A DNA stretch of 64,000 nucleotides from positions 1-64,000 of the forward strand of contig JANQQU010000085.1 of assembly GCA_028284905.1 (NCBI GenBank), written 5' to 3'. This DNA comes from Calditrichia bacterium. Lineage in GTDB: Bacteria; Calditrichota; Calditrichia; RBG-13-44-9; J075. The notes below the pieces were generated by a model, which was not told the DNA's origin, did no database searches, and saw nothing but the letters and a program-made list of their open reading frames with translations. Each line of letters opens with the position of its first letter. Position 1 is the stretch's first letter. Positions 1 through 64,000 of this stretch are shown here, in pieces. The position numbers were made by a program, and so were the translations under genes.

Positions 1-94
1 AGGCTTTAGGCTTTAGGCTTTAGGCTTTAGGCTTTAGGCTTTAGGCTTTAGGCTTTAGGCTTTAGGCTTTAGGCTTTAGGCTTTAGGCTTTAGG
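1..94. repeat. Heptanucleotide tandem array (AGGCTTT)n
   Basis: Thirteen perfect copies of AGGCTTT plus AGG; the array runs off the left edge, so its full length is unknown. Bases 95-156 continue in a looser form with CCTAATA-like units. It lies just beyond the 3' end of the minus-strand NfeD-like gene. No spacers are present, so it is not CRISPR. Other heptamer arrays occur at 14839, 51857 and 60224, so a 7-bp period is a habit of this genome. Confidence 0.97.
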
Positions 95-156
95 AATAAA
101 ATCTGTGGCCTTATCCCCTAACAACCTAATACCTAATTGCCTAATCCCCTAATAAC

Positions 157-1491
157 CTATCTCTCCCCCGGTTCCAATTCCCGGACGATCAGGCGGTAGC
201 CTTCGACCCGAATAATTTTGATCGGCCGATCCTGCTCGACAAATTCGCCTTCCGTAACAACGTCGAGGCGCTTATTCCCGAATTCTCCGATACCGGCTGG
301 CCGTAATGTTGACTGAGCCGTACCAATTTTACCAAGATATTCGCTATAGTCATCACTGGCAACATAACCGGCTTCTTTCTTAAATTCCGGTTCCAGGGTA
401 ATCCAGCGCCAGAGACCGGTCTTTGGTAGAAACTTCCCCATTATACCGGCGACAACAATGGTCGATAATAGCACAAGTCCCACCTGCATCGCTGCCCCCG
501 TCATGTCCGGCATCGACACAGATTCAAATGATCCGATTAAGCTCATGTACAAACTACCCACAATACAAATGATCCCGGCAATGCCAGCGACCCCGAAGCC
601 GGGTATCACGAACACCTCCAGGATCAGCAAAGCGACCCCGACAAAGAAAAGAATGATCTCCAGGGAGCTAGCCAGATTGATAATGTAATGGCTGCCAAAA
701 AACAGCGTCATACAAACCAGACCGAGCGTGCCGGGAATGCCCCAGCCTGGTGACTTAATCTCGAACAATAATCCGATCAAACCCAGGGTCATTAATGCCG
801 AGCTAACCAGCGGATTGGTAAGGAAGCGGACAATGTCTTCCGCCCAGGTTACTTCTGTAATCACCAGTTGCTCTTCCGCCAAACCGACGCGCTCCAGAAA
901 TTCATCTAGCGTCTCCGCTTTATAATCGGCCATTTTATACTTCAAGGCATCTTCCACCGTCAGGGTAATTAGTTTACCCTTTTCGGAGATACCTTCAATC
1001 TCAATCTCCTCATCCACCATTGCTTCGGCAATCTTGCGGTCACGGCCATAGCGTTCGGCGGTAGCGCCCATCTCCGAGCGAAAATAGGAAATCATCTTCT
1101 CCGCTGCTTTTTGCCCCTGCTGATCAACCACGGTAGCGGCCCCGATAGTGCTGCCGGGGGCCATGCCAATCGTTTCGCAGGAAAGCGTAATCAACGCACC
1201 GGCACTAATTGCCCGCTTGTTCACGTAGGCGTAGGTAGGCACTTTGGAATCCAGCAGTATATCCTTAATCTCCGTTGCCTCGGCAACCAGTCCGCCAAAG
1301 GTATTTACTTCGACCAATACTGCCTTGGCATCTGCTGCTTCGGCATCATCAATGGTACGTTGCACGTAATAAACCAGTCCCTTGTCTATCATACCGGAAA
1401 TATCAATCCGGTAGACCTGCGAGAACATCTCGACAGGCAACAGAACGGCCAGCCCAACCAACAACTGCAATAATATGTTTTTCATCTTCAT
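157..1491 (-). CDS. NfeD-like membrane-bound serine protease (ClpP-class)
   Basis: The 444-residue product has a signal peptide (residues 1-25), a ClpP/crotonase-fold protease domain (about 28-215), four to five membrane segments (about 230-345) and a C-terminal OB-fold NfeD domain (about 375-440). The NTFGG motif at 63-67 and Ser97 in the SAGAL motif match the oxyanion and nucleophile regions of the long NfeD/1510-N family, where a Ser-Lys dyad cleaves hydrophobic regions of membrane proteins. A Lys in the next helix (K128 or K132) is the likely general base. Long NfeD proteins usually sit beside a stomatin/SPFH gene; none is visible here, but the partner could lie to the left of the window. 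It is transcribed away from the kelch gene. Family assignment is strong; the substrate is unknown. Confidence 0.9.
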   Translation of the reverse strand: MKMKNILLQLLVGLAVLLPVEMFSQVYRIDISGMIDKGLVYYVQRTIDDAEAADAKAVLVEVNTFGGLVAEATEIKDILLDSKVPTYAYVNKRAISAGALITLSCETIGMAPGSTIGAATVVDQQGQKAAEKMISYFRSEMGATAERYGRDRKIAEAMVDEEIEIEGISEKGKLITLTVEDALKYKMADYKAETLDEFLERVGLAEEQLVITEVTWAEDIVRFLTNPLVSSALMTLGLIGLLFEIKSPGWGIPGTLGLVCMTLFFGSHYIINLASSLEIILFFVGVALLILEVFVIPGFGVAGIAGIICIVGSLYMSLIGSFESVSMPDMTGAAMQVGLVLLSTIVVAGIMGKFLPKTGLWRWITLEPEFKKEAGYVASDDYSEYLGKIGTAQSTLRPAGIGEFGNKRLDVVTEGEFVEQDRPIKIIRVEGYRLIVRELEPGER

Positions 1492-1890
1492 AGAAATGGC
1501 TCCTCTTCGAATATAAAAATTTACGCAAATCCGTCCTGATATTCAAATCAATTAGCAGTTGTTCCGGCCGCTTGCCATCACATCGGGCTATTTAATTCAT
1601 CGCATTGCCCTATTTCCTGCTTTTTCCTCGACTTAAACTTACAACTAAAACAGCAAATTTTGAGAATTTATAATAAACGGGACGCTCGCAGGCGGGAATA
1701 TTTTTCTTGAAAACAACACTTTTCCCATAATTTGCCTGAAAATATTAAAAGCAGTAAATTCTCCTGCCAGTCAAATGCCGGTGAACTTCCCAATCTGCCA
1801 TCCCTTCTGGCACTATTAATTTCTTCACGCAACCGGGCATTCAGTTTTATTTTAATTGTAAATGACATCTTCAAATGGAAAAGAAACATA
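1492..1890. other. Divergent intergenic region
   Basis: This 400-bp stretch separates the divergent NfeD-like and kelch genes and must carry both promoters. An open frame enters the kelch gene from 1732, but it encodes no recognisable sequence before the lipoprotein signal at 1891, so it is treated as non-coding. A GGAAAAG ribosome-binding site lies at about 1877-1883. No clear palindrome was seen. Confidence 0.5.
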
Positions 1891-2925
1891 ATGCTTTTTT
1901 GTAAATTCGCAAACTTTTCAATCGTCTTTCTTATTTGCCTTTTTTCGGCTTTTTCCTGTTCTAGTGCAGATCAGGTTCAAAACGATACGACACTTACCGG
2001 GAAAAATGCTGCCTGGGAGAAATTTTCTGTTCCTCCTCCCCCCATAATAGTAGAGTTCTCCATGGCATACGATACGCATTCGCATTTACTAATCGCCTTT
2101 GGAGGCCGCGATCAGAATTTTGCCGAGGTGCCGGAAACCTGGATTTTTAACCATCAGGAAAACAGCTGGCAACAACAGCCGACCGCAACGATGCCTCCCT
2201 GGCGAGTTAATCATACCATGGTTTATCATCCCGGAACACAAAAAGTGCTTCTTTTCGGCGGTAGCGATTTTCAGCAAGCCTTTAACGATCTCTGGGAATA
2301 TGATCCTGCTGAAAAGAACTGGCAAATGATTGCTGCCAGCAACTCCCCGGAAGCGCGACATATGCACGGGATGATCTACGATAGTGCCCGGGATATATTT
2401 ATTGTATTCGGTGGCCGAAGAAATGATGGCGGTGCCGCCTTTAACGAAACCTGGGCATTTGATTATGATACCAAACAGTGGGAAAATCTGAGCCCATCGG
2501 TTTCTCCGCCGGTGCAGGATCATATTAATCTCGCCTATCATCCATTGCGCGAAAAGACATTCCTCTTCTCCGGCCCGATCAACGAACAACGATCAACGAT
2601 TGCCATTTGGTCATTCGATGCAGAGAAAAATCAATGGCAGCAGCATCATTCACCGCTTTCCCCGACCAGTGATCACAGCAGTTTCATCTATCACCCGGGC
2701 AGCGAGAGTTTTCTCCTTTTTGGCAACAGCAGTGAAGGAAATGAGATGGAAACCTGGTTATATGACGACGGTGGCGAAAGCTGGACGCAGCTCTCTGCTC
2801 CGGAAACACCGAATTATCGGGAGCATTTTGGGATGATTTATCATCCGGTTCTAGACACCTTTCTCCTTATCGGCGGCTTTCCAAATAATGACAGCTGGCG
2901 TTTGATATTATCGGAGAATCATTAA
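1891..2925 (+). CDS. Kelch-repeat (galactose-oxidase-like propeller) lipoprotein
   Basis: Starting at ATG 1891, which is preceded by GGAAAAG, the 344-residue product has a hydrophobic signal ending in FSAFSC, a plausible but imperfect lipobox. About six kelch-type blades follow, each with the pattern 'hydrophobic-FGG ... W.ah/dy ... W'; for example FGGRDQNF, LFGGSDFQ and FGGRRNDGG, each followed by a Trp in an NxW position. These repeats form a beta-propeller, generally a binding module. No enzymatic centre is visible. The thioesterase gene starts 13 bp downstream, so the two may be cotranscribed. A start at 1732 is possible but would bury the signal peptide. A heptamer repeat lies inside the coding sequence (see 2577). 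Confidence 0.8.
   Translation: MLFCKFANFSIVFLICLFSAFSCSSADQVQNDTTLTGKNAAWEKFSVPPPPIIVEFSMAYDTHSHLLIAFGGRDQNFAEVPETWIFNHQENSWQQQPTATMPPWRVNHTMVYHPGTQKVLLFGGSDFQQAFNDLWEYDPAEKNWQMIAASNSPEARHMHGMIYDSARDIFIVFGGRRNDGGAAFNETWAFDYDTKQWENLSPSVSPPVQDHINLAYHPLREKTFLFSGPINEQRSTIAIWSFDAEKNQWQQHHSPLSPTSDHSSFIYHPGSESFLLFGNSSEGNEMETWLYDDGGESWTQLSAPETPNYREHFGMIYHPVLDTFLLIGGFPNNDSWRLILSENH
2577..2597. repeat. GAWCAAC heptamer triplet inside a coding sequence
   Basis: Three in-register heptamers, GATCAAC, GAACAAC and GATCAAC, lie within the kelch gene, where they are translated. The same GANCAAC unit forms the intergenic arrays at 51857 and 60224. Confidence 0.75.
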
Positions 2926-2938
2926 AAAACGGTTTTAT

Positions 2939-3415
2939 ATGAAAAATGTACCGAAAAAAATGACAAATTTTCAACCGCGCGACCCGAATTTCCGGGAAAA
3001 GGTAAAGGACAGTTTTACCCGCCAAAAGGTGATGGGAGAATTGGGTGTGGAAATCAACGATCTTTCCCCGGGCGAAATCGAATTGCAGTTTCCCTACGAC
3101 GAACGCTGGACGCAGCAGCACGGATTTATCCACGCCGGAATTATTTCCACTGTCATGGACAGCGCCTGCGGATATGCTGCGTTTTCTTTGATGCCAAAAT
3201 ACGCCGCGGTTTTGTCCATCGAATTCAAGAGTAATTTTCTCGCGCCGGCAGCCGGGGAGAAATTTCGCATCATCAGTCGGGTAATCCGCTCCGGACGCAC
3301 TATCACTGTTGCGGAAGCGGATGCTTTTGCACTATCATCTGATAAAGAAAAACACGTCGCCCATATGACTGCGACTATAATGACCGTGCTGGATAATAAC
3401 AGCATTCAACAATAA
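2939..3415 (+). CDS. PaaI-family hotdog-fold thioesterase
   Basis: The 158-residue product has one hotdog domain. The central motif HGFIHAGI followed by an acidic residue (STVMDSACGYAA) matches the PaaI/YdiI acyl-CoA thioesterase family, where the HGG-like loop and the Asp on the long helix form the active site. The C-terminal part matches the family's beta-sheet (FKSNFLAPAAGE, then a strand ending MTATIM). Substrate cannot be read from sequence; phenylacetyl-CoA-like or other short acyl-CoAs are typical. It starts 13 bp after the kelch gene, but a functional link is not evident. ATG 2960 is an alternative start. Confidence 0.85.
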   Translation: MKNVPKKMTNFQPRDPNFREKVKDSFTRQKVMGELGVEINDLSPGEIELQFPYDERWTQQHGFIHAGIISTVMDSACGYAAFSLMPKYAAVLSIEFKSNFLAPAAGEKFRIISRVIRSGRTITVAEADAFALSSDKEKHVAHMTATIMTVLDNNSIQQ

Positions 3416-3460
3416 GAGACTATGATTTTTTTTATACAAAAAACTTAGTGTAACTCTTTT

Positions 3461-3507
3461 TGTCATTGCTCCGAAGGAATCCCTTTGGGGCACTCCTCGC
3501 AATGACA
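3461..3507. repeat. GTCATTGC inverted-repeat element, short form
   Basis: TGTCATTGC at the left is mirrored by GCAATGACA at the right, with a GC-rich interior containing ATCCCTTTGGGG. It is a shortened relative of the elements at 19783 and 33342. It sits between two same-strand genes. Confidence 0.8.
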
Positions 3508-3550
3508 GATTTAACTTATTATTGACATAAACTAACTGAAGGAGATAATC

Positions 3551-3904
3551 ATGTCGACAGCCGCCAATATCGTCGTTGCAATCGTAGCTTTACTGCATAT
3601 CTATTTTTTAGTTCTGGAAATGTTTCTTTGGGATAAACCATTTGGCATGCGCGCCTTTGGGAACACAAAGGAGAAAGCCGCGATGACAAAAGTGCTCGCT
3701 GCCAACCAGGGGCTTTATAATGGCTTCCTCGCGGCCGGTCTGATTTGGGGTCTTACCCTCGGCCCTGCCGGCACAGCAATTAAGGTGTTTTTTCTTTCCT
3801 GTGTGCTGATTGCGGGCATCTTTGGTGCGGCAACCGCCAGTCGAAAAATCCTTTATGTGCAGGCGCTGCCAGCGGCAGTGGGATTGCTGTTGTTGCTGCT
3901 TTAA
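3551..3904 (+). CDS. DUF1304 small membrane protein
   Basis: This 117-residue protein has four hydrophobic segments and the DUF1304 hallmarks: HIYFLVLEMFLW near the N-terminus, NQGLYNGFLAAGL in the middle and a YVQALPA motif before a leucine-rich last helix. The function of the family is not established. An AAGGAGAT ribosome-binding site sits 6-7 bases before the ATG. The last ~50 bases of the gene recur in degraded form at 6570, which points to a lost second copy. Confidence 0.85.
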   Translation: MSTAANIVVAIVALLHIYFLVLEMFLWDKPFGMRAFGNTKEKAAMTKVLAANQGLYNGFLAAGLIWGLTLGPAGTAIKVFFLSCVLIAGIFGAATASRKILYVQALPAAVGLLLLLL

Positions 3905-4038
3905 AAGCATGGATCACACACTTTGCAGTTGGTATATTAAGCGAGAAGCTCTATATTTAAGTTATATTAAAATAATTCCTTATGCGTCATGGCGTAAGAA
4001 AATCCAATTCTCTGTAAAATAATCATCAAGGATATCGT

Positions 4039-6369
4039 TTGCTCGGCAAAACCATCCTCCATTATAAAATCATCGAAAAGCTCGGCGAAGGCGGGATGGG
4101 TGTGGTATATAAAGCCGAGGATAGCAAACTCGATCGCATGGTGGCGATCAAGTTTCTCCCCCGCCGGGTAGCTGCGGACGAGCAAAAACGCGAACGTTTT
4201 AAGATTGAAGCGAAAGCAGCGGCGAAGTTAAACCATCCCAATATCGCTACTATCCATGCCATTGAAGAGATCGATGATGAAATATTTATCGTAATGGAAT
4301 TCATTGATGGCCGGGAGCTACGGGCACTGATCCGGGACGGCATTTCTGAAGCTGATGCCATTACTTACGCCACCCAGATTGCCGAAGGACTGCAAGCGGC
4401 ACATCAAAAAGGCATCACTCACCGCGATATTAAATCCACCAACATCATGGTAACAACGGCCGGGCGGGTGAAAGTGATGGATTTCGGGCTGGCGAAAATT
4501 GGCGGCGGAGCGCAGATTACCCAGGAAGATTCCACTGTTGGCACCATCGCCTATATGTCGCCGGAACAGTCCCGGGGTGAAGCTGTCGATCAGCGCACCG
4601 ACATTTGGGCTTTTGGCATTGTGCTGTATGAAATGTTCGCCGGGGAAACGCCTTTTCGCGGAGAATACGAACAGGCGGTCATCTATTCAATCTTGAATGA
4701 ACAGCCGATTCTGGAACCAGATTTTCCGAAATCGCTATCAAAAATAGTTAGTAAGGCGCTGGAAAAGCAGCCGAAAGATCGCTACCAGGATGTAGCATCT
4801 CTGCTGACAGCTTTGAAAGCAGGTGATTCACAGGAAACAACGACAGATTCGGAGCACTCAAAGAATGAAGCGATTAAGCCACCAGCAGCAAAACGTAATT
4901 TAGCTATTGCCGGCGGCATCATGCTGTTGTTCCTTTTGATTGCTGCCATCGTTTATTTTCAACCAAGCGAAAATACTTCAGCGCAGTTTGATTCTATTGC
5001 CGTGCTGCCGTTGGATAATCTTTCCGCCGATCCCAATCAAGAATATTTTGCCGATGGCATGACCGAAGCGTTAATCACCGATCTGGCGCAGGTGAGTGCC
5101 CTGAAAGTGATATCCCGAACCTCGGTGATGCGCTACAAAGGCACCACGAAATCTTTACCGGAAATCGCAAAGGAGTTGCAGGTTGCGACCATATTGGAAG
5201 GGTCGGTACAGAGACATGGGGAACAGGTACGCATTAGCGCCCAGCTCATTGAAGCAGCAACGGATAAGCATCTTTGGGCGCAAAGTTATGAGTATGAAAT
5301 CAAGAATGTGCTGGCGCTGCAAAGTGAGGTCGCCCGGGCAATCGTCAAAGAAATTCGTATTAAACTAACGCCGGAGGAAGAGCGTCGTCTGACTAAAAGT
5401 GCCGAGGTGAATCCCGCGGCTTATGAGGACTACCTCAAGGGGCAATTCTATTATTCTCAACATACCAAAGCGAGTTATTTGAAAAGCATTGAGTACTTCA
5501 AGCTTGCCCTGGAGAAAGACCCGAACTATGCCCCGGCTTACGGTAGAATGGCCTATAGTTATATAGCACTTGGACAGTGGACATTTTTACCGCTTCGCAA
5601 GGTCTTTCCGGAAGCGCGTAAAGCAGCCGAAAAATCGCTGGCAATCGATAGTACGGAAATTTTCGCGCTCGCTGCCCTGGGTGTCGTTAAGATGCTTTCT
5701 GATTATGATTGGGCGGGCGCCGAAGCAGCATTCAATAAAGTTTCCGAATTAAGCCCCAATAATAATCGTGCAAATGGCCTAAAAGGATGGATGTACTGGG
5801 TCAGGGGAAAACCGAAAGCAGCGTTAAGCGCCTTTACCAAATCATTGGAACTCGATCCCCAGGGTGTCGCTCGTATTTGGAGTCTGAGTCGGGCTTATAA
5901 GTATGTCGGACAACATGGCCAGGCGATCACCCTTTTAGAAAAAGCACTGGAATTTCACCCGAATCACTTCGCATTACATCTTTTTATTTCAGAGGCTTAT
6001 GAACAAAATGGGAGATATGATGATGCTATTAAATCAGCCGAAAAAGCCCGACAACTTTCCGGAGATGCCGCCTATGCATTAGTACGTCATGGTTCGGCTT
6101 ATGCCGCTGCCGGCAAAAAACTTGAGGCTGAAAAAATTCTTCGCGAATTAGAGAAAAGGGCGTTAAAGGAGTTTGTAACACCAGCTGCTTTTGCCTTTCT
6201 TTATGCTGCACTTGGAGAGAAAGAAAAAGCGATGGACTGGTTGGAAAGAGAATATATTGAACGTACCAGCGACGCCTTATTACGGCTTAATGTTAGTCCT
6301 TATTGGGACAGCTTTCGAAATGAACCACGATTTATTGCCTTGATGGAAAAAATGGCCTTTGATAAATGA
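4039..6369 (+). CDS. Membrane Ser/Thr protein kinase with TolB-like and TPR domains
   Basis: The 776-residue product has an N-terminal Hanks-type kinase (about 9-262) with glycine loop GEGGMG (16-21), VAIK Lys38, HRD Asp130, DFG Asp148 and SPE at 174-176, so it should be active. One membrane helix follows (about 288-307). The outside part begins with a TolB/FlgO-like domain (IAVLPLDNLS, FADGMTEALI), then tetratricopeptide repeats from about 450 to 770. This kinase-TolB-TPR order is common in KSB1, Calditrichota and Acidobacteria and is thought to couple an external or periplasmic signal to phosphorylation. The start codon is TTG with AAGGAT upstream; the kinase's family-typical N-terminus (M-x-G-K-T-I) supports it. 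Substrates are unknown. Confidence 0.92.
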   Translation: MLGKTILHYKIIEKLGEGGMGVVYKAEDSKLDRMVAIKFLPRRVAADEQKRERFKIEAKAAAKLNHPNIATIHAIEEIDDEIFIVMEFIDGRELRALIRDGISEADAITYATQIAEGLQAAHQKGITHRDIKSTNIMVTTAGRVKVMDFGLAKIGGGAQITQEDSTVGTIAYMSPEQSRGEAVDQRTDIWAFGIVLYEMFAGETPFRGEYEQAVIYSILNEQPILEPDFPKSLSKIVSKALEKQPKDRYQDVASLLTALKAGDSQETTTDSEHSKNEAIKPPAAKRNLAIAGGIMLLFLLIAAIVYFQPSENTSAQFDSIAVLPLDNLSADPNQEYFADGMTEALITDLAQVSALKVISRTSVMRYKGTTKSLPEIAKELQVATILEGSVQRHGEQVRISAQLIEAATDKHLWAQSYEYEIKNVLALQSEVARAIVKEIRIKLTPEEERRLTKSAEVNPAAYEDYLKGQFYYSQHTKASYLKSIEYFKLALEKDPNYAPAYGRMAYSYIALGQWTFLPLRKVFPEARKAAEKSLAIDSTEIFALAALGVVKMLSDYDWAGAEAAFNKVSELSPNNNRANGLKGWMYWVRGKPKAALSAFTKSLELDPQGVARIWSLSRAYKYVGQHGQAITLLEKALEFHPNHFALHLFISEAYEQNGRYDDAIKSAEKARQLSGDAAYALVRHGSAYAAAGKKLEAEKILRELEKRALKEFVTPAAFAFLYAALGEKEKAMDWLEREYIERTSDALLRLNVSPYWDSFRNEPRFIALMEKMAFDK

Positions 6370-6384
6370 TTGGTTAAATGCCCC

Positions 6385-6456
6385 CCGTTTTGTTTTTGTT
6401 TTCGTTCACGTAGAGAAAATTCATGAATTTTCTCTACGTGAACGAAAACAAAACGG
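6385..6456. repeat. Palindrome centred on TTCATGAA (copy 1)
   Basis: The arms mirror each other around 6423/6424. The inner part is GTAGAGAAAATTCATG and its complement; the outer part is CCGTTTTG...CGTTCAC. The left arm carries six extra bases of the TTTTTG type. It begins 16 bases after the kinase stop and would fold into a very stable cruciform or RNA hairpin, possibly acting as a terminator. Related palindromes lie at 12403 and 48483. Confidence 0.92.
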
Positions 6457-6541
6457 ATATTGCGGATTACCGGTTACAGATTGCCCCGGCACATCATTTT
6501 TTTCAAAATTTTTCAGATATTCCCTACCTTCTTCCATTTAC

Positions 6542-6578
6542 ATTTTCCTTTCAAAAACTTTTTAATACCTGCTATGTG
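6542..6578. repeat. 37-bp dispersed sequence, copy 1
   Basis: Bases 6542-6578 match 7984-8020 at about 32 of 37 positions (shared core TTTCCTTTCAAAAA and CCTGCTA). The copy here runs into the DUF1304 remnant; the other lies just upstream of the ABC exporter gene. Confidence 0.6.
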
Positions 6579-6629
6579 CAGGCCCTCCCAGTGGCAGTGG
6601 GACTGATATTATTGTTATTTCCAGTATAA
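6570..6629 (+). pseudogene. 3' remnant of a second DUF1304 gene
   Basis: The sequence from TATGTGCAG to the TAA at 6627-6629 encodes YVQALPVAVGLILLLFPV, nearly the same as the C-terminus of the intact DUF1304 protein at 3551-3904 (YVQALPAAVG then leucines). Nothing upstream resembles the rest of that gene, so only the 3' end of a former copy remains. The synonymous and conservative differences suggest an old duplication. Confidence 0.65.
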
Positions 6630-6909
6630 TCCACAATCATTCTGATGCAAATTTTGCGTATTTCTATTCATAGCTTTATATTTCTATCATCCAAACAATT
6701 TCATTCTCAGCCCGGGCCATTTATTACTCGGGTTGATATTTCATAACTCAAACTGTTTAAACCATATTTTTATATGAGAATAAACAGTCATGTATGAACT
6801 CTAATTATCTGTCCTTTTAAGCTACTATAGCTCAAGCTATGTATTGAAAGGTGAGTTATTTGTTTTAACAATAATCAATTTATTTAAACCAATAGTTTAG
6901 AGTGAAAAA

Positions 6910-7857
6910 ATGACTCAAAAGCCAGACTATTCAAAATATTCCATGGCCGAATTGAGAGAGGCTCTGGAAACTATCGATCAGGAAAAATATCCGGATGTTT
7001 ACAATTCTCTAATAAAGGAATTGAGCGAACGCAAATTGCAGGAGAATACAGAAAATGTCGATGAAGAAATTCCTCTAGACTTATTCTCAGACAATTACAT
7101 AGAACCCGATTGGTCCAACAAACAAGTATTTTCCATTAAATCAATTTTATCGGCGACCTTCTTTGGCGGACCTTTAGCCGCCGGCCTTCTTATTTCCCAA
7201 AATTATAAAGTTTTTAACATGCCGGATGCTGCGCTTAAAGCGTTGTTTTGGGGTATTTTAAGCACGATTCTCCTGTTTGGCATGCTCATTCTCTTACCTG
7301 ATCCAATTGTATCCAAAATTCCCCACCAACTCATTCCATTTATATATACCAGTATTATTTACCTTCTAGTCAAGGATAATCAAAATAAACTAATTGAGGG
7401 ATATTTAAAAAAAGGAGCTCAAAAAGCTTCGGGGTGGAAAACCGCTGGATACAGCATTTTATCTTTACTCATTATAGCAGTCTTTTTCTTTGTCACTATT
7501 TTCTTTATCCCGCCTTTTGAGGGCAACAAGATGGAGTTCGGATGGCAAAAGCATCAAATTTATTATGATGAAGAGATTGATGAAAATGAGGTTTCGAAAT
7601 TAGGAACAGCCCTGCTTACATATGGCTATTTCGCTTCGGACGAGCAACAAGTCGTTAATCTTCAACTTACTGATGACACTTATCGATTGCTGATATATGT
7701 ATCTAAGGCGTGGTGGCAAGATTCAGACATCATCGAAAGTTTACAATACCTGGAAAGCCATCTATCAAATTCCGTTATGTCAAAAAAATTGGTAATTGTA
7801 ATGATTGAGGACGGGTTTAATGGTAGAGAAGAAAAACTCTTGCCTGCTGCGAATTGA
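6910..7857 (+). CDS. Hypothetical membrane protein
   Basis: This 315-residue protein is not recognised. The first ~40 residues contain a Y-S-x-x-E-L-x-x-A-L-x-x-I-D-x-E-x-Y-P-x pattern ending in LSERK, a short helical motif seen at the N-terminus of many uncharacterised bacterial membrane proteins. Four to five hydrophobic segments follow between about 75 and 205. The last ~100 residues are soluble and mixed alpha/beta, so the protein probably has both cytoplasmic ends exposed. The ATG follows an AT-rich leader with only a weak ribosome-binding site (GAGTG). It stands alone between intergenic regions. Confidence 0.75.
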   Translation: MTQKPDYSKYSMAELREALETIDQEKYPDVYNSLIKELSERKLQENTENVDEEIPLDLFSDNYIEPDWSNKQVFSIKSILSATFFGGPLAAGLLISQNYKVFNMPDAALKALFWGILSTILLFGMLILLPDPIVSKIPHQLIPFIYTSIIYLLVKDNQNKLIEGYLKKGAQKASGWKTAGYSILSLLIIAVFFFVTIFFIPPFEGNKMEFGWQKHQIYYDEEIDENEVSKLGTALLTYGYFASDEQQVVNLQLTDDTYRLLIYVSKAWWQDSDIIESLQYLESHLSNSVMSKKLVIVMIEDGFNGREEKLLPAAN

Positions 7858-7983
7858 TATACTTCTATCCTTTTTCATCGATCCAATCTCTATTTATCCT
7901 GAGTCTGCCAAAAGGTGAAACATAGTTTTTTCAGGATAACCCATATCACTATTCCACCGCCCCTCCTTACACACACCATTCCC

Positions 7984-8020
7984 ACTTTCCTTTCAAAAAT
8001 TTTTTGATTCCTGCTAAGTG
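7984..8020. repeat. 37-bp dispersed sequence, copy 2
   Basis: Second copy of the sequence at 6542-6578. Its place about 45 bases before the ABC ATPase start fits a promoter or leader region. Confidence 0.55.
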
Positions 8021-8063
8021 ATCATTAAATACTATGAAATATTCATCATTCAGAGGAGCGAAA

Positions 8064-8969
8064 ATGCATACCCTGCAAGTGGAAAATGTTTCGAAAAACT
8101 ACGACAAGTTCAAAGCGGTCACGGATGTTTCTTTCTCCCTTCCGGAAGGAAATATGTTTGCCCTCCTCGGCCCAAATGGCGCCGGAAAAACCACTACCAT
8201 GAGAATGATCATGAACATTATTTTGCCGGACAGCGGCAGTATAAAGCTGTTCGGAGAAACCTTTCAGGAATCACACAAAAACCGCATCGGATATATGCCG
8301 GAAGAACGCGGCCTTTACGGGAAAATGAAAGTGCTCGACCAAATTCAATTTCTCGGAGAAATGAAGGGCATGTCCCCGGCACAGGCAAAGAAGACCGGTC
8401 AGGAATGGTTGGAAAAGTTTGGCCTGGCAGATCGCGCAAAAAAGAAAGTGCATGAACTATCGAAAGGGATGCAGCAAAAAGTGCAGTTTATCGGCACAGT
8501 GGTGCATTCCCCGGATTTAATGATCATCGACGAACCGTTCTCCGGCCTCGATCCGGTGAACACCAAGTTCATGAAAGATGTTCTGCTCGATATGAAACGT
8601 CAGGGAACGACAATTATCCTCTCCACTCATTTAATGGATCAGGCGGAAAAACTCTCCGACGAAATCTGCCTGATCAACAAGGGTGAAATACTGCTGCAGG
8701 GCACGGTTAACGATGTCAAGCGCGCCCACACCAACAATGCCGTCACCGTCGGCTATAGCGGCGATGCGGCCTTCATCAATAATTATGACATTGTCGAGTC
8801 GGTCAACGATTACGGCAATTACATGGAAGTGCGCCTGAAGGACGATACTTCCCCCGGTAAACTGTTCAAACGTCTTGCCGGGGAAAATATTGATGTCCAT
8901 CGTTTTGAAGCAGCGGAAATGACCTTGAACGAAATTTTCATCCAGCAGATTGGGGGGGCAGAAGCATGA
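8064..8969 (+). CDS. ABC exporter ATP-binding protein (NatA-like)
   Basis: The 301-residue ATPase has Walker A GPNGAGKTT, Q-loop, signature LSKGMQQK, Walker B MIIDEP and H-loop STHLM, all intact, followed by a DUF4162-type C-terminal domain of about 75 residues. This architecture is that of the NatA/ABC-2 exporters (sodium, drug or polysaccharide export). The start at 8064 is chosen because AGAGGAG lies 7 bases upstream; an in-frame ATG at 8034 lacks one. The permease gene overlaps its stop by 4 bases (ATGA), so the two are translationally coupled. Confidence 0.93.
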   Translation: MHTLQVENVSKNYDKFKAVTDVSFSLPEGNMFALLGPNGAGKTTTMRMIMNIILPDSGSIKLFGETFQESHKNRIGYMPEERGLYGKMKVLDQIQFLGEMKGMSPAQAKKTGQEWLEKFGLADRAKKKVHELSKGMQQKVQFIGTVVHSPDLMIIDEPFSGLDPVNTKFMKDVLLDMKRQGTTIILSTHLMDQAEKLSDEICLINKGEILLQGTVNDVKRAHTNNAVTVGYSGDAAFINNYDIVESVNDYGNYMEVRLKDDTSPGKLFKRLAGENIDVHRFEAAEMTLNEIFIQQIGGAEA

Positions 8970-10204
8970 AGAAGACACTAACGATTATCAAACGCGAGTT
9001 CATGACCAAGTTATTCAACAAGGGCTTTTTGATCAGTACTTTACTCGGCCCGATTTTTATTATGGGGATTTATTTTATTCCCTCTTATTTCCGGGGCCAG
9101 TCGGCAGAAGAGCAATTAGTTGTTCAGGTCGTCGATTATTCCCAATCTCTCGGCAATCAGCTCCCGGGAATGTTTGGCGATACCAACGCTGATGGGCAGG
9201 CGCGCTTTATCGTTTCTCCGCTGTCCCCGGCATCTTACGAGGCCGATCAGGAGACTTTTTATCAGGCAGTGGAAGAAAATTATGTGGATGCCATCCTGGT
9301 ATTGCCCGCCGATTTAAGTAGCGGGGAAATGACCTATATTTCCGCGGAAGGGCATCAGTCGGTTTCCAGCCGAATTTTTATCGAACGGGTCCGGGCAACC
9401 ATCAACCAGCAACGTCTGACCAATGCCGGGCTGGATCCGGGAGAAGTTTCCCGCCTTACTGCACCACTGGCTTTAAAAGCGATAAAACTATCCGGTGGAG
9501 AAGCATCGGCCGATAGTGGCACCAATCCGGTCGTTACGATTATATTTCTCACAATCCTCTATATGACGATCCTGGTCTACGGCGCCAGTGTGATGCAGGG
9601 CGTCGTGGAAGAAAAGACTTCCCGGATCATGGAGGTACTACTCTCCTCCGGCAATTCATTTCAATTGATGATGGGTAAATTATTTGGTATTGGCGGGATC
9701 GGTCTTACGCAATACTTGATTTGGTCCGCAGCAGCCTTAATTGCTTTCCAGTTTGCAGGTAGCGGGGATCATTTTATGGCTTCTGCGAATGTAACTGCCG
9801 GCACCCTGTTCTTTTTTATTCTCTTCTTCCTGCTTGGTTATTTCCAGTTTTCTACGCTGTATGCGGCAGTTGGCGCCATGTGCACTACCCAGGAAGATGT
9901 GCAGTCTATGTCCACCCCGGTCACATTGTTCATCATTCTGCCCTTCCTGATAACAATCTCCCTGGAGCCAACTTCCAATCTTGCCCAAATATTATCAATG
10001 ATGCCATTATTTGCTCCAATGCAGATGTTTCTGCGCATCGAACAGGCGAATCCGGCTGTCTGGGAAATTTTACTGAGTATCGGTATTAATATTCTGGCAA
10101 TATTATTCTTTACCTGGATCGCGGCAAAGATATACCGGGTCGGTAGCCTGATGTATGGGAAAAGGCCCTCGCTGGGTGAAGTTTTGCGTTGGGTGAGGTA
10201 TTAG
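8966..10204 (+). CDS. ABC-2 family permease (NatB-like)
   Basis: The 412-residue product has one N-terminal membrane helix (about 20-40), a large extracytoplasmic domain (about 45-180) and then five to six helices from about 183 to 390, the ABC2_membrane_3/NatB layout. The motif VVEEKTSRIMEVLLSS after the second helix is the family's conserved coupling helix contacting the ATPase. It pairs with the ATPase upstream through an ATGA overlap. The transported substrate cannot be read from sequence; Na+ export or an antimicrobial are the usual roles. Confidence 0.92.
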   Translation: MKKTLTIIKREFMTKLFNKGFLISTLLGPIFIMGIYFIPSYFRGQSAEEQLVVQVVDYSQSLGNQLPGMFGDTNADGQARFIVSPLSPASYEADQETFYQAVEENYVDAILVLPADLSSGEMTYISAEGHQSVSSRIFIERVRATINQQRLTNAGLDPGEVSRLTAPLALKAIKLSGGEASADSGTNPVVTIIFLTILYMTILVYGASVMQGVVEEKTSRIMEVLLSSGNSFQLMMGKLFGIGGIGLTQYLIWSAAALIAFQFAGSGDHFMASANVTAGTLFFFILFFLLGYFQFSTLYAAVGAMCTTQEDVQSMSTPVTLFIILPFLITISLEPTSNLAQILSMMPLFAPMQMFLRIEQANPAVWEILLSIGINILAILFFTWIAAKIYRVGSLMYGKRPSLGEVLRWVRY

Positions 10205-10279
10205 GAGAATGGGAGGAGTTGCGTGGGAAAAATTGAAAGCATTAAGTTGATTTTGTAATCGCAGGCAACTCCTAAGAAG

Positions 10280-10521
10280 ATGGTTCCGCTCCCTGTGGTC
10301 GCTAATGGTTGTAAAAATTTTCGTGGTGCTCAGGAAAGATTGTGAATGATTGAAGTAATTATTGTTCAGAAATATACTGTGCCATATGGTTCCGCTCCTT
10401 GCAGTCGCTAATTGTTGTGGGGAATTTTGTGGTGCTGAGAAAATCTGATATACGACAAATGCAATTTCTGGTCAGAAAAATTTATGCCATATGGCCCCGC
10501 TCCTTGCAGTCGCTAATTGTT
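10280..10521. repeat. Triplicate ~106-bp direct repeat
   Basis: A 31-base unit, ATGGTTCCGCTCC then TGNNGTCGCTAATNGTT, begins at 10280, 10386 and 10491, so the period is 105-106 bp. The interspersed sequence is also related (GTGGTGCT, then GTCAGAAA and GCCATATGG before each unit), so this is a tandem repeat of the whole ~106 bp that has drifted. Confidence 0.85.
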
Positions 10522-10539
10522 AAATGATACCATTTTTTT

Positions 10540-10590
10540 AACCATTAGCGAAGCGGAGCCATTAGCGACCATCGGGAGCGGAACCATCTT
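10540..10590. repeat. Inverted copy of the GGTTCCGCTCC repeat
   Basis: Reads as the reverse complement of the units at 10280-10521, with an inner duplicate (ACCATTAGCG, AGCCATTAGCGACCATC). With the forward copies it can form stems of about 30 bp. Confidence 0.8.
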
Positions 10591-10668
10591 CTCCTCAAAA
10601 ACCTGCGATCGCTTAAAACTTGTTTAGCCCCATTATTTCATACGTCAAACCGAATCAATCCCTTCCCC

Positions 10669-12303
10669 TCACATTTCCAAAACATAATGCTGCGTAACAT
10701 CTTCCGGCAACGCCTCCATAATTTCATCCACGAAACCGTTTCCGTATTTGATGCAAAAATAGAGCATGTTAATGACGCGTTCCTGGTAATTCCCTTCCGG
10801 CAGGAGGTTATCAAGCACTTTTTCTATCTGCCGCACCTGCACCTGGTTTTTCTCTTCCAATGAGCGCTGAATTCGCTCTCCCAATTTCCGGAAACTGCCT
10901 TCAATATTCTGGCGGGTTTTTTTGAGAGGATTTAAAAGCGTTTGGTCGTGGCTTTGTATCGCCTTCTGAAGTGTATTTAGTGCATCAATAATTTGTGCTT
11001 CGCTGGCGTTGCGGGCATTAAACAGAGTCTGATCGGCGTTTTCCGCAATAAATGTTTTTACAAATTCCGGTCGGCGGGCAAGCATCGCAGAATATTCCAG
11101 TTGATTTTTCCGCATCGGCTTCTGGAGTTTCGATTCCACAATCGTAAGGCTATGGCGCGGATAGACCACCGGCATACTCATCTGAAAAGCTTCATACAGC
11201 GGCGCTAATTGGGCAAAATAGGAAATCTCTCCCGGTCCACCAACATAGGCAATCGTTGGCAACAAGGTATCCTGCAACAACGGCCGGGTAGTGACGTTCG
11301 GCAGTAATGCACCTTCCCCGCGATCAAGGGCTGCTTGTAAATCCGTTCCAGTGATCGGTCGCCGCTCCCCGGGGTAATTCAGCAGAAAGTTACCATTAGT
11401 GTCCTGATCTATACGCAAACGCCGCCCCGCCGAATCCTGGAAAAAGAGGAGGGTTTGCTGAGGCAGAAACTGAACCTGCGGAGAGTATCCGGCAGCGCTA
11501 AGTGCCTCATTGCGCGCTGTCATTCGCTGCCCCAATTCATCCGCTTTGTCCAACACTTGTTGAAATAGCGGACGCGCCAGGTCAATCACCCGGGCATCGC
11601 CGGGATTGAGCAATATCAACCCCTGCTCTCCAAAAAAAGACATTAGCATTTGGGCAAAGCCATTGGCATAACTGGCATCGCCGGAAAGGTATCCGGCAAA
11701 AAATCGGGCGATTGCATCTTCTTTAAAATCATTGTCATAAAAGTCTTCCCGGATCTGAGCCTGCCAATCCTCCAGGGCGGGCGCGACCGGTCGGCGGCCA
11801 AACGACATTTGTACTTCATCATCATTTTCTGCTAAGCGTAAGGTTTTCAGATTACCGGTTTTATCGGCATATTTGATAAATCCCATCTCTACAAAATCGC
11901 TGTCATTGACCTCAACCCAGAATACCGGTACGAAATTGTATTGGGGATATTCCCGGCGCAACTTCGCAGTCAATTTGAGAACGGTCATCGTTTTGTAAAA
12001 TGAATAGAGCGGTCCCCCGAGTACGCCAGCCTGCTGCCCGGTGACGACTGCGAAAGTCTTTTCCTCTGCCAGTAAACGAATGTTTTCCATTACCGCTGCG
12101 GGGGCGTTCCAGGCTTTATTCTGGGTGCGGAGAATATCGACGGTCGCTTTTCGATTGGCAGGAGCTATGGTTCTTTTTTCGAGAAGTGCGGTCCAGTCGT
12201 CCAGAAAATGAGTGGGATAAAATGTTTTAACGGTATCTGTAGCAGAATAATAATCTGTGAGCAGTTGGGAAGCAGCGGGCAGGGAAAAGGGTTTACAGTC
12301 CAT
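10669..12303 (-). CDS. bshC: Bacillithiol biosynthesis cysteine-adding enzyme BshC
   Basis: The 544-residue product matches BshC in length and motifs: VTGQQAGVLGGPLYSFYK near residue 88-105, PVFWVEVNDSDF near 125-136, and GGPGEISYFAQL in the middle, followed by a long C-terminal coiled coil. BshC joins cysteine to glucosaminyl-malate in the last step of bacillithiol synthesis, in the cytoplasm. In most homologues the second motif reads FW-x-x-x-E-D-H-D-F; here the DHD is DSD, a possible change in the active site worth noting. bshA and bshB are not in the window. The C-terminal end meets the repeat block at 10280-10590. Confidence 0.93.
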   Translation of the reverse strand: MDCKPFSLPAASQLLTDYYSATDTVKTFYPTHFLDDWTALLEKRTIAPANRKATVDILRTQNKAWNAPAAVMENIRLLAEEKTFAVVTGQQAGVLGGPLYSFYKTMTVLKLTAKLRREYPQYNFVPVFWVEVNDSDFVEMGFIKYADKTGNLKTLRLAENDDEVQMSFGRRPVAPALEDWQAQIREDFYDNDFKEDAIARFFAGYLSGDASYANGFAQMLMSFFGEQGLILLNPGDARVIDLARPLFQQVLDKADELGQRMTARNEALSAAGYSPQVQFLPQQTLLFFQDSAGRRLRIDQDTNGNFLLNYPGERRPITGTDLQAALDRGEGALLPNVTTRPLLQDTLLPTIAYVGGPGEISYFAQLAPLYEAFQMSMPVVYPRHSLTIVESKLQKPMRKNQLEYSAMLARRPEFVKTFIAENADQTLFNARNASEAQIIDALNTLQKAIQSHDQTLLNPLKKTRQNIEGSFRKLGERIQRSLEEKNQVQVRQIEKVLDNLLPEGNYQERVINMLYFCIKYGNGFVDEIMEALPEDVTQHYVLEM

Positions 12304-12402
12304 AGATCAACCTTGTGTTATGATTAGCAGCAGACGAACTACGGATGATTAGACTGAAAAGGTGCCTGTGAAGTTACGAATTGTTTTATTAAAATCGCGG
12401 GA

Positions 12403-12470
12403 TACCGTTGTAGAAAATTCATGTAGAAAAAATTCATGAATTTTTTCTACATGAATTTTCTACAACGGTA
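12403..12470. repeat. Perfect 68-bp palindrome centred on TTCATGAA (copy 2)
   Basis: Every base of the left arm is mirrored around 12436/12437. Each arm contains two nested units, TAGAAAATTCATG and TAGAAAAAATTCATG, flanked by ACCGTTG. It lies between the bshC start and the stop of the PEGA gene, both on the minus strand. Confidence 0.96.
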
Positions 12471-12504
12471 ATGGCAACGTTTAGATGCCAGGAAAACCAA
12501 TCAA

Positions 12505-13806
12505 TCAAAAATCGTAAACCAATTCGTTATCATCCAAACGTCCCGGAACGAGGTGGATTTCCTTCTGTGCATATAGCTGCCCATCCCGCATGAAATTAAG
12601 GTAATGATCCCCTTTGGAAAGAACGATATTATTCACCGGGGTTACCAGAGACTGCCACTGCCCGTCGATCATAATGCCGGCGCCGGGTGTCGTGGTATTA
12701 ATGCGCAGGGTATCTCCGCGTGGTTCTTCCATGACGCTAAAAGACAATGCCCGCACCTCCCCGGGAGCGAGGCGGATTAATTCTGTTTGTGGGATTGAAG
12801 CATATCCGTTTTCGCAAAGCCGAATTTCATAAATACCGGCGCGAACCGGAATTGGCCGCCCATTTGGTTTTAAGCCGGTCAGCTGATTATCGACAAAAAT
12901 ATAGCCGGAATTACGGTTGCTGGTCACCTGCAGATAGCCGATATCATCCCGGGCCTGAAAGTGAAAAAACAAACTGTTCATTTCACCCGCTTTCACCAGC
13001 ACCCGCTGATGTTGCGGCTCGGCTATATACCCTTTTTTGATCGCGCTGAAGATGTGATAACCGGCTGGTACCTGAAATTCCTGCCCGGGCTTCTCCGGCA
13101 CCGGAATACCGTCGACGTAAATATCGAATTCCGATTCATTACTATTAATCAGCACATTTCCCATGATTGCAGCAGATTTCAAAGAGAACTCCAGCACCAG
13201 TGTCTTGTTCTTCTCCAAATTAACTCGCTGCATGGGTGGCCAGGCGCTGTATCCTTCCTTGTGCACGGCAATAAAATGCGCACCGGCGGAAAGATTGCTC
13301 AGCGTATCCGGCGTAAAGAAATCCGGTTTTTCCGTGCCATTAATAAAAATCTGCGCACCCGGTACATCCGTTTTAATAATGACATTTCCGGCATTGCTGC
13401 CACCGGCGTTCGGATTATAGCGTAACAAATACATAAATACTGCCAGGGCAAATACTACCATGACACCATTAATAATCCATTGCACAATTTTTTGATTTCT
13501 ACGGGCCTTGCGGCGGGAGGGTGTTTTTTTTCTGGTACGGCGACGGCTTCGTCGGTTTTCCGCTTCTTCCGGGGTTAGCCACTCTACGCCTCCATGACGA
13601 TTCAGATAACGGACAAAACCCCGGTCAGTATAATATTTCTCTTCTTCTTCCTCGGCAATCTGGCGCCTTAGGCGGCTTTCCAGATGCTGGCTTCTTTCGG
13701 CTTGCGCTTCATCTTTCGATACTTGATCGCGCTGATCTCTTTCTTCCAATTCTCTTCGGATTTCTTCCCGAAATCTCTTTTCCTCTTCGGGTGTTAAAGG
13801 CATCAA
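12505..13806 (-). CDS. PEGA-domain membrane-anchored protein
   Basis: The 433-residue product starts with about 110 highly charged residues (Glu/Arg-rich coiled coil, then a basic RRSRRRTRKK stretch), has one membrane helix (about 108-128) and then four repeated beta-domains of about 70 residues. These have PEGA-type features: 'GA-I-INGT', 'IYVDGIPVPEKPG', 'IFVDNQLTG' and 'IMIDGQW', each followed by a 'G-x-H-x-hydrophobic' strand and a 'K-x-GY' turn. PEGA domains bind surface-layer or cell-wall material and often sit on kinases; here the cytoplasmic part is a coiled coil instead. GAGGAG lies 7-8 bases before the ATG. Function is otherwise unknown. Confidence 0.82.
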   Translation of the reverse strand: MMPLTPEEEKRFREEIRRELEERDQRDQVSKDEAQAERSQHLESRLRRQIAEEEEEKYYTDRGFVRYLNRHGGVEWLTPEEAENRRSRRRTRKKTPSRRKARRNQKIVQWIINGVMVVFALAVFMYLLRYNPNAGGSNAGNVIIKTDVPGAQIFINGTEKPDFFTPDTLSNLSAGAHFIAVHKEGYSAWPPMQRVNLEKNKTLVLEFSLKSAAIMGNVLINSNESEFDIYVDGIPVPEKPGQEFQVPAGYHIFSAIKKGYIAEPQHQRVLVKAGEMNSLFFHFQARDDIGYLQVTSNRNSGYIFVDNQLTGLKPNGRPIPVRAGIYEIRLCENGYASIPQTELIRLAPGEVRALSFSVMEEPRGDTLRINTTTPGAGIMIDGQWQSLVTPVNNIVLSKGDHYLNFMRDGQLYAQKEIHLVPGRLDDNELVYDF

Positions 13807-13838
13807 CCGCTCCTCTCTTTAGCACCATGGTGAATTGG

Positions 13839-14819
13839 CTACAGCCAACCTGATTTTTGATACCACTCGAGAGTTCCTTTCAGTCCCTCTCGTAAACTAA
13901 GTTGCGTATTATAATCCATTTCTTCCCGAATCTTTTTGCTCGAAATCACCCAATTGCCAGCATTAACTTCACGAATCTTCTGCCGGTTCAAAATTGAAGG
14001 CTTTCCGGTCAGTCGGCTGCCCGCTTCCATAATGGCGCCAAAGCCGTATGCCAAGGGGTATGGGATGGGGATATTCAGCACTTTTTTCGCCATCAATTCT
14101 TCCAGCGTTGTTACCACTTCCGACCAATAACAGGGATCTTCATTGCAGATAAAATAAGTTTCTCCGGCCGCTTTCGGATGGGTCGCCGCTTCGATAATTC
14201 CCCGGGCCAAATCGTGAACATGGATGATGCTGACATAAGGATCGCCACTGCCGACTTTCAAGTTCAGGCGATTTTTCACACTCTTAAAAACCTCAAAAAC
14301 ATCTGTATCGCGTGGGCCATAAACCGCCGGTGGGCGCAGAATGGTGATCGGCAGTTTATCGAGATATTCCCGCACCACCTGCTCACTTTGCATTTTGCTG
14401 GTGCCATAATCGGTAATCGGCTTCATTTCGCAGGATTCGTCCAGCATCTCTCCCTTTGGGGTCGGGCCAACAGCGGCCTGGCTACCGACATAAACCACGC
14501 GCTTAATTTTCGGATTGACTTCGAGAATCGTATCCATAATCACCCGGCTGGCTTCCACATTACCGCGATAGAAATCTGCAATGGAAAGCGCCTTGGTTAC
14601 CCCGGCGATATGAAGCACATAATCCGCATCTTTTATACCCTCTTTCAGGCTGTCACCATCGAGCAAAGAGCCATAATGATACTTTACCGGTAAGTCCTCC
14701 AGCCAGCGCAGATTGCTGGTTTTCCGTACCAGGCATACCACTTCTTCCCCTTTATCCACCAATTGTTTAGCAACCCAACTACCTACAAACCCGGTACCAC
14801 CGGTGACGAAATATCGCAT
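13839..14819 (-). CDS. NAD(P)-dependent epimerase/dehydratase (extended SDR)
   Basis: The 326-residue product has the extended short-chain dehydrogenase fold: TGGTGFVGS nucleotide-binding loop at the N-terminus, a Ser/Tyr-x-x-x-Lys pair (YGTSKMQSE) and the RPPAVYGPRDTD motif. Relatives act on nucleotide sugars, hopanoid precursors or dihydroflavonols; sequence does not decide between them. The start is taken at ATG 14819, preceded at 8 bases by AGGA; an upstream TTG (14837) is less likely. A heptamer array lies 20-54 bases before the start. It runs in the same direction as the PEGA gene 32 bases away, so they may form one transcript. Confidence 0.85.
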   Translation of the reverse strand: MRYFVTGGTGFVGSWVAKQLVDKGEEVVCLVRKTSNLRWLEDLPVKYHYGSLLDGDSLKEGIKDADYVLHIAGVTKALSIADFYRGNVEASRVIMDTILEVNPKIKRVVYVGSQAAVGPTPKGEMLDESCEMKPITDYGTSKMQSEQVVREYLDKLPITILRPPAVYGPRDTDVFEVFKSVKNRLNLKVGSGDPYVSIIHVHDLARGIIEAATHPKAAGETYFICNEDPCYWSEVVTTLEELMAKKVLNIPIPYPLAYGFGAIMEAGSRLTGKPSILNRQKIREVNAGNWVISSKKIREEMDYNTQLSLREGLKGTLEWYQKSGWL

Positions 14820-14838
14820 GATTAAGATCCTGTTCAAA

Positions 14839-14873
14839 TTCAGCGTTCAGCGTTCAGCGTTCAGCGTTCAGCG
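14839..14873. repeat. TTCAGCG heptamer array, five copies
   Basis: Five perfect copies of TTCAGCG lie 20 bases upstream of the epimerase start codon (minus strand), i.e. in its probable leader or promoter. Confidence 0.95.
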
Positions 14874-14966
14874 TTTTTTAAAACTTTGAACCTGAAGCTC
14901 AAATTACCTAGCCTGCTAATATAATGTTTTTCAGAATAATATTTAAGAAGGAATTATTTTGGGGAA

Positions 14967-14997
14967 TTCAGAGTTAACAAGAACCTTGAACTCTGAA
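14967..14997. terminator. Inverted repeat after the GH13 gene
   Basis: TTCAGAGTT is mirrored by AACTCTGAA with a 13-base loop, directly beyond the stop of the minus-strand GH13 gene. There is no long T-run on the exit side, so it may be a stabilising hairpin rather than a strict intrinsic terminator. Confidence 0.45.
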
Positions 14998-14998
14998 C

Positions 14999-16525
14999 TT
15001 ACTCAACAATAAGGAAACGCGCTGAAAGCCCCGGTACCGTTACGCTAAAGTTTGCTTCACTAACTTCAAAAGTTTCGTCGTCCAGTGCATCGCGTAGTTT
15101 AGTTCCGTTGATTCTTTCCGGGTCGAATTCAACTGTCTGCGGCGTCAAACCGGTATTGAGCACATAAATCATCCGGTCGTCTTCCCAGGTTTTATAATCC
15201 GCAAAAATTGTTTCGCCGGCAATCAGATTGTCCCGCTCCCCTTTCCAAAGTGCGGCATGGCGGTTGCGCAAATCCATCAACGATCGCAGATAATCCTGCA
15301 GGGCGGTTTCTTCCGGAGTAAAGCCATCAATACGCCCGCTGGTGCGGGAAACATGATCGTCACAAAGCCCTTTTTCCCAGCAACGATCCAGTTCCTTATG
15401 GACAAATCCCGGCACCTCTTCGCCGTATTCATCGCCATAATAAATAGTGATCGGTCCGCTGGTCGCAGCCAGAAAACTGAGTGCGCTGCGATGGCGCAGC
15501 CAATAGGTCGGATCATCTTTTCCCGGATAGCCGGCCCGTTCAATCAAATCGCCAAAACGAACCAGGTCATGATTGGTGAGCATCAAATTCGGCTGTGCGC
15601 CTTCGGGATATTTACTGCGAGAATGTAGCCCTTCACGCAATGCCGATGCCGGGCGATGACCAAAGCCATTTTCCTCCACCGCCAGCGTTTGCACGAGCCG
15701 GTAGCGCAGCGGAAAATCGAAACAGGAAGGCAGTCCCTGCAAATTTCTCCCGTAGCCTTTTTCGCTGATCTCCCGTTCCCCTTTCCAGATCTCGCCGACC
15801 ATGTAACCGAGGGTTCCCCATTCTTTTCCAGCCGCCCTCCGCTCGCGGCATTTCTCTTCAATTGCCTCTCGAATTTCCTTCCAGGCAGAAACCGGTACCT
15901 GGTAGGCCTGGTCCAGTCTCCAGCCGTCGATATTCAGCTCGTCTATCCAGTATGTCGCCACTTCTTTATAAAACGGCAAGGAAGCGGGATAGTCGACCTG
16001 GCGGGGATTACCAACAGGGGTGCGTCCCTGGGGAGAAGGCATTACCGTTTCTTTATGATGACCGAAAACGCCGTCCAGAAAAACGTATAATCCCAGCTCG
16101 TGAGCGGTATCGACTAACTCCCGGGCATCTTCCAGTGTGCCGAAAGCGGGATCGATACGGAAATAATCTTTCGGGAAATAGCCGGTCGCCTCCCAACCGA
16201 TATTGTTGCCTTCCCCTTTACCGGAATCGAAGATCGGGGTCATCCAGATAGCATTGACACCGAGGCTTTTAATATACGGCAAGGCATTGATGATGCCCCG
16301 TAAATCCCCCTGGTGATGGCTGAGGCCATAGCCTTCCCCATAGCCACGCTCCGGGTCGCCATCCATAAAAGATTCCACCATCACCTGGTAAATACGCAGG
16401 TGGCGAATATCATTTTCCGGATCAAAATAAGGAGGTGTTTCTTTTTCACAGGCAGGTAAAAACAGCAGCAAGGCAAGTACAAATGCCCTGGTGAACCCGA
16501 GAAAGGTACGCAATGATGAGGTCAT
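14999..16525 (-). CDS. GH13 alpha-amylase-family lipoprotein
   Basis: The 508-residue product has a lipoprotein signal ending LFLPAC and a GH13 (beta/alpha)8 barrel. The conserved regions are present: GVNAIWMTPIF, FLDGVFGHH (region I), GWRLDQAY (region II, nucleophile Asp), GEIW (region III, acid/base Glu) and TNHDLVRFG (region IV, His-Asp). A C-terminal beta-domain follows. It should cleave or rearrange alpha-glucans at the outer or inner membrane surface. Placement of Trp-rich segments and the missing neighbours do not allow a finer substrate call. The start at 16525 is chosen because GGAAAG abuts the ATG and gives a clean signal peptide; an in-frame start at 16651 would add 42 residues of no recognisable kind. 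Confidence 0.9.
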   Translation of the reverse strand: MTSSLRTFLGFTRAFVLALLLFLPACEKETPPYFDPENDIRHLRIYQVMVESFMDGDPERGYGEGYGLSHHQGDLRGIINALPYIKSLGVNAIWMTPIFDSGKGEGNNIGWEATGYFPKDYFRIDPAFGTLEDARELVDTAHELGLYVFLDGVFGHHKETVMPSPQGRTPVGNPRQVDYPASLPFYKEVATYWIDELNIDGWRLDQAYQVPVSAWKEIREAIEEKCRERRAAGKEWGTLGYMVGEIWKGEREISEKGYGRNLQGLPSCFDFPLRYRLVQTLAVEENGFGHRPASALREGLHSRSKYPEGAQPNLMLTNHDLVRFGDLIERAGYPGKDDPTYWLRHRSALSFLAATSGPITIYYGDEYGEEVPGFVHKELDRCWEKGLCDDHVSRTSGRIDGFTPEETALQDYLRSLMDLRNRHAALWKGERDNLIAGETIFADYKTWEDDRMIYVLNTGLTPQTVEFDPERINGTKLRDALDDETFEVSEANFSVTVPGLSARFLIVE

Positions 16526-17067
16526 TTCTTTCCAGTTCTCATAAAGCCAAACTATATTCGACAGCAGTATTTCGCCTCCATGCTTACTGATAAACTGCCT
16601 CCGAATTCCCACATAAGACAATTCAAGATAAGATTTATTTGAAAATAGCAAAACTCTTTTTTATAATAGAGAGATGGGTTCTTTTTGTGGCGGTAAATTT
16701 TCCGCCGGAAGAGTGCCCAAAATATTTTATTTAGTTAATATCAGCAGCATCAATACTTTCCCGGTCTATTTCATTTTCAAAAATTTTTGGCAGAGAATAT
16801 CCAGCAGGGCGCATGTGATAAAAATCATTAATTCTTCCCTTGCTAAGCTTATTTTCCATTAAGCAGTTACCTTCAATGCACACCTTACTCATTGTACCTG
16901 TAACTGTATTGGGGCGAGCAATTTGACAGTCGTAAATTTCCCGATTTCAGCAGCACTGAAACGGTACATGACCGGAATTTAATCCAATAATGTAACTTGA
17001 TTAGACTTAATGAATCAATTATATTGATCAGTGGTAAAAAACACACATACATGAGGTATCTATAAAG
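16526..17067. other. Divergent intergenic region upstream of clpC
   Basis: This 540-bp gap lies between the GH13 gene and clpC, transcribed in opposite directions. It holds the clpC promoter (16997-17025) and a small GGCGG...CCGCC hairpin near 16689-16705. No gene or larger repeat was seen. Confidence 0.6.
16997..17025 (+). promoter_or_regulatory. Probable sigma70-type promoter of clpC
   Basis: TTGATT (16997-17002) and TATATT (17020-17025) are separated by exactly 17 bases and lie 43 bases before the clpC start. No CtsR-type heptad repeat was found nearby. Confidence 0.55.
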
Positions 17068-19536
17068 ATGTTAGGATTTTCGATGAGAAATAATTTCACG
17101 AGCCGCGTCCAGAAAGTCATTCGATTTTCCAAAGAAGAAGCAATGCGCCTGGGGCACGACTACATCGGTACGGAACACTTGCTGTTAGGTATCCTGAAGG
17201 AAGGCGAAGGTATTGCAGTTAAGATATTGAAAAATCTTAACATGGATTTGGAGAAGCTGAAGCAGCGTCTGGAAGAGGCTTCCGGACCCGCCGGCGGCAT
17301 GATGACGCTGGGCAATTTACCGCTTTCCAAACGGGCTGAGAAAGTTCTCAAGATTACCTATTTGGAAGCAAAAAACTTTAAGTCCGATATTATTGGCACG
17401 GAACATTTACTCCTTTCCCTATTAAAAGAAAAGGAAGGATTAGCCGCTCAAGTGCTAATGAGTTTCAATGTAGATTATAATATAGTATATAACGAACTGA
17501 AGAATATACTAGAGGGTAAGCCATCCATGTCATACTCTTCCCAATCATCCCAGAAAGTTAAGACGCCTGCGCTTGATCATTTCGGTCGCGATCTCACTCA
17601 ACTTGCCACCCAGGGTAAACTGGATCCGGTTATTGGTCGTGATCAAATTATTGAACGTGTTGCCCAAATCCTGAGTCGTCGTAAGAAAAACAATCCGGTG
17701 TTAATCGGTGAACCGGGCGTTGGTAAAACTGCCGTCGCTGAAGGTCTCGCCCTGCGCATCATTAGTAAGAAAGTGCCGCGCGTGCTGCACAATAAACGGG
17801 TTGTTGCTCTGGATATGGGCAGTATTGTTGCCGGTACTAAATATCGCGGACAGTTCGAAGAACGCATGAAAGCCATCATGGGCGAACTGGAAAAAGCGGA
17901 CAACATTATTCTCTTTATCGACGAGCTGCATACCATCGTTGGTGCTGGTGGTGCTTCCGGTTCTCTGGACGCTTCCAATATGTTCAAACCGGCCCTGGCC
18001 CGTGGTGAACTGCAGTGTATCGGCGCAACCACACTCGATGAATATCGCATGTATATCGAGAAGGACGGCGCGTTGGAACGACGTTTCCAAAAGGTCATGA
18101 TCGAACCGACCACGCCGGAAGAAACCCTGGAAATTCTCCGCTTCATCAAAGGCAAATACGAAGAGCACCATCGCGTGCGCTACACCGACGAAGCCCTGAT
18201 CGGCACCGTCCGCCTTTGCGAGCGTTATATTACCGATAAGTTTTTCCCAGACAAAGCCATCGACGTACTGGATGAGACCGGTTCCCGCGTGCACATTTCC
18301 AGCATCGTGGTACCGAAAGAAATTCTTGAACTGGAACAACGGATCGAAAAGATTCGCCAGGAAAAAGAACAGTATGCCAAGCAGCAGGATTTTGAGCGTG
18401 CTGCCAAGCTGCGTGATGTCGAGCGTCGCCTCCAGGAAGAACTAGTATTTGAGCGCAATAAGTGGGAGCGCGAAGAAGAAAATCATATCGCCAATGTCGA
18501 AGAAGAAGATATCGCTGAAGTAGTGGCAATGATTACCGGCGTACCGGTGCAGCGCGTTGCCCAGAGCGAGTCCAAGAAACTGCTTACCATGGCCGATCAT
18601 CTCAAGAAGCTGGTCATCGGTCAGGATGACACGATTGATACAATTACCCGGGCGATTCGCCGCACCCGTGCCGGCTTGAAAGACCCGAACCGCCCCATCG
18701 GTTCCTTTATGTTCCTCGGACCAACCGGTGTTGGTAAGACCCATTTAGCAAAAATCCTTGCGGAATATCTCTTCGAGCGTAAGGATGCTCTGGTGCGCAT
18801 CGATATGTCCGAATACATGGAAAAATTCTCCGTCTCCCGTCTGGTTGGTTCCCCTCCCGGATATGTGGGATACGAAGAAGGCGGTCAGCTCACCGAGAAG
18901 GTGCGCCGCCATCCGTATTCTGTCGTGCTCTTCGATGAGATCGAAAAAGCGCATCCGGATGTGTTCAACATTCTCCTGCAGGTACTCGATGAAGGTCAAT
19001 TGACTGACAGTCTTGGCCGGAAGGTAGATTTCCGGAACACGATTCTGATTCTCACCAGTAACGTCGGTACCCGGGAAATTAAAAAGAACGTTTCCATGGG
19101 CTTTACCCAGGGGAAAGACGATGCCGAGCATGAAGTAATGCGCGACAAGATCGACACAGAAATGAAGCGGCTGTTCAATCCGGAATTCATCAACCGTCTG
19201 GATGAGTTGATTTTCTTCCGTCGCCTGAAGAAGAAAGAAGTTGTGAAGATCGTTGAGCTGCTGGTAGACGAAATGGCCGGCCGCCTCCTCGAGCACAACA
19301 TTACCCTGGAACTGACCGATGGCGCAAAAGATTTCATCGTTACCAATGGCTATGACCCGATCCTCGGTGCGCGGCCGTTGAAGCGGGCGATTCAGAAGTA
19401 TATTGAAGATCCGCTGGCAGATGAGATCCTGAAAGGCCGTTATTCCAACGGTTCCACCATCAAGATCAAGATGAAGAATAAGAACGAATTGGGCTTCTAC
19501 GAAATCAGCAAGAATATCGATATCGAAGAAGAATAA
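17068..19536 (+). CDS. clpC: ATP-dependent Clp protease ATPase subunit ClpC
   Basis: The 822-residue product has the ClpC order: two N-terminal Clp repeats (about 8-150), AAA+ domain 1 with Walker A GEPGVGKT (214-221), a middle domain with a UVR motif (about 430-465), AAA+ domain 2 with Walker A GPTGVGKT (551-558) and a C-terminal D2-small domain. ClpC unfolds proteins and feeds them to ClpP. The first Met (17068) and Met6 are both possible starts; the first is kept because GAGGT precedes it at about 10 bases. A 17-bp-spaced promoter lies upstream and a strong terminator downstream, so clpC is a single-gene unit here, without mcsA/mcsB. Confidence 0.97.
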
Positions 19537-19560
19537 TCGTTTTATAAAATTAGTTTTTGA

Positions 19561-19597
19561 AAAAGGCTGCTCCGTTTGGGGCAGCCTTTTTTGTTTT
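19561..19597 (+). terminator. Rho-independent terminator of clpC
   Basis: The stem AAAGGCTGC / GCAGCCTTT, extended by TCC/GGG around a GTTT loop, is followed by TTTGTTTT. It lies 25 bases after the clpC stop. Confidence 0.92.
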
Positions 19598-19627
19598 CCT
19601 GTCCTTTTATTGCTACATAATTCTTCT

Positions 19628-19652
19628 CGTAGCAAAACTCTGTTTTGCTACG
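19628..19652. repeat. Hairpin CGTAGCAAAAC-TCT-GTTTTGCTACG
   Basis: Perfect 11-bp arms around a 3-base loop. It has the same design as the CCGAAAC-GGA-GTTTCGG hairpins close by. Confidence 0.9.
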
Positions 19653-19689
19653 TTTTTCCCTCTATTATCGATTTAGTCATTTCAGCCTG

Positions 19690-19747
19690 CCGAAACGGAG
19701 TTTCGGTTATAATTGCGTTACATCCCGGCAGCCGGGATTGTAACGAG
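19690..19747. repeat. Double-hairpin repeat, copy A
   Basis: A CCGAAAC/GTTTCGG hairpin is followed after ~14 bases by a GTTACATCCCGG/CCGGGATTGTAAC hairpin (one mismatch). A second copy lies at 19925. Confidence 0.9.
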
Positions 19748-19782
19748 AGGTATAATTAGTATACATGTAACGTAATTTGCCT

Positions 19783-19870
19783 TGTCATCGCGAGGCGCTT
19801 TTTGCCGAAGCGATCTCTATGTTGCGGGCACCTTTGAGATTGCTTCGGCAAAAAACGCCTCGCAATGACA
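19783..19870. repeat. GTCATCGCGAGG inverted-repeat element
   Basis: TGTCATCGCGAGGCG and TTTTTGCCGAAGCGATCTC at the left are mirrored by GAGATTGCTTCGGCAAAAAA and CGCCTCGCAATGACA at the right. It is a full-length relative of 33342-33429. Elements of this sort are widespread in environmental bacteria and are probably non-autonomous. Confidence 0.92.
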
Positions 19871-19924
19871 TCCAAGGTAGTTTCCACGTTTACTTCTTCA
19901 ACACTACTTAAATATTAAAATCAA

Positions 19925-19983
19925 CCGAAACGGAGTTTCGGAAATAATTGCCTTACAATCCCGGCAGCCGGGATTGTAACGAG
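19925..19983. repeat. Double-hairpin repeat, copy B
   Basis: Nearly identical to copy A at 19690; here the second hairpin, TTACAATCCCGG / CCGGGATTGTAA, is perfect. Confidence 0.92.
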
Positions 19984-20190
19984 TAATTAATTGGAAGAGT
20001 TTAGTTAGCGTTTGCATTTCAGATCAAATTCCGTCATAAATTTTTCTTTATAAAAAATTCTAAAAATTTCTTCCCCCTGCCAATATCTCTTTAGAACGCA
20101 CAAACAGATTAAGCTAAACTGTATTCGGGAGGGCAGTATGCGTTCGTCGGGGCCTGCCGGAATAATCACTTAAATATCGCAGGGGGAAAA

Positions 20191-23100
20191 ATGCGAAATT
20201 TATTAGCACAGCAGCGGGGAAATCGCTTCGCGATACGCTCGTTTTTATTAATCCTTTACTTCTCTTTCCAGCTTTATCCGCAAAATGATTTCAAGCGTTT
20301 CAATGAGTATAATATGCAGCCGGAGGTGTGGCACTTTGCCGGCGTTCCCGAGGGGCAGGTAGATAGCAAGGGCGATCTCAACCTGTCCCTGCCGGTGCTT
20401 TCCGTGCCGGGATTAAACGGGCTGGATTTTCCCATCAATTTCAGTTACAAGGCGGGCATCGCTTATCATCAGCAGGCCAGTTGGCTGGGGCTGGGCTGGA
20501 ACTTCGATCCCGGCAGCATCACCCGCGATGTGCAGGGAAATATGAAAATCGGCAGCACCGTCTATGATGTCGACTTTCCGAACGAAGCCGGGACGGATGA
20601 TTTTCTCCCCGACCGTTACTACGTCACCATTCCCGGGAGAGGCACGCTGACGATGTTCAAGAGCAATATCGTTGGTTTTAATGACGATCCTTCCAAGAAC
20701 GAATTTGTGGCGCCATACAATGCCTCGCAGTTTTATTTTGAAGAGCACTTTCCCTACAAAGTGCAGGCATTCGTTGATAACAATTATAATTGGCCGGGCG
20801 GCAGCCACCTCGATCCCGATAAAGACGATTACACCCGCTTCATCATTACCACCGATGATGGCACTCGTTACTTCTACGGCATGCCTTCTGTGGCCAGATT
20901 TAGCAACATCTTCCCTTCGGGTCTGCCGAAGCAGCACGCCAATGTCTGGCGACTAATGGCGATTGCTGCCCCGGATTTCCAAGGGCTCGATGGCAGCCTA
21001 TTGCAGGACGACATCAACGATCCGCCTTATGGGGAAGGCAGTTGGATCAAGTTCGATTATGGCTTTAACGGTCTGGGAGACTTCGCCATCAATGGTGCAC
21101 CGGGGCAGGGACGGCTGGTGGAAAACATCTACCTGAAAAGCATCAAAACGCCGACCCATACCGTGGATTTTATCAGCACCGGCGGACGCGAGGATATCGA
21201 CCTGAAATACAATCCCATCGGAGATATCGCCAGCACTTACCGCCGTCTCAATGAGATTGTTCTTTCCACCAAAGCTGGGGATGTAGTACAGCGAGTCAAG
21301 CTCCTCAATGATGACACTAATCCCGCTTCCGCGCAATACGCCTATCATCTCGGGAGGAGCGGCAACAATAAAGGGAAACTGACATTGCATGGCTGGGAAT
21401 ATCTGGCACACGATGGCAGCAGCATGCCCGGTTACCGGCTGGAATATCCCAGCGGCACCCACAATCCGCCCTGGTATTCTGGTAGCTCTTTGCATCACTA
21501 CGATGGCTTCGGCTATTACGATAATTTACCGGCCGCACCGTTCTACGAGAACTACAATTATACCGATGCCGATACCAGCGATGCGCAGGCCTGGAGCCTC
21601 TCGAAAATCATCTTCCCCACCGGTGGCAGTGAAGCCTACGAGTATGGGAACGATCGCATCGACACTGAAAATATTCCGCTGGACATCTACTATTTTCGCG
21701 GCAACAACTACAGTCCCAATGCGATCAACCAAACTTTTTTCTTCTCATTTGTTAATCCGGACAATCCCGCCTACAGCTGCCGCTACCAGGGTGGTGTGCG
21801 CGTGAAAAAAATTATTCGGGACAATGGCATGGGCGATTCGCCCCTGGAGATTACTTATAGTTACGGGGAAGGGCACACGCCAGCGGTGCCGCCGAAAATG
21901 ATGCCGCGCTGGGTGCAGGTATTGCAATCGACCAACAGCGATTTTGACGGCACCCAATATCTTTATCCTAATGAATTTACCGCAATGAATCGCGGCACAA
22001 TGGACGTGCATTACAAATGGGTAAAACGCACCCTGCCGGATGGCTCACGGGATTCCAGTAATTACATGATCGGCCTTCCCCATAAGTACATCCTCTATGG
22101 CGATAAAGACGCCTTCAACTGGGCATTAATTACCGGGGACACCGATCCTAACTGGGGACGGCAGACTTCCCGCTACCTGATGCGCAATGGCTTTGTGGAC
22201 AAGACAACTTATACTTATCAACTACCTAAATTTCTCACTGAAGCGGCCGTTGTCCTGGACAATTTTCCTGTCGGCAACCCTTCTCCGAATTTTTCTTATT
22301 ACATCAATCAATATAAACCGCTGCTATTTAATGAAACATCCTATAGCTATCGGGCAGACAATCCTGCGCTCTTTCAGGAAGTAAAAAAGCATTATGATTA
22401 TTATCTCCGTCCCAATCCCACGCGCCAATTGCAGCGCAGCCGAGTAGTCGCTACGGACAGCCGGGAAGTGCAAACTGATTATCTCTACGCCCATGAAGTG
22501 CCAGATTATGGTGGCGACAGCTGGGGGCTGGGCATTTCCGCCCCTCCGCTCAGCGCCATGCGGAAAGAGAACCTACTTAGTGCGGTTGCTCAAAGTTACC
22601 AGACCGTTTATAATCTGCAAGGCGCCTATACAGCACAGCACCGCAATGCCACCACGACAACCTTCAAACAGTTCGACGGGGTTTGGCAATTCCACTGTAA
22701 ATATCTGCTGACCATCGAAGCGGAGCCGCAAAATGTTACTTTCGATGACTGGCTGGATAATGGCAGCAACATTGATCCTGCCTGGCAATTACAACATCAG
22801 GCGACCGCATACCAGAACTATCGGGCAACTGCCTTCGAGGATGCCAATGGCAATTCTCTCCAGCTGTTTTACGGCAGCAACAACAGTAATTTCAGCAACA
22901 CTGCGCCGGATTTTGGCCATGCCTACCTTACTGGCATCAAGCTGAACAATAGCCTGAGCAAAGCCTTCGATTACGATACCCGTTTCTTCCAGGTCGATGC
23001 GATTACCGACGAGAACGGGAAAAAAAACCGCTTCTCTTTCGATAATTTTGGGCGACTGATTTCCGGGAAAAATCCCGACAACGAATTGCTCGCAGAGTAT

Positions 23101-26100
23101 AATTACCAGTTTTCCCGCGACCTCAACAACGACGTTTTTGATCCCGCCCAGCCGAATTTTATTGAGACGATTCTTCATCATGATAATGGCTGGCAGCAAG
23201 TTTCCCGGGCTTTCTATGACGGACGGGCGCAGCTGCTACAGTCAGCAGCACGGAACACCACTATTGGCGCGGATATTTATGCTGCGACAGAAAGTGATCT
23301 GCTCGGTCGAAAAGCGCGTGAGTATAAGCCTTATGAGCTCACTTACAGCAGCAATGCAACACCTCCCGGTTACGATCCGGATTATCGCCAGCGGAATGAA
23401 GACGGCACGCTCAGCAGTAGCACCGGTCATCGGTACAGCGAATACAGCTACCAATCCATGCTCGATGAAGAACTGCGGGAAACCGGCTTTCCCGGTATAA
23501 AAACCGAGGATAACAAGCAGCGTTTTTACAGCAGTTACGTCCGGGGAGATAATGCACTTCCCAACTTTTTCGGCAACGGAAATATCATTCTGAAACGTAC
23601 TGCCATCATTGATGAGTTGGGCAACGAAACGGCCACTTTCAGCGATGCGCTCGGCAGCAAATGGATTGAGCAGAACTATAACGGCAATGGTCTGGCAACC
23701 AGTTCGGTAGCCGTTAGCTGTAACAGTCCCTGCGCGCAGAACGACAAAACCACTTTTACCCTAAGCACTGCCCAAACCATCTACTGGCATTGCGCCCTGA
23801 ACGAGCGACATTCCACAGACGATTTGGTGTTCCGCCTGCGCCGTATTTCTCCGAATCCGGCAACACTCGTTGAAATTTTCGGTGACACCGGTGGCAACCT
23901 TACTGGGTCAGTTACAGCAATCGCCGGACAATACGAGCTAATGGTTTCCGTAGAAACCCTGCAGAATGACCATGGCGCCACAAATGCCAGCGGCAGCGCC
24001 TCCTATCTCGATACCAGCCCGCCGGTGGAAAGCACTACGGCGTTCAAGTATGACGGTAGCGGGAACATCACCACCGTTTATCCGCCGAATTACTTCGATT
24101 CGCCCAACGGCGCTCCGCCTGCGAATTGGCTGACGAACTATCAATATAACGTCCTTGGTCAGTTGGCGGAAAAAACCTCGCCGGATGCCGGTAGCGTTGG
24201 CTACAAGTACGACCCGAATGGCAATCTCCGCTTCAGTCAGGATGCCCGGCAAAGTGGCAATGGTCAGGTCACTTTCAGCAATTACGATTTTGCCGACCGC
24301 CCCCTCATTAGCGGGGAAGCCGGAGGCGGCAGCGCCACTGAAGGCTTGCTGAACATTGCTAATCTGAATGGCGCAAGCAGCTATGGATTTGAAAACACAA
24401 ATGACAATTGGCTGCATGTCAATCATTATGATGCCCCACAGGATATTACCGCCTATCCCTGGAACATCTTTCCAGCAGGAGATTACGGCAGCTTTACCCA
24501 GACTTACCTCGTCGGGAAACTCGCCGCCAGCGCTTATCGTTCCGCAGACAAATGGCAGGTGACGCTCTATACCTATGACAACAGCGGGCGAATCAAACGA
24601 AAGCGGATCCTTACTGAAGGGCTTGATCACTTAACGATCACCTATACCTACAACCGCCAGGGGCTCGTTTTAGAAACCCGCGCGAAGTTGGGTGGGAAGA
24701 ACTTCTATCATTTCTATGATTACGACAACCTTGGTCAGCTGCTCAGCGTGGCGACTTCCGAAAGTAGCACAGCGAATCTGCTTGATGCCGCTTTCAGCTA
24801 CTATCCCACCGGTGCCATGAAGCAGCAGCAGCTAATCGAATATAGTAGCAACACCTTCCGGGAAACCCTCGACTATGAATATAATCTGCGTGACTGGCTA
24901 ATCAGGATTGGTGATACCGGCGATCCCACAAAGCCCTTTGGCGCGCTGTATAGCTACCTAGCTAACGGTAATATTCAATCGGCGGAATTTTACAGCAAGC
25001 AATCGCCGAGCGAGCCTCATTACCGCTACGATTTTCAGTATGACGGCCTCTCACGCATTACCGCTGCCGACTACTTTATTCCCAGCGGCAGCAATTGGAA
25101 CGATGTCAATCGATTTGGCCTCAGCAACCTCAGTTATGATGCGAATGGAAATATTTTTAGCCTCAACCGTCAGGATAACAGCGGCAGCACGCTCGACCAG
25201 CTCAGCTATCAATATGGTGCAGAGAACAATCGTCTCACCGCCGTTAGCGATGCTGCCGGCAATAGCGCCAACATCGATTGGGATGCAGAGAGCAGCAACT
25301 TCAGTTATGATGCCAATGGCAATGTGAGCAGCGTTTCCGAGAACGGCAGCACGGTGATCAGCAGTATTGTTTATGATATGAACAACCTGCCCACTCGCAT
25401 CAATTTTGCCAATGGCAGCGTGGTGAAGTATCGCTATAATTCTGCCGGGCAGCGCATCTACAAAAAAGTTGATAGTCAGCAGGCGGAACACTATATTCTC
25501 GATGAGGATAAGATTCTGGCGGTGTTTACCGGCACCGGCAAACTGAAGTACTGGAATATCCACGGGAATGGGGTAATCGGGAGGCTGGAGTACCGTCCCG
25601 GGGACATACCCACCGAATCCGTTACGCTGGACATACACGACGCCGTCACGACGAACGAGCAGAAAGTTGCTTCCCTTGCCTGGACGTTCAATGGTGTAGT
25701 CGTAGTGGCAGATACCTTCGTGGTTGACCAGCCCGGCAACCATGAAGTGGTGGTAGATATTACCCTCGCCGATGGCTCGGTGATCCAGAATACCCTGGAA
25801 GTGGCGGTAAATCCCGATCCGGAGCCCTACACCAAGCACAAGTTCCTTTATATCAAAGACCATCTCGGCTCCACCCGGACGGTGCTCGATAAAAACGGGG
25901 TGGTGAAGGAAAGCTACGATTATTATCCCTTCGGCCTGGAGATGCCCGGGCGCAGCTTTCTTGAGGGTGATATTGCCACTAAGGAAGGCTTTACCGGGAA
26001 GGAACGAGATGCGGAGACCAACTGGCATTACTTTGGGGCGCGCTATTATAGTGCGGCGTTGGGGCGTTGGTTGGCGGTGGATCCGTTGGAAGAGTATCCA

Positions 26101-26733
26101 TCCGGCTATGTCTATGTTGGTAACAATCCGATACGCTTTTTTGATATTCTTGGTTTATCCAGTTCGGATACATTAGATGTTGAGCCAGTTGTTGTGCAAG
26201 GCTCTGCAGTAACTATAACCGCTTCTCCTCACCACTGGTGGATGAGTTTTGGCGCAATGGGAGGTGCGAGTTTACGTGCAACAAGCAATTTCTTTTTTGG
26301 AACCCCTAATTACAGAAGAGTATTGTATGATGCAGAATACTTTGGTAGCCAAGCTTTACCACATTTTTTAGGATCGGCATTAACTCTACCAATTGGAGGT
26401 GTATCATCTAAGGGTGGTAATGCTATTCTTAAGTACTTATTACGAAAACCTCTTTCCCTTGGTTTTAATTTAGGACAAATAAATACCCTTAGTTTTAAAA
26501 TAACACATATATTTCAACAAAAGCACAAATTGCACGTGCTTGGAGATCAAAAGGCAGTCATCAGGCTAATTAAAAGAATAATAAGGAATGGAAGTGGGAA
26601 CATGACATATAGAACTAAGGATGGTGCAAAAATAATTACGATCCAAACTAGTGCTCAAAACAGTAAATTAACAATTAAAGGGCGACTAAAAGATGGACAC
26701 TTGGAAATTAATGATGCTTGGTATGACTTCTAA
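20191..26733 (+). CDS. RHS/YD-repeat secreted polymorphic toxin, 2180 aa
   Basis: The protein begins with a signal peptide (about 16-31) and a conserved block 'NLSLPVLSVPGLNGLDFPI' of the SpvB/RHS type, then YD repeats in the middle and C-terminal parts (FSYDANGNV, LSYDANGNIF). A beta-rich insert lies near 1190-1270 and an Ig/PKD-like insert near 1806-1880. The RHS core motif DHLGSTRTVLD is near 1890, and the core ends with NPIRFFDILGL at about residue 1989. The RHS shell encloses a C-terminal effector. The tip (1990-2180) is much more AT-rich than the core and unrelated to it; its last 75 residues (KHKLHVLG ... INDAWYDF) look like a small alpha+beta RNase-type toxin, possibly of the polymorphic type 35/BECR kind, but this is tentative. 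AGGGGG precedes the ATG. Immunity-like genes follow from 17 bp downstream. Confidence 0.9.
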   Translation: MRNLLAQQRGNRFAIRSFLLILYFSFQLYPQNDFKRFNEYNMQPEVWHFAGVPEGQVDSKGDLNLSLPVLSVPGLNGLDFPINFSYKAGIAYHQQASWLGLGWNFDPGSITRDVQGNMKIGSTVYDVDFPNEAGTDDFLPDRYYVTIPGRGTLTMFKSNIVGFNDDPSKNEFVAPYNASQFYFEEHFPYKVQAFVDNNYNWPGGSHLDPDKDDYTRFIITTDDGTRYFYGMPSVARFSNIFPSGLPKQHANVWRLMAIAAPDFQGLDGSLLQDDINDPPYGEGSWIKFDYGFNGLGDFAINGAPGQGRLVENIYLKSIKTPTHTVDFISTGGREDIDLKYNPIGDIASTYRRLNEIVLSTKAGDVVQRVKLLNDDTNPASAQYAYHLGRSGNNKGKLTLHGWEYLAHDGSSMPGYRLEYPSGTHNPPWYSGSSLHHYDGFGYYDNLPAAPFYENYNYTDADTSDAQAWSLSKIIFPTGGSEAYEYGNDRIDTENIPLDIYYFRGNNYSPNAINQTFFFSFVNPDNPAYSCRYQGGVRVKKIIRDNGMGDSPLEITYSYGEGHTPAVPPKMMPRWVQVLQSTNSDFDGTQYLYPNEFTAMNRGTMDVHYKWVKRTLPDGSRDSSNYMIGLPHKYILYGDKDAFNWALITGDTDPNWGRQTSRYLMRNGFVDKTTYTYQLPKFLTEAAVVLDNFPVGNPSPNFSYYINQYKPLLFNETSYSYRADNPALFQEVKKHYDYYLRPNPTRQLQRSRVVATDSREVQTDYLYAHEVPDYGGDSWGLGISAPPLSAMRKENLLSAVAQSYQTVYNLQGAYTAQHRNATTTTFKQFDGVWQFHCKYLLTIEAEPQNVTFDDWLDNGSNIDPAWQLQHQATAYQNYRATAFEDANGNSLQLFYGSNNSNFSNTAPDFGHAYLTGIKLNNSLSKAFDYDTRFFQVDAITDENGKKNRFSFDNFGRLISGKNPDNELLAEYNYQFSRDLNNDVFDPAQPNFIETILHHDNGWQQVSRAFYDGRAQLLQSAARNTTIGADIYAATESDLLGRKAREYKPYELTYSSNATPPGYDPDYRQRNEDGTLSSSTGHRYSEYSYQSMLDEELRETGFPGIKTEDNKQRFYSSYVRGDNALPNFFGNGNIILKRTAIIDELGNETATFSDALGSKWIEQNYNGNGLATSSVAVSCNSPCAQNDKTTFTLSTAQTIYWHCALNERHSTDDLVFRLRRISPNPATLVEIFGDTGGNLTGSVTAIAGQYELMVSVETLQNDHGATNASGSASYLDTSPPVESTTAFKYDGSGNITTVYPPNYFDSPNGAPPANWLTNYQYNVLGQLAEKTSPDAGSVGYKYDPNGNLRFSQDARQSGNGQVTFSNYDFADRPLISGEAGGGSATEGLLNIANLNGASSYGFENTNDNWLHVNHYDAPQDITAYPWNIFPAGDYGSFTQTYLVGKLAASAYRSADKWQVTLYTYDNSGRIKRKRILTEGLDHLTITYTYNRQGLVLETRAKLGGKNFYHFYDYDNLGQLLSVATSESSTANLLDAAFSYYPTGAMKQQQLIEYSSNTFRETLDYEYNLRDWLIRIGDTGDPTKPFGALYSYLANGNIQSAEFYSKQSPSEPHYRYDFQYDGLSRITAADYFIPSGSNWNDVNRFGLSNLSYDANGNIFSLNRQDNSGSTLDQLSYQYGAENNRLTAVSDAAGNSANIDWDAESSNFSYDANGNVSSVSENGSTVISSIVYDMNNLPTRINFANGSVVKYRYNSAGQRIYKKVDSQQAEHYILDEDKILAVFTGTGKLKYWNIHGNGVIGRLEYRPGDIPTESVTLDIHDAVTTNEQKVASLAWTFNGVVVVADTFVVDQPGNHEVVVDITLADGSVIQNTLEVAVNPDPEPYTKHKFLYIKDHLGSTRTVLDKNGVVKESYDYYPFGLEMPGRSFLEGDIATKEGFTGKERDAETNWHYFGARYYSAALGRWLAVDPLEEYPSGYVYVGNNPIRFFDILGLSSSDTLDVEPVVVQGSAVTITASPHHWWMSFGAMGGASLRATSNFFFGTPNYRRVLYDAEYFGSQALPHFLGSALTLPIGGVSSKGGNAILKYLLRKPLSLGFNLGQINTLSFKITHIFQQKHKLHVLGDQKAVIRLIKRIIRNGSGNMTYRTKDGAKIITIQTSAQNSKLTIKGRLKDGHLEINDAWYDF

Positions 26734-26750
26734 AATTGTAAAGAGGAATA

Positions 26751-27314
26751 ATGATACCAGATTACGAATTCAAACAAATCATTGATCAACACATTAGAGC
26801 TTTTGAAGAGTTTGAGGAAGCACTTTGTGAATGTGAAAATTTTGATTTATTGATGAGATATGCAGAAATTTATTTCCCCAATTATGATATCGTCATTCAC
26901 TTACTAAATCGTGCCCTTAATATACAACCGGGCAACATTAATGCCCTTCATAAACTTGTGGAAGTTTATTTGAATGCGACACAATATGAAAATGCCAGAT
27001 TAATCCTGGATATAATGGAAAAAACGCACTCTGAAGCTTCATTAACACTCGATGCTAAAAGGATCTATACTATGGATGTGCTATGTGATCCTGTGAAATT
27101 TATTGAGTTAGGCAAAGTGTTGTTATCCCGCCCTGACTTTCCGAATAAAGTCGATTTATACATTGATATTGGAACTACCTACGACAACAATTTGCAAAAT
27201 TATAGAGCTGCACAAAAATATCTAAAAAAAGCCCTGGAAATCAATAAGCATCCAGAGACAGGAAAACTGATAAATGAACATCTAATGAATATTGCAAAGA
27301 AGGTGAGTAAATAA
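26751..27314 (+). CDS. TPR-like protein, candidate cognate immunity protein
   Basis: This 187-residue acidic protein starts 17 bp after the RHS gene, with GAGGAATA before the ATG, so it is very likely co-expressed with the toxin tip. Residues 35-175 contain tetratricopeptide-like helical pairs (LLNRALNIQPGNINALHKL and YLKKALEINKH). No enzymatic motif is visible. Its position directly behind an RHS tip is that of an immunity gene; the alternative is a general TPR adaptor. The AT-rich composition matches the tip and not the RHS core. Confidence 0.75.
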   Translation: MIPDYEFKQIIDQHIRAFEEFEEALCECENFDLLMRYAEIYFPNYDIVIHLLNRALNIQPGNINALHKLVEVYLNATQYENARLILDIMEKTHSEASLTLDAKRIYTMDVLCDPVKFIELGKVLLSRPDFPNKVDLYIDIGTTYDNNLQNYRAAQKYLKKALEINKHPETGKLINEHLMNIAKKVSK

Positions 27315-27409
27315 TAATTAATAATTTTCAAATATTGAGCCTGTTTTTGATGCAATTATTCCCTGTTAAAAATGAATGGTCGCCTCATATTAATAAAGTC
27401 AAATAAATC

Positions 27410-27826
27410 ATGAATTTACATAAACTATTAGAAGAATTTCCTCTAAAAGAATGGGACATTGAATTAGTGACAGTATTAGACTGGCATGACGGTCCCCGGG
27501 AAGGGTTTTGCCAATTCCGTAAACCTGATGTAGCGGTTTATTTTGAAATACTGGCAGAAAGGTTTTCTCCAAACGATCCGGATGATCAACTCTTCATATG
27601 GAAACAAATAACGAATGAAGATCTATCTCAAATCTATTCACTATTGGAAAGCCAGGGGAAACCAAACGCAAAGATTTGGATTCCGGAATGGGAATTTGAT
27701 TCTCCGGAAACTCAACAAGCAGTAGAAAAAGCAATTGACGATCTGATTCTTAAGCATGAGAAAACGGACTTAATAGTAAGATCCCGGGATATGGAAAATT
27801 TTGCTGAGTATTGGTTCGCAGTTTAA
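27410..27826 (+). CDS. Immunity-like small protein (DWHDGPREG motif)
   Basis: This 138-residue acidic protein is not assigned to a family with certainty. Its LDWHDGPREG turn followed by a short beta-strand pattern (CQFRKPDVAVYFEIL) resembles many small proteins found behind polymorphic toxins. No signal peptide or membrane helix is seen, so it should act in the cytoplasm. There is no Shine-Dalgarno sequence before the ATG. It is the second gene of a same-strand run behind the RHS toxin; orphan immunity is the inferred role. Confidence 0.65.
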   Translation: MNLHKLLEEFPLKEWDIELVTVLDWHDGPREGFCQFRKPDVAVYFEILAERFSPNDPDDQLFIWKQITNEDLSQIYSLLESQGKPNAKIWIPEWEFDSPETQQAVEKAIDDLILKHEKTDLIVRSRDMENFAEYWFAV

Positions 27827-27895
27827 AAATTTGTTATTTCTAACTTTACACAGCTTCTGTCATATAGAGTAAACAGAAACTAATTCCATCAATAA

Positions 27896-28498
27896 ATGAT
27901 ACTAAAAACAATTGAAACGTCACCATCCATCGATTGGTTCAACTATAAAGACTACCGGCAGTCTGAGAGTTTTCGGGCCGAGCTTTATTTAGCCTCGGCT
28001 TCCGGCAGTGAACAAACAGACCTTTCCGAAATTGATTACGCGCTTCAGCGGAACCAGCTGGTAGAAGTATTCAATTTCCTCATTACCGGCTCTGAAGATG
28101 ATTTGGTGCTCATGCAAGGAGAGCAGTCATCTCCATGGAGTGGAATGACATTGGACGTTTGGCGGTTTGATGAGGAAAAGGACGAATTCATTTTAACCTT
28201 TGACGAAGGATTTTCCCAGGAAACCGAAGCATATCTATCCTTGCTAAAAGCGTCCAATATTCCTCTCGATTATGCCGGTGCCTGTAAATGCATTAACTGG
28301 GATGAATTTTTGCCAATTCTGTTGGATTGTGTATTAAAACATATCGCTCCTCATTCTCCATTGGTTTATGATACTACCAGAGAAATAGTCATTTATTTTC
28401 ACCACACCTTTAGTCTCGGCGTTTATTACCGGCAAGCGGCATTTAGGGAATTGATTGATAAGGTGGCTTTAATTTATGGGGTGGAAGTTGTTGAGTAG
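27896..28498 (+). CDS. Hypothetical acidic protein, possible orphan immunity
   Basis: This 200-residue soluble acidic protein has no recognised domain. Features include a Trp-rich centre (SPWSGMTLDVWRFDEEKDEF) and a C-terminal helix-strand segment with FHHTFSLGVYYR. No Shine-Dalgarno sequence is seen. Place, size, charge and AT-rich composition match the neighbouring immunity-like genes; function is otherwise unknown. Confidence 0.6.
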   Translation: MILKTIETSPSIDWFNYKDYRQSESFRAELYLASASGSEQTDLSEIDYALQRNQLVEVFNFLITGSEDDLVLMQGEQSSPWSGMTLDVWRFDEEKDEFILTFDEGFSQETEAYLSLLKASNIPLDYAGACKCINWDEFLPILLDCVLKHIAPHSPLVYDTTREIVIYFHHTFSLGVYYRQAAFRELIDKVALIYGVEVVE

Positions 28499-28555
28499 TT
28501 GACAAGAACTGTCATAGAATCTCCCTATCCATTCATTATTTAATTTGCTTTATCC

Positions 28556-29533
28556 ATGAGTACAACGATAACAATATCACTTCTTCCGAATAAAGGAAGT
28601 ATGTCTGAGGCTTTTATAAACCTACTGGAACGACTTAGCCGAAAAGGCAAAATCGACAAGGTTCAGGTCCATAGTAAATATTGGTTTAAAAACGAACAGA
28701 CTATTGATTTTAAGGCGGCCAATTTTAATGCGCTTGCGGAAGAGATATTTCCATCCGATAAAGCGCTGCAAATCGAAATGGACTACCGCTCGCTATCCGA
28801 TCAAAAGATTTGGTTATCACTTAATCTGAAAGGGCAGTCATTTGAGAATGGTGTAGAAGTGGCGATTGATGGCCCAATTAGCATTACTGTAGCGTATTCC
28901 GATATTCATCGTCCCTTGATAAGGCTGGAAAATTCTCGTGGAAAGCAGGCGCTGAATAGCGAAACGACTCGACAGGTTGCGGAAGACTGGCGGCAATTGT
29001 TTCTGGAAATTTGTGGCATTTCGGAAAAGGAAAATGATAGTCAATCATCTATCGATCATGCTGCAATGTATTTAGAGGGAGGCTGGCCTTCCGGCGTTGG
29101 TTGTGTCATGTTATATCACCGGGATACTCAGGCATTTTTGCGGGATTTTCTACACATTTACAGAGAATTCAATCAGGGCGCTACTATCCCCGAACTGTTA
29201 TCCGCTGAAAATGATTCATCCGCTGGAAATGGCGGAGAATCTTCACCATCACAAATTGCCGATAAGCTTCAATTTTTTCAGCAATTTGATAGTCCTGCTT
29301 ATGAAGAAAGTATCATCGATTTTTTGCAAAACCTTAGCTGGCGAGAGGCTACTGAACTACAAAAGATTTCTCCTGAAGAATGTGAATTGCTTTTAATTGA
29401 TATTTGCAATCAGCTGCCGGAGGTAGATCTTGAGATTTCAGAGAGTAATGGTCTGGCAATTATGACCACTCCCCTATCTTCAATATGGAGTGTTTATCAT
29501 CGGCTTAAGATTCGCGCCCTTCAAATAGGATAA
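28556..29533 (+). CDS. Hypothetical protein, possible immunity (two-part)
   Basis: This 325-residue soluble protein is not recognised. The first ~170 residues look alpha/beta (ITISLLPNKGS at the start, ISITVAYSDI in the middle). A Ser/Gly-rich linker (SAENDSSAGNGGESSPS) near 216-232 joins a mainly helical C-terminal domain. It is the longest gene of the cluster. No export signal and no Shine-Dalgarno sequence are visible. Immunity is inferred from position only. Confidence 0.55.
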   Translation: MSTTITISLLPNKGSMSEAFINLLERLSRKGKIDKVQVHSKYWFKNEQTIDFKAANFNALAEEIFPSDKALQIEMDYRSLSDQKIWLSLNLKGQSFENGVEVAIDGPISITVAYSDIHRPLIRLENSRGKQALNSETTRQVAEDWRQLFLEICGISEKENDSQSSIDHAAMYLEGGWPSGVGCVMLYHRDTQAFLRDFLHIYREFNQGATIPELLSAENDSSAGNGGESSPSQIADKLQFFQQFDSPAYEESIIDFLQNLSWREATELQKISPEECELLLIDICNQLPEVDLEISESNGLAIMTTPLSSIWSVYHRLKIRALQIG

Positions 29534-29569
29534 TTCTTATAGCATTTTATAAATGCAGGTAATGGAAAA

Positions 29570-29872
29570 ATGAGCGATCAACTCTATTATATTGATGTCG
29601 AAGTTAAACCAGGCCAGGATTGTAAAATGCCCGCGAATCTTCAAGGGGCAATAGTTAACTGCTATACTTTTGCCAATTCATCCTCCCTGGCAGAGAAGAA
29701 AGTACGGGAAGCACTTTCAGCAGACAAATATGTAATTGTCGCTATCAATGAAACTTACGAGATTGAGATAGCTGAATTTCAAACAGCGGAATCGGTTTCC
29801 ACAGAAAAAGTATCTCTACTTCGAAATTCAGGAGAAGTTTACTACGGCGAATTCCATGGATGGGAAGATTAG
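29570..29872 (+). CDS. Small hypothetical protein, possible immunity
   Basis: This 100-residue protein begins with YYIDVEVKPGQDCK and ends with VYYGEFHGWED; predicted strands alternate with one helix. It is acidic and soluble. A weak GGAA lies before the ATG. Not assigned to a family; it is part of the run of small genes behind the RHS toxin. Confidence 0.55.
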   Translation: MSDQLYYIDVEVKPGQDCKMPANLQGAIVNCYTFANSSSLAEKKVREALSADKYVIVAINETYEIEIAEFQTAESVSTEKVSLLRNSGEVYYGEFHGWED

Positions 29873-29995
29873 TTCTCAAAACATTGGTTCAATAAAACAG
29901 CAGGTATTACCAAAGTAAATACCCCCATTCCTCCATAAACACTTGATATAAAAAACAACTTAAGTATCAAAAAATCAAAAAGTTTGGGAAACACT

Positions 29996-30247
29996 ATGTC
30001 ACCCGACCAAATATGCGAAACACACGCGAAAAAAGAAATCGCCCTGAAAGTATGGGTTGAAGAAGACACAGTCTTTCTGGCAGGAGATACAAAATCACTC
30101 ATCTTTTTAAGTGAACTGATTTCGGCGCAAGCGAATTTCCAGAAAGACGATGGCTTTGCAATATCTCCCAATGATGCCGGGAAAATTTTCTTCAAGAAAG
30201 ATTCAACCCATGGCATTTATATACACCGAATTGAGAGAGACGAATGA
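29996..30247 (+). CDS. Imm32-like small immunity protein
   Basis: From ATG 29996 the product has 83 residues. The pattern 'EEDTVFLAGDTKSLIFLSE' (beta-strand, Gly-Asp, helix) followed by a strand-rich end resembles the Imm32-type immunity fold, but this is recognition by pattern and not by alignment. A TTG at 29984 would add four residues. The stop overlaps the next start by 4 bases (ATGA), so it is translationally coupled with the 198-residue gene, suggesting the two act together. Confidence 0.6.
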   Translation: MSPDQICETHAKKEIALKVWVEEDTVFLAGDTKSLIFLSELISAQANFQKDDGFAISPNDAGKIFFKKDSTHGIYIHRIERDE

Positions 30248-30840
30248 TGTTCGAAAATTTTACCAGTGATGAATTAAAAAGCATTTTTGAAGAAACAGTT
30301 TCTTCCGAAACATTGAAGGCTCACATCCTCGAATTGCAAAAGAAATTCGACCCCGATTCGATCAAGAGCTACGCTTCCGCGGAATTCTGGGAAAGGAAAA
30401 TGAAGCAATTATCGCAAATTTCCGCTGCGGACCTCCAGCAACTCCTCCAGTACCTCCATTTGTTTAGCACCCGTAATATTATTGGCACTTTGGCGGAGGA
30501 AAACAAGTTGAGTGATGAACAGTGCGAAATATTCCAATCTCAACTGCAAGCGGATGAATGGAGTTACCGGCAATTGCTGGCCCGAACAACTTTAAACCGG
30601 CTACTCAATGAAATAAAGGCAGGTAATTATAACTGGGAATCCCCGGAAGCATTTCAGGCATTAAAGACTTTTGCAACCATCAATATTTGGTGGCCGATCG
30701 ATAAACTAATTCCGGAATTACCAACCGATGTGCTGCTGAAGTTTCAGGAGGCGATGAATTCGGAAAAGATGTTTTACCGCAGCACTCGTCATGAGTTGAA
30801 CGAGAAAATTAGACAGCGATTGAAAGTTAGCCACGGATGA
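30244..30840 (+). CDS. Helical hypothetical protein, coupled to the Imm32-like gene
   Basis: This 198-residue protein is almost all helical and acidic, with LQQLLQYLHLF and Trp-rich NIWWPIDKLIPELP segments. It is not recognised. The start overlaps the preceding stop by ATGA. The last three residues (SHG) and the stop codon are inside the inverted-repeat element at 30827-30927, so the natural C-terminus may have been replaced when the element arrived. Confidence 0.6.
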   Translation: MMFENFTSDELKSIFEETVSSETLKAHILELQKKFDPDSIKSYASAEFWERKMKQLSQISAADLQQLLQYLHLFSTRNIIGTLAEENKLSDEQCEIFQSQLQADEWSYRQLLARTTLNRLLNEIKAGNYNWESPEAFQALKTFATINIWWPIDKLIPELPTDVLLKFQEAMNSEKMFYRSTRHELNEKIRQRLKVSHG

Positions 30841-30927
30841 ACACGGATTTTCACGGATCAAAAATATTCGAATTTATTTCTTGTTTATTTTTCTAATCCG
30901 TGTTTATCTGTGTACATCCGTGGCTAA
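30827..30927. repeat. GGAT/ATCC inverted-repeat element, copy 1
   Basis: TTAGCCACGGATGAACACGG at the left is mirrored by ATCCGTGTTTATCTGTG and ATCCGTGGCTAA at the right. The ~40-base interior (AAAAATATTC...TTCTTGTTTA) is almost the same as that of the copy at 31236. The end overlaps the 3' end of the preceding gene. Confidence 0.95.
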
Positions 30928-30992
30928 ATAAAAATTTATACGTTCAATGATTTTAAGAACTTAAATAAGATAGGATATTAACAACCTTACCA

Positions 30993-31223
30993 ATGAACGA
31001 TACTTTACATTCTTTCATCAAACAACTTGATGAACACAAAATTCATTATCAACTCTCCAGTGTTCGTCCCAATTATATTATGGTAACGGTTTCCGTTCCC
31101 GGCGAAAGGTGGGAGATAGAATTCTCTGCTAACAACGATATTGAAGTAGAGATCTACAAAAGCGACGGTAATATTCATGGGAAAGAATTACTGCGTGAAT
31201 TATTTAAACGATTTTCTGATTAA
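30993..31223 (+). CDS. Small immunity-like protein (GERWEIEF motif)
   Basis: This 76-residue protein has a compact alpha/beta pattern: helix, 'HYQLSSVRPN', strand, 'VSVPGERWEIEF', strand 'IEVEIYKSDGNI', then a C-terminal helix ending LFKRFSD. Similar short proteins with a PGERWE core are common beside bacterial polymorphic toxins. No Shine-Dalgarno sequence is seen. It lies exactly between two near-identical inverted-repeat elements, which could allow it to be moved or lost as a unit. Confidence 0.65.
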   Translation: MNDTLHSFIKQLDEHKIHYQLSSVRPNYIMVTVSVPGERWEIEFSANNDIEVEIYKSDGNIHGKELLRELFKRFSD

Positions 31224-31235
31224 GATTTTTTTTAA

Positions 31236-31337
31236 TTAGCCACGGATAAACACTGATCTTCACGGATAAAAATATTTAGGAATTTATTTCTTGTTTATTT
31301 TTCTAATCCGTGTTTATCTGTGAACATCCGTGGCTAA
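31236..31337. repeat. GGAT/ATCC inverted-repeat element, copy 2
   Basis: Same termini and nearly the same interior as the copy at 30827, in the same orientation. A third, more diverged copy lies at 53485. Confidence 0.95.
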
Positions 31338-31365
31338 AAAAATTAGCTGCTATCCAGGGTCGAAA

Positions 31366-32160
31366 ATGAAGGATTTACCTGCCATGCGAGTGAAGCACAT
31401 CCGATCTTTAAAATTGCCTAAAAGCTTGATCAGGGTTATATTGGGCGGCTTGTTATTGTTAATCTGCATGTCCTGCACCAGCGAAAACGAAAAAGGAGAA
31501 AGCGTGTATACCGTGCAACGCGCCAGTGAAGCGGCGGTTATCGATGCCAATTGGGAGAAGCCATTCTGGCAAAACGTTCCGGCACTCTCGCTGGCCCATC
31601 ATATGGGCGAAAAACCGGCGCATTTTCCCGTCACCGAAGCGAAACTCCGTTATGACGATCAGGCGATCTACGTGATCTTCCGGGTGCAGGATCAATACGT
31701 CCGCGCTGTTGCAGATGGCTACCAGGGCCCGGTCTACCGAGATAGTTGCGTGGAATTCTTCTTTACCCCTGGTGCGGACATTGCCGCCGGCTATTTTAAC
31801 CTGGAAATGAACTGCGGCGGGCAGGCGTTGTTTATGCATCAGCTAAAATGGGAAACCGAGGTTACCCCGGTTTCCGCGGATCATTTTTCTGAAGTTACCG
31901 TGGCGCATTCTCTGCCGGAGATTGTTGATCCGGAAATCAGCGAACCGACCACCTGGACGGTGGAATATCGCTTACCTTTCAGCGTTCTGGCAAACTACAC
32001 CAGCCTGAAGGCGCCGGATGCCGGCACTGTCTGGCGCGCTAATTTCTATAAGTGTGCAGATGCGACTTCCGCACCGCATTGGCTCACCTGGGCGGAGGTG
32101 GATTTTCCCCGGCCGAATTTTCATTTACCGGAGTTTTTTGGGGCGTTGGTTTTTGAGTAA
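31366..32160 (+). CDS. CBM9-like carbohydrate-binding lipoprotein
   Basis: Started at ATG 31366, the product has 264 residues: a basic N-terminus, a hydrophobic signal ending LICMSC (lipobox) and one domain of about 210 residues. Typical carbohydrate-binding family 9-like features are 'DANWEKPFW' near the start, 'LRYDDQAIYVIFRVQD', 'RDSCVEFFFTP' and 'FPRPNFHLPEFFGALVF' at the end. These proteins bind sugars on the cell surface; no catalytic residues are known for them. A longer frame from the GTG at 31330 lies inside the repeat and is rejected. It has no obvious operon partner. Confidence 0.82.
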   Translation: MKDLPAMRVKHIRSLKLPKSLIRVILGGLLLLICMSCTSENEKGESVYTVQRASEAAVIDANWEKPFWQNVPALSLAHHMGEKPAHFPVTEAKLRYDDQAIYVIFRVQDQYVRAVADGYQGPVYRDSCVEFFFTPGADIAAGYFNLEMNCGGQALFMHQLKWETEVTPVSADHFSEVTVAHSLPEIVDPEISEPTTWTVEYRLPFSVLANYTSLKAPDAGTVWRANFYKCADATSAPHWLTWAEVDFPRPNFHLPEFFGALVFE

Positions 32161-32199
32161 TTTTTAGGCTGTAGACTTTAGGCATAAGGCCTTAGGTAA
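32161..32199. repeat. Degenerate TTTAGGC heptamer tract
   Basis: TTTTAGGC, CTTTAGGC and CCTTAGG occur at short spacing between two convergent genes; they look like decayed units of the AGGCTTT array at the window start. Confidence 0.4.
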
Positions 32200-32203
32200 A
32201 TGT

Positions 32204-33145
32204 TTAATTAACATTTATTCCCTCTATCCGTTTTTGTAGGTTCTCCGGCAGGTATTTTCGGGCCAGTTTGAGGATGCCGGTGGTGCCGAGGTTTACCCAG
32301 GTGCGGAGATTTTCGTCGTTGCCTTGTGCCTCCTGTGCTAACCAAAGCGCGACCGGGAGGGCGCCCCACTTTCGGTCGAACCTTCCTGTGGACAATCCTT
32401 TTAGTAAACTATCCGCTGTAGTTTCATCTGCTGTTGCTAATGCAGAGATTCGCTCGACAAAGATCGGTTGGAGGCGATCGAGCACCTTATTAGCGTGGTC
32501 GGAGAGTATCCCCTTTCCGGCCATCCATTTGGCGGACAGGGAACGATAATTGCCCAGTCCTTCCGTCATACATTCCCAGAGCGCTCTCTCCAATGGGGTC
32601 TCAATCTTCTGTGGATTTTGCTGCCGCCACACCTTGTGGAGTACATGAGTAAATTCATGGGCAAAAAAGCGGTCGATACGCCCGTCGTTTGCCGCTGATG
32701 TGGCCGCGCCGTAAAACTGCCCCATCTTCTCCAGATTAAAACAGATGGTGATTGGGGCAGAAATAAAAGCATCGCTGCCCCCCTGATTTCCCGGTAATAT
32801 ATACACCGTATCCGGTGCTGCTATCCCGCTGAATGGAATTCGCATGCTGTCTATCATCGCTGTCCAGGCTGGTAGCTTTTTCATAATCAGCTGTTGCCAC
32901 AACGCTTCGGCATCATTGTATGGACGGGCGGTTTTCGCAAACCCGGCCAGTGTCTCCGCATCATGGCGTTTTTCGATTGCTTTCAGCCAATGCTGCGTAG
33001 GTAAACCGTTATCCTCGAGGCCAGCCTGCAATATCAAAACCGTTTGATGCGGCGTCATTTGGGAAAAAATGGCGGGGCTGCACATCAGGATAAATACCCA
33101 GGCGATCCTGCGAAGCTGAGCGAAAAAAAATGCACTAATTTTCAT
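32204..33145 (-). CDS. Secreted HExxH zinc metallopeptidase-like protein
   Basis: The 313-residue product has a signal peptide (about 1-28). It carries an HEFTH zinc motif (HExxH) and a downstream acidic motif ALWECMTEGLGNY, which fits a gluzincin-type third ligand (Glu). The surroundings resemble the uncharacterised DUF2268-like proteases, but the exact family is not certain. GGAAGG precedes the ATG. Transcribed toward the CBM9-like gene and ending 43 bases from its stop. The role may be extracytoplasmic protein turnover. Confidence 0.75.
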   Translation of the reverse strand: MKISAFFFAQLRRIAWVFILMCSPAIFSQMTPHQTVLILQAGLEDNGLPTQHWLKAIEKRHDAETLAGFAKTARPYNDAEALWQQLIMKKLPAWTAMIDSMRIPFSGIAAPDTVYILPGNQGGSDAFISAPITICFNLEKMGQFYGAATSAANDGRIDRFFAHEFTHVLHKVWRQQNPQKIETPLERALWECMTEGLGNYRSLSAKWMAGKGILSDHANKVLDRLQPIFVERISALATADETTADSLLKGLSTGRFDRKWGALPVALWLAQEAQGNDENLRTWVNLGTTGILKLARKYLPENLQKRIEGINVN

Positions 33146-33487
33146 TATCTTCCTTCCGGATTCTTTTAATCAATATCACTGCTGCGGATATACGGAAAGA
33201 TTTCTTTTTTGATGTGTTTTTTTCAGGAAAGGAAAATCAGGCAGGCACTTCCACCCGGTATCTTTTAAGTCTACCGGACGGCATAAAATGTTATAAAACA
33301 AACAGATATTTAGGTAGTGTTAAAGAAGTAATGCTGCAAGCTGTCATCGCGAGGAGTGCAACGACGTGGCGATCTCTCTGTGGATGCAACTTGTGAGATT
33401 GCTTCGGCAAAAAACGCCTCGCAATGACAGATCCAATAGTATTACATGTTTAACACTACCGATATTTACTCTATCGAGAGAATGGTA
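33146..33487. other. Intergenic region with a nested inverted-repeat element
   Basis: The gap between the metallopeptidase and the pstB gene carries the element described at 33304-33472. No gene is visible. Confidence 0.7.
33304..33472. repeat. MITE-like element with nested inverted repeats
   Basis: The outer ends contain GGTAGTGTTAAA and its complement TTTAACACTACC (12 perfect bases in ~30 aligned). The inner part is the GTCATCGCGAGG element (33342-33429), ending GCAATGACA. At 19783 the related element is followed by a similar AACACTAC tail, so the outer ends may belong to the element. It carries no gene. Confidence 0.75.
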
Positions 33488-34264
33488 TCAACCGTAACGC
33501 CCCTCGATATAATCGGCAGTTTTCGGATTCTTCGGGGTAAGGAACATCTCCTCGGTGCGGGTATGCTCCATAATTTCACCGAGCAGCATAAAGATGCATT
33601 CATCGCTCACCCGGCGCGCCTGGGCCATATTGTGCGTCACAATCACAATCGTATATTTTCCGGCGAGGGTAAGCATTAGTTCCTCTACTGCGCGGGTCGA
33701 TTCAGAGTCCAGCGCGGAGCAAGGCTCGTCCATCAAAATGATATCCGGCTTAAGCGGCAGGAGGCGGGCGATACAGAGCTTTTGCTGTTGCTCCAGCTGC
33801 AGGCCAGTGGCTTTCTTATCGAGCTTATCTTTGAGATCGTCCCAGAGAAAAACTTCCCGCAGGGATTTTTCCACGACTTCATCCATCTCGGACTTTTTGA
33901 TATTTTTCCGGCGGGAATGCACTCGCAGTCCGAAGACAACATTCTCATAGACGGAAATTGGTAATGGATTCGGGCGCTGAAAAACCATCCCGATTGCTTT
34001 GCGAAGTTCCGGGAGAGATACATCATCATCGTAGATATTTTTTCCGTTGATGAGAATTTCCCCGGTAGTGGTTACGTTACCATAGCGTTCATTCACCCGG
34101 TTAAAACAGCGGAGCAAAGTCGTTTTTCCGCAACCGGAAGGTCCAATCAACCCGGTGATAATCCCATCGGCGATATTCACGGTCACATTAATCAGCGCCT
34201 GAAAATCACCATACCATAAGTTCAGTTTATCGGTAGTAATTGTATACTTAGTATCGTTGCTCAT
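33488..34264 (-). CDS. pstB: PstB-like phosphate ATPase, signature motif lost
   Basis: The 258-residue ATPase has Walker A GPSGCGKT (41-48), Q-loop Gln96, Walker B with D179/E180, D-loop and H-loop His211, all canonical. The place of the LSGGQ signature (155-159) reads LQLEQ, so Ser and both Gly are gone; the following QQKLCIAR is kept. This is unusual for PstB, which normally works as a homodimer needing its own signature. The preceding pstB gene has the opposite defects, and the two overlap by ATGA, so a heterodimer with one competent and one degenerate ATP site is inferred. It would drive phosphate import through PstA/PstC. Confidence 0.93.
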   Translation of the reverse strand: MSNDTKYTITTDKLNLWYGDFQALINVTVNIADGIITGLIGPSGCGKTTLLRCFNRVNERYGNVTTTGEILINGKNIYDDDVSLPELRKAIGMVFQRPNPLPISVYENVVFGLRVHSRRKNIKKSEMDEVVEKSLREVFLWDDLKDKLDKKATGLQLEQQQKLCIARLLPLKPDIILMDEPCSALDSESTRAVEELMLTLAGKYTIVIVTHNMAQARRVSDECIFMLLGEIMEHTRTEEMFLTPKNPKTADYIEGRYG

Positions 34265-35028
34265 CCGAAATTCCCGTTTACATAGTCATAAGTCATTTTC
34301 TGTGCAGGCTTTTCCGAAAAGATGACATCATTGTCATCGATCTCAATCAAATCGCCGTTAAAAATAAAAGCGGTCCGATTCGCCAGACGCCGGGCCTGCT
34401 GCACCAGGTTGGTTACCAGAATAATTGTCATCTCCGAACGCAATTCCTTTAGAACGTCTTCAATGCGCATCGTTGTTACCGGATCCACCGCGATAGAGAA
34501 TTCATCCAGGCAGAGAATTTCCGGCTGATGAGAAAGCGCGCGGGCAATGGTCAGGCGCTGCTGTTGCCCCCCGGACAATTTTGTACCGAGGCTGTCCAGG
34601 CGATCTTTCACTTCGTCCCATAAAGCGGATTGCTTCAGGCAGCGTTCCACCAGTTCGTCCAGATCCGTTTTGTTACGAATACCGGCTGCTCTTGGGGCAA
34701 ATGCGACATTGTCATAAATCGACAGCGGCAAGCCGACCGGCAGCGGAAACACCATGCCGACTTTCCGACGTAATTCGTAGACATTCTTCATTTTCATGAC
34801 GTCTTCACCATCGACCTTTACAACACCCTCCGCCTTCGCTTCCGGGATAAATTCAATTGTCCGGTTGATCACTTTCAGCATACTGGTTTTACCAGACTGG
34901 GCCGGACCAATGACCCCGAGGATCTCATTCTCATATACATCAAATGAGATGCCTTTCAGGGCAGTTTTATCCTCGTATTTTACTACGAGGTTGTTAATTT
35001 CTATTTTTTTCTTTTTTGCGTCACTCAT
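34261..35028 (-). CDS. pstB: PstB-like phosphate ATPase, Q- and H-loop lost
   Basis: The 255-residue ATPase keeps Walker A (GPAQSGKT, 41-48), the full signature LSGGQQQR (151-158) and Walker B D175/E176. The Q-loop Gln is Pro95 (MVFPLP) and the H-loop His is Asn207 (VTNLVQQ). The normal PstB sequences are MVFQ and VTHN. The Walker B end, DEF-SIAVD, also departs from DEP-SALD. It can therefore offer a good signature to the partner ATPase but is unlikely to hydrolyse ATP at its own Walker site. AGGAAAAG precedes the ATG; 21 bases separate it from pstA. Confidence 0.92.
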   Translation of the reverse strand: MSDAKKKKIEINNLVVKYEDKTALKGISFDVYENEILGVIGPAQSGKTSMLKVINRTIEFIPEAKAEGVVKVDGEDVMKMKNVYELRRKVGMVFPLPVGLPLSIYDNVAFAPRAAGIRNKTDLDELVERCLKQSALWDEVKDRLDSLGTKLSGGQQQRLTIARALSHQPEILCLDEFSIAVDPVTTMRIEDVLKELRSEMTIILVTNLVQQARRLANRTAFIFNGDLIEIDDNDVIFSEKPAQKMTYDYVNGNFG

Positions 35029-35049
35029 CTTTTCCTATCCGCCTGTTTT

Positions 35050-35955
35050 CTACCATTTCTTCCGGGAGCGCAGGTAAACCCGCAATACAATTGCCACAGC
35101 ATTTACTAATAAGACGGTTCCCAGCAGGACAACCGCGGTGCCATACGGCAGGGCTGTCGGCACGTTCGGAACCTGGGTCGAGATTGTAAAGAGATGCATG
35201 GACAGCGCCATACACTGGTCGAAGATGCCGTAAGCGAGCAGATCACCTTCGGGGATTGCCTTAAAGAAAACCGCGCCGGTAAACATAATCGGTGCCGTTT
35301 CTCCGGCAGCACGGGAGACCTGCAGAATGATACCGGTCAGAATCCCACTGATTGAATTGGGCAAAACAATACTGCGGATGGTCTGCCAACGGGTCGCACC
35401 AACATTCCAGCAAGCTTCCCGGAATGCGATTGGCACAGCCCCCAGCGCTTCTTTGGTACTGGCGATAATCACCGGCAAAGTCATAATTCCCAGGGTGAGT
35501 GATGCCGCGATAATCGAGCGCCCCATCCCGGCAAACAGTACGAATGCACCCAAGCCGAAAAGCGCGTGGACAATACTGGGCACACCGGCGAGGTTTACCA
35601 CCGCCAGGTTGATAATCCGGGTAAACCAGTTATCCTTGGCATATTCGTTCAGGTAAACCGCAGCGAGCACGCCAATCGGTGCAGAGGTTACCAGTGATAT
35701 TACGACCAGATAGATGGTACCCAGTAACGCTGCCCAGATACCACCATCACGCATCCCGCGGATTGGATTGGTGAAAATAAAATCCAGGGATAATACTGGT
35801 GCCGCCTTGACAAACAGATAACCGACAATCAGAATTAGCGGCAGGATCATCAAAAGCGTCATGGACATGAAGATATATTTTGCCAGCCCCTGGTAGCGTC
35901 GCTTGGTGCGCACAAAAGGGGTTTCCGTATACATAGCCTGCGTTGTATTACTCAT
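35050..35955 (-). CDS. pstA: Phosphate ABC transporter permease PstA
   Basis: The 301-residue protein has six membrane helices and the PstA features: a first helix after a basic N-terminus, 'GGIWAALLGT', 'APIGVLAAVYLNEYA', and the ATPase-contact (EAA) loop 'EALGAVPIAFREACWNVGATRWQTI'-type sequence, followed by 'ISRAAGETAPIMF'-like residues. It forms the channel with PstC. It lies 67 bases after pstC and 21 before the first pstB. Confidence 0.95.
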   Translation of the reverse strand: MSNTTQAMYTETPFVRTKRRYQGLAKYIFMSMTLLMILPLILIVGYLFVKAAPVLSLDFIFTNPIRGMRDGGIWAALLGTIYLVVISLVTSAPIGVLAAVYLNEYAKDNWFTRIINLAVVNLAGVPSIVHALFGLGAFVLFAGMGRSIIAASLTLGIMTLPVIIASTKEALGAVPIAFREACWNVGATRWQTIRSIVLPNSISGILTGIILQVSRAAGETAPIMFTGAVFFKAIPEGDLLAYGIFDQCMALSMHLFTISTQVPNVPTALPYGTAVVLLGTVLLVNAVAIVLRVYLRSRKKW

Positions 35956-36022
35956 TTCTACCTTTTCTCTGCTGATTTACAATGCCAGATGATATGAACC
36001 ATCACCATCTCTTTTTGTGATC

Positions 36023-36916
36023 TTACTGCTCCTTAATTCCTTTGACAACCAGATCCGCGATCAGATTTACCGCGAAAGTGATTGTAAAGAGCAGAATACC
36101 GATAATAAACAGTACCTGATAATGATCGGATGCGACCGGCGCTTCACCCAGTTCCGCGGCGATTGTCGCGGTAAGGGTACGGACGGAGTCCAGCACACTG
36201 CCGGGAATCTTTACGGCGTGGCCGGTGGCCATCAATACCGCCATGGTTTCCCCGACTGCACGGGCAACACCGAGCAATACCGCTGCTAGCAGCCCATTTT
36301 TTGCGGCGGGCAGCAACACCCGGTAAATCATCTGCCAGCGGGTGGAACCCAGTGCTTCCGCCGCTTCCCGATAGGAATCTGGCACCGCTTTCAAGGCATC
36401 TTCCCCAATGGATACAATAATCGGGACACTCATTAATGCCAGGATAATCCCACCGTTCAGTACCGTCAGCCCAATCGGCGCATCGAAGAGCGTGATAATC
36501 AACTCATTCATCAATGTCAATCCGATAAATCCCCAAACAACTGAGGGAATTGCAGCGAGCAATTCGATCACAATCTTAAACGTTTCTTTCGCCTTCGGTC
36601 CACAAAACTCCGAGACGTATATAGCGGCGCCCAGTCCAAACGGAACAGCAATGGCCATGGACAGCAGAGTAACGCTGGCAGTACCGGCCATTAAAGCCAA
36701 TACCCCATAACGTTTCTGACTGACCGATGTCGGATACCATTCCGGGCTGGTAAGGAATTGCCAGAGATCCAATCCTCCGAAGAGGAACTCTGCCCCTTCA
36801 CGAAAAACAAAAAAGAAGATTCCGAAAACAAAGAGGATGGCACTGATGCCGCAAATCCGAATCAGCCATTCTATGGCTGATTCAGTGATAATTTCCAGTT
36901 GCTTACGATTTCCCAT
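36023..36916 (-). CDS. pstC: Phosphate ABC transporter permease PstC
   Basis: The 297-residue product has six helices, with the GLGAAIYVSEF and AAIPSVVWGFIGL motifs and an EAA loop ending in 'EALGSTRWQMIYRVLLPAA', then 'GVARAVGETMAVLMATGH', all typical of PstC. It forms the phosphate channel with PstA in the inner membrane. AGGGAA precedes the ATG; 27 bases separate it from pstS. Confidence 0.95.
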   Translation of the reverse strand: MGNRKQLEIITESAIEWLIRICGISAILFVFGIFFFVFREGAEFLFGGLDLWQFLTSPEWYPTSVSQKRYGVLALMAGTASVTLLSMAIAVPFGLGAAIYVSEFCGPKAKETFKIVIELLAAIPSVVWGFIGLTLMNELIITLFDAPIGLTVLNGGIILALMSVPIIVSIGEDALKAVPDSYREAAEALGSTRWQMIYRVLLPAAKNGLLAAVLLGVARAVGETMAVLMATGHAVKIPGSVLDSVRTLTATIAAELGEAPVASDHYQVLFIIGILLFTITFAVNLIADLVVKGIKEQ

Positions 36917-36943
36917 AGTCGATTTATTCCCTTAGTACAACAC

Positions 36944-37873
36944 TTATTCTGCAGATGCTTCCGGCATAACCGCCGGGACGTAACCGCTTGCTTTAACAAT
37001 ATTTTGACCCGCTTCGGACATGACCCAATCCAGATATACTTTGATATCTCCGGTCGGCTCACCGAGGGTATACATATAGAGGGGACGGGCAATCGGATAG
37101 TCGCCGCTCAGGGCAGTTTCCAGGGAAGGGCCAAATGCATCGTCACCAGCATTTTTAGCAACTTTCACAAACTTCACATGATCGGTTTTATAACCCATAC
37201 CACTGTAACCGATAGCGCAGGGGGTTCTTTCAATCAACTCTACCACGTCTTTGGAGCCGTGCAGGTCGCGAGAGCCCAGCTTGAAATCGCTGGTGTTGCC
37301 GAGCAGTGTTTCCCGGAAATAATGATAAGTGCCGGAGTTGGACTGGCGGCTTACCCGGATAATTTCATCACTGGAGCAGGCGCCATGGCTTAACCCAAGG
37401 TCACTCCATTTTTCCAGCGTGCCTTTTTCGCCATAAATGTTTGCCAGCTGCTCAATCGTAATTTCATTCAGGGGATTATCCTGATGAACATATACGGCCA
37501 GGGCATCGTAACCAACAATGTATTCTTTCGGTTCCAGACCGGTGTTTTGCTTCGCTCTTTCCCGCTCTTCCGGTTTCAGCTGGCGACTGCAATTGGCAAT
37601 ATCGACCGTTCCATTGATCAGGGCAGCGATACCGGTACCAGAGCCACCGCCGGAAACTTCGATAGAAACAGCTTCATTAACGCCCACATATTTTTCCGCC
37701 CAGGCCTGGGCCAAATTTACCATTGTATCTGAACCAGAGTTTTGAATCACCATTTTCTCCGGCCCCGCGTCTCCGCCACCACTTTTCGATCCGCAACCGG
37801 TCAATAAAAAACTGCCGGTAATCGCAGCTAAAATTACCGAGAACTTTACAGTTTTTCGAATTTGGGTAAACAT
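36944..37873 (-). CDS. pstS: Phosphate-binding lipoprotein PstS
   Basis: From ATG 37873, preceded by AGAGGAGA, the 309-residue product has a lipobox LLTGC and a Ser/Gly-rich linker. It belongs to the PBP_like_2 phosphate-binding group: 'NSGSDTMVNLAQAWAEKY', 'VSGGGSGTGIAALINGTVDIA', 'RQSNSGTYHYFRE' and 'AIGYSGMGY' carry the phosphate contacts (Ser/Thr/Gly-rich loops and Arg/Asp). It captures phosphate outside the inner membrane and passes it to PstCA. The start at 37942 is rejected because it would bury the signal peptide and overlap phoU. Confidence 0.95.
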   Translation of the reverse strand: MFTQIRKTVKFSVILAAITGSFLLTGCGSKSGGGDAGPEKMVIQNSGSDTMVNLAQAWAEKYVGVNEAVSIEVSGGGSGTGIAALINGTVDIANCSRQLKPEERERAKQNTGLEPKEYIVGYDALAVYVHQDNPLNEITIEQLANIYGEKGTLEKWSDLGLSHGACSSDEIIRVSRQSNSGTYHYFRETLLGNTSDFKLGSRDLHGSKDVVELIERTPCAIGYSGMGYKTDHVKFVKVAKNAGDDAFGPSLETALSGDYPIARPLYMYTLGEPTGDIKVYLDWVMSEAGQNIVKASGYVPAVMPEASAE

Positions 37874-37886
37874 TGTGTCTCTCCTC

Positions 37887-38984
37887 TTATTTGGATTCAT
37901 TGCCCAGGATCGCTTCAACCAGGTCCCGGATATTTTTATCAAGATATTCGTAGGTTTTCAAATAGGCGGTTTCCACTTCTTCCTTGGAACCTTTCAGCTT
38001 GGAAGGATCATCGACTTGCCAGGGGATATAAACTGTTTTGCTCGGACCGGGGAATGCAGCTTCCACTTCTTTACAGAGCGTGATGATCAGTTCGTAATTT
38101 TCCAGATTAAGTATCTGGTTAACATATTTCGATTCCTGATCGGAAATGTCGATACCCTTGTCTTGCATAAACTTGATAGTTTTCTCATCGACGGGATGGG
38201 GAGAAATTCCAGCGCTGCTAAAGGAAAAGCGGTCCTGCCCTAACGCATTACCGATCCCCTCTGCAATCTGCCCGCGACAGGCATCATGTTCATCGACGAA
38301 CAATACCCGGAAGGTGCCGCCGTCTTTATGCTTGATGTTCTTACCGGTCGTCATAAAAAGTACTTCTTCACAGATATTACAGGCCTGGTCCGCGGCACGC
38401 TCGAAACGGCTGGTAATAATCATCAACGGCGCCAGCGCCTCCAGCGGCAACTTGTCTTTCTCCCGCATGGTGACCAGACTGTCATGGATTTCCGTGCGAA
38501 TATCATCTACCTTGCCTTCCAGCTTCATGGTTTGCTTGGCAAGTTTGGCATCTTCATTAACAAAAGATTGCAGCGCGTTGCGCACCATGGGAATAGAATG
38601 ATTGGCGATATTGATGATATTATCATAGGAAGGCTGTGGCTCTATACCACTAAGGTTGAGGAAATGACGGGCGATGCTCTCTGCGTAATCGCCGATACGC
38701 TCTAATTCGTTATTAATTTTGATCACAGCGTAGACGAAACGGAGATGTGCCCCGGCCGGCTGCTGCCGCACCAGAAACTCCTGGCAAAGCTTATCCAGTT
38801 CCCGTTCCATCTCATCGATATAACGGTCTCTGAGCACCACAGAATATGCCTGCTGCCGGTTGTTATTCCGAATTGCCTCCAGTCCCGCTTCCAGTGCCTG
38901 CTCCGCCATGTTACCCATTTCAATAACCTTGCTGCGAATTTGGTCGATGTCTCTTTGCAGACTGGTTTCCAGTTTTGATGTCAT
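37887..38984 (-). CDS. phoU: PhoU fused to a nucleophile-less ArsC/LMW-PTP domain
   Basis: The 365-residue product begins with PhoU (about 1-215), two three-helix repeats with the metal-binding E-R-x-x-D motifs ELERIGDYAES and RFERAADQACN. The rest (about 224-365) is an arsenate-reductase/low-molecular-weight phosphatase domain: VLFVDEHDACRGQIAEG, 'SSAGISPHPVDEKTIKFM', 'KGIDISDQESK' and 'IPWQVDDPSK'. The family P-loop is C-x5-R; here the nucleophile is Asp231, while Cys236 and Arg237 remain, so oxyanion binding may persist without catalysis. PhoU signals phosphate sufficiency between Pst and the PhoR kinase. A bound phosphate or arsenate reader is inferred. GAGGAG precedes the ATG; pstS starts 13 bases after its stop. 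Confidence 0.93.
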   Translation of the reverse strand: MTSKLETSLQRDIDQIRSKVIEMGNMAEQALEAGLEAIRNNNRQQAYSVVLRDRYIDEMERELDKLCQEFLVRQQPAGAHLRFVYAVIKINNELERIGDYAESIARHFLNLSGIEPQPSYDNIINIANHSIPMVRNALQSFVNEDAKLAKQTMKLEGKVDDIRTEIHDSLVTMREKDKLPLEALAPLMIITSRFERAADQACNICEEVLFMTTGKNIKHKDGGTFRVLFVDEHDACRGQIAEGIGNALGQDRFSFSSAGISPHPVDEKTIKFMQDKGIDISDQESKYVNQILNLENYELIITLCKEVEAAFPGPSKTVYIPWQVDDPSKLKGSKEEVETAYLKTYEYLDKNIRDLVEAILGNESK

Positions 38985-39097
38985 CTTTTTTTCTCCTCGG
39001 CTTAGCTTTATTTCTCGTAATCCCAGTATGCCCCACACTTACTTTAAGTCGCCACAGATTATTCTGTGATAAGAATCACAAGAGAAAGCATCAATAG

Positions 39098-39191
39098 TTA
39101 CACATTTTTATGTTACAAAATGATTACAAAAAGACTAAAAAAAGATTAAGAATGTTAAGATAGCTACAAAACAGCTACAATAAGATTACAC
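39098..39191 (-). promoter_or_regulatory. Pho-box-like array upstream of phoU-pst
   Basis: TTACAA/CTACAA/TTAAGA-type boxes begin at 39113, 39124, 39135, 39146, 39164, 39175 and 39186, most spaced by 11 bp; TTACAC at 39098 and TTAAGA at 39155 are out of phase. On the coding strand they read TGTAGC/TGTAAT with 4-base gaps, the same geometry as PHO boxes bound by PhoB/PhoP. The array lies 115-200 bases before the phoU start. Confidence 0.7.
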
Positions 39192-39242
39192 AAACAAACA
39201 CAAATGTAACATTGTTAACATTGATATTGAGGTAGGCTAAAG

Positions 39243-39279
39243 AAAAAAGCGCCGGCTAAACTAACGAACCGACGCTTTT
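39243..39279 (-). terminator. Rho-independent terminator of pit
   Basis: AAAAGCGTCGG and CCGGCGCTTTTTT pair on the minus strand (one mismatch/wobble in the stem), followed by a T-run. It lies 32-68 bases after the pit stop and is palindromic enough to work in both directions. Confidence 0.85.
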
Positions 39280-39310
39280 CATATTTATTAGAGGATATAA
39301 AAAGGTAACA

Positions 39311-40735
39311 TTATCCAAAAATGAGTTTCAGGATTTGATAAATAACAATCGCACCAATAGCCCCGGCGGGAATTGTCACAACCCAGGAAATGAGAATATT
39401 TGTTACAACACCCAGGTTAAGGGCACTTATCCCGCGGGCAAGCCCTACACCCAACACGCCCCCGACTAATGTATGAGTTGTGCTGATTGGCAAGCCGAGT
39501 TTAGAGGCAATAACGATTGTCGTAGCAGCAGCAAACTCCGCACAAAAACCACGGGTTGGAGTCAATTCGGTAATTTTCTTTCCGATAGTCAACATCACCC
39601 GCCAGCCCCAGGTTGCCAGGCCAACGACAATACCGACACCACCCATACCAAGCACCCAAAGTGGCACGGCAGACTTCATAGCGACCGCGCCAGTGGTTAC
39701 AATCGAGATGACTGCTGCCAGCGGTCCGACAGCATTTGCAACATCATTGGCGCCATGGGCAAAAGCAACAAAAGCAGCGCTCAAGATCTGTAGATAAACA
39801 AATATTTTTTCAACCGTGCGATAATCAGCGCGGCCTTGCTCAACAACGGATCCTTCTTCAATCTCACTCTCGATGGTTTCCAGATTTTGAATGGTTGCTT
39901 CCAATTGCATCTTAATCTCGCCAGTGGCCTGAGAAGCACCTTTGTTCAGCTGCTCCAGCGCTTTCAAAACCCGTTTATTGACCTGAGCACTCTGGCGTAC
40001 TGTTACCCGGTCTTTCACTTCCTCGGTTTTAATTCGTTTCACCAGAATACTACTAATGAATGAGGCAATTAATCCCACAACAGAGGCAACCCCGATAGAT
40101 TCCCACAATTCCAGATCAAGTTTTAAATTTTTCAGTCCTTTAAAAACCAGCGTAAGGGTTAAAACACCAAATACAAAAAACACCAGATAGGGTGTTATCC
40201 GCTTAGCAGCCTTTACCGGATCGTCACTGTTAAATATCAGCTTTCGAATTAGCATAAAGATGAGGAAAGCGATGGTTCCGCATAGTAAAGGCGATACAAC
40301 CCAACTGGCAACGATGGAGCCGACTTTCGGCCAGTCCGCAGCATCCATACCATGATACATTACACCAAACCCCAATACTGCCCCGACAATGGAGTGGGTC
40401 GTAGATACCGGCCAACCGAAATATGATGCCAACTGTAGCCAAACTGCCGCTGCGAGCAGAGCGCCGATCATCCCGAACGCCAGATCCATTTCCACACCTA
40501 AAAACAATTCCGGATTAATAATTCCTTTCCGGACTGTTTCCGTTACGTGGGTACCCACAAAAAATGCACCTGCAAACTCCAGCACTGCAGCAATGATAAC
40601 CGCCTGTTTAACTGTCAGTGCACCGGATCCAACTGAAGTGCCCATCGCATTGGCGACATCATTCGCACCAATACTCCAGGCCATATAAAATCCCCCGGAG
40701 ACCGCGATTATTAAAATGATTGTTTCAAATGCCAT
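39311..40735 (-). CDS. pit: Pit-type inorganic phosphate permease
   Basis: The 474-residue protein has about 11 membrane helices and the duplicated PiT signature GANDVANA in both halves (SIGANDVANAMG and AHGANDVANAVG), plus STTHSIVGA and STTHTLVGG. A ~95-residue soluble loop (about 232-305, Glu/Lys-rich) separates the halves, longer than in E. coli PitA. It exchanges phosphate with cations across the inner membrane at low affinity. It lies 56 bases after the DUF47 gene and is followed by a terminator. Both are under an array of Pho-like boxes. Confidence 0.96.
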   Translation of the reverse strand: MAFETIILIIAVSGGFYMAWSIGANDVANAMGTSVGSGALTVKQAVIIAAVLEFAGAFFVGTHVTETVRKGIINPELFLGVEMDLAFGMIGALLAAAVWLQLASYFGWPVSTTHSIVGAVLGFGVMYHGMDAADWPKVGSIVASWVVSPLLCGTIAFLIFMLIRKLIFNSDDPVKAAKRITPYLVFFVFGVLTLTLVFKGLKNLKLDLELWESIGVASVVGLIASFISSILVKRIKTEEVKDRVTVRQSAQVNKRVLKALEQLNKGASQATGEIKMQLEATIQNLETIESEIEEGSVVEQGRADYRTVEKIFVYLQILSAAFVAFAHGANDVANAVGPLAAVISIVTTGAVAMKSAVPLWVLGMGGVGIVVGLATWGWRVMLTIGKKITELTPTRGFCAEFAAATTIVIASKLGLPISTTHTLVGGVLGVGLARGISALNLGVVTNILISWVVTIPAGAIGAIVIYQILKLIFG

Positions 40736-40791
40736 GTTGTCCCTTTCTATTTATCATACCTCTCCCAGGCGGGTAAGGGCTTCTCGTCTAT

Positions 40792-41469
40792 TTACTTGAT
40801 GTCCAGGAGCATACGGACGCGATTTGCCAGTTTCTCAGATGAGTTTCCTAATGCAGCGATCGACCTCAAAACACTCATCCAAAGCGTGAAACTGGTATAG
40901 GGCATCGTATCGCCATGATTAAATAATTTCTTGCTTAATTCCCGCTGAAGAATATCTGCTTCATGTTCTAAAAATGCGACGCTTTCTACCATCAGTTTTA
41001 CCTTTTCCGCCTCTTTTCCGCCAAATGAAGCTTCAAGTAATTCATCCATTTCCCGAATAATGTTTTGCGCACTAACAACAGCTTCCATATTCTTTTTCAG
41101 GAAATTATTAAATTCATCTTCCATTCCGGGAAGCGGATCGAGATCATCCTTAAGGGTCATCAGAATACCGATATCTTCGGCTTGATCCGCGATATCATCC
41201 TGTATGCCGAGGATTTCCAGTAAATCACCACGGTTAACCGCCAAAAACAGACCTTTCGGCAAATGATTGCGTATTTCGTTTTTGGTTAGATCAGCGGCGT
41301 GTTCTGTCTCAGATATCTCGTCGGCCAACTCATTCATTTTTGCAAAATCCTTTTTGAAATAGGCTTCAAAAAGGGCATCCAGTTTTTTTACACAGCTGGC
41401 GACCTTTTCCATATGCGATTGCAAAGGGGAAAAAGGAGACTGTGCAAAAAGATTCTTAAAAATAGACAT
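40792..41469 (-). CDS. DUF47/PhoU-like Pit accessory protein
   Basis: The 225-residue protein is all helical and matches the DUF47 (TIGR00153) family: 'SPFSPLQSHMEKV', 'EISETEHAADLTKNEIRNHLPKGLFLAVNRGD' type metal-binding E/D-rich helix and 'SVAFLEHEADILQRELSKKLF'. These are PhoU-related proteins encoded with Pit permeases and thought to regulate them. GGAGG precedes the ATG at 6-7 bases. It is the first gene of a two-gene unit with pit. Confidence 0.92.
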   Translation of the reverse strand: MSIFKNLFAQSPFSPLQSHMEKVASCVKKLDALFEAYFKKDFAKMNELADEISETEHAADLTKNEIRNHLPKGLFLAVNRGDLLEILGIQDDIADQAEDIGILMTLKDDLDPLPGMEDEFNNFLKKNMEAVVSAQNIIREMDELLEASFGGKEAEKVKLMVESVAFLEHEADILQRELSKKLFNHGDTMPYTSFTLWMSVLRSIAALGNSSEKLANRVRMLLDIK

Positions 41470-41499
41470 ATATACCTCCGGGCAGATGCCATTCGAATA

Positions 41500-41547
41500 T
41501 TACAAAAGCTACAAAACTACTACATTTTGATTACAAAACAATTAAGC
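41500..41547 (-). promoter_or_regulatory. Pho-box-like array upstream of DUF47-pit
   Basis: CTACAAAA (41509), CTACATTT (41520), TTACAAAA (41531) and TTAAGC (41542) lie in exact 11-bp steps, with another TTACAAAA at 41500. Only ~30 bases separate the array from the start codon. The match to the array in front of phoU-pst suggests joint control. Confidence 0.75.
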
Positions 41548-41727
41548 TTGGAATATATCAATATGTGATATAATTAACAAAAAGAAATTTAGAGAGTTCA
41601 GACTGGCTGGTAATATTTGATGATTTTCGGAGGGTATTTATTTTCTAAAATTGAGGAAAGCATATCACGGTTGCGGACAATTCGCTGTTCAAAGATTTCA
41701 TCCGCAACCGAAATTTTGTAGTTGGGA

Positions 41728-43425
41728 TTAACGAAGTAAAACCATTTTTCTCACATCATTAACCCGCTCTGTTTCCAGCCGATACCAATAAACACCGGAA
41801 GCCAAATCCTTCGCATTAAACTGTAGCTGATGCGTCCCGGCGGGATAGGCAGTATTGTTTGCCAACACGGCAATTTGCTGCCCCAGCGCGTTAAAGACTG
41901 TCAGCGTTACCCTTTCGCTATGGCTTAGGCTAAACTCAATTGTCGTTGAGGGATTAAACGGGTTCGGATAGTTCTGGCTCAACTCGATACGGCGCGGCAA
42001 CTGCGGCGCATTATCCGCAATAGAAAGCGGATATCTTTCCACGGTTTCCCCGGGAGTTAAATCCCGCCCGGCCAGTCCCGGATAGTCCGCTCCATAGCGA
42101 TAGACCCGAAACACCAGGTTCTGCCCCGGTAACAGGTTTGTCCCTTGCAGTACCGGACCGGAGGCGATTGCCGGATTTACATATTCCCATACGATTGTTT
42201 CGCTGGCATCTATTTCGAAGAAGCGGCCGTTAATGCCTTCACAGATGAGCGTATTGCCATTCGGCTGCCGCTGCGCGCCGGAAAGAATGCGGGAGAAGAA
42301 GCTGGTGGGTGGATCGGCAATGTAGCTCCAGACCGGGTCCGCCGGCGCAAAAGGCGCTCCGGGCTGCGGCTGTAAATAATTTCCGGCACTGTCTACCGGC
42401 GTAACGATTTCGACGATACTGGAAAAATCATCCCCCGGTTGGTTCAGCCCATTATTAAAAACGATGATATTTCCGGCACCCGGCAATCCTTCCTCAATCC
42501 ATTCCGCGCCATGTTGATTGAAAAAACGTTTATCATCCACGGTGCCGGCCCGATAAACGACGGGATTTCCCCAACGATAAAGCAGATCGCCGCCCATACC
42601 GCTGTTTCCCCCGGTATGCCCGGCAGCCTCTTCGGTGGTTGTGCTATGGTCGATAATCCAGAATTCCCCAAAAAAGGGCGTATTAATGAGGATCTGATCC
42701 AGCTCAGCATTATAATCAATGGCATTCATATGCTGCCAGTCGGGATTATTGGGATTCGAGGTATAGTTAAGATCGATTAATTCGGGATGATCTGCTACCA
42801 CGCCGAAATTCGCTTTTGTATTGTCATAATCCTGAATCAGGTGATCCCAGACGTGCCATTCCCAGACGATATTGGCGCTGCCATTTCCGTCCGGCTCTAA
42901 TTCGATAATATGATCCGGCCAGATTTCCCGACTAATCATCAGGGCAGGATTAATGCCGGCAGCAATCGCCTCCGCCTCACTAATTCTTTCCCAGGCAATC
43001 AAGAGCACATTACCATTCGGCAGCGCCTCTGCATCATGATGGGCGCGGACGGTGCTGTCATTATAATCGTACGCCCAAAGGAGATTGCCATCCCAATCGA
43101 ACATTTCCACCCGGCCAGCATCACCACCGACAATAAAATAATTGCTACCGGGATCTGCTGTTCGCAGCAAATTACCATTTTCGAGAAGATAGGCAGAATT
43201 TCCGGCAACGTAATCGCTTTCCCATTCATTCACAATACGGCCATTGGTGTCAATCAGGTAGGTGTGGGTGTAGGTCATTGGCGCCAGCAAGGTATAACCG
43301 GGCTGGATGCGGGTTGAATCCTGCTGTATCAGCCCGACAGTGGCGCTTTGCCCTAACAGGAATGCACTTGTGAATAAAAGAGAGAAAATAATAGTTGGTA
43401 CAGATTGTCGCATTTCAGAAAACAT
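41728..43425 (-). CDS. Arylsulfotransferase-like secreted protein with sorting domain
   Basis: The 565-residue product has a signal peptide (about 1-25), a six-bladed ASST-type propeller with HDAEALPNGNVLLIAWE (the family's conserved catalytic-histidine region) and 'AQRQPNGNTLICEGINGRFFE', and a C-terminal type IX-style sorting domain starting YPNPFNPST. ASST enzymes move sulfate between phenols. Whether the catalytic His is really in place cannot be decided by eye. GGAG lies before the ATG. Its C-terminal tail indicates export across the outer membrane. Confidence 0.82.
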   Translation of the reverse strand: MFSEMRQSVPTIIFSLLFTSAFLLGQSATVGLIQQDSTRIQPGYTLLAPMTYTHTYLIDTNGRIVNEWESDYVAGNSAYLLENGNLLRTADPGSNYFIVGGDAGRVEMFDWDGNLLWAYDYNDSTVRAHHDAEALPNGNVLLIAWERISEAEAIAAGINPALMISREIWPDHIIELEPDGNGSANIVWEWHVWDHLIQDYDNTKANFGVVADHPELIDLNYTSNPNNPDWQHMNAIDYNAELDQILINTPFFGEFWIIDHSTTTEEAAGHTGGNSGMGGDLLYRWGNPVVYRAGTVDDKRFFNQHGAEWIEEGLPGAGNIIVFNNGLNQPGDDFSSIVEIVTPVDSAGNYLQPQPGAPFAPADPVWSYIADPPTSFFSRILSGAQRQPNGNTLICEGINGRFFEIDASETIVWEYVNPAIASGPVLQGTNLLPGQNLVFRVYRYGADYPGLAGRDLTPGETVERYPLSIADNAPQLPRRIELSQNYPNPFNPSTTIEFSLSHSERVTLTVFNALGQQIAVLANNTAYPAGTHQLQFNAKDLASGVYWYRLETERVNDVRKMVLLR

Positions 43426-43600
43426 AAGGTACTCCGCTTAATGATTTGTAGATACTTTTCTTATTATAATATACCTGAAAATCCCGCCTTCCCCTGTAAA
43501 CAAAGCAGGGAATTTCAGTCACTATAGTCAGCTGGCAACAGCAGCTTTTGAATGTATCTGAAGAAATTAATTATGTAATCTGAAAATTGCGATTGGGCTA

Positions 43601-45130
43601 TTAACCGGCAGCCTTGATTCGCCAGGGGCGTTGCTGTTGGTATTGCGCTTTCCGCCGCTTGAATGTTTCCACCAGTTTATTATCGGACTGCCCTTCTGCC
43701 AGGGAAATCGCCTGTTCGATGATTGAGAGTGCCTGGCGAAATTGGCCGCTCTCCGCATATGCAGCGGCGAGCACATCCAGCACCTTGGCATTTTCCTTAC
43801 GGGATCTTTCTGATAGTTTTTCCGCATATCGCAAGGCCTCATTGCCATTACGGGCGCTTGCATCCGGCGCGGTAGACAGCAGCCAGGCCAGGTTAAAGGT
43901 AAATATATGATTGGCGGTATCCGCTTTCACACTACGGCGATAAACGGAAACAGCATCTTTCCAGCGATTGACGCGGGTGTAATAATCGGCCAGATTGATA
44001 CAGGCATTGCGGTAGGCGGGATCCATATCGTTGGCTTTTTTCAGGTAGGGCACGCCTTCATCAAACTGCTCCAGGCGGCAGAGCGCAGTGCCAAGATTGC
44101 TTAAGAAGGGGACATTCTCCGGTTCCATTTCCACTGCCAGGCGAAAGCTTTCCACTGCTTCCGGCAGGCGATTGAGGCGGGAGAGAACAATACCGCGATC
44201 GTGATAGAGCTGTGCATCCGGGGCAATATCCAGCGCGCGTTTGAATTCCGCTGCCGCCTGCTCGTTCATCTTCTGGCGCATATACGCTTTTCCCCGCTCC
44301 CGATACCAGTAAGCGCTGACCCCTTCGTTGGTCAGCTCGGCGAGAATCGCTTCGTCCATCACCAGCTTTTGCGAGTATTTTTCCTGCAAGGCGGCATATT
44401 CGGTAACCTTCTCCGGTTGCTGAAGCTCCCGATAACAATTCACCAGCAGTCCATATGCATCGCGATGTTTCGGATTGATCTGTATGGCAATTTCTAATTG
44501 CTTCACTGCCTTTTCGAAATCGTTTTGCGCATAGGCAGCCTTGCCGTCTCCCAGGTATGCGTGGGAGAGTCGCGGATCCAGCTTCAGGGCGGTCTTAAAT
44601 GAGCGGCGAGCCATTTCTGCACGGTCGAGCACTAATAAGGCATCACCAAAACGGACATGGGCCGGTGCATAGCGCTCCTGAATTCCCAGGGCTTTTTCAA
44701 ACCAGATAGCAGCATCCTCGTTTTTTATCTGCGCCATCGCATATCCACAGAAATAGGGCCAGCGAAATTCGTATGCATCCAGCTTATGGGCTTCCTGGTA
44801 ACAAACAATTGCTGCTTCCTCATATTCATGGATATAAAAATTCATCCCCAGTTTTCCCCAGCGTTCGGCATCATCGGGGTGAGACTGCACATCTTCTATC
44901 AGGCGCTGCAGTTTTGCCTGCACCTGCGGCTCCATTCCCTGAAAATCGATGGCCGGTATTTTCGAGGGATCTCCCTGGTAGCGTAATAAATTGGAAACGC
45001 CAATTGTAACGATCACCAAAAGGCCAACACTTGCCAGCGCAATCATGATCGTCTTTAAGTTTATAGCGCTTTTTTTAGCGGCTTTATTCGGCTGCGGCCG
45101 GGGAGGTGTTTTAGAAGACTTTTTTGTCAT
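43601..45130 (-). CDS. Membrane-anchored TPR protein
   Basis: The 509-residue product has a Lys/Pro-rich cytoplasmic start, one membrane helix (about 27-49) and about ten tetratricopeptide repeats (from about 80 to 490), for example 'AYLGDGKAAYAQNDFEKAVKQLEIAIQINPKH' type units. TPRs bind other proteins. It is adjacent to the CRTAC1 lipoprotein (42 bases), a pair often found together in Planctomycetes, Acidobacteria and FCB bacteria. Function is unknown. Confidence 0.85.
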   Translation of the reverse strand: MTKKSSKTPPRPQPNKAAKKSAINLKTIMIALASVGLLVIVTIGVSNLLRYQGDPSKIPAIDFQGMEPQVQAKLQRLIEDVQSHPDDAERWGKLGMNFYIHEYEEAAIVCYQEAHKLDAYEFRWPYFCGYAMAQIKNEDAAIWFEKALGIQERYAPAHVRFGDALLVLDRAEMARRSFKTALKLDPRLSHAYLGDGKAAYAQNDFEKAVKQLEIAIQINPKHRDAYGLLVNCYRELQQPEKVTEYAALQEKYSQKLVMDEAILAELTNEGVSAYWYRERGKAYMRQKMNEQAAAEFKRALDIAPDAQLYHDRGIVLSRLNRLPEAVESFRLAVEMEPENVPFLSNLGTALCRLEQFDEGVPYLKKANDMDPAYRNACINLADYYTRVNRWKDAVSVYRRSVKADTANHIFTFNLAWLLSTAPDASARNGNEALRYAEKLSERSRKENAKVLDVLAAAYAESGQFRQALSIIEQAISLAEGQSDNKLVETFKRRKAQYQQQRPWRIKAAG

Positions 45131-45172
45131 ATCTTTTATTCCTGTCTGCTTGCGAGCGGAAAATGCGCTTAA

Positions 45173-46885
45173 CTACTCCTGACGTTTTCCGTCGCCGCGG
45201 TTCAACTGAATATGGCGATTGACAGCGCTTCCGGGGAAAATTTCTTTCTCTCCTCCCGGCCAGGTGACTTCAATTTCTGTCAAAGCATTGCAATCGCCCA
45301 GGCCGGCGAATACCCGAAAATCGTTGCTGGTAATATAGCTGTAATAAGGATTTACCGGATATAACGACTGAAAGTTTTCACCAAGTATTTTCACTGTAGC
45401 CCCCACGGCAACACGCTTCAGTTCAGGATCGTACACCGTGAACGACACCCAGTTGCCCTTTGCCGGCACATCATTCCGGTAGAGGCGCGGGGCTGCGCCG
45501 ATATTGTTGATCAAAACGTCCAGATCGCCATCGTTGTCAATGTCCGCCAGCGCCAGGCCGCGGGATAATTCTTTCGGTTCAAAAAACGCCGGATACTGCC
45601 CGGAAACATCCTGAAAACGCCTACCATTATTACCGGCAAGCACCAGGTTCTGTTCCCCGTAAGGCAGCCAATATTTATCGCCGGGCAGGCGTGGACTGTT
45701 TCCCCGGTTAATCCGGCCATTCGCTACCAAAATATCGAGATAACCATCCCGGTCCAGGTCGAGGAAGCCAACACCGAAGCCGGTATATGGCAGCAAGCTG
45801 TTTTGCTCGAAACCTGCATCGCGGGATTGATCAGTAAATCCAACCTCGCCCTTATTCAGGTAAAAGGTGTTGCTTTCATTTTCTACGTGGGTGACGTAGA
45901 GATCCAGCAGTAAGTCGTTGTTCAAATCTCCCAGCGCGATGCCCATGCCGGCCTCCCGCTTCCCGAGATAGTTGACGGCGATGCCCATCAGTAATGCGGA
46001 TTCTTTAAAAGTGCCGTCTTTCTGATTGATCCAGCAAAGGTTGACTTGCTGGTCGTTGGCAACGTAAAGGTCCGGATATCCATCCTGATTATAATCCGCG
46101 GGGACAACGCCGAGTCCCTTTTTCGCCGCCGTAGCGATACCGGCTTTTTCAGTAACATCGCTGAATGTGCCGTCGCCATTATTGCGGTAAAGAACATCGA
46201 CAGCGCCGCTGTAATTTGCCGGGCCGCAGTACATCGGGCGGCCGTTGCGGTAGGTGCACTTTACCGTTGTATCGAGTTCGACATAGTTGGTAACGTAGAT
46301 ATCGAGAAAGTTATCGAGATCATAATCCAGAAAAGCGATCGAGACGCCCCAGCCCTCATTGCTGATACCGGCGGATTCGCTGATATCGCTAAAGGTGCCG
46401 TCGCCATTATTACGATAGAGCGCATCCCGGTTTACGTTGGAAACGTAGAGGTCGAGATCGCCATCGTTATCGATATCGCCGGCGGCGGCGCCCATGCCAT
46501 AGCCGTTGTCGGTCAGGCCGCTATTTGCCGTCACATCGGTAAAACGGCCATCTGCCCCCTGGCGATAGAGCCGGTTCACCGCGCGGTTCTCCGGAGGCAC
46601 TTTCCCGGTATGGTCGCCCCCGTTCACGAAGTAGATATCTTGTTTCCCATCATTATCATAATCGAAAAAAACGCTGCCGGCGCCCATTATTTCCGGAAAA
46701 TAGTAGCTGCTGTCCACGCCGGCATCATGGACAAAATCGATACCGGTAGCTTCGGTAATATCGACAAGTGTTTCTTTCGGCATTTCATCTACCGGCGCAT
46801 TTTCCGAGCCACTTTCACAGGCGAAGCAAAGCATCATAACTGCAAAGACCAACAACTTTCCGCTGATTTTTAATTTCATCATCAT
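45173..46885 (-). CDS. CRTAC1-type FG-GAP/ASPIC-UnbV lipoprotein
   Basis: The 570-residue product has a lipobox (LCFAC), then FG-GAP/VCBS repeats with Ca-binding loops of the D-x-D-x-D-G-x-x-D kind: DYDNDGKQD, DIDNDGDLD, DYDLDNFLD, DYNQDGYPD, DLDRDGYLD and DIDNDGDLD. An ASPIC/UnbV domain follows (EVTWPGGEKEIF). These form a seven-bladed propeller on the cell surface. Three consecutive ATGs start the gene; the exact one is uncertain. It lies upstream of the TPR gene in the same unit. Confidence 0.9.
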   Translation of the reverse strand: MMMKLKISGKLLVFAVMMLCFACESGSENAPVDEMPKETLVDITEATGIDFVHDAGVDSSYYFPEIMGAGSVFFDYDNDGKQDIYFVNGGDHTGKVPPENRAVNRLYRQGADGRFTDVTANSGLTDNGYGMGAAAGDIDNDGDLDLYVSNVNRDALYRNNGDGTFSDISESAGISNEGWGVSIAFLDYDLDNFLDIYVTNYVELDTTVKCTYRNGRPMYCGPANYSGAVDVLYRNNGDGTFSDVTEKAGIATAAKKGLGVVPADYNQDGYPDLYVANDQQVNLCWINQKDGTFKESALLMGIAVNYLGKREAGMGIALGDLNNDLLLDLYVTHVENESNTFYLNKGEVGFTDQSRDAGFEQNSLLPYTGFGVGFLDLDRDGYLDILVANGRINRGNSPRLPGDKYWLPYGEQNLVLAGNNGRRFQDVSGQYPAFFEPKELSRGLALADIDNDGDLDVLINNIGAAPRLYRNDVPAKGNWVSFTVYDPELKRVAVGATVKILGENFQSLYPVNPYYSYITSNDFRVFAGLGDCNALTEIEVTWPGGEKEIFPGSAVNRHIQLNRGDGKRQE

Positions 46886-47140
46886 TCTAACCGTATTTTT
46901 AAACGCTGTCTCCCAGACCGCTATTCCACAATATCGCTGAAGGTTTTGTCATCTCATTATTCCTAAATCCTGCTGGGGACAAAATATTAAAAAGCCGTTG
47001 CATAGACAAGCGCCGATACGAAATAAACGAATGTCTTTCCGGATATCGGCAGCAAGGTAACGATGATAAATTTCATTCGGAAAATTCGCCAAAATCACTA
47101 TATTCATCTACCTTTCAATTAGCTACGGGGCTGAAAATTT

Positions 47141-47776
47141 ATGAAAGTTCAGATCAGGGAATTCTTTTATATTTCAAATTTATTGAGCATCAGCCGGGTG
47201 TTATTCGCAATTCCGATTGCCTACTATATTCGCTTGAATACGCCGGATGGGAATGTGATTCTGCTGATTCTCTGCGTCATAGCCACCGCCACCGATTTTC
47301 TCGATGGCTATTTTAGCCGGAAACTGAATCAGGTGACCGACCTGGGCATTTTGCTCGATCCCATTGCGGACAAAATCAGCATGGCAATCATTCTGATTAG
47401 CCTGATCGTTTACCGGGATTTTTCCATTCCCCTGACAATTTTCCTGGTCTATCGGGATCTGCTGATTGTATTGGTTGGTTCATTTACCATCAAGAAACAG
47501 GAAAGCCCGGTAATGGCCAATTTTCTTGGGAAGATCAATACCTGTCTTTTAGCATTTACAGCAATTCTATATATGGCAAACGTTAAAAATGAAGTGTTTA
47601 CATTTTTTCTCATCGCCAGCTACCTGAGTATTTTTATTTCCGGATTTTCCTATATGAAGGTTGGCGAAGCGTTACTTTTTACAGATGTACGTAAGCGCTA
47701 TGTTTTCCGGGCGGCGGTCGTCCTGCTAACTATTGCTGTTGTTTACCTGACCGGATCAAACTATGCCTTCATCTAA
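47141..47776 (+). CDS. CDP-alcohol phosphatidyltransferase
   Basis: The 211-residue product has six membrane helices. The family motif D-x2-D-G-x2-A-R-x8-G-x3-D-x3-D is present as DFLDGYFSRKLNQVTDLGILLDPIADK (Ala replaced by Ser), with all four Asp intact. It transfers a CDP-activated lipid head such as phosphatidylglycerol phosphate; the exact alcohol is uncertain. The next gene overlaps its 3' end by 14 bases, so they are coupled. Confidence 0.9.
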   Translation: MKVQIREFFYISNLLSISRVLFAIPIAYYIRLNTPDGNVILLILCVIATATDFLDGYFSRKLNQVTDLGILLDPIADKISMAIILISLIVYRDFSIPLTIFLVYRDLLIVLVGSFTIKKQESPVMANFLGKINTCLLAFTAILYMANVKNEVFTFFLIASYLSIFISGFSYMKVGEALLFTDVRKRYVFRAAVVLLTIAVVYLTGSNYAFI

Positions 47777-48497
47777 AAAGCCGCTAATGATAGCGCACCG
47801 GGGAGAACGCACTTTGTCCCCGGAAAATACTATTCGTGCCTGCCATCTCGCCCTGGCCCAGGGGGCAACCGCCCTGGAGGTCGATGTGCGCATTTGCCGC
47901 AGCGGGGATGTGGTGCTGTTCCACGATTACCTGATGTATCGGCATTTCGGGAAATTTAACCGCATCGAATGCCAGGATATCTCCGAGCTAAAAACACTAG
48001 AGTATCAAATCGGCAGCTACCAGTACGGCGACCGTATGTGCACGCTGGATGAATTTCTCGAAGAGTTTCGCGATACCGTCCCCATCAACCTCGATGCGAA
48101 GTCTCAAACGCTCTTCAATGCTAAATTTGCCAACTCCCTCATCAATCTACTCAATCGTCACAAAATCCACGACCAGGTCTGGGTCTCTTCATTTAACCCA
48201 TTACTGATTCGCCGCATGAAAAAGATTGATCCCTCAATCCGTACCGGTTTCCTTTTTCAGGATCCCCTGCAGTTTTATCGTTTCATCGATATTTTTCTCC
48301 ACTCTGATGCCTGGCATCCGCATCATAAAAATCTTTCCCGCTGGCTGGTAAACAAGGCACGTCGCCTCAACAAAAAGATGTACACCTGGACGGTTAACCG
48401 CCCGGAAGTTTTGGAGCGGGTCATGAAGTATGATATTGACGGGATCATCACCGATGTGTTTTTTCGGAACCGGGAATTAAACGATGATTTTAGGTAG
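47763..48497 (+). CDS. Glycerophosphodiester phosphodiesterase
   Basis: The 244-residue cytoplasmic GDPD has the HRG start (IAHRGERTLSPENT), the E-x-D metal pair (ALEVDVRI) and the catalytic His in VLFHD. It cleaves glycerophosphodiesters to glycerol-3-phosphate. There is no signal peptide. It overlaps the phosphatidyltransferase gene by 14 bases. Its last codons and stop are part of a palindrome (48483). Confidence 0.92.
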   Translation: MPSSKKPLMIAHRGERTLSPENTIRACHLALAQGATALEVDVRICRSGDVVLFHDYLMYRHFGKFNRIECQDISELKTLEYQIGSYQYGDRMCTLDEFLEEFRDTVPINLDAKSQTLFNAKFANSLINLLNRHKIHDQVWVSSFNPLLIRRMKKIDPSIRTGFLFQDPLQFYRFIDIFLHSDAWHPHHKNLSRWLVNKARRLNKKMYTWTVNRPEVLERVMKYDIDGIITDVFFRNRELNDDFR

Positions 48498-48547
48498 AGA
48501 CGATTCATGTAGAGACGATTCATGAATCGTCTCTACCTAAAATCGTC
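48483..48547. repeat. Palindrome centred on TTCATGAA (copy 3)
   Basis: The core TAGAGACGATTCATGAATCGTCTCTA is flanked by GATTTTAGG/CCTAAAATC. The left arm has a 15-base duplication (TAGAGACGATTCATG twice). The outer left arm is the end of the GDPD coding sequence, which is mirrored exactly outside the gene. Confidence 0.92.
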
Positions 48548-48689
48548 CCTACCGATATTCAAAATCCAGGAAGGATTTTTCTTTTTTAAATCCCCGCAAA
48601 ACACTACATTGATACGATTTATCTGAAAACCCTTTTTCGGGCATTCCCTGTGTCCTTGTTTCTCAAGACTGCTTAGTAAAGGAAGATCT

Positions 48690-50504
48690 ATGTCCAAAGT
48701 TACCATGCCGAAAGGTTTTTTCTCCTACATCATTACCCAGAGCCTCGGTGCTTTCAATGACAATTTTTATAAGATGCTTATTCAACTGTATGTTATCCAG
48801 ATTGTTGCGCTGGATAGCCCGGAAAAAGTAATTACCCAGGCCAGCTACCTTTTCACCATTCCGTTTCTCCTGTTCGGCCCCTGGTCGGGATATTTCGCGG
48901 ATAAATTCGCAAAGTCGACGGTGATGCGCGTCGTGAAGTTCGCAGAAATCGGGGTGATGCTCTTTGGCGCTTTGGCATTCTATCTCGGTAATCTCGACAT
49001 GATGCTGTTCATCCTTTTCCTGATGGCGACGCAGAGTACTTTTTTCAGCCCGGCGAAATATGGCTACATACCGGAAGCCTGTAAACCGGAAGCGGTTACT
49101 TCCGCCAATGGCTGGGTCGAGATGAGCACTTTTCTCTTCATCATTCTCGGGACCGCTGCCGTTGGGCCGCTGCTTTCTTTACATGGAGACAATGCCTTTT
49201 CCACCACCTTTTACTGTATCGGGATCGCGGTTGTCGGCTCATTAACCGCTTTAACGATTAAATCCGTACCGGCCACTGGTACCAGCGAGAAATTCCCCTG
49301 GAATCCGGTTACCGGCCTCTTTAAAGATCTTGCTTTTCTGAAACGGCAAAAGCCCTTATTTCTTGCCGCCCTCGCCAACAGTTACTTTTGGATGGTCGGA
49401 TTGATCTTCCAGAACAACATTCTTATTTACGGCAAAAACATGGTGGGAGACGATCCCAACGGCAATACACTACTGACGCTCCTGCCCGCCTTCCTGGGCA
49501 TTGGTATTGCCGTCGGTTCTCCGCTGGCCAGCCGCCTGTCCGGTAAGAAGGTAGAGCTGGGGCTGGTGCCGCTCGGTGGTATTGGCATGGCAATTTGCGG
49601 TATGGGTCTTTTCTTCACCACCAGCAACTATACCCTTTCTTCCCTGCTGCTATTCCTTACCGGTGCATTTGGCGGTCTTTACATTGTTCCGTTGTATGCC
49701 TATCTGCAGTATTACGCAGAGGAGCGCGAAAAAGGGCGGGTGATGGCCACCTCCAATATTCTCAACGGACTTTTCCTGATTCTGGGCACCGGCATCTACG
49801 AACTGCTGGCGGTTTATTTTGCCTTTCCTCCCCATCTCATTTACCTGATAATGGGATTCGTAACGATTCTTGCCGTTGTCTATATTTGTACCGTTATTCC
49901 CGATTATTTCGTGCGCTTCTGTTTCTGGATGATCACCCATCTGGTCTACCGGATTAACATTATCGGGGAAGAACGTATTCCTCTGAAAGGTGCAGCACTG
50001 CTGACCCCGAACCACGTCACCTACGTGGATGCATTTATACTCGGCTCTTCTATCCAACGCTTTGTCCGTTATCTGATGCTCAAAGAGTTTTATGATATTC
50101 CTTTAGCTAAAAAGCTTTTTGTATTGATGGATGCGATTCCTATCGATCCGGCCGCCGGTAAAGGATCAGTTGCCGATAGCCTGGCAACAGCCCGGCAAAA
50201 GCTGCTGGAAGGCCACGTTGTTTGCATCTTTCCGGAGGGTAAATTGACCCAGGATGGTAAAATGAATGAGTTCCGTCCCGGATATGAATCGGTTATGGAC
50301 GGGTTGGATTGCCCGATTATCCCGGTTTATATGGATAACCTCTGGGGCAGTATGTATAGCAAGCAGGGCGGCAAACTCCGCTTTCCGCGTAGTTTTATAC
50401 GGCGGGTAACGGTTTATTTTGGCGAACCATTACCGGCAACAACGAAAGCAGCAGAACTACAGGCGGTAGTTGAATCCATGGGTAAGGAACTTGCCGGGAA
50501 ATGA
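48690..50504 (+). CDS. LplT-like transporter fused to PlsC acyltransferase
   Basis: The 604-residue product begins with a major facilitator of 12 helices (about 10-415; GAFNDNFYKMLIQLYVIQI is typical of the LplT lysophospholipid flippase), followed by a PlsC/1-acylglycerol-phosphate acyltransferase domain (about 425-600) with NHVTYVDA (N-H-x4-D) and FPEGKLTQDG. In E. coli LplT delivers lysophospholipid to the separate Aas enzyme; here flippase and acyltransferase are one protein, and the Aas acyl-ACP synthetase domain is missing. It should re-acylate lysophospholipids. AGGAAG precedes the ATG. Confidence 0.92.
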   Translation: MSKVTMPKGFFSYIITQSLGAFNDNFYKMLIQLYVIQIVALDSPEKVITQASYLFTIPFLLFGPWSGYFADKFAKSTVMRVVKFAEIGVMLFGALAFYLGNLDMMLFILFLMATQSTFFSPAKYGYIPEACKPEAVTSANGWVEMSTFLFIILGTAAVGPLLSLHGDNAFSTTFYCIGIAVVGSLTALTIKSVPATGTSEKFPWNPVTGLFKDLAFLKRQKPLFLAALANSYFWMVGLIFQNNILIYGKNMVGDDPNGNTLLTLLPAFLGIGIAVGSPLASRLSGKKVELGLVPLGGIGMAICGMGLFFTTSNYTLSSLLLFLTGAFGGLYIVPLYAYLQYYAEEREKGRVMATSNILNGLFLILGTGIYELLAVYFAFPPHLIYLIMGFVTILAVVYICTVIPDYFVRFCFWMITHLVYRINIIGEERIPLKGAALLTPNHVTYVDAFILGSSIQRFVRYLMLKEFYDIPLAKKLFVLMDAIPIDPAAGKGSVADSLATARQKLLEGHVVCIFPEGKLTQDGKMNEFRPGYESVMDGLDCPIIPVYMDNLWGSMYSKQGGKLRFPRSFIRRVTVYFGEPLPATTKAAELQAVVESMGKELAGK

Positions 50505-50859
50505 TACTTGCACTTAGGGCAGAACAAGTGTAAGATATAAGAAAACGAGCGTTTAGCGGCAAGGTAAGTAGCGAGACAAAAGTAATTTGATTTAATGGTT
50601 GCTACGAAAAATCAATATTACTGCAAAATCAGGTGCCTTTGCCCATTTGCAAATTTGCAAATTTACAAATGGGCAAAGGCTTCGGAGAAAGACCGGCGAC
50701 CTGATTATTACCTAAAATATTTTTGTCTAAGCACTTAATAGCTCCGATTTATTCAACGCGTTTGTGTGAAATGTTTGTCACGGCAGAAGCATGACCCTAC
50801 ATTCTTCAGGCATTACAAATTTTCGACAACCAAAGCCAGGGAAGGTTTTAGCAGGCAAT
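50505..50859. other. Intergenic region with hairpin
   Basis: This 355-bp gap holds the hairpin at 50635-50680 and AT-rich DNA. An open frame from 50791 runs into the lipoprotein gene but its first 23 codons are not typical of a signal peptide. No further gene was seen. Confidence 0.6.
50635..50680. repeat. Hairpin GCCTTTGCCCATTTG / CAAATGGGCAAAGGC
   Basis: Perfect 15-bp arms around a 16-base loop made of TTTGCAAA-like units. It follows the LplT-PlsC gene by 130 bases. Confidence 0.95.
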
Positions 50860-51843
50860 ATGCGCGTCACTTTTATAAATACATCCGTTATTCTGCTCGC
50901 GCTGCTTTTTGCAGCCTGTGAAGCTCCCAGAAAAAATATTCTCGACCCAAAAAGTCCGGATCATCCCTACGGCAGTATCTCCGGTAGTGTCGAAAGCTAT
51001 ACCCTCTCCCGGGCGCTGGAGAATGTAAACATTCGCTGGAATGACGGCCTTCTCCGCCAAAACAGCGATAACACCGGCAGCTTCTCCTTTAACACGATCT
51101 TGCCGGAAGACGGCTGGCTGTATTTTCAGAAAGATGGATTTTTTCCGGACTCCGTCGCTGTTTCCTGGGATAACCGGAAAGCGATCTCCCTGGCCCCGGT
51201 ACGTATGAACGCGATGCCGGCGGTAACATCACTTAAAATCTTTTCCGCAGTACTCAACAAGCCCGGATCTATTCCCTCAAACTATTTTTTCGGCATTGAA
51301 CTCGCTGTTACCGACGAGGATAATGATATTGAAGAGATTCAATGGGAGATTCCCGCACTGGATTCCAGCGGCGTATTAAAATTTGACTTTTCCGATGGAC
51401 AGTATAAATTTTTCTCGAACAGCACGATCAACCGCAATCAATTTTCGGAAGTCATGCTCCATGATTTTTTTCTGACCCTGGAAGATCAATTCGGCCGGCA
51501 GGTCAGTTTAGGGAACAGCCGGATTCGCCGGGTGATCAGCGATGAGATCGTCTGTAGTGCGCCAATCGGAAATATTATTATCAATAGCGCGATGCCGTTG
51601 CTTCAATGGGCCCCTTATGATCCCGGTTTTACCCATACTTACCGGATCGAAATATTTAAACGGGATGGCATCTTCGTAGAGAGCACCCCATTTTGGACCC
51701 ATGAGAATATCCCCGGTGGGCTAAACAGTTTTCAGATGGATTCCCCATTAGATGTTTCCGAATATACCTGGGTCGTCTGGGCGGTAGACGAATTTAACAA
51801 CCGCATTCGTTCCCCGGAAACGCAATTCGAATATCGGCCGTAA
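50860..51843 (+). CDS. Hypothetical lipoprotein with carboxypeptidase-regulatory-like domain
   Basis: Started at ATG 50860 the product has 327 residues: a signal ending LLFAAC (lipobox), then a beta-rich domain 'GSISGSVESYTLSRALENVNIRW' resembling a CarboxypepD_reg-like/Ig fold, and further Ig-like beta-domains with 'LQWAPYDPGFTHTYRIEIF' like a fibronectin-type repeat. It is probably a surface or periplasmic structural protein. GCAGG precedes the ATG at 5 bases. It lies 65 bases before the sigma54 activator. Confidence 0.7.
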   Translation: MRVTFINTSVILLALLFAACEAPRKNILDPKSPDHPYGSISGSVESYTLSRALENVNIRWNDGLLRQNSDNTGSFSFNTILPEDGWLYFQKDGFFPDSVAVSWDNRKAISLAPVRMNAMPAVTSLKIFSAVLNKPGSIPSNYFFGIELAVTDEDNDIEEIQWEIPALDSSGVLKFDFSDGQYKFFSNSTINRNQFSEVMLHDFFLTLEDQFGRQVSLGNSRIRRVISDEIVCSAPIGNIIINSAMPLLQWAPYDPGFTHTYRIEIFKRDGIFVESTPFWTHENIPGGLNSFQMDSPLDVSEYTWVVWAVDEFNNRIRSPETQFEYRP

Positions 51844-51856
51844 TTTGTAATTCGTT

Positions 51857-51898
51857 GATCAACGAGCATCGATCAACGATCAACGATCAACGAACACC
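51857..51898. repeat. GATCAAC heptamer array, six units
   Basis: GATCAAC, GAGCATC, GATCAAC, GATCAAC, GATCAAC, GAACACC run in exact 7-base register and end 10 bases before the start of the sigma54 activator. The same unit occurs at 2577 and 60224. Confidence 0.95.
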
Positions 51899-51908
51899 AG
51901 GCAATAAA

Positions 51909-53393
51909 ATGTCCGAAAATCAATCACATCCAGTACTCGGCCTTGGCAAAGCGCAATTCGACAGCCTTTATCGAATCAGCCAATTGCTGAATAAAGCCGC
52001 CTACCGTAATACGCTGATTGATGAAACCCTCGATCTGGTAGTAGACGTTATCAATGCCGAGCGGGCACTTTTTGTTCGGTATCTCGCGGAAGAGGATGGA
52101 TTTTCCATCATTGGCGCCCGTAATATCAACCGGGAAAAAATCCCGGATCTCTCCAGCTTCTCCGCCGGTATTCTCCAGCAAGTGATTCGCAAGAAAATCC
52201 CCTGTCTCTATCACGATGTGCAGAGCGATCCCGATCTCTCCCAGTTTGAGAGTGTTCTGATTCATAGCATAAAATCGGTGATTGGCGTGCCGATATTTTA
52301 TGAGGAAAAAATCTGGGGCGTTATTCTGGCCGATAGTGTGGAAAACCGCCAGGCGTTTACCGAAGAGAATTTGATATTCCTCGATTTCTTTTCCAACCTG
52401 GTTTCCCTCGCGCTGGACAAACTGATCCGCTTTGAGCAGCTCGAAGCTGAAAATCGCATTTTGCAAAATCAGCTGGCGAATCAGCCGTTGCCGAATATGA
52501 TTGGGGACAGTCCGGCCATGCGCAAACTTTCCGCTCTCATTCACCGCGTGGCCCGCACAGACGCCACTGTGCTGATTCTCGGGGAAAGCGGCACCGGCAA
52601 GGATCTGGTTGCCCGTGCAATTCACCAGCTTAGTGCCCGAAAGGAGCATCCCTACCTGGCGCAATTCTGCGGCTCCATTCCGGAGACCTTACTGGAGAGT
52701 GAGTTGTTCGGCTATAAAAAAGGCGCTTTTTCCGGCGCCAATAGCGACAAGAAAGGCCTTTTTGAAGTCGCTGACAATGGCACTTTTTTTCTCGATGAAA
52801 TCGCCGATATATCCCTTGCGCTGCAGGCAAAACTCCTTCGCGTCATCCAGAATCAGGAAATTATGCGGGTAGGCGACACACAAATTACGCCGGTCAATGT
52901 TCGGCTGCTTGCTGCAACGAACAAGGATCTGAAGAGTATGTCGCAAAAGGGAGAATTCCGGGAAGATCTTTTTTACCGTTTAAACGTTTTTCCGGTAACC
53001 GTCCCCCCGCTACGGGAGCGCCGTGCTGATATTCCGGCATTAACCAATTACTTTATTGAGCGCTACCATGGCGCGTCACTATCCGTCTCCAAAGAAGCGC
53101 TGGCACTGCTCCAAAAATTCCCCTGGCCGGGCAATGTCCGTCAGTTGGAAAATGTGATTCAGCGGGCCTTAATTCTCTGCGATGGCGATCGTTTACTACC
53201 GGAACACATTATAATTGAAGAAGATGAATCGGGCGATCTTAAGAATTTCGAAGGCACTTTAAAATCTCTCGAAAAGAAATTACTGCTTGCCCGCCTGGAG
53301 AAATTCGATGGCAATCGCACATTGACCGCGCAATCGCTGGGCGTCTCGGTCCGCTGGGTACAGTTGAAGCTAAAAGAGATGGAAGAAAAATAG
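51909..53393 (+). CDS. GAF-domain sigma54-dependent transcriptional activator
   Basis: The 494-residue product has an N-terminal GAF domain (about 12-170), a sigma54-activation AAA+ domain (about 195-430) with Walker A GESGTGKD, the sigma54-contact loop GAFSGA (usually GAFTGA) and Walker B GTFFLDEI, then an HTH_8 domain (about 455-494; NRTLTAQSLGVSVRWVQLKLKEM). It activates sigma54 promoters on a GAF-bound signal, not a phosphorylated receiver. The start at 51909 is preferred because the earlier in-frame ATG lies in the heptamer array. The target genes are not evident. Confidence 0.92.
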   Translation: MSENQSHPVLGLGKAQFDSLYRISQLLNKAAYRNTLIDETLDLVVDVINAERALFVRYLAEEDGFSIIGARNINREKIPDLSSFSAGILQQVIRKKIPCLYHDVQSDPDLSQFESVLIHSIKSVIGVPIFYEEKIWGVILADSVENRQAFTEENLIFLDFFSNLVSLALDKLIRFEQLEAENRILQNQLANQPLPNMIGDSPAMRKLSALIHRVARTDATVLILGESGTGKDLVARAIHQLSARKEHPYLAQFCGSIPETLLESELFGYKKGAFSGANSDKKGLFEVADNGTFFLDEIADISLALQAKLLRVIQNQEIMRVGDTQITPVNVRLLAATNKDLKSMSQKGEFREDLFYRLNVFPVTVPPLRERRADIPALTNYFIERYHGASLSVSKEALALLQKFPWPGNVRQLENVIQRALILCDGDRLLPEHIIIEEDESGDLKNFEGTLKSLEKKLLLARLEKFDGNRTLTAQSLGVSVRWVQLKLKEMEEK

Positions 53394-53939
53394 CAGTGGC
53401 CCCAAAGGACGATGGTTTATACACATCTTTACAAACACGTTTTTATGGCTTCATCTTTCTTAAAATGAAAGTAGAATTTGAATATTAGCCACTGATATAC
53501 ACCGATTTTCACTGATTTTTTCATCGTTCTGCTTTTATCTGTGCAAATCTGTGTTTATCCGCGGCTAAAAATTAATTTTTCAAGGTGTTTTTGTAACATG
53601 TAAACTTGTGCATAAACCCTAGCCCAAAGGGACAATGGTTAATACATATTTTTATAATAGGGATTATGTCGCCCCGAATGGGGCTCAAATGTCTTTTGAC
53701 AATATTTTTTACTATAAATATGTCGTCCCTACGGGACGTTTAAACAATTGTTTATTTAGTTGATTAGAGAAGCCCTGTAAGGGCGACATCTTTATAGCCA
53801 TAGTTATATTTTATAAATTTCCAGCCCCATCGGGGTGGCATATGCTTCCTTATCTTGGGTAGTGTCAAGCTATAAATAAACCTTAGCCTAAAGGGGCGTA
53901 CAGCCAGCAGTATAAACTTAACTGGAATTCCCCAGATTT
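53394..53939. other. Repeat-rich gap next to the insertion sequence
   Basis: No gene is present. It contains the GGAT/ATCC element at 53485, then four short GC hairpins in AT-rich DNA: GCCCCGAATGGGGC (53671), CGTCCCTACGGGACG (53724), GCCCTGTAAGGGC (53772) and GCCCCATCGGGGT (53824). AAACC(C/T)TAGCC(C/T)AAAGGG-like pieces repeat near 53612 and 53879. Confidence 0.7.
53485..53568. repeat. GGAT/ATCC inverted-repeat element, copy 3
   Basis: TTAGCCACTGAT... and ...ATCCGCGGCTAA, a diverged copy of the elements at 30827 and 31236, with a shorter interior. Confidence 0.85.
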
Positions 53940-53993
53940 TGTAGACACCGAATTAAGTTGTAAATTAGCATTATCTAAAAATCGAGGTGTCTA

Positions 53994-54296
53994 ATGTCCG
54001 ATTATAAGTCACGACGTCGTTACAGCAAAGCATTTAAACAAGAAACCGTTGAGCTAATTCTCAATGGTACTCGCCGCATCGGTGATGTCGCCAATGACCT
54101 TGAGATCCATCGCAACACGATCACTCGCTGGGTCAGAGAATACAAAGCGAATGCCGAAGATGCCTTTCCGGGCAACGGCAAACTGATGCCAGCCGATGAA
54201 GAGATTCGCAAACTCAAACGCGAATTAGCCCGGGTAAAACAAGAACGTGACATTTTAAAAAAAGCCGTGGCGTTCTTTTCCAGGGACGAAGAATGA
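53994..54296 (+). CDS. IS3-family OrfA (HTH)
   Basis: The 100-residue OrfA has an HTH_Tnp_1-type domain (RRYSKAFKQETVELI) and a C-terminal leucine-zipper coiled coil, ending LKKAVAFFSRDEE. It binds the IS ends. Near its 3' end lies the seven-A run 54257-54263 (A-AAA-AAA in OrfA frame), a typical -1 slippage site; the -1 frame is open from there into OrfB. The natural product is therefore probably an OrfAB fusion transposase as well as OrfA alone. Confidence 0.95.
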   Translation: MSDYKSRRRYSKAFKQETVELILNGTRRIGDVANDLEIHRNTITRWVREYKANAEDAFPGNGKLMPADEEIRKLKRELARVKQERDILKKAVAFFSRDEE

Positions 54297-55159
54297 AATA
54301 TGCATTCATAGATAGTCATCGTCAAAATTATCCGGTCACGGTCCTCTGTGCAGCGCTGGCTGTTGATAAGAGTGCTTACTATGCCTTCCATAAACGGGGC
54401 ATCAGCACTCAAAAGAAAGCGAATATAGCGCTTCTTAAAGAGATCAGAACGGTTCATAAAGCATCTCATTATACTTATGGCAGTCCTCGGGTAACCGCTG
54501 CGCTTAAAGCACAAGGAGTTAACTGTAGCGAGAACCGGGTAGCCAGATTAATGAGAGCCTATGACCTTCGGTCAAAAACGGCTCGAAAATTCAAGGTAAC
54601 GACCCACTCAAAGCACTCGCTGCCAGTAGCACCGAACTTGCTGAATCAGAACTTCAATGTGGCGGCACCAAACCGGGCCTGGGTCTCTGATATTACTTAC
54701 ATCTACACCAGGGAACGCTGGCTATATCTGGCCGTCATTATCGATCTGTTCTCACGCAAAGTCGTTGGATGGGCCACCAGCACTAACATAGATGCGAATC
54801 TGGTGATCACTGCCTTGAAAAATGCGTTGGCAAATCGTCGGGTTAAACCTGGCCTGATTTTCCATTCTGATCAGGGTAAACAATATGCATCCAATGCTTT
54901 CAGAGCCTTACTTGAAGCCAATAAAATCAAACAGAGCATGAGCCGAAAAGGTAACTGCTATGACAATGCCGTTTGTGAATCTTTCTTTAAAACATTAAAA
55001 ACAGAACTGATTTATCCTTACGATAATATTGAATCAATTAGGATCGCTAAAAGGAGTCTGTTTTATTATATCAATTTCTTCTATAACAGCATTCGCATAC
55101 ATTCAACTCTGGGATATAAATCCCCCAGAGAGTTCGAGCAAATAAACCGTGCAGCTTAA
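54293..55159 (+). CDS. IS3-family OrfB transposase (DDE)
   Basis: The 288-residue OrfB has a helix-turn-helix_21-type start and an rve integrase core with the DDE triad: Asp in VSDITYI, Asp in FHSDQGKQY and Glu in NAVCESFFKTLK (34 residues after the second Asp). It cuts and joins the IS ends. The ATG overlaps the OrfA stop (ATGA), but the main route is probably the -1 frameshift at 54257-54263. All catalytic residues are present, so the element may be active. Confidence 0.96.
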   Translation: MKYAFIDSHRQNYPVTVLCAALAVDKSAYYAFHKRGISTQKKANIALLKEIRTVHKASHYTYGSPRVTAALKAQGVNCSENRVARLMRAYDLRSKTARKFKVTTHSKHSLPVAPNLLNQNFNVAAPNRAWVSDITYIYTRERWLYLAVIIDLFSRKVVGWATSTNIDANLVITALKNALANRRVKPGLIFHSDQGKQYASNAFRALLEANKIKQSMSRKGNCYDNAVCESFFKTLKTELIYPYDNIESIRIAKRSLFYYINFFYNSIRIHSTLGYKSPREFEQINRAA

Positions 55160-55189
55160 ATTACTGTCTACCGTTTTGAGGAAGACCAA

Positions 55190-56014
<825 letters not shown>

Positions 56015-56055
56015 CGCAAAAGATAAAGCGCTATTGCAGTGAAAACAACTGAAAA

Positions 56056-56304
56056 TTATTTCAGGAGAAAATAAAGGCCCAATCCTACCACCCCGATTAT
56101 CAGTAATGGTTCCAGCAAGGAAAAGAGTGCGCCAATAATAGTAAAGGGCAGAAAAATGATGCCGAGAACCAAACCGATAATGGCACCGATAATCTTAAAT
56201 GGAATCGCCAGCAAAAAAGCGCCCGCTTCCAGAGCAATGCCCAAAGTTTTTAATACAACCCAGCCAACGCCAATCAAAAAAAGTAAGCCTAATAATTCAA
56301 ACAT
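56056..56304 (-). CDS. Small hydrophobic membrane protein
   Basis: This 82-residue protein is almost entirely hydrophobic, with three helices and no charged loops of note; 'ALEAGAFLLAIPFKIIGAIIG' marks the middle. It is not assigned; it has a remote likeness to PspG-type envelope-stress proteins. AGAGGGAA precedes the ATG. Its upstream DNA is the inverted array at 56388. Confidence 0.7.
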   Translation of the reverse strand: MFELLGLLFLIGVGWVVLKTLGIALEAGAFLLAIPFKIIGAIIGLVLGIIFLPFTIIGALFSLLEPLLIIGVVGLGLYFLLK

Positions 56305-56387
56305 GTTCTTTCCCTCTTTGTGTTATCACCCTCGATGACTTGCTTTATCTTTACGGGAGGAAATGCTGGAAGTTTAATGAAAAAGTT

Positions 56388-56547
56388 ACGAATGCGGAAT
56401 GATTGGAATGCGGAATTGCGAATGTCGAATGCAGATTTCGAAATGCGGAATTGCGAATGTCGAATGCGGAATAGGAGAGACTCACTCAAATATTTTCAAT
56501 TCCGCATTCCGAATTCCCACTTCCGCATTCCCACTTCCGCATTCGAA
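56388..56547. repeat. Inverted array of GAATGCGGAA units
   Basis: The left half (56388-56472) repeats GAATGCGGAATTGCGAATGTC-like words in the forward sense; the right half (56499-56547) has ATTCCGCATTCC, CCCACTTCCGCATTCC words in the reverse sense. The two halves can pair. Its right end touches the stop of the SpoIIM-like gene. Confidence 0.9.
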
Positions 56548-57129
56548 TCACTCTTCATCTTCTTTTTCAAGCCGGCGGGTAAGAATAATAAAGGCTGCTT
56601 CCAGGAGAGCGGCACAGATAAGTACAGTGAATATATATTTTAAGTAAAGCGGGGAAAGGCCGGCGAACATTTCTGCGGTGACGGCGAGATCTGCTTTTTC
56701 CAGCTGTACTTCCGCTAGTTTGAAGCTCATACTAAAGCTGAGCCAGGCAGCAGGAAATTCCAGCCAGGCAATCGGGTTGAGGAAAATCTGGGCAATCCCT
56801 TTCCAGCCGCCAATATCAAAACTGATCACCGCAACATTGAAGCCGGTAAGAAATGCAAAGAGGGGAGGAGTGATGATCAAAAATCCAAACAAAAAACTGC
56901 TGAAGAGAGAAATATTGTTCAATACCAGTATCAATAGAAATGTAACCCAAAAACCGAGGCCGGTTTTGAAGTAGTGCTCCATCATGCGAAATATCCAGCG
57001 GGGATATTGTAACAGGAAATCGATCTCCTTCTCCACGGCAATCGGGGCACAATAAATGCCAATGACAAACAACATTGCGGAGAGGTAGAAATATGCCGGA
57101 TTGACAATTTCAAATAGATCGTTAAACAT
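56548..57129 (-). CDS. SpoIIM-like (DUF95) integral membrane protein
   Basis: This 193-residue protein has five membrane segments. The conserved centre 'GFLIITPPLFAFLTGFNVAVI' then 'LNPIAWLEFPAAWLSFSMSFKLAE' fits the stage II sporulation protein M family, which occurs widely in non-sporulating bacteria and is not functionally defined there. GGGAG lies upstream of the ATG. Divergent from the VanZ gene. Confidence 0.7.
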   Translation of the reverse strand: MFNDLFEIVNPAYFYLSAMLFVIGIYCAPIAVEKEIDFLLQYPRWIFRMMEHYFKTGLGFWVTFLLILVLNNISLFSSFLFGFLIITPPLFAFLTGFNVAVISFDIGGWKGIAQIFLNPIAWLEFPAAWLSFSMSFKLAEVQLEKADLAVTAEMFAGLSPLYLKYIFTVLICAALLEAAFIILTRRLEKEDEE

Positions 57130-57320
57130 AATGGTCAGTCTCCCAAAAGATATTCGCAGTAAGATGGTTGCGAATCATAAAATATAACAAAAAGTGTGCT
57201 CTTATAAAAAAAATAGCCTAATCAATTGTAAATTATATCATATTAGAGAAGGCTTTTCCATATAGTTTGCAGGCTTATACTGATAATTGATCCGAGGACA
57301 AGCAAAGCGAGCAGAAATTC

Positions 57321-58904
57321 ATGAACCGGAAAGTCGTCTCATTCCTTTTTTGGGCATTTACACTCTTTACTGTTTACAATACCTTAATCCCATTCAGCTT
57401 CGATTACGGATTTGGCGATCTGGCGGAGCAAATCAGTAAGATCAACTGGAAAATGTACTGGGGAGAAGATATTGCTATTACGGACATTGTCGGTAATATC
57501 ATTCTCTTTATGCCGTTTGGTTTCCTGCTGTATATGAAGCTCCAGCAAAATGGCAGCAATCATCCGATTTTTATCGCGATCTTGGCCGGGGCAGCGCTCA
57601 GTTTGAGTATTGAAATTACCCAGCTGTTTATTCAATCCCGTGATACGGCACCGCATGATTTGTTGAACAACACCCTGGGGAGCTTCGTGGGGGCTGCCGT
57701 AGCGTCAATCTATTCGGCCAGCATGGCAGCGATTACCCGCCGGACATTCTATGATCTGCTCGATCGCAAGCCCTTTATTCTCCTGGCAGTAATAATCGCT
57801 CTATCGCAGTTCGTTACCGCGGTGATGCCTTTTACAGTGTCGATCAGCGTTTCCTCGTTGGCGGATAGTGTGAAGGAATCGAATGTCATTCCCTTTACTT
57901 ACATGCCCATTGGCACCATGCTTTTTGGTTATCATAACGAGAAAACAGAATATCGGATAACGCCGGCCGCGCTGGATAGCCTGCGGCAAGATGACGTGCC
58001 GGAAGAAGTGCTTGCCAGGCTGGCAAATCTGCAGGAAGTGGAAAACTCCCGGCGCAGCCGCTTTCTCAACGAAGTGAAACGGGAACTGGGTGGCAAGACC
58101 CGGGACAAGTATCGCCGAAAGATTCTTCGCTACGCAGAGTTGCCGGAGCAGCAGTTCTTCCAGATGTCGAAATGGCTGGAGAGCCTGATATACTGGATTG
58201 CCGTCGGCTACATTCTGATGATTTGCTATCGCATTTACTGGAAAAATAAACCTTATGGCAATGCCTTACTTTATGGCCTGCCACTGCTCTATTTCTTATT
58301 TCTGGAAGGATTCCAGTTAATCATTACTTCCCGGATTTCCGACGTGAATGATATCATTAGTGGTTACGGGGGAGTGCTCGCCGGTATTGGATTATATCAT
58401 CTGTTGAAGCCAATTCGCCGGGCGGGCGTTAAGCGGGACATCGACCTTCTGAAAATTCCCCTGATATTCTATTTTGTCTTCATCTTCTTTGCCGGATTTC
58501 GCCCCTTCGATTGGTCGTTGGCGGCAGAGGTGATTAACAAAGATTTAATTGCGGAAAATTTAATTCCCTTCTACGCCTATTTCCGGAAGACCAATTTATG
58601 GAATATGTACGACCTTGTCAGCACGATGGCCTACTTTGTACCGATTAGTTTGTTCTGGTCCTATGTGCAGCGGGAAAAAGGCCAGGCTTATGCGCAAATT
58701 TATACGGTGACAATTATTGCCGGGTTGGTCGTTGGGGCGATTATAGAATTTAGCCAATTGCTTTCATTTGAACGCATTGCGGAGATCACCGATGTGCTCG
58801 CTTACGGCACTGGCGGTGCGATCGGCACTTTTCTGGTTTATTATTACCACCATCAAATTATTCCGACTTTGAAAATGGTGAAACAAGGGACGCTACGCTT
58901 GTAA
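57321..58904 (+). CDS. Double VanZ-family membrane protein
   Basis: The 527-residue protein has two VanZ domains. In the first (about 8-135) the family pattern is complete: DIVGNIILFMPFGFLL, SIEITQLFIQSRDTAPHDLLNNTLG. The second (about 390-510) is looser: FRPFDWS, NLIPFYAYF and a helix ending IIEFSQLLSFERIAEITDVLAYGTGGAIG. A soluble charged segment of ~80 residues lies between. VanZ proteins give teicoplanin-type resistance or act on the lipid/cell-wall; the actual role here is unknown. Fused VanZ-VanZ proteins are uncommon. Confidence 0.85.
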   Translation: MNRKVVSFLFWAFTLFTVYNTLIPFSFDYGFGDLAEQISKINWKMYWGEDIAITDIVGNIILFMPFGFLLYMKLQQNGSNHPIFIAILAGAALSLSIEITQLFIQSRDTAPHDLLNNTLGSFVGAAVASIYSASMAAITRRTFYDLLDRKPFILLAVIIALSQFVTAVMPFTVSISVSSLADSVKESNVIPFTYMPIGTMLFGYHNEKTEYRITPAALDSLRQDDVPEEVLARLANLQEVENSRRSRFLNEVKRELGGKTRDKYRRKILRYAELPEQQFFQMSKWLESLIYWIAVGYILMICYRIYWKNKPYGNALLYGLPLLYFLFLEGFQLIITSRISDVNDIISGYGGVLAGIGLYHLLKPIRRAGVKRDIDLLKIPLIFYFVFIFFAGFRPFDWSLAAEVINKDLIAENLIPFYAYFRKTNLWNMYDLVSTMAYFVPISLFWSYVQREKGQAYAQIYTVTIIAGLVVGAIIEFSQLLSFERIAEITDVLAYGTGGAIGTFLVYYYHHQIIPTLKMVKQGTLRL

Positions 58905-58913
58905 TAAAAAGTG

Positions 58914-59000
58914 GCAGTGGCAGTAGCAGTTGGCAGGCTAAAACTTTTGTTGAGAGACTTTAATTTCTATCTGTAATTGATTTGACTTCACTGCCACTGC
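58914..59000. repeat. GCAGTGGCAGT inverted repeat between convergent genes
   Basis: GCAGTGGCAGT (58914-58924) is mirrored by ACTGCCACTGC (58990-59000). The left arm is part of a GGCAGT hexamer run. It sits between two convergent genes and might end both transcripts. Confidence 0.85.
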
Positions 59001-59016
59001 ACACCCGGTGGGGAAG

Positions 59017-60084
59017 CTATTTCAAAAGTCTATCCAAGGCAGTATCGACTGCTCCGGAGAAATTCTCACCATTTTCCCAATGCAGCGAGATATGCCGCTC
59101 TCCATCCTGGTAACCGTATTGGGTCATGTTGGAGTCGCTGAAAATAGTCAGGGTCGGCACGTCGAGCGCGGCGGCGAGATGCATCGGTCCGGTATCGCCG
59201 GAAATAAAGAGGGAGAAGCGGGAGAAGAACGCAGCCGTTTCTAAGAGACTACCTTCCCAGATCAACGTATTGTTTTTAATATCATCGCGATGTTGCTTCA
59301 GCAAGGGACGATCGGCGGGGCCACAGGCGAAATATATCGGTCGCTTACTTTTCTTTTCAACTAACTCATGTAGAAAATCAATTTGTTGTCGATTGAGCAC
59401 TTTTCGCCCGGTTGCTCCGAGCCATATGAGAATGCCGCCATCTTCGTAAGCCGGAAATTTATGCTTAAGCTGCTGCCGAATGTCGTCTGCAACGGTAAAT
59501 CCACCGAAACGACAAGCGGCGGTATCATCGATTGCACGCCAAAGATCTATCATCGCATCGGAGTAATGTTTGTCTATGGATGATTTAATGGCAACATTGT
59601 AATACTTTGCGCTGTCCCGCGCGTCAAAACCGACCAGATAGCGTGGATAGAGCAGTCGCCCAAAGATTGCCTGGGAGAGGGAAAAGTTGTCGGGATTGTG
59701 AGAAGTGATAGCGACATCTATTGACGCAGCGCGCAACTGGCGGATGAGTTTCAGATATCTCCAGGGACGCTTCATTAAAGCCGGTTGATTATACGGCCAA
59801 ATTTGATCAATCAAATCGCCGGTCGTTTCCTGAAAAAGTTTCGCAACCGGTTCATGGATGAGATAATGAATTTGCGCATCGGGCAGGGTCTCCCGAATTG
59901 CCCGCAGCAGCGGCAGCAACAGAATACCATTACCCAGGCGCTGATCCAGGCGATAGAGCAAAACCGTTTTAATCTCAGATGCATCCGGCGCTGGCTTCGG
60001 CGTCACCGGCAATAGCCGATTCAGCGTTCGGCGCAGCAGTCGCTTGAAAAAAAGTTCTGTCGATTTTAAACGGTTCTTTTTCAT
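59017..60084 (-). CDS. Glycosyltransferase family 9 (heptosyltransferase-like)
   Basis: The 355-residue product (from ATG 60084) has the GT9 GT-B fold: 'VLLYRLDQRLGNGILLLPLLRAIRETLP' at the N-terminus and 'GDTGPMHLAAALDVPTLTIFSD' in the C-terminal domain, which is the nucleotide-sugar-binding site. Such enzymes add sugars, usually heptose, to lipopolysaccharide core in the cytoplasm. A GTG at 60108 is an alternative start. The presence suggests an LPS-like outer leaflet. Confidence 0.88.
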   Translation of the reverse strand: MKKNRLKSTELFFKRLLRRTLNRLLPVTPKPAPDASEIKTVLLYRLDQRLGNGILLLPLLRAIRETLPDAQIHYLIHEPVAKLFQETTGDLIDQIWPYNQPALMKRPWRYLKLIRQLRAASIDVAITSHNPDNFSLSQAIFGRLLYPRYLVGFDARDSAKYYNVAIKSSIDKHYSDAMIDLWRAIDDTAACRFGGFTVADDIRQQLKHKFPAYEDGGILIWLGATGRKVLNRQQIDFLHELVEKKSKRPIYFACGPADRPLLKQHRDDIKNNTLIWEGSLLETAAFFSRFSLFISGDTGPMHLAAALDVPTLTIFSDSNMTQYGYQDGERHISLHWENGENFSGAVDTALDRLLK

Positions 60085-60223
60085 GGCGGGGGAATATAAA
60101 GCCTGCACTGAAGGTAATCAAGCGATGGGAAAAAGGTGAGCTCAAAAATTAGGAAAGCTTTTCTGTGGGAATTTGTGTATTATTAATGCCTTGAGCAAAC
60201 CCCAAAGGGGCAAGTGAGCAAGT

Positions 60224-60258
60224 AACGAACAACGAATAACGAGCAACGAACAACGAAT
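60224..60258. repeat. AACGAAC heptamer array directly at a start codon
   Basis: AACGAAC, AACGAAT, AACGAGC, AACGAAC, AACGAAT: five heptamers in exact register, the last base immediately before the ATG of the SLC13 gene. The place of a Shine-Dalgarno sequence is therefore occupied by repeat. Confidence 0.96.
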
Positions 60259-61488
60259 ATGGCCACAGCACAACTGATCTGTTTTTTCATCTCCGGTTTT
60301 CTCATTTCCCGCCTGGTTATTAAAACCCTTCTGCCTCAGCGAATGGTATATGCGCTGATTGGTAAAAAGCACTTAAGCGTATCCCGGGTAATTCTCTACC
60401 TGGTTGCACTATCTGCCGGTCTATCGTTTTTTATACCCAACGCGATTACCGTTTTAACTTTACTTCCTGTCCTGGAATTATTACGACGCACCTATGCTGA
60501 TGCGGAAGCACCCGCTGGCAGCATTCCCACCATGCTCGCCCTCTCGACAATATATGGAGCGAATATCGGAGGAATGGGATCGATAACCGCAACGCCGGCC
60601 AATGGTATCCTGGTTTCCTATGCGGAACTGTATAGCGTGCCGGGAGAGAAGTTCCTCACTTTTGCCGCCTGGCTGGTGTGGGGGATACCGCTGGTTTGTA
60701 TACTGGTTGTCATCGCCTGGCTGGTGCTTGTTGCTATCTTCCGCCCCTGGCGATATCAATTGGGAAAAACTCGCCTCCCTTTTTCCGAAGCGGAAGTGCT
60801 GCATCCCCAACAAAAAACGGCAATTGCTGTTACCGCATTCTTTTTCATATCCTCGTTAATTTTATCTCTCTTACTGATGGAATATCCGCAATGGGCATTG
60901 CAAACGGTAGTGGCTACTGTCATTATCACCTTACTCATGGTCGGAATGCTTTTCCTCTATCCAATGGTTTCAGCTGAAGGAAACGCTAATAAAGTTCCTC
61001 TGTTACAGATTGCCGATTGCTATAACGATTTACCGACCCGGGGATTCTTTTTTGTCGGTATTGCCGTGGTGCTGGCAGGTATTCTCTATTTCTTTAATAT
61101 CGATGATCTTTTTGCGGAATGGATAAAACGCTGGTTGCCGACCGGCATTTCATTTTTCACACTTTTTTTACTACTGGCACTACTGACATCTTTTTCCACA
61201 GAAGTATTGAGCAATACAGCGGTGCAAATTAGTATGTTTTTAATTGTATTGCCTTTTGCGGAAAGTATGGGATTCCCGGCGATTCTCGCACTCGTTATCG
61301 TTACCCTTTCCAGCACATGTGCTTTTATGAGCCCGATCGCTACCGGGGTGAATGGGCTGGCTTTTGGTGGAGTAAAGGATGTTTCCTTCACAAAAATGCT
61401 GCTGGTGGGAATGGTGATGAACACATTGGGCGCCATCGTTATTACGATTTGGGCAACACAGGTTATCGCCCGGGTTTTTGGTTTGTAA
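60259..61488 (+). CDS. SLC13/DASS-type anion transporter
   Basis: The 409-residue protein has about 10 to 11 membrane helices and two copies of the SNT/ANI-type re-entrant motif: 'GANIGGMGSITATPANGI' in the first half and 'EVLSNTAVQISMFLIVLP' plus 'CAFMSPIATGVNGLAFG' in the second. These belong to the divalent anion:Na+ symporter family (sulfate, dicarboxylates). It is somewhat shorter than full-length members. The ATG directly follows the heptamer array and no Shine-Dalgarno sequence is visible. Confidence 0.85.
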   Translation: MATAQLICFFISGFLISRLVIKTLLPQRMVYALIGKKHLSVSRVILYLVALSAGLSFFIPNAITVLTLLPVLELLRRTYADAEAPAGSIPTMLALSTIYGANIGGMGSITATPANGILVSYAELYSVPGEKFLTFAAWLVWGIPLVCILVVIAWLVLVAIFRPWRYQLGKTRLPFSEAEVLHPQQKTAIAVTAFFFISSLILSLLLMEYPQWALQTVVATVIITLLMVGMLFLYPMVSAEGNANKVPLLQIADCYNDLPTRGFFFVGIAVVLAGILYFFNIDDLFAEWIKRWLPTGISFFTLFLLLALLTSFSTEVLSNTAVQISMFLIVLPFAESMGFPAILALVIVTLSSTCAFMSPIATGVNGLAFGGVKDVSFTKMLLVGMVMNTLGAIVITIWATQVIARVFGL

Positions 61489-61553
61489 ATGAGGGGGATT
61501 GTTTCCCGGAAATGGTAATAGTAGTAAACCGTTCGTAAAAGTATGGAGATCGT

Positions 61554-63299
61554 ATGAAAAAATGTCTGATTACCATTTTGTTCCTGAGTATCTTGGCAAC
61601 AATTGCCCTGGCTCAGCAGAGCAGTAAAGTTTCCACGCGTTTACTGGAAGCCGTTGAAAGTATCAGCGTGGACGAGACAATTACTGCCTGGATCTATTTC
61701 CAGGATAAGGGACCGGCAATGGAAACCGCATTGCAAGCAGCAGAAGCAACTTTGACAGAAAAAGCATATCAGCGGCGTTTGCGTAACCGCGGCGCAGCAA
61801 ATTTGGTTGATGCGAAAGACTTGCCGGTTTATGCCGCATATCTGCAGGGAATTAAAAACGAAGTTGTGAAAATACGCCATAAGTCTCGTTGGCTGAATGC
61901 CGTTTCCGTTGAACTAAAGCGCACTGCACTTAGCAATTTAAGCGCTTTAAGCTATGTAAAGAAAATAGACCTGCTTCGCAAATTTCGTAACGACCGGACT
62001 TTCGAGGAAAAGCCGATTCCTGAGAAATTGAAGGAAAACCGTCAAGGTTTGGAAAAGACCACTACTATCGATTATGGTTCTTCTTTCACTCAGAATGCGC
62101 AAATCGGGGTGCCGGCGATGCACGACCTTGGCTATGATGGTAGCGGCATATTAATTGGTATGCTCGATGCCGGCTTTAATAATTTGCAGCATCCCGGTAT
62201 TGATCATGTCAATATTTTGGCCACCTGGGATTTTGTTAATGGTGATGAGAATGTTTCTGACCAGCCGGGGCAACTGGGCTCGGGTAATCATGGCACTTAT
62301 ACACTCAGTGCATTAGCCGGCCATGCCGAAGGACAATTGATTGGTCCTGCCTATAATGCCGATTTTGTTTTAGCGAAGACGGAAAACACCGAGTCGGAAA
62401 CCAATGCCGAAGAGGATTGGTGGGTGGCCGGTGCCGAGTGGGCGGATAGCCACGGCGTGGATATTATCAGCAGTTCGCTGGCCTATCGCGAATTTGATCC
62501 CGGCCAGAACAGTTATACCTGGGAAGATATGAACGGGGATATTGCCCTGGTAACGATTGCCGCGGATATTGCTGCTTCCCGAGGCATTTTAGTGGTGAAT
62601 TCAGCGGCCAATGAAGGAATTCCGGCACCGGGAGAAAATACGATTTGGGCACCAGCGGATGGCGACAGCGTGCTGGCTATTGGCGCTGTAGACGCTAATG
62701 GCAATATTGCCGGGTTTAGCTCCCGCGGCCCTTCGGCGGATGGACGGATCAAGCCGGATGTTAGTGCGATGGGTGTTTTCACGGTTTGCTGTAGTGCAAT
62801 AACTTTGAATTATATTGCGGTAAATGGTACTTCGCTTTCCTGTCCGTTAGTTGCTGGCGCAGCTGCATTGTTGCTGCAGGCGCATCCGAATCTGACTAAT
62901 ATGGACATTTACAATTTGCTCCGCAATACCGCCAGTCAGGCCAGCACGCCGGATAACAATTATGGCTACGGCATCATCGATGTTTCCGCTGCATCCAATG
63001 CGGTTGTTGGCATCGCATCAGAAGATAATGTTGTGCGCGATTTCGAATTGCTGCCGGTGTATCCCAATCCCTTCAATCCGCAGACCAGCATCCAGTTCAA
63101 CCTGGATAAAGCTGCTGAAATTGAGCTGGCAATCTTCAATACGCTCGGTCAGCAGGTTAGCACGCTTTATAGCGGTCAAAAATCTTCCGGACGCCATAAG
63201 TTTCAGTGGGAGGCTTCCGGAAACCCCTCCGGCCTCTATTTCGTTGTATTATCTGCTGATGGCCAAAAGCAAGTGCAAAAGGCTGTTTTGCTGAAGTAA
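61554..63299 (+). CDS. Secreted subtilisin-family protease with sorting domain
   Basis: The 581-residue product has a signal peptide (1-20), a propeptide-like region (about 30-160), an S8 catalytic domain with Asp205 (GMLDAGF), His246 (SGNHGTYT), Asn (SAANEG) and Ser427 (NGTSLSCP), and a type IX-style C-terminal sorting domain (YPNPFNPQTSIQF ...). GGAGA precedes the ATG. Export across the outer membrane is inferred from the tail. A paralogue follows directly. Confidence 0.93.
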   Translation: MKKCLITILFLSILATIALAQQSSKVSTRLLEAVESISVDETITAWIYFQDKGPAMETALQAAEATLTEKAYQRRLRNRGAANLVDAKDLPVYAAYLQGIKNEVVKIRHKSRWLNAVSVELKRTALSNLSALSYVKKIDLLRKFRNDRTFEEKPIPEKLKENRQGLEKTTTIDYGSSFTQNAQIGVPAMHDLGYDGSGILIGMLDAGFNNLQHPGIDHVNILATWDFVNGDENVSDQPGQLGSGNHGTYTLSALAGHAEGQLIGPAYNADFVLAKTENTESETNAEEDWWVAGAEWADSHGVDIISSSLAYREFDPGQNSYTWEDMNGDIALVTIAADIAASRGILVVNSAANEGIPAPGENTIWAPADGDSVLAIGAVDANGNIAGFSSRGPSADGRIKPDVSAMGVFTVCCSAITLNYIAVNGTSLSCPLVAGAAALLLQAHPNLTNMDIYNLLRNTASQASTPDNNYGYGIIDVSAASNAVVGIASEDNVVRDFELLPVYPNPFNPQTSIQFNLDKAAEIELAIFNTLGQQVSTLYSGQKSSGRHKFQWEASGNPSGLYFVVLSADGQKQVQKAVLLK

Positions 63300-63404
63300 G
63301 AAATTAAGGACGGCTTGTGAGATTAGCAGTAAGAATTTATCGTCGATTTCGCAAGCCTTCCGGCTTTGCCATAATGCTGACTATCATAAACGAATTGGAT
63401 CGAC

Positions 63405-64000
63405 ATGCCTCGAATTTCCTGCCGTATTTTTTTTCTCCTGATATTTATTTTTCTGCCGCTTTCTGCCAACGAAAGTGATAAAGTTACTGCTAATCTATCG
63501 GCCTTGATGCAAAGTAATCCGGCAGTGGAATTAGCGGCCTGGGTTTACTTGCAGGATAAGGGGCCGGACATACTAAGTAAACGCATTGCCGCATCGGAGA
63601 ATCTGACTGAGAAGGCATTGCAACGTCGTCAAAAGGAAAACCCATTTGGGCAATTAACCGATGAATATGATGTGCCTGTGCACACTGCCTACCTGCAGGA
63701 AATTGCTGCTAAAGCGGTACGAATTCGCCATAAATCCCGCTGGCTGAATACCATCTCCCTGGAAGCGACACCGGCGGTATTGCAGGAGATCGCCGCGCTG
63801 CCTTTCGTGAAAAAAGTGGATGTGTTGCGAACTGGCCGGGCGCCATTGCCGGATACCCAAATTGCCCCTTTACCATTTGGTAAACCCGGGAGCGCCGAGA
63901 AAACAACTTTCGATTACGGCCCTTCCCTGACACAAAATGAGCAAATGAATGTCATCCCGCTGCATGATATGGGCCTGAGCGGGGAAGGGGTGCTGATCGC
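63405..64000 (+). CDS. Second subtilase paralogue, 5' part (cut by window end)
   Basis: The gene runs off the right edge after about 198 codons. It has a signal peptide (about 1-21), and its propeptide matches that of the upstream subtilase residue by residue in several places: AWVYLQDKGP, VRIRHKSRWLN and TTFDYGPSLTQN. The last visible residues (LHDMGLSGEGVLIA) lie just before the expected catalytic Asp. A tandem duplication is clear. The start is ATG 63405. Confidence 0.88.
   Translation, partial: MPRISCRIFFLLIFIFLPLSANESDKVTANLSALMQSNPAVELAAWVYLQDKGPDILSKRIAASENLTEKALQRRQKENPFGQLTDEYDVPVHTAYLQEIAAKAVRIRHKSRWLNTISLEATPAVLQEIAALPFVKKVDVLRTGRAPLPDTQIAPLPFGKPGSAEKTTFDYGPSLTQNEQMNVIPLHDMGLSGEGVLI

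Follow-up and report, generated by a model that had tools for sequence, protein, structure and literature searches.

The Pst system is the textbook phosphate importer and sensor, and it is usually drawn with two identical PstB ATPases. In the window, the 64,000-nucleotide stretch of Calditrichia bacterium DNA analysed here, two adjacent pstB-like genes carry changes in different parts of the ATPase motif set, which raises the question of whether they encode one ATPase composed of two unlike subunits. In an ABC transporter, each ATP site is assembled from two subunits, one contributing Walker A, Walker B, the Q-loop and the H-loop and the other the signature motif (PMC7756269).

The upstream gene, here designated PstB-A (34261-35028, minus strand), encodes 255 amino acids and the downstream gene, PstB-B (33488-34264, minus strand), 258 amino acids, with the stop codon of the former and the start codon of the latter overlapping as ATGA. 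In PstB-A, the signature LSGGQ (residues 151-155; 34564-34578) as well as K47, D175 and E176 are intact, while Pro95 (codon 34744-34746) takes the position of the Q-loop Gln and Asn207 (34408-34410) that of the H-loop His. Furthermore, its Walker A is changed (GPAQSGK vs GPSGCGK), and the D-loop region reads SIAVD. In PstB-B, LSGGQ is replaced by LQLEQ (residues 155-159; 33788-33802), and Walker A, the Q-loop Gln96 (33977-33979), the Walker B residues D179-E180 and the H-loop His211 (33632-33634) are all intact. All motif positions lie on the minus strand and were computed from the gene starts. The coordinates, the ATGA overlap and the complementary motif changes had been reported in the first-pass annotation and were verified by ORF analysis and residue reading.

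The two genes are part of a complete pst operon on the minus strand, whose other members lie upstream and score above their NCBIfam cut-offs. These are the permeases PstA (35050-35955; TIGR00974, 255.1 bits, cut-off 193.45) and PstC (36023-36916; TIGR02138, 275 bits, cut-off 196.45), a PstS-family phosphate-binding protein (36944-37942; TIGR02136, 220.1 bits, cut-off 206.6) with an uncertain TTG start, and a PhoU (37887-39038; NCBIfam PhoU match) that continues into a low-molecular-weight-phosphatase/ArsC-like domain, joined to it by fusion, in which the catalytic Cys is missing. Of the genes directly upstream of the operon (39311-41469, minus strand), one encodes a PHO4/Pit-type transporter and the other a DUF47 protein. 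Among 18950 NCBIfam models, TIGR00972 was the top model for both PstB-A (281.4 bits) and PstB-B (331.1 bits), yet both remain below its cut-off of 343.2. For both, the gene order with pstS, pstC, pstA and phoU is that of PstB; a complete set of ATPase motifs is found in neither subunit singly, only in the two jointly. The fold agrees with the gene order: AlphaFold2 models with a mean pLDDT of 92.4 (A) and 93.4 (B) both have E. coli PstB (9k3x) as their top match, with Z 33.6, an rmsd of 1.3 over 245 residues and 44% identity for A, and Z 34.1, an rmsd of 1.2 over 246 residues and 46% identity for B. Because both models match this structure first, the substitutions are predicted to be located in sound PstB folds.

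Two further PstB genes are present in the 8.55-Mb genome of the window, one above the TIGR00972 cut-off in a canonical PstB operon (contig C21) and one below it (contig C26). The latter (L003 1489-2289; G000:C26:173714-174451) is a solo PstB with the signature LSLGQ, intact Q- and H-loops and its own permeases alongside. With these genes available, the pair could be dispensable in this organism, and its members might be decaying duplicates or assembly artefacts.

In the phylum of the window, 40 genomes were searched. Neither A nor B was found there without the other, and three genomes from two genera have both; each of the remaining 22 genomes with a match has a single PstB above the TIGR00972 cut-off. 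A gene with the same changes standing alone, whose occurrence in related genomes would have spoken against the heterodimer according to the first-pass annotation, was thus found in none of the 40. The scan was extended to the contigs of GTDB genomes with three A proteins as seeds, which yielded at least 80 loci. Among the 80 listed matches there are 36 PstB loci (L056-L091), and all 36 hold A followed by an adjacent B; in one of them (L090) the seed match itself is a canonical PstB that the pair adjoins. The other 44 are other ABC ATPases with 29-35% identity and a best PstB-profile score of 158 bits. In all 36 loci, the A gene has lost the Gln, has Asn for the H-loop His and keeps LSGGQ, and the B gene has Glu for the second signature Gly, with incomplete rows for the B of L082, which ends before the H-loop, and the A of L091, which contains unread letters. 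The 36 listed loci carry NCBI labels of at least 14 phyla, although the labels of metagenome-assembled genomes (MAGs) are fallible: the A gene of L063, labelled Myxococcota, is identical to that of a genome from the family of the window. One locus (L076) belongs to the genome of an isolate, Enhygromyxa salina. Since identical substitutions recur in distant lineages, the complementary breakage of A and B is no chance pattern. An oddity restricted to one phylum was likewise rejected, the pair being rare in the phylum of the window and present in many others.

In 10 of 37 genomes, including that of the E. salina isolate, the pair represents the only PstB matches at E<=1e-60; these genomes are mostly MAGs and hence incomplete. 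Both genes are under purifying selection, with dN/dS in near pairs of about 0.04-0.11 for A (five comparisons) and 0.04-0.05 for B (three comparisons). Full-length ORFs, low dN/dS, the recurrence of the substitutions across lineages and the genomes with the pair only, an isolate among them, led us to reject pseudogenes and sequencing errors, and decay or misassembly of both genes is regarded as extremely unlikely. Tight spacing is common and not universal: the ORFs overlap in 37 of 63 listed pairs and the largest gap is 335 bp, a count that used the longest ORFs and therefore overstates some overlaps, takes in a few loci more than once and omits L143, whose genes are not adjacent. In the Poribacteria loci L059-L062 and L064 (around 7.4-10.2 kb), A and B are followed by an extra PstA-like gene, a third PstB-like gene with LSIGQ or LSNGQ and an H-loop Asn, and PhoU.

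The GTDB scan was biased by its A seeds. For this reason, four phyla were sampled evenly with 77, 61, 79 and 80 genomes (297 in total, centres included) and searched for PstB by the family model. In these samples, 30 adjacent same-strand pstB pairs were read, of which 24 are strict A/B pairs, three are imperfect or partial and three are canonical on both sides; the count leaves out the seed genomes G059, G042 and G051 and the already known G053. The B of L167 has an extra change of His to Tyr, the A of L231 is interrupted by unread letters, and in the partial pair L142, A has Ala for the Gln with the His kept and B reads LSLGQ. The canonical pairs are L140, L141 and L147, the first two from the sample around Paenibacillus. 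A broken gene beside an intact partner was observed in none of the 30 pairs. Likewise, no B-type gene, defined by Glu or Asp at the second signature Gly, was found without a partner among the genes read where the contig permitted one (the B gene L169 stands at a contig edge), and the co-occurrence that the first-pass annotation had suggested checking extends to these wider samples.

The single matches were covered in part. Below the TIGR00972 cut-off a chosen part was read and at 343-386 bits 63 were read (G309:C37 left out), whereas matches above about 386 bits lay outside the reading and could hide a B-type gene or a pair with a sub-threshold A. In the main batch of single matches, 57 of 61 genes were canonical, with LSGGM, LSGGE and LTGGQ accepted as such; the other four are L229 (ISGGQ), L206 (LGPGQ, with Ala for the Gln and an unchanged His) and both members of the A/B pair L231. 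Three further single matches (L256-L258) were all canonical, and L154 holds two canonical pstB genes on opposite strands. Fusions of A and B were not found in loci L056-L091 and L136-L195, the split match in L091 being one gene with unread letters.

Several other PstB variants were observed. A group of solo PstB genes (L173-L175, L181-L185, L192-L193; branch support 99) has LSIGQ or LSVGQ with intact Q- and H-loops. Single genes with an altered Q-loop Gln that belong to no class are L155 (LPEGM), L168 (LPYGL), L177 (LPKGQ), L179 (LSPGE) and L206. Behind the A/B pair of L164, a third, very divergent ABC ATPase with the signature LTTSM is encoded (597-1451).

Across the pairs, the motifs are highly conserved. 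Among 55 A rows, LSGGQ, the Walker Lys, the Walker-B Asp-Glu and the H-loop Asn are found in all 55, and Walker A is changed from GPS to GPA in 52. Of the 55 B rows, 53 have Glu and two have Asp at the second signature Gly, while the Q-loop Gln is kept in all and the His in 54; the Q, H and Gly columns had themselves served in part to define both groups of rows. Exceptions to the strict pattern are L259, L143, L142, L167 and the B of L083, which the first tree does not place on the B branch. The A-clade gene of L180/L259 (L259 6161-6952; genome G231) is followed by PhoU with no adjacent B and has Asp for the Gln; because its H-loop His is kept, it was not counted as having the same changes. 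In L143 (G182:C36:34000-42000), the A-clade gene has Ile for the Walker Lys and Arg for the catalytic Glu, and a B-clade gene (LAPGQ) lies about 2.7 kb away in reversed order.

The ancestry of the pair was analysed with a tree of 154 PstB proteins in which 28 motif positions were masked. The 55 A genes and four odd ones are located on one branch (support 95), and 54 of the 55 B genes and two partial ones on another (support 81), with the L083 B just outside. In a thinned tree of 112 rows, the split of A from B has a support of 96 and that of B from all other rows 88, so that the separation of the B branch from all other rows, at 81 to 88, is not strong. Within a locus, the identity of A to B in the masked columns is 33-51% (mean 40%), lower than the mean of 55% for A to A and 57% for B to B. 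An independent recent duplication in each lineage is not borne out by the motif-masked trees, in which A groups with A and B with B across phyla. Because A and B lie on separate branches across phyla, the pair most likely has an ancient origin, in a single event or in very few. The divergence of A and B is correlated (r 0.90 over 54 pairs; none of 2000 permutations equally high), as is expected for any two genes inherited jointly.

Taken with the residues, these data favour two unlike subunits: PstB-A and PstB-B very probably form an obligate heterodimer, in which one ATP site is of the consensus type and the other degenerate. This heterodimer, already proposed in the first-pass annotation, is supported by the conserved pairing, the ancestry and the selection, and we infer it from sequence. 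Judged by the motifs, the only combination that yields a full site is the Walker half of B with the signature of A. The composite site of B Walker, Q-loop and H-loop with the LSGGQ of A is complete, and in the other composite site both halves are altered, since all changes of the pair, namely Walker A, Gln and His of A and the signature of B, converge on it.

In the proposed mechanism, A and B would be arranged head-to-tail beneath the PstC/PstA membrane pair, and the intact half of B together with the LSGGQ of A would form the consensus, hydrolysing site. The half of A, in which Lys, Asp and Glu are kept and Gln and His are lost, would form the degenerate site with the LxLEQ-type signature of B. 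As A keeps the Lys, Asp and Glu, ATP binding is expected in its site, which probably hydrolyses little and would serve as a latch holding the dimer together. Each turn would consume a single ATP, with phosphate as the presumed substrate, in an asymmetric cycle that would match the unlike PstC and PstA.

A rival reading is a heterodimer with a mild asymmetry, in which ATP hydrolysis is usefully fast at either site. The Walker Lys, Asp and Glu are kept in all A rows, and according to PMC7756269, an active-site H-loop mutant of ABCC1 with His changed to Asn or Gln had near wild-type transport. Since His to Asn is tolerated in ABCC1, Asn207 alone need not kill the site of A. In the pair, however, three contacts on the gamma-phosphate side are altered together in one site, namely the Q-loop Gln, the H-loop His and the signature Gly, and useful hydrolysis at both sites is judged to be very improbable.

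Homodimers are also compatible with the sequences, as the solo LSIGQ/LSVGQ group suggests that the first signature Gly can vary in an apparent homodimer. In a second rival reading, PstB-B would tolerate LxLEQ and be active as a homodimer, and PstB-A would be a regulatory PstB-like subunit, for example a docking partner of PhoU, without shared ATP sites; in Enterococcus faecalis, PstB1 can be dispensed with when PstB2 is present in excess (PMC12096839). Among the genes read, though, it is the first Gly that is changed in solo PstB, whereas the replacement of the second by Glu or Asp is confined to pairs, and no such B gene lacks an A where the neighbourhood is visible. An active B homodimer would also leave unexplained why A retains LSGGQ, a motif acting across the dimer interface, in 55 of 55 rows. 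It appears improbable, albeit somewhat less so than two useful sites, and the heterodimer with one consensus site remains the preferred reading.

PhoU was compared across the loci, with 60 matches in addition to the PhoU of the window. More than 320 residues are found in 22 of the 60 matches (L056, L058, L065-L068, L070-L074, L076-L081, L151, L161-L163, L195) and in the PhoU of the window, and in these 23 rows, which include near-copies such as L195, a low-molecular-weight-phosphatase/ArsC-like part follows. The position compared is that of the catalytic Cys in the CX5R loop. A Cys was found there in none of the 23 rows, which have Asp (21), Ala (one) or Ser (one). The assignment to the LMWPc type is less sure in divergent rows, because the Pfam LMWPc score, 39.6 bits in the window, does not reach the 23.2-bit cut-off in L074 or L077, and no score is listed for L080. 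The Cys-less domain is possibly a phosphate-sensing pseudoenzyme. Some A/B operons have a PhoU without this part, and the fused domain is therefore unnecessary for the pair.

Two E. coli PstB mutants have opposite effects on alkaline phosphatase at any phosphate level, a decrease for Q160K in the signature and an increase for E179Q in Walker B (PMC5775613). In view of these effects, it may be speculated that a fixed PstB asymmetry matters for PhoU signalling. A more far-reaching and rather doubtful extension is that the pairs constitute an ancient importer class in many phyla, an obligate heterodimer with one hydrolysing site whose asymmetry serves signalling: ATP in the silent site would latch PstB in a state read by a PhoU whose phosphatase domain is inactive and has its phosphate pocket turned into a sensor, and sensing would thereby be separated from transport.

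If the heterodimer holds true, a type I importer might run on one ATP per cycle, transport and PhoU signalling could be assigned to separate ATP sites, and the pairs would offer natural variants with which to study what the silent site does. It would also follow that annotation as two 'PstB' genes can mask a two-subunit ATPase.

The nearest known system in fold and sequence for both proteins is E. coli PstB (9k3x, 9k3s), which shares the context of PstS, PstC, PstA and PhoU; there, one gene is used twice, with two chains of the same sequence per entry, whereas in the window two genes carry complementary changes. Tandem pstB genes are described in cyanobacteria, and Firmicutes have them side by side in the pst operon, as pstB1/pstB2 of E. 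faecalis and PstBA/PstBB of Bacillus subtilis. Unlike A and B, both E. faecalis copies are canonical, and PstB2 is required there with PstB1 as an accessory (PMC12096839); according to the authors, no earlier study had been published on how much each of two tandem pstB paralogs contributes. For B. subtilis, a modelling study lists PstBA and PstBB as two ATPase subunits of one complex (PMC11466899), and a mixed PstB dimer is therefore not wholly unheard of. The statement of the first-pass annotation that it knew of no described heterodimeric PstB thus needs to be narrowed in view of these tandem genes and the modelled complex; it stands for degenerate pairs, as no degenerate or heterodimeric PstB pair was found in the literature searched, chiefly open-licence papers.

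One consensus and one degenerate composite site, as proposed for A and B, are known from TM287/288, TmrAB, TAP, CFTR and Pdr5. The degenerate site of Pdr5 has the signature LNVEQ and Tyr for the H-loop His (PMC7756269), and LNVEQ is close to the LQLEQ of PstB-B. The parallel to asymmetric exporters drawn in the first-pass annotation applies to this layout at the level of the motifs; it does not extend to the catalytic Glu, which many exporter degenerate sites lack and PstB-A keeps. Moreover, these systems are exporters, or a channel in the case of CFTR, whereas A and B are separate ATPase subunits of an importer. Among importers, unlike ATPase halves are present in DppDF, OppDF and ECF A/A'. 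One degenerate site has been described for RbsA and NupO (PMC11466899), type II importer proteins in which, unlike the separate A and B, the ATPase halves are fused into a single chain. All of these share unlike ATPase halves in an importer with PstB-A and PstB-B and belong to other importer families.

Follow-up and report, generated by a model that had tools for sequence, protein, structure and literature searches.

A PhoU protein that is fused to a domain of arsenate-reductase (ArsC) origin, the catalytic residues of which have been lost, heads a pst operon of constant gene order in a Calditrichia bacterium and in several further phyla. The dead domain is maintained by purifying selection, and a fusion of the active type still exists in another genome. 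The protein was found in a stretch of 64,000 nucleotides (contig JANQQU010000085.1, hereafter the window), and the features on which the analysis is based are listed in Table 1. The most likely reading, which is given about an even chance of being right, is that an ArsC no longer active as an enzyme was put to new use, extending the PhoU of a variant Pst importer for regulation or docking. In the literature searched, which included few subscription journals, no description of PhoU fusions with LMW phosphatase or arsenate reductase was found.

Table 1. Features of the pst region in the window.
Feature	Position	Strand	Basis
PhoU-pseudo-ArsC fusion, 365 aa	37887..38984	(-)	ORF, profile matches, AlphaFold2 and Foldseek
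PhoU domain, residues 1 to ~222	38320..38984	(-)	TIGR02135, 167 bits; Pfam PhoU, two stretches
Pseudo-ArsC domain, residues ~222-365	37890..38321	(-)	Pfam LMWPc, TIGR02691, PDB 1jl3
Degenerate P-loop D231-E-H-D-A-C-R237	38274..38294	(-)	Sequence and alignment
pstS, phosphate-binding lipoprotein	36944..37942	(-)	TIGR02136, 220 bits; alignment to P. aeruginosa PstS (4omb)
pstC, permease	36023..36916	(-)	Pfam BPD_transp_1 and constant operon position
pstA, permease	35050..35955	(-)	Profile match and operon position
pstB1; Pro for Gln in the Q-loop, Asn for His in the H-loop, LSGGQ intact	34261..35028	(-)	Profile and alignment
pstB2; signature LQLEQ instead of LSGGQ, other motifs (Walker A/B, Q-loop, H-loop) intact	33488..34264	(-)	Profile and alignment
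PiT-type phosphate permease, upstream of the fusion	39311..40735	(-)	Pfam and neighbourhood
DUF47 PhoU-like partner of the PiT permease, accessory neighbour	40792..41469	(-)	Pfam and neighbourhood

Gene, domains and predicted structure

The ORF starts with an ATG at 38984, preceded by the Shine-Dalgarno-like sequence GAGGAG, and its stop lies at 37887, which agrees with the coordinates of the earlier note on this DNA. Residues ~9-217 matched the model TIGR02135 (phoU_full) above its cut-off of 130 bits, and Pfam PhoU (PF01895) scored 120.8 bits, its two stretches representing the tandem repeat of PhoU. As is typical for phoU, the gene lies beside Pst transporter genes. For residues 227-354, Pfam LMWPc scored 39.8 bits (cut-off 23.2). 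The best NCBIfam match of this C-terminal domain was TIGR02691 (arsC_pI258, thioredoxin-type ArsC) with 81 bits, which is below the equivalog cut-off of 174 bits, and a sequence search of the PDB gave B. subtilis ArsC (1jl3) with an E value of 9.7e-15. The fusion was modelled with AlphaFold2 using 37 sequences (pLDDT 92, pTM 0.68); at this pTM, the relative orientation of the two predicted domains is not fixed. Using the model as query, Foldseek retrieved PhoU structures (1t72, TM 0.95 by target length) and, with the LMW-phosphatase fold, 1jl3 (TM 0.88). Profile and structure searches thus confirmed the proposed fusion of PhoU to an ArsC/LMW-phosphatase-like domain.

Plain PhoU (TIGR02135, PF01895) corresponds to the N-terminal 220 residues of the fusion in fold, full-length score above the cut-off and pst neighbours. 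In contrast, the plain family is without the C-terminal ArsC-like extension, and its gene is the last of the pst operon, whereas the fusion gene stands first. Furthermore, the fusion shares several genomes with a plain PhoU paralogue, which is encoded within a few kb of it at six loci (L006, L009, L012 and L188-L190); the genome of the window has one at another place (C21). The plain PhoU beside the fusion suggests a division of labour.

Operon and neighbouring genes

At fusion loci with enough flanking sequence, the gene order was phoU-pseudo-arsC, pstS, pstC, pstA, pstB1 and pstB2; incomplete views were obtained for L011, L194 and L201, which are located at contig ends, and for L007, in which PstB2 was not matched. 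PstS belongs to the phosphate-binding type of P. aeruginosa, the GSDT, SR and SGTY stretches of the phosphate site being aligned, and is followed by PstC, PstA and PstB in the order of a PstSCAB transporter. The true start of pstS is probably the ATG at about 37873. All neighbouring ORFs were clustered and no other cluster was present in five or more loci; on this ground, a common regulator near the fusion was rejected. The PiT-type permease was found near the fusion elsewhere only in L007 and L008 and is considered an accessory neighbour.

Outside this region, the window contains an ORF of 2180 aa at 20191-26733 (+) and, at 47141-50504 (+), a phospholipid-type cluster encoding a CDP-alcohol phosphatidyltransferase, a glycerophosphodiester phosphodiesterase and an MFS-acyltransferase fusion. 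An integrase-core ORF (rve, HTH_21) adjoining a recombinase zinc-ribbon ORF at 54293-56014 (+) possibly represents the remains of a mobile element.

Distribution and selection

One genome per species was surveyed (84,980 species) and whole genomes were searched with family profiles; the collections are incomplete and were partly sampled. Fusions lacking the Cys numbered 31, i.e., the window protein, L006-L013, L087, L088, L161, L165-L174, L176-L183 and L233. In the phylum of the window, the fusion was present in three (G000, G005 and G006) among 40 genomes, and in the KSB1-type phylum of L008 in 16 of 82. Nine of 395 sampled genomes had it in the phylum-level group of G104, with which the samples drawn for L013 (labelled Binatota) and G098 largely overlap, and it was also present in G691.

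For diverged pairs, omega values (Nei-Gojobori) were 0.12-0.19 in the pseudo-ArsC domain and 0.08-0.14 in PhoU, and the mean column entropy was 1.92 and 1.48 bits, respectively. Hence, the dead domain is maintained by purifying selection, with looser constraint than on PhoU. Since the fold is kept at such omega values despite the loss of residues described below, the function of the domain needs neither catalysis nor the P-loop Arg. Purifying selection in several phyla, together with the constant position at the head of the operon, indicates that the dead fusion is a real regulatory variant. Column conservation gave no clear family-specific surface patch, conserved sites being mostly those of the fold core.

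Degeneration of the catalytic site

In the window protein, the loop reads V-D231-E-H-D-A-C236-R237, with Asp231 at the position of the nucleophilic Cys. Codon 231 is GAT, from which a Cys codon is two base changes away. The earlier note had recognized this replacement and suggested a census of the residue at the Cys position in PhoU-LMWPc fusions; among the 31 family members, it was Asp in 24, Ser in six, Thr in one and Cys in none. A sequencing error or an isolated mutation can therefore be ruled out as the cause of Asp231. The note also held that its idea of a sensor would be weakened if most fusions kept the Cys, which is not the case inside the family, whereas outside of it two fusions, L014 and L243, do keep the residue. 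Judged from sequence, catalysis by the classical nucleophile is excluded. An exchange of the nucleophilic Cys for Asp within a phosphatase fold is known from the pseudophosphatase D2 domains of PTPRG and PTPRZ, which are only an analogy here, as they belong to the eukaryotic classical PTP fold and context.

The remaining residues of the active site were kept to different degrees. The Arg that would hold the oxyanion remains in the window protein, as the earlier note had stated, and in its nearest relatives (L006, L008 and L011), but it is no feature of the family, being kept in 13 of the 31 fusions and replaced in 18 (by Leu, Val, Tyr, Ser, Thr, Ile and others). The redox pair is incomplete in the window, in which Cys304 corresponds to Cys82 but Phe311 is found at position 89; in the family, Cys82 is kept in four members and Cys89 in about one. 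Of 28 members, 20 have the general-acid Asp in their DP motif. The residue equivalent to Cys236 varies among the other members (Ser, Leu, Ile, Val, Ala, Gly or Pro). Three residues of the loop in the window are acidic, and position 2 is Asp or Glu in about half of the family. The net charge of the loop is negative in 19 of 30 members; it is -2 for DEHDACRG of the window and +1 for B. subtilis ArsC, the reference sequence used for which agrees with 1jl3 in the stretch aligned. On the whole-protein tree, the pattern of the Arg and that of the position-1 residue each require at least three changes. The pocket residues (Arg, Cys82 and Cys89) decay separately while the fold stays. On the other hand, Asp in 24 of 31 sequences is far from random, and the old pocket may keep some specific role.

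Thioredoxin-coupled ArsC (TIGR02691; B. subtilis 1jl3, S. aureus pI258 1jf8) has in common with the fusion domain the fold, the SAG motif, the W..DP motif, the C-terminal helix and part of the P-loop sequence. It differs in having Cys10, which the fusion family is without, as well as Cys82, Cys89 and Arg16, which the family has kept only as counted above, and in the equivalog cut-off of its model, which the fusion domain does not reach.

The PstB1/PstB2 pair

In the alignment of 26 PstB1 proteins, LSGGQ and the Walker motifs were kept, whereas Pro replaces the Gln of the Q-loop and Asn the His of the H-loop. In 25 aligned PstB2 proteins, Walker A/B, the Q-loop and the H-loop were kept and the signature is LxLEQ, LxLDQ or LxLEK. 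The aligned loci thus encode a complementary pair, in which neither PstB alone has the full set of ATPase motifs. In the geometry of ABC transporters, complementary degenerate motifs result in one consensus and one degenerate ATP site, and the pair appears from its motifs to be of this kind.

Within the KSB1-type phylum, searches at E ≤ 1e-95 detected the variant PstB1 in 15 of 16 genomes with the fusion but in no genome among the 66 others; in the 16th fusion genome (G155), the contig ends in pstC. The same PstB pair was also found alongside plain PhoU in G078 and G636, with a more distant version in G600 and G077; the loci concerned, in other phyla, are L232 and L234 for the pair and L235 and L236 for the distant versions. 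These genomes rule out an exclusive coupling of fusion and asymmetric PstB; the asymmetry, which accompanies plain PhoU as well, extends beyond the fusion. The PhoU of G600 (330 aa; L235, 3420-4409 (+)), which is located beside the asymmetric-PstB pst operon, is extended at its C-terminus by a stretch similar to the winged-helix DNA-binding domain of response regulators.

PstSCAB systems with tandem PstB (B. subtilis PstBA/PstBB, E. faecalis PstB1/PstB2) share the arrangement pstS-C-A-B-B plus phoU and the phosphate-type PstS. The E. faecalis proteins were compared functionally in 2025 in a study which states that no prior one existed (PMC12096839); both have all four motifs, whereas the PstB proteins of the window each lack a different set. 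A consensus and a degenerate nucleotide site are also combined in degenerate-site ABC transporters (reviewed in PMC7756269; B. subtilis RbsA/NupO, PMC11466899), but these are mainly exporters or importers with fused nucleotide-binding domains, while the system of the window is a phosphate importer with separate ATPase subunits.

Origin of the fusion

High-affinity phosphate import can admit arsenate too, which gives a pst operon good use for an active ArsC. G045 has the order pstS-C-A-B-phoU-arsC. Its arsC is an intact gene of its own, and ORFs resembling response regulators and kinases come next; this stretch (L266, 4207-12515 (-)) appears from its sequence to be a complete pho operon with an active-type arsC inside. 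Synteny of ars and phosphate genes is also reported for arsenic islands (PMC3834237). In G1070, a canonical pstB is followed by a PhoU-ArsC fusion (L243) which has Cys, Arg, Cys82 and Cys89 and is 40% identical to the window protein. Likewise, the fusion L014 (Bdellovibrionota) retains the catalytic residues, i.e., Cys, Arg and the redox cysteines. In the tree of ArsC domains, a branch with 100/99 support separated the dead domains from L243, L014 and the solo ArsCs. In the PhoU tree, L243 grouped with the dead fusions (SH-aLRT 99), but its branch is long and its placement, like that of L183, is unsure.

The ancestor of the pseudo-ArsC domain would have been a thioredoxin-type arsenate reductase that probably began as an active enzyme encoded next to phoU in pst operons. 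The arsC gene would then have fused to phoU, and catalysis would have been lost subsequently, with the nucleophile changing from Cys to Asp or Ser, the redox cysteines disappearing and Arg being lost repeatedly under continued selection on the fold. We infer this order (adjacent, fused active, fused dead) from the extant forms.

Two further proteins were noted in the genome of the window. A second Cys-less ArsC-like protein, VCFISDNNTCRS (L004, 1483-2019 (-); G000:C36 near 32763-33149), has Ser in place of Cys and keeps the Arg; its gene adjoins an ornithine carbamoyltransferase-like gene. At the C-terminus of an ATP-grasp-like protein of 584 aa (L003, 196-1947 (+)), an LMW-phosphatase domain has kept its Cys.

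Discussion

The earlier note had proposed that the domain is a direct sensor of phosphate or arsenate. What holds of this is a dead but selected ArsC-like domain on the PhoU of a pst operon; sensing by the P-loop as a general mechanism does not. Most members have lost the Arg and most loops are acidic, which makes it unlikely that holding an oxyanion is their shared function, and oxyanion sensing was rejected for the family as a whole. For the clade of the window, it is unlikely, albeit worth considering, that the pocket binds phosphate or arsenate without turnover, using Arg237 and the loop amides, and reports to PhoU. The Arg in the window protein, L006, L008 and L011, the frequent general-acid Asp and the linkage of arsC and pst elsewhere (G045 and the arsenic islands) agree with such a sensor, but the 18 fusions without Arg occur in the same operon type, the carboxylate of the position-1 Asp sits at the place of the anion, and the three acidic residues give the loop of the window its net charge of -2. 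The PhoU of M. smegmatis has been proposed to perceive intracellular Pi (PMC12301784), which would suit this explanation as well; however, the proposal concerns the PhoU domain, kept by all members. Less probable still is a switch in which Asp231 and its acidic neighbours form a divalent-cation site or a phospho-accepting Asp and render PhoU dependent on metal or phosphorylation. The prevalence of Asp at position 1, of Asp or Glu at position 2 and of net-negative loops points in this direction, as does metal binding by PhoU proteins (literature cited in PMC12301784), and on inspection the VDE or VDD ending strand 1 superficially resembles the acidic pockets of response regulators. Ser in six members and Thr in one imply that the Asp is not essential, and receiver-domain identity of the loop was ruled out, as Pfam, NCBIfam and Foldseek revealed no such homology.

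That the domain is a functionless, decaying remnant carried along by its fusion to PhoU is very unlikely. Absent catalytic residues and a higher entropy than in PhoU are what a remnant would show, but the omega values disfavour it, and the 31 proteins from several phyla have few indels, no frameshift or stop and an invariant fold core. The least credible explanation is residual or alternative catalysis, as a phosphatase or reductase, through Asp231 or Cys236. Asp nucleophiles do occur in other phosphatase folds, and Cys236, Cys304 and Arg237 are kept in the window; however, Cys236 is variable among the members, Cys304 is kept in only four and an alternative catalytic set is not conserved.

In the favoured reading, that of a reused ArsC, a variant Pst phosphate importer would have the fusion as its dedicated PhoU, with the pseudo-ArsC domain as a non-enzymatic regulatory or docking extension of the latter. 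The PhoU domain would engage the cytoplasmic PstB side and possibly also a PhoR-type kinase, and the surface of the pseudo-ArsC domain would set the specificity for the PhoU-Pst complex of this importer. The concentration of conserved sites in the fold core, the prevalence of Asp at position 1 and the long branch of L243 count against this reading. We infer the docking role and PstB1/PstB2 as the contact of the fusion. A further-reaching, rather doubtful view is that these operons represent an undescribed Pst subtype with two selected pseudo-enzymes, namely one of the PstB1/PstB2 ATP sites and the ArsC of PhoU, in which a detoxification enzyme may have become a sensor or docking domain, for instance with an acidic pocket controlled by cations or phosphorylation.

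How PhoU senses the phosphate status and signals to Pst and PhoR is a long-standing question. The family offers a clade-wide pseudo-enzyme of arsenate-reductase origin on PhoU and a living series of separate active, fused active and fused dead forms; comparison of active and dead fusions gives a direct way into what PhoU needs to read and transmit. Moreover, the asymmetric PstB pair provides an example of phosphate import with one ATP site apparently disabled in nature.
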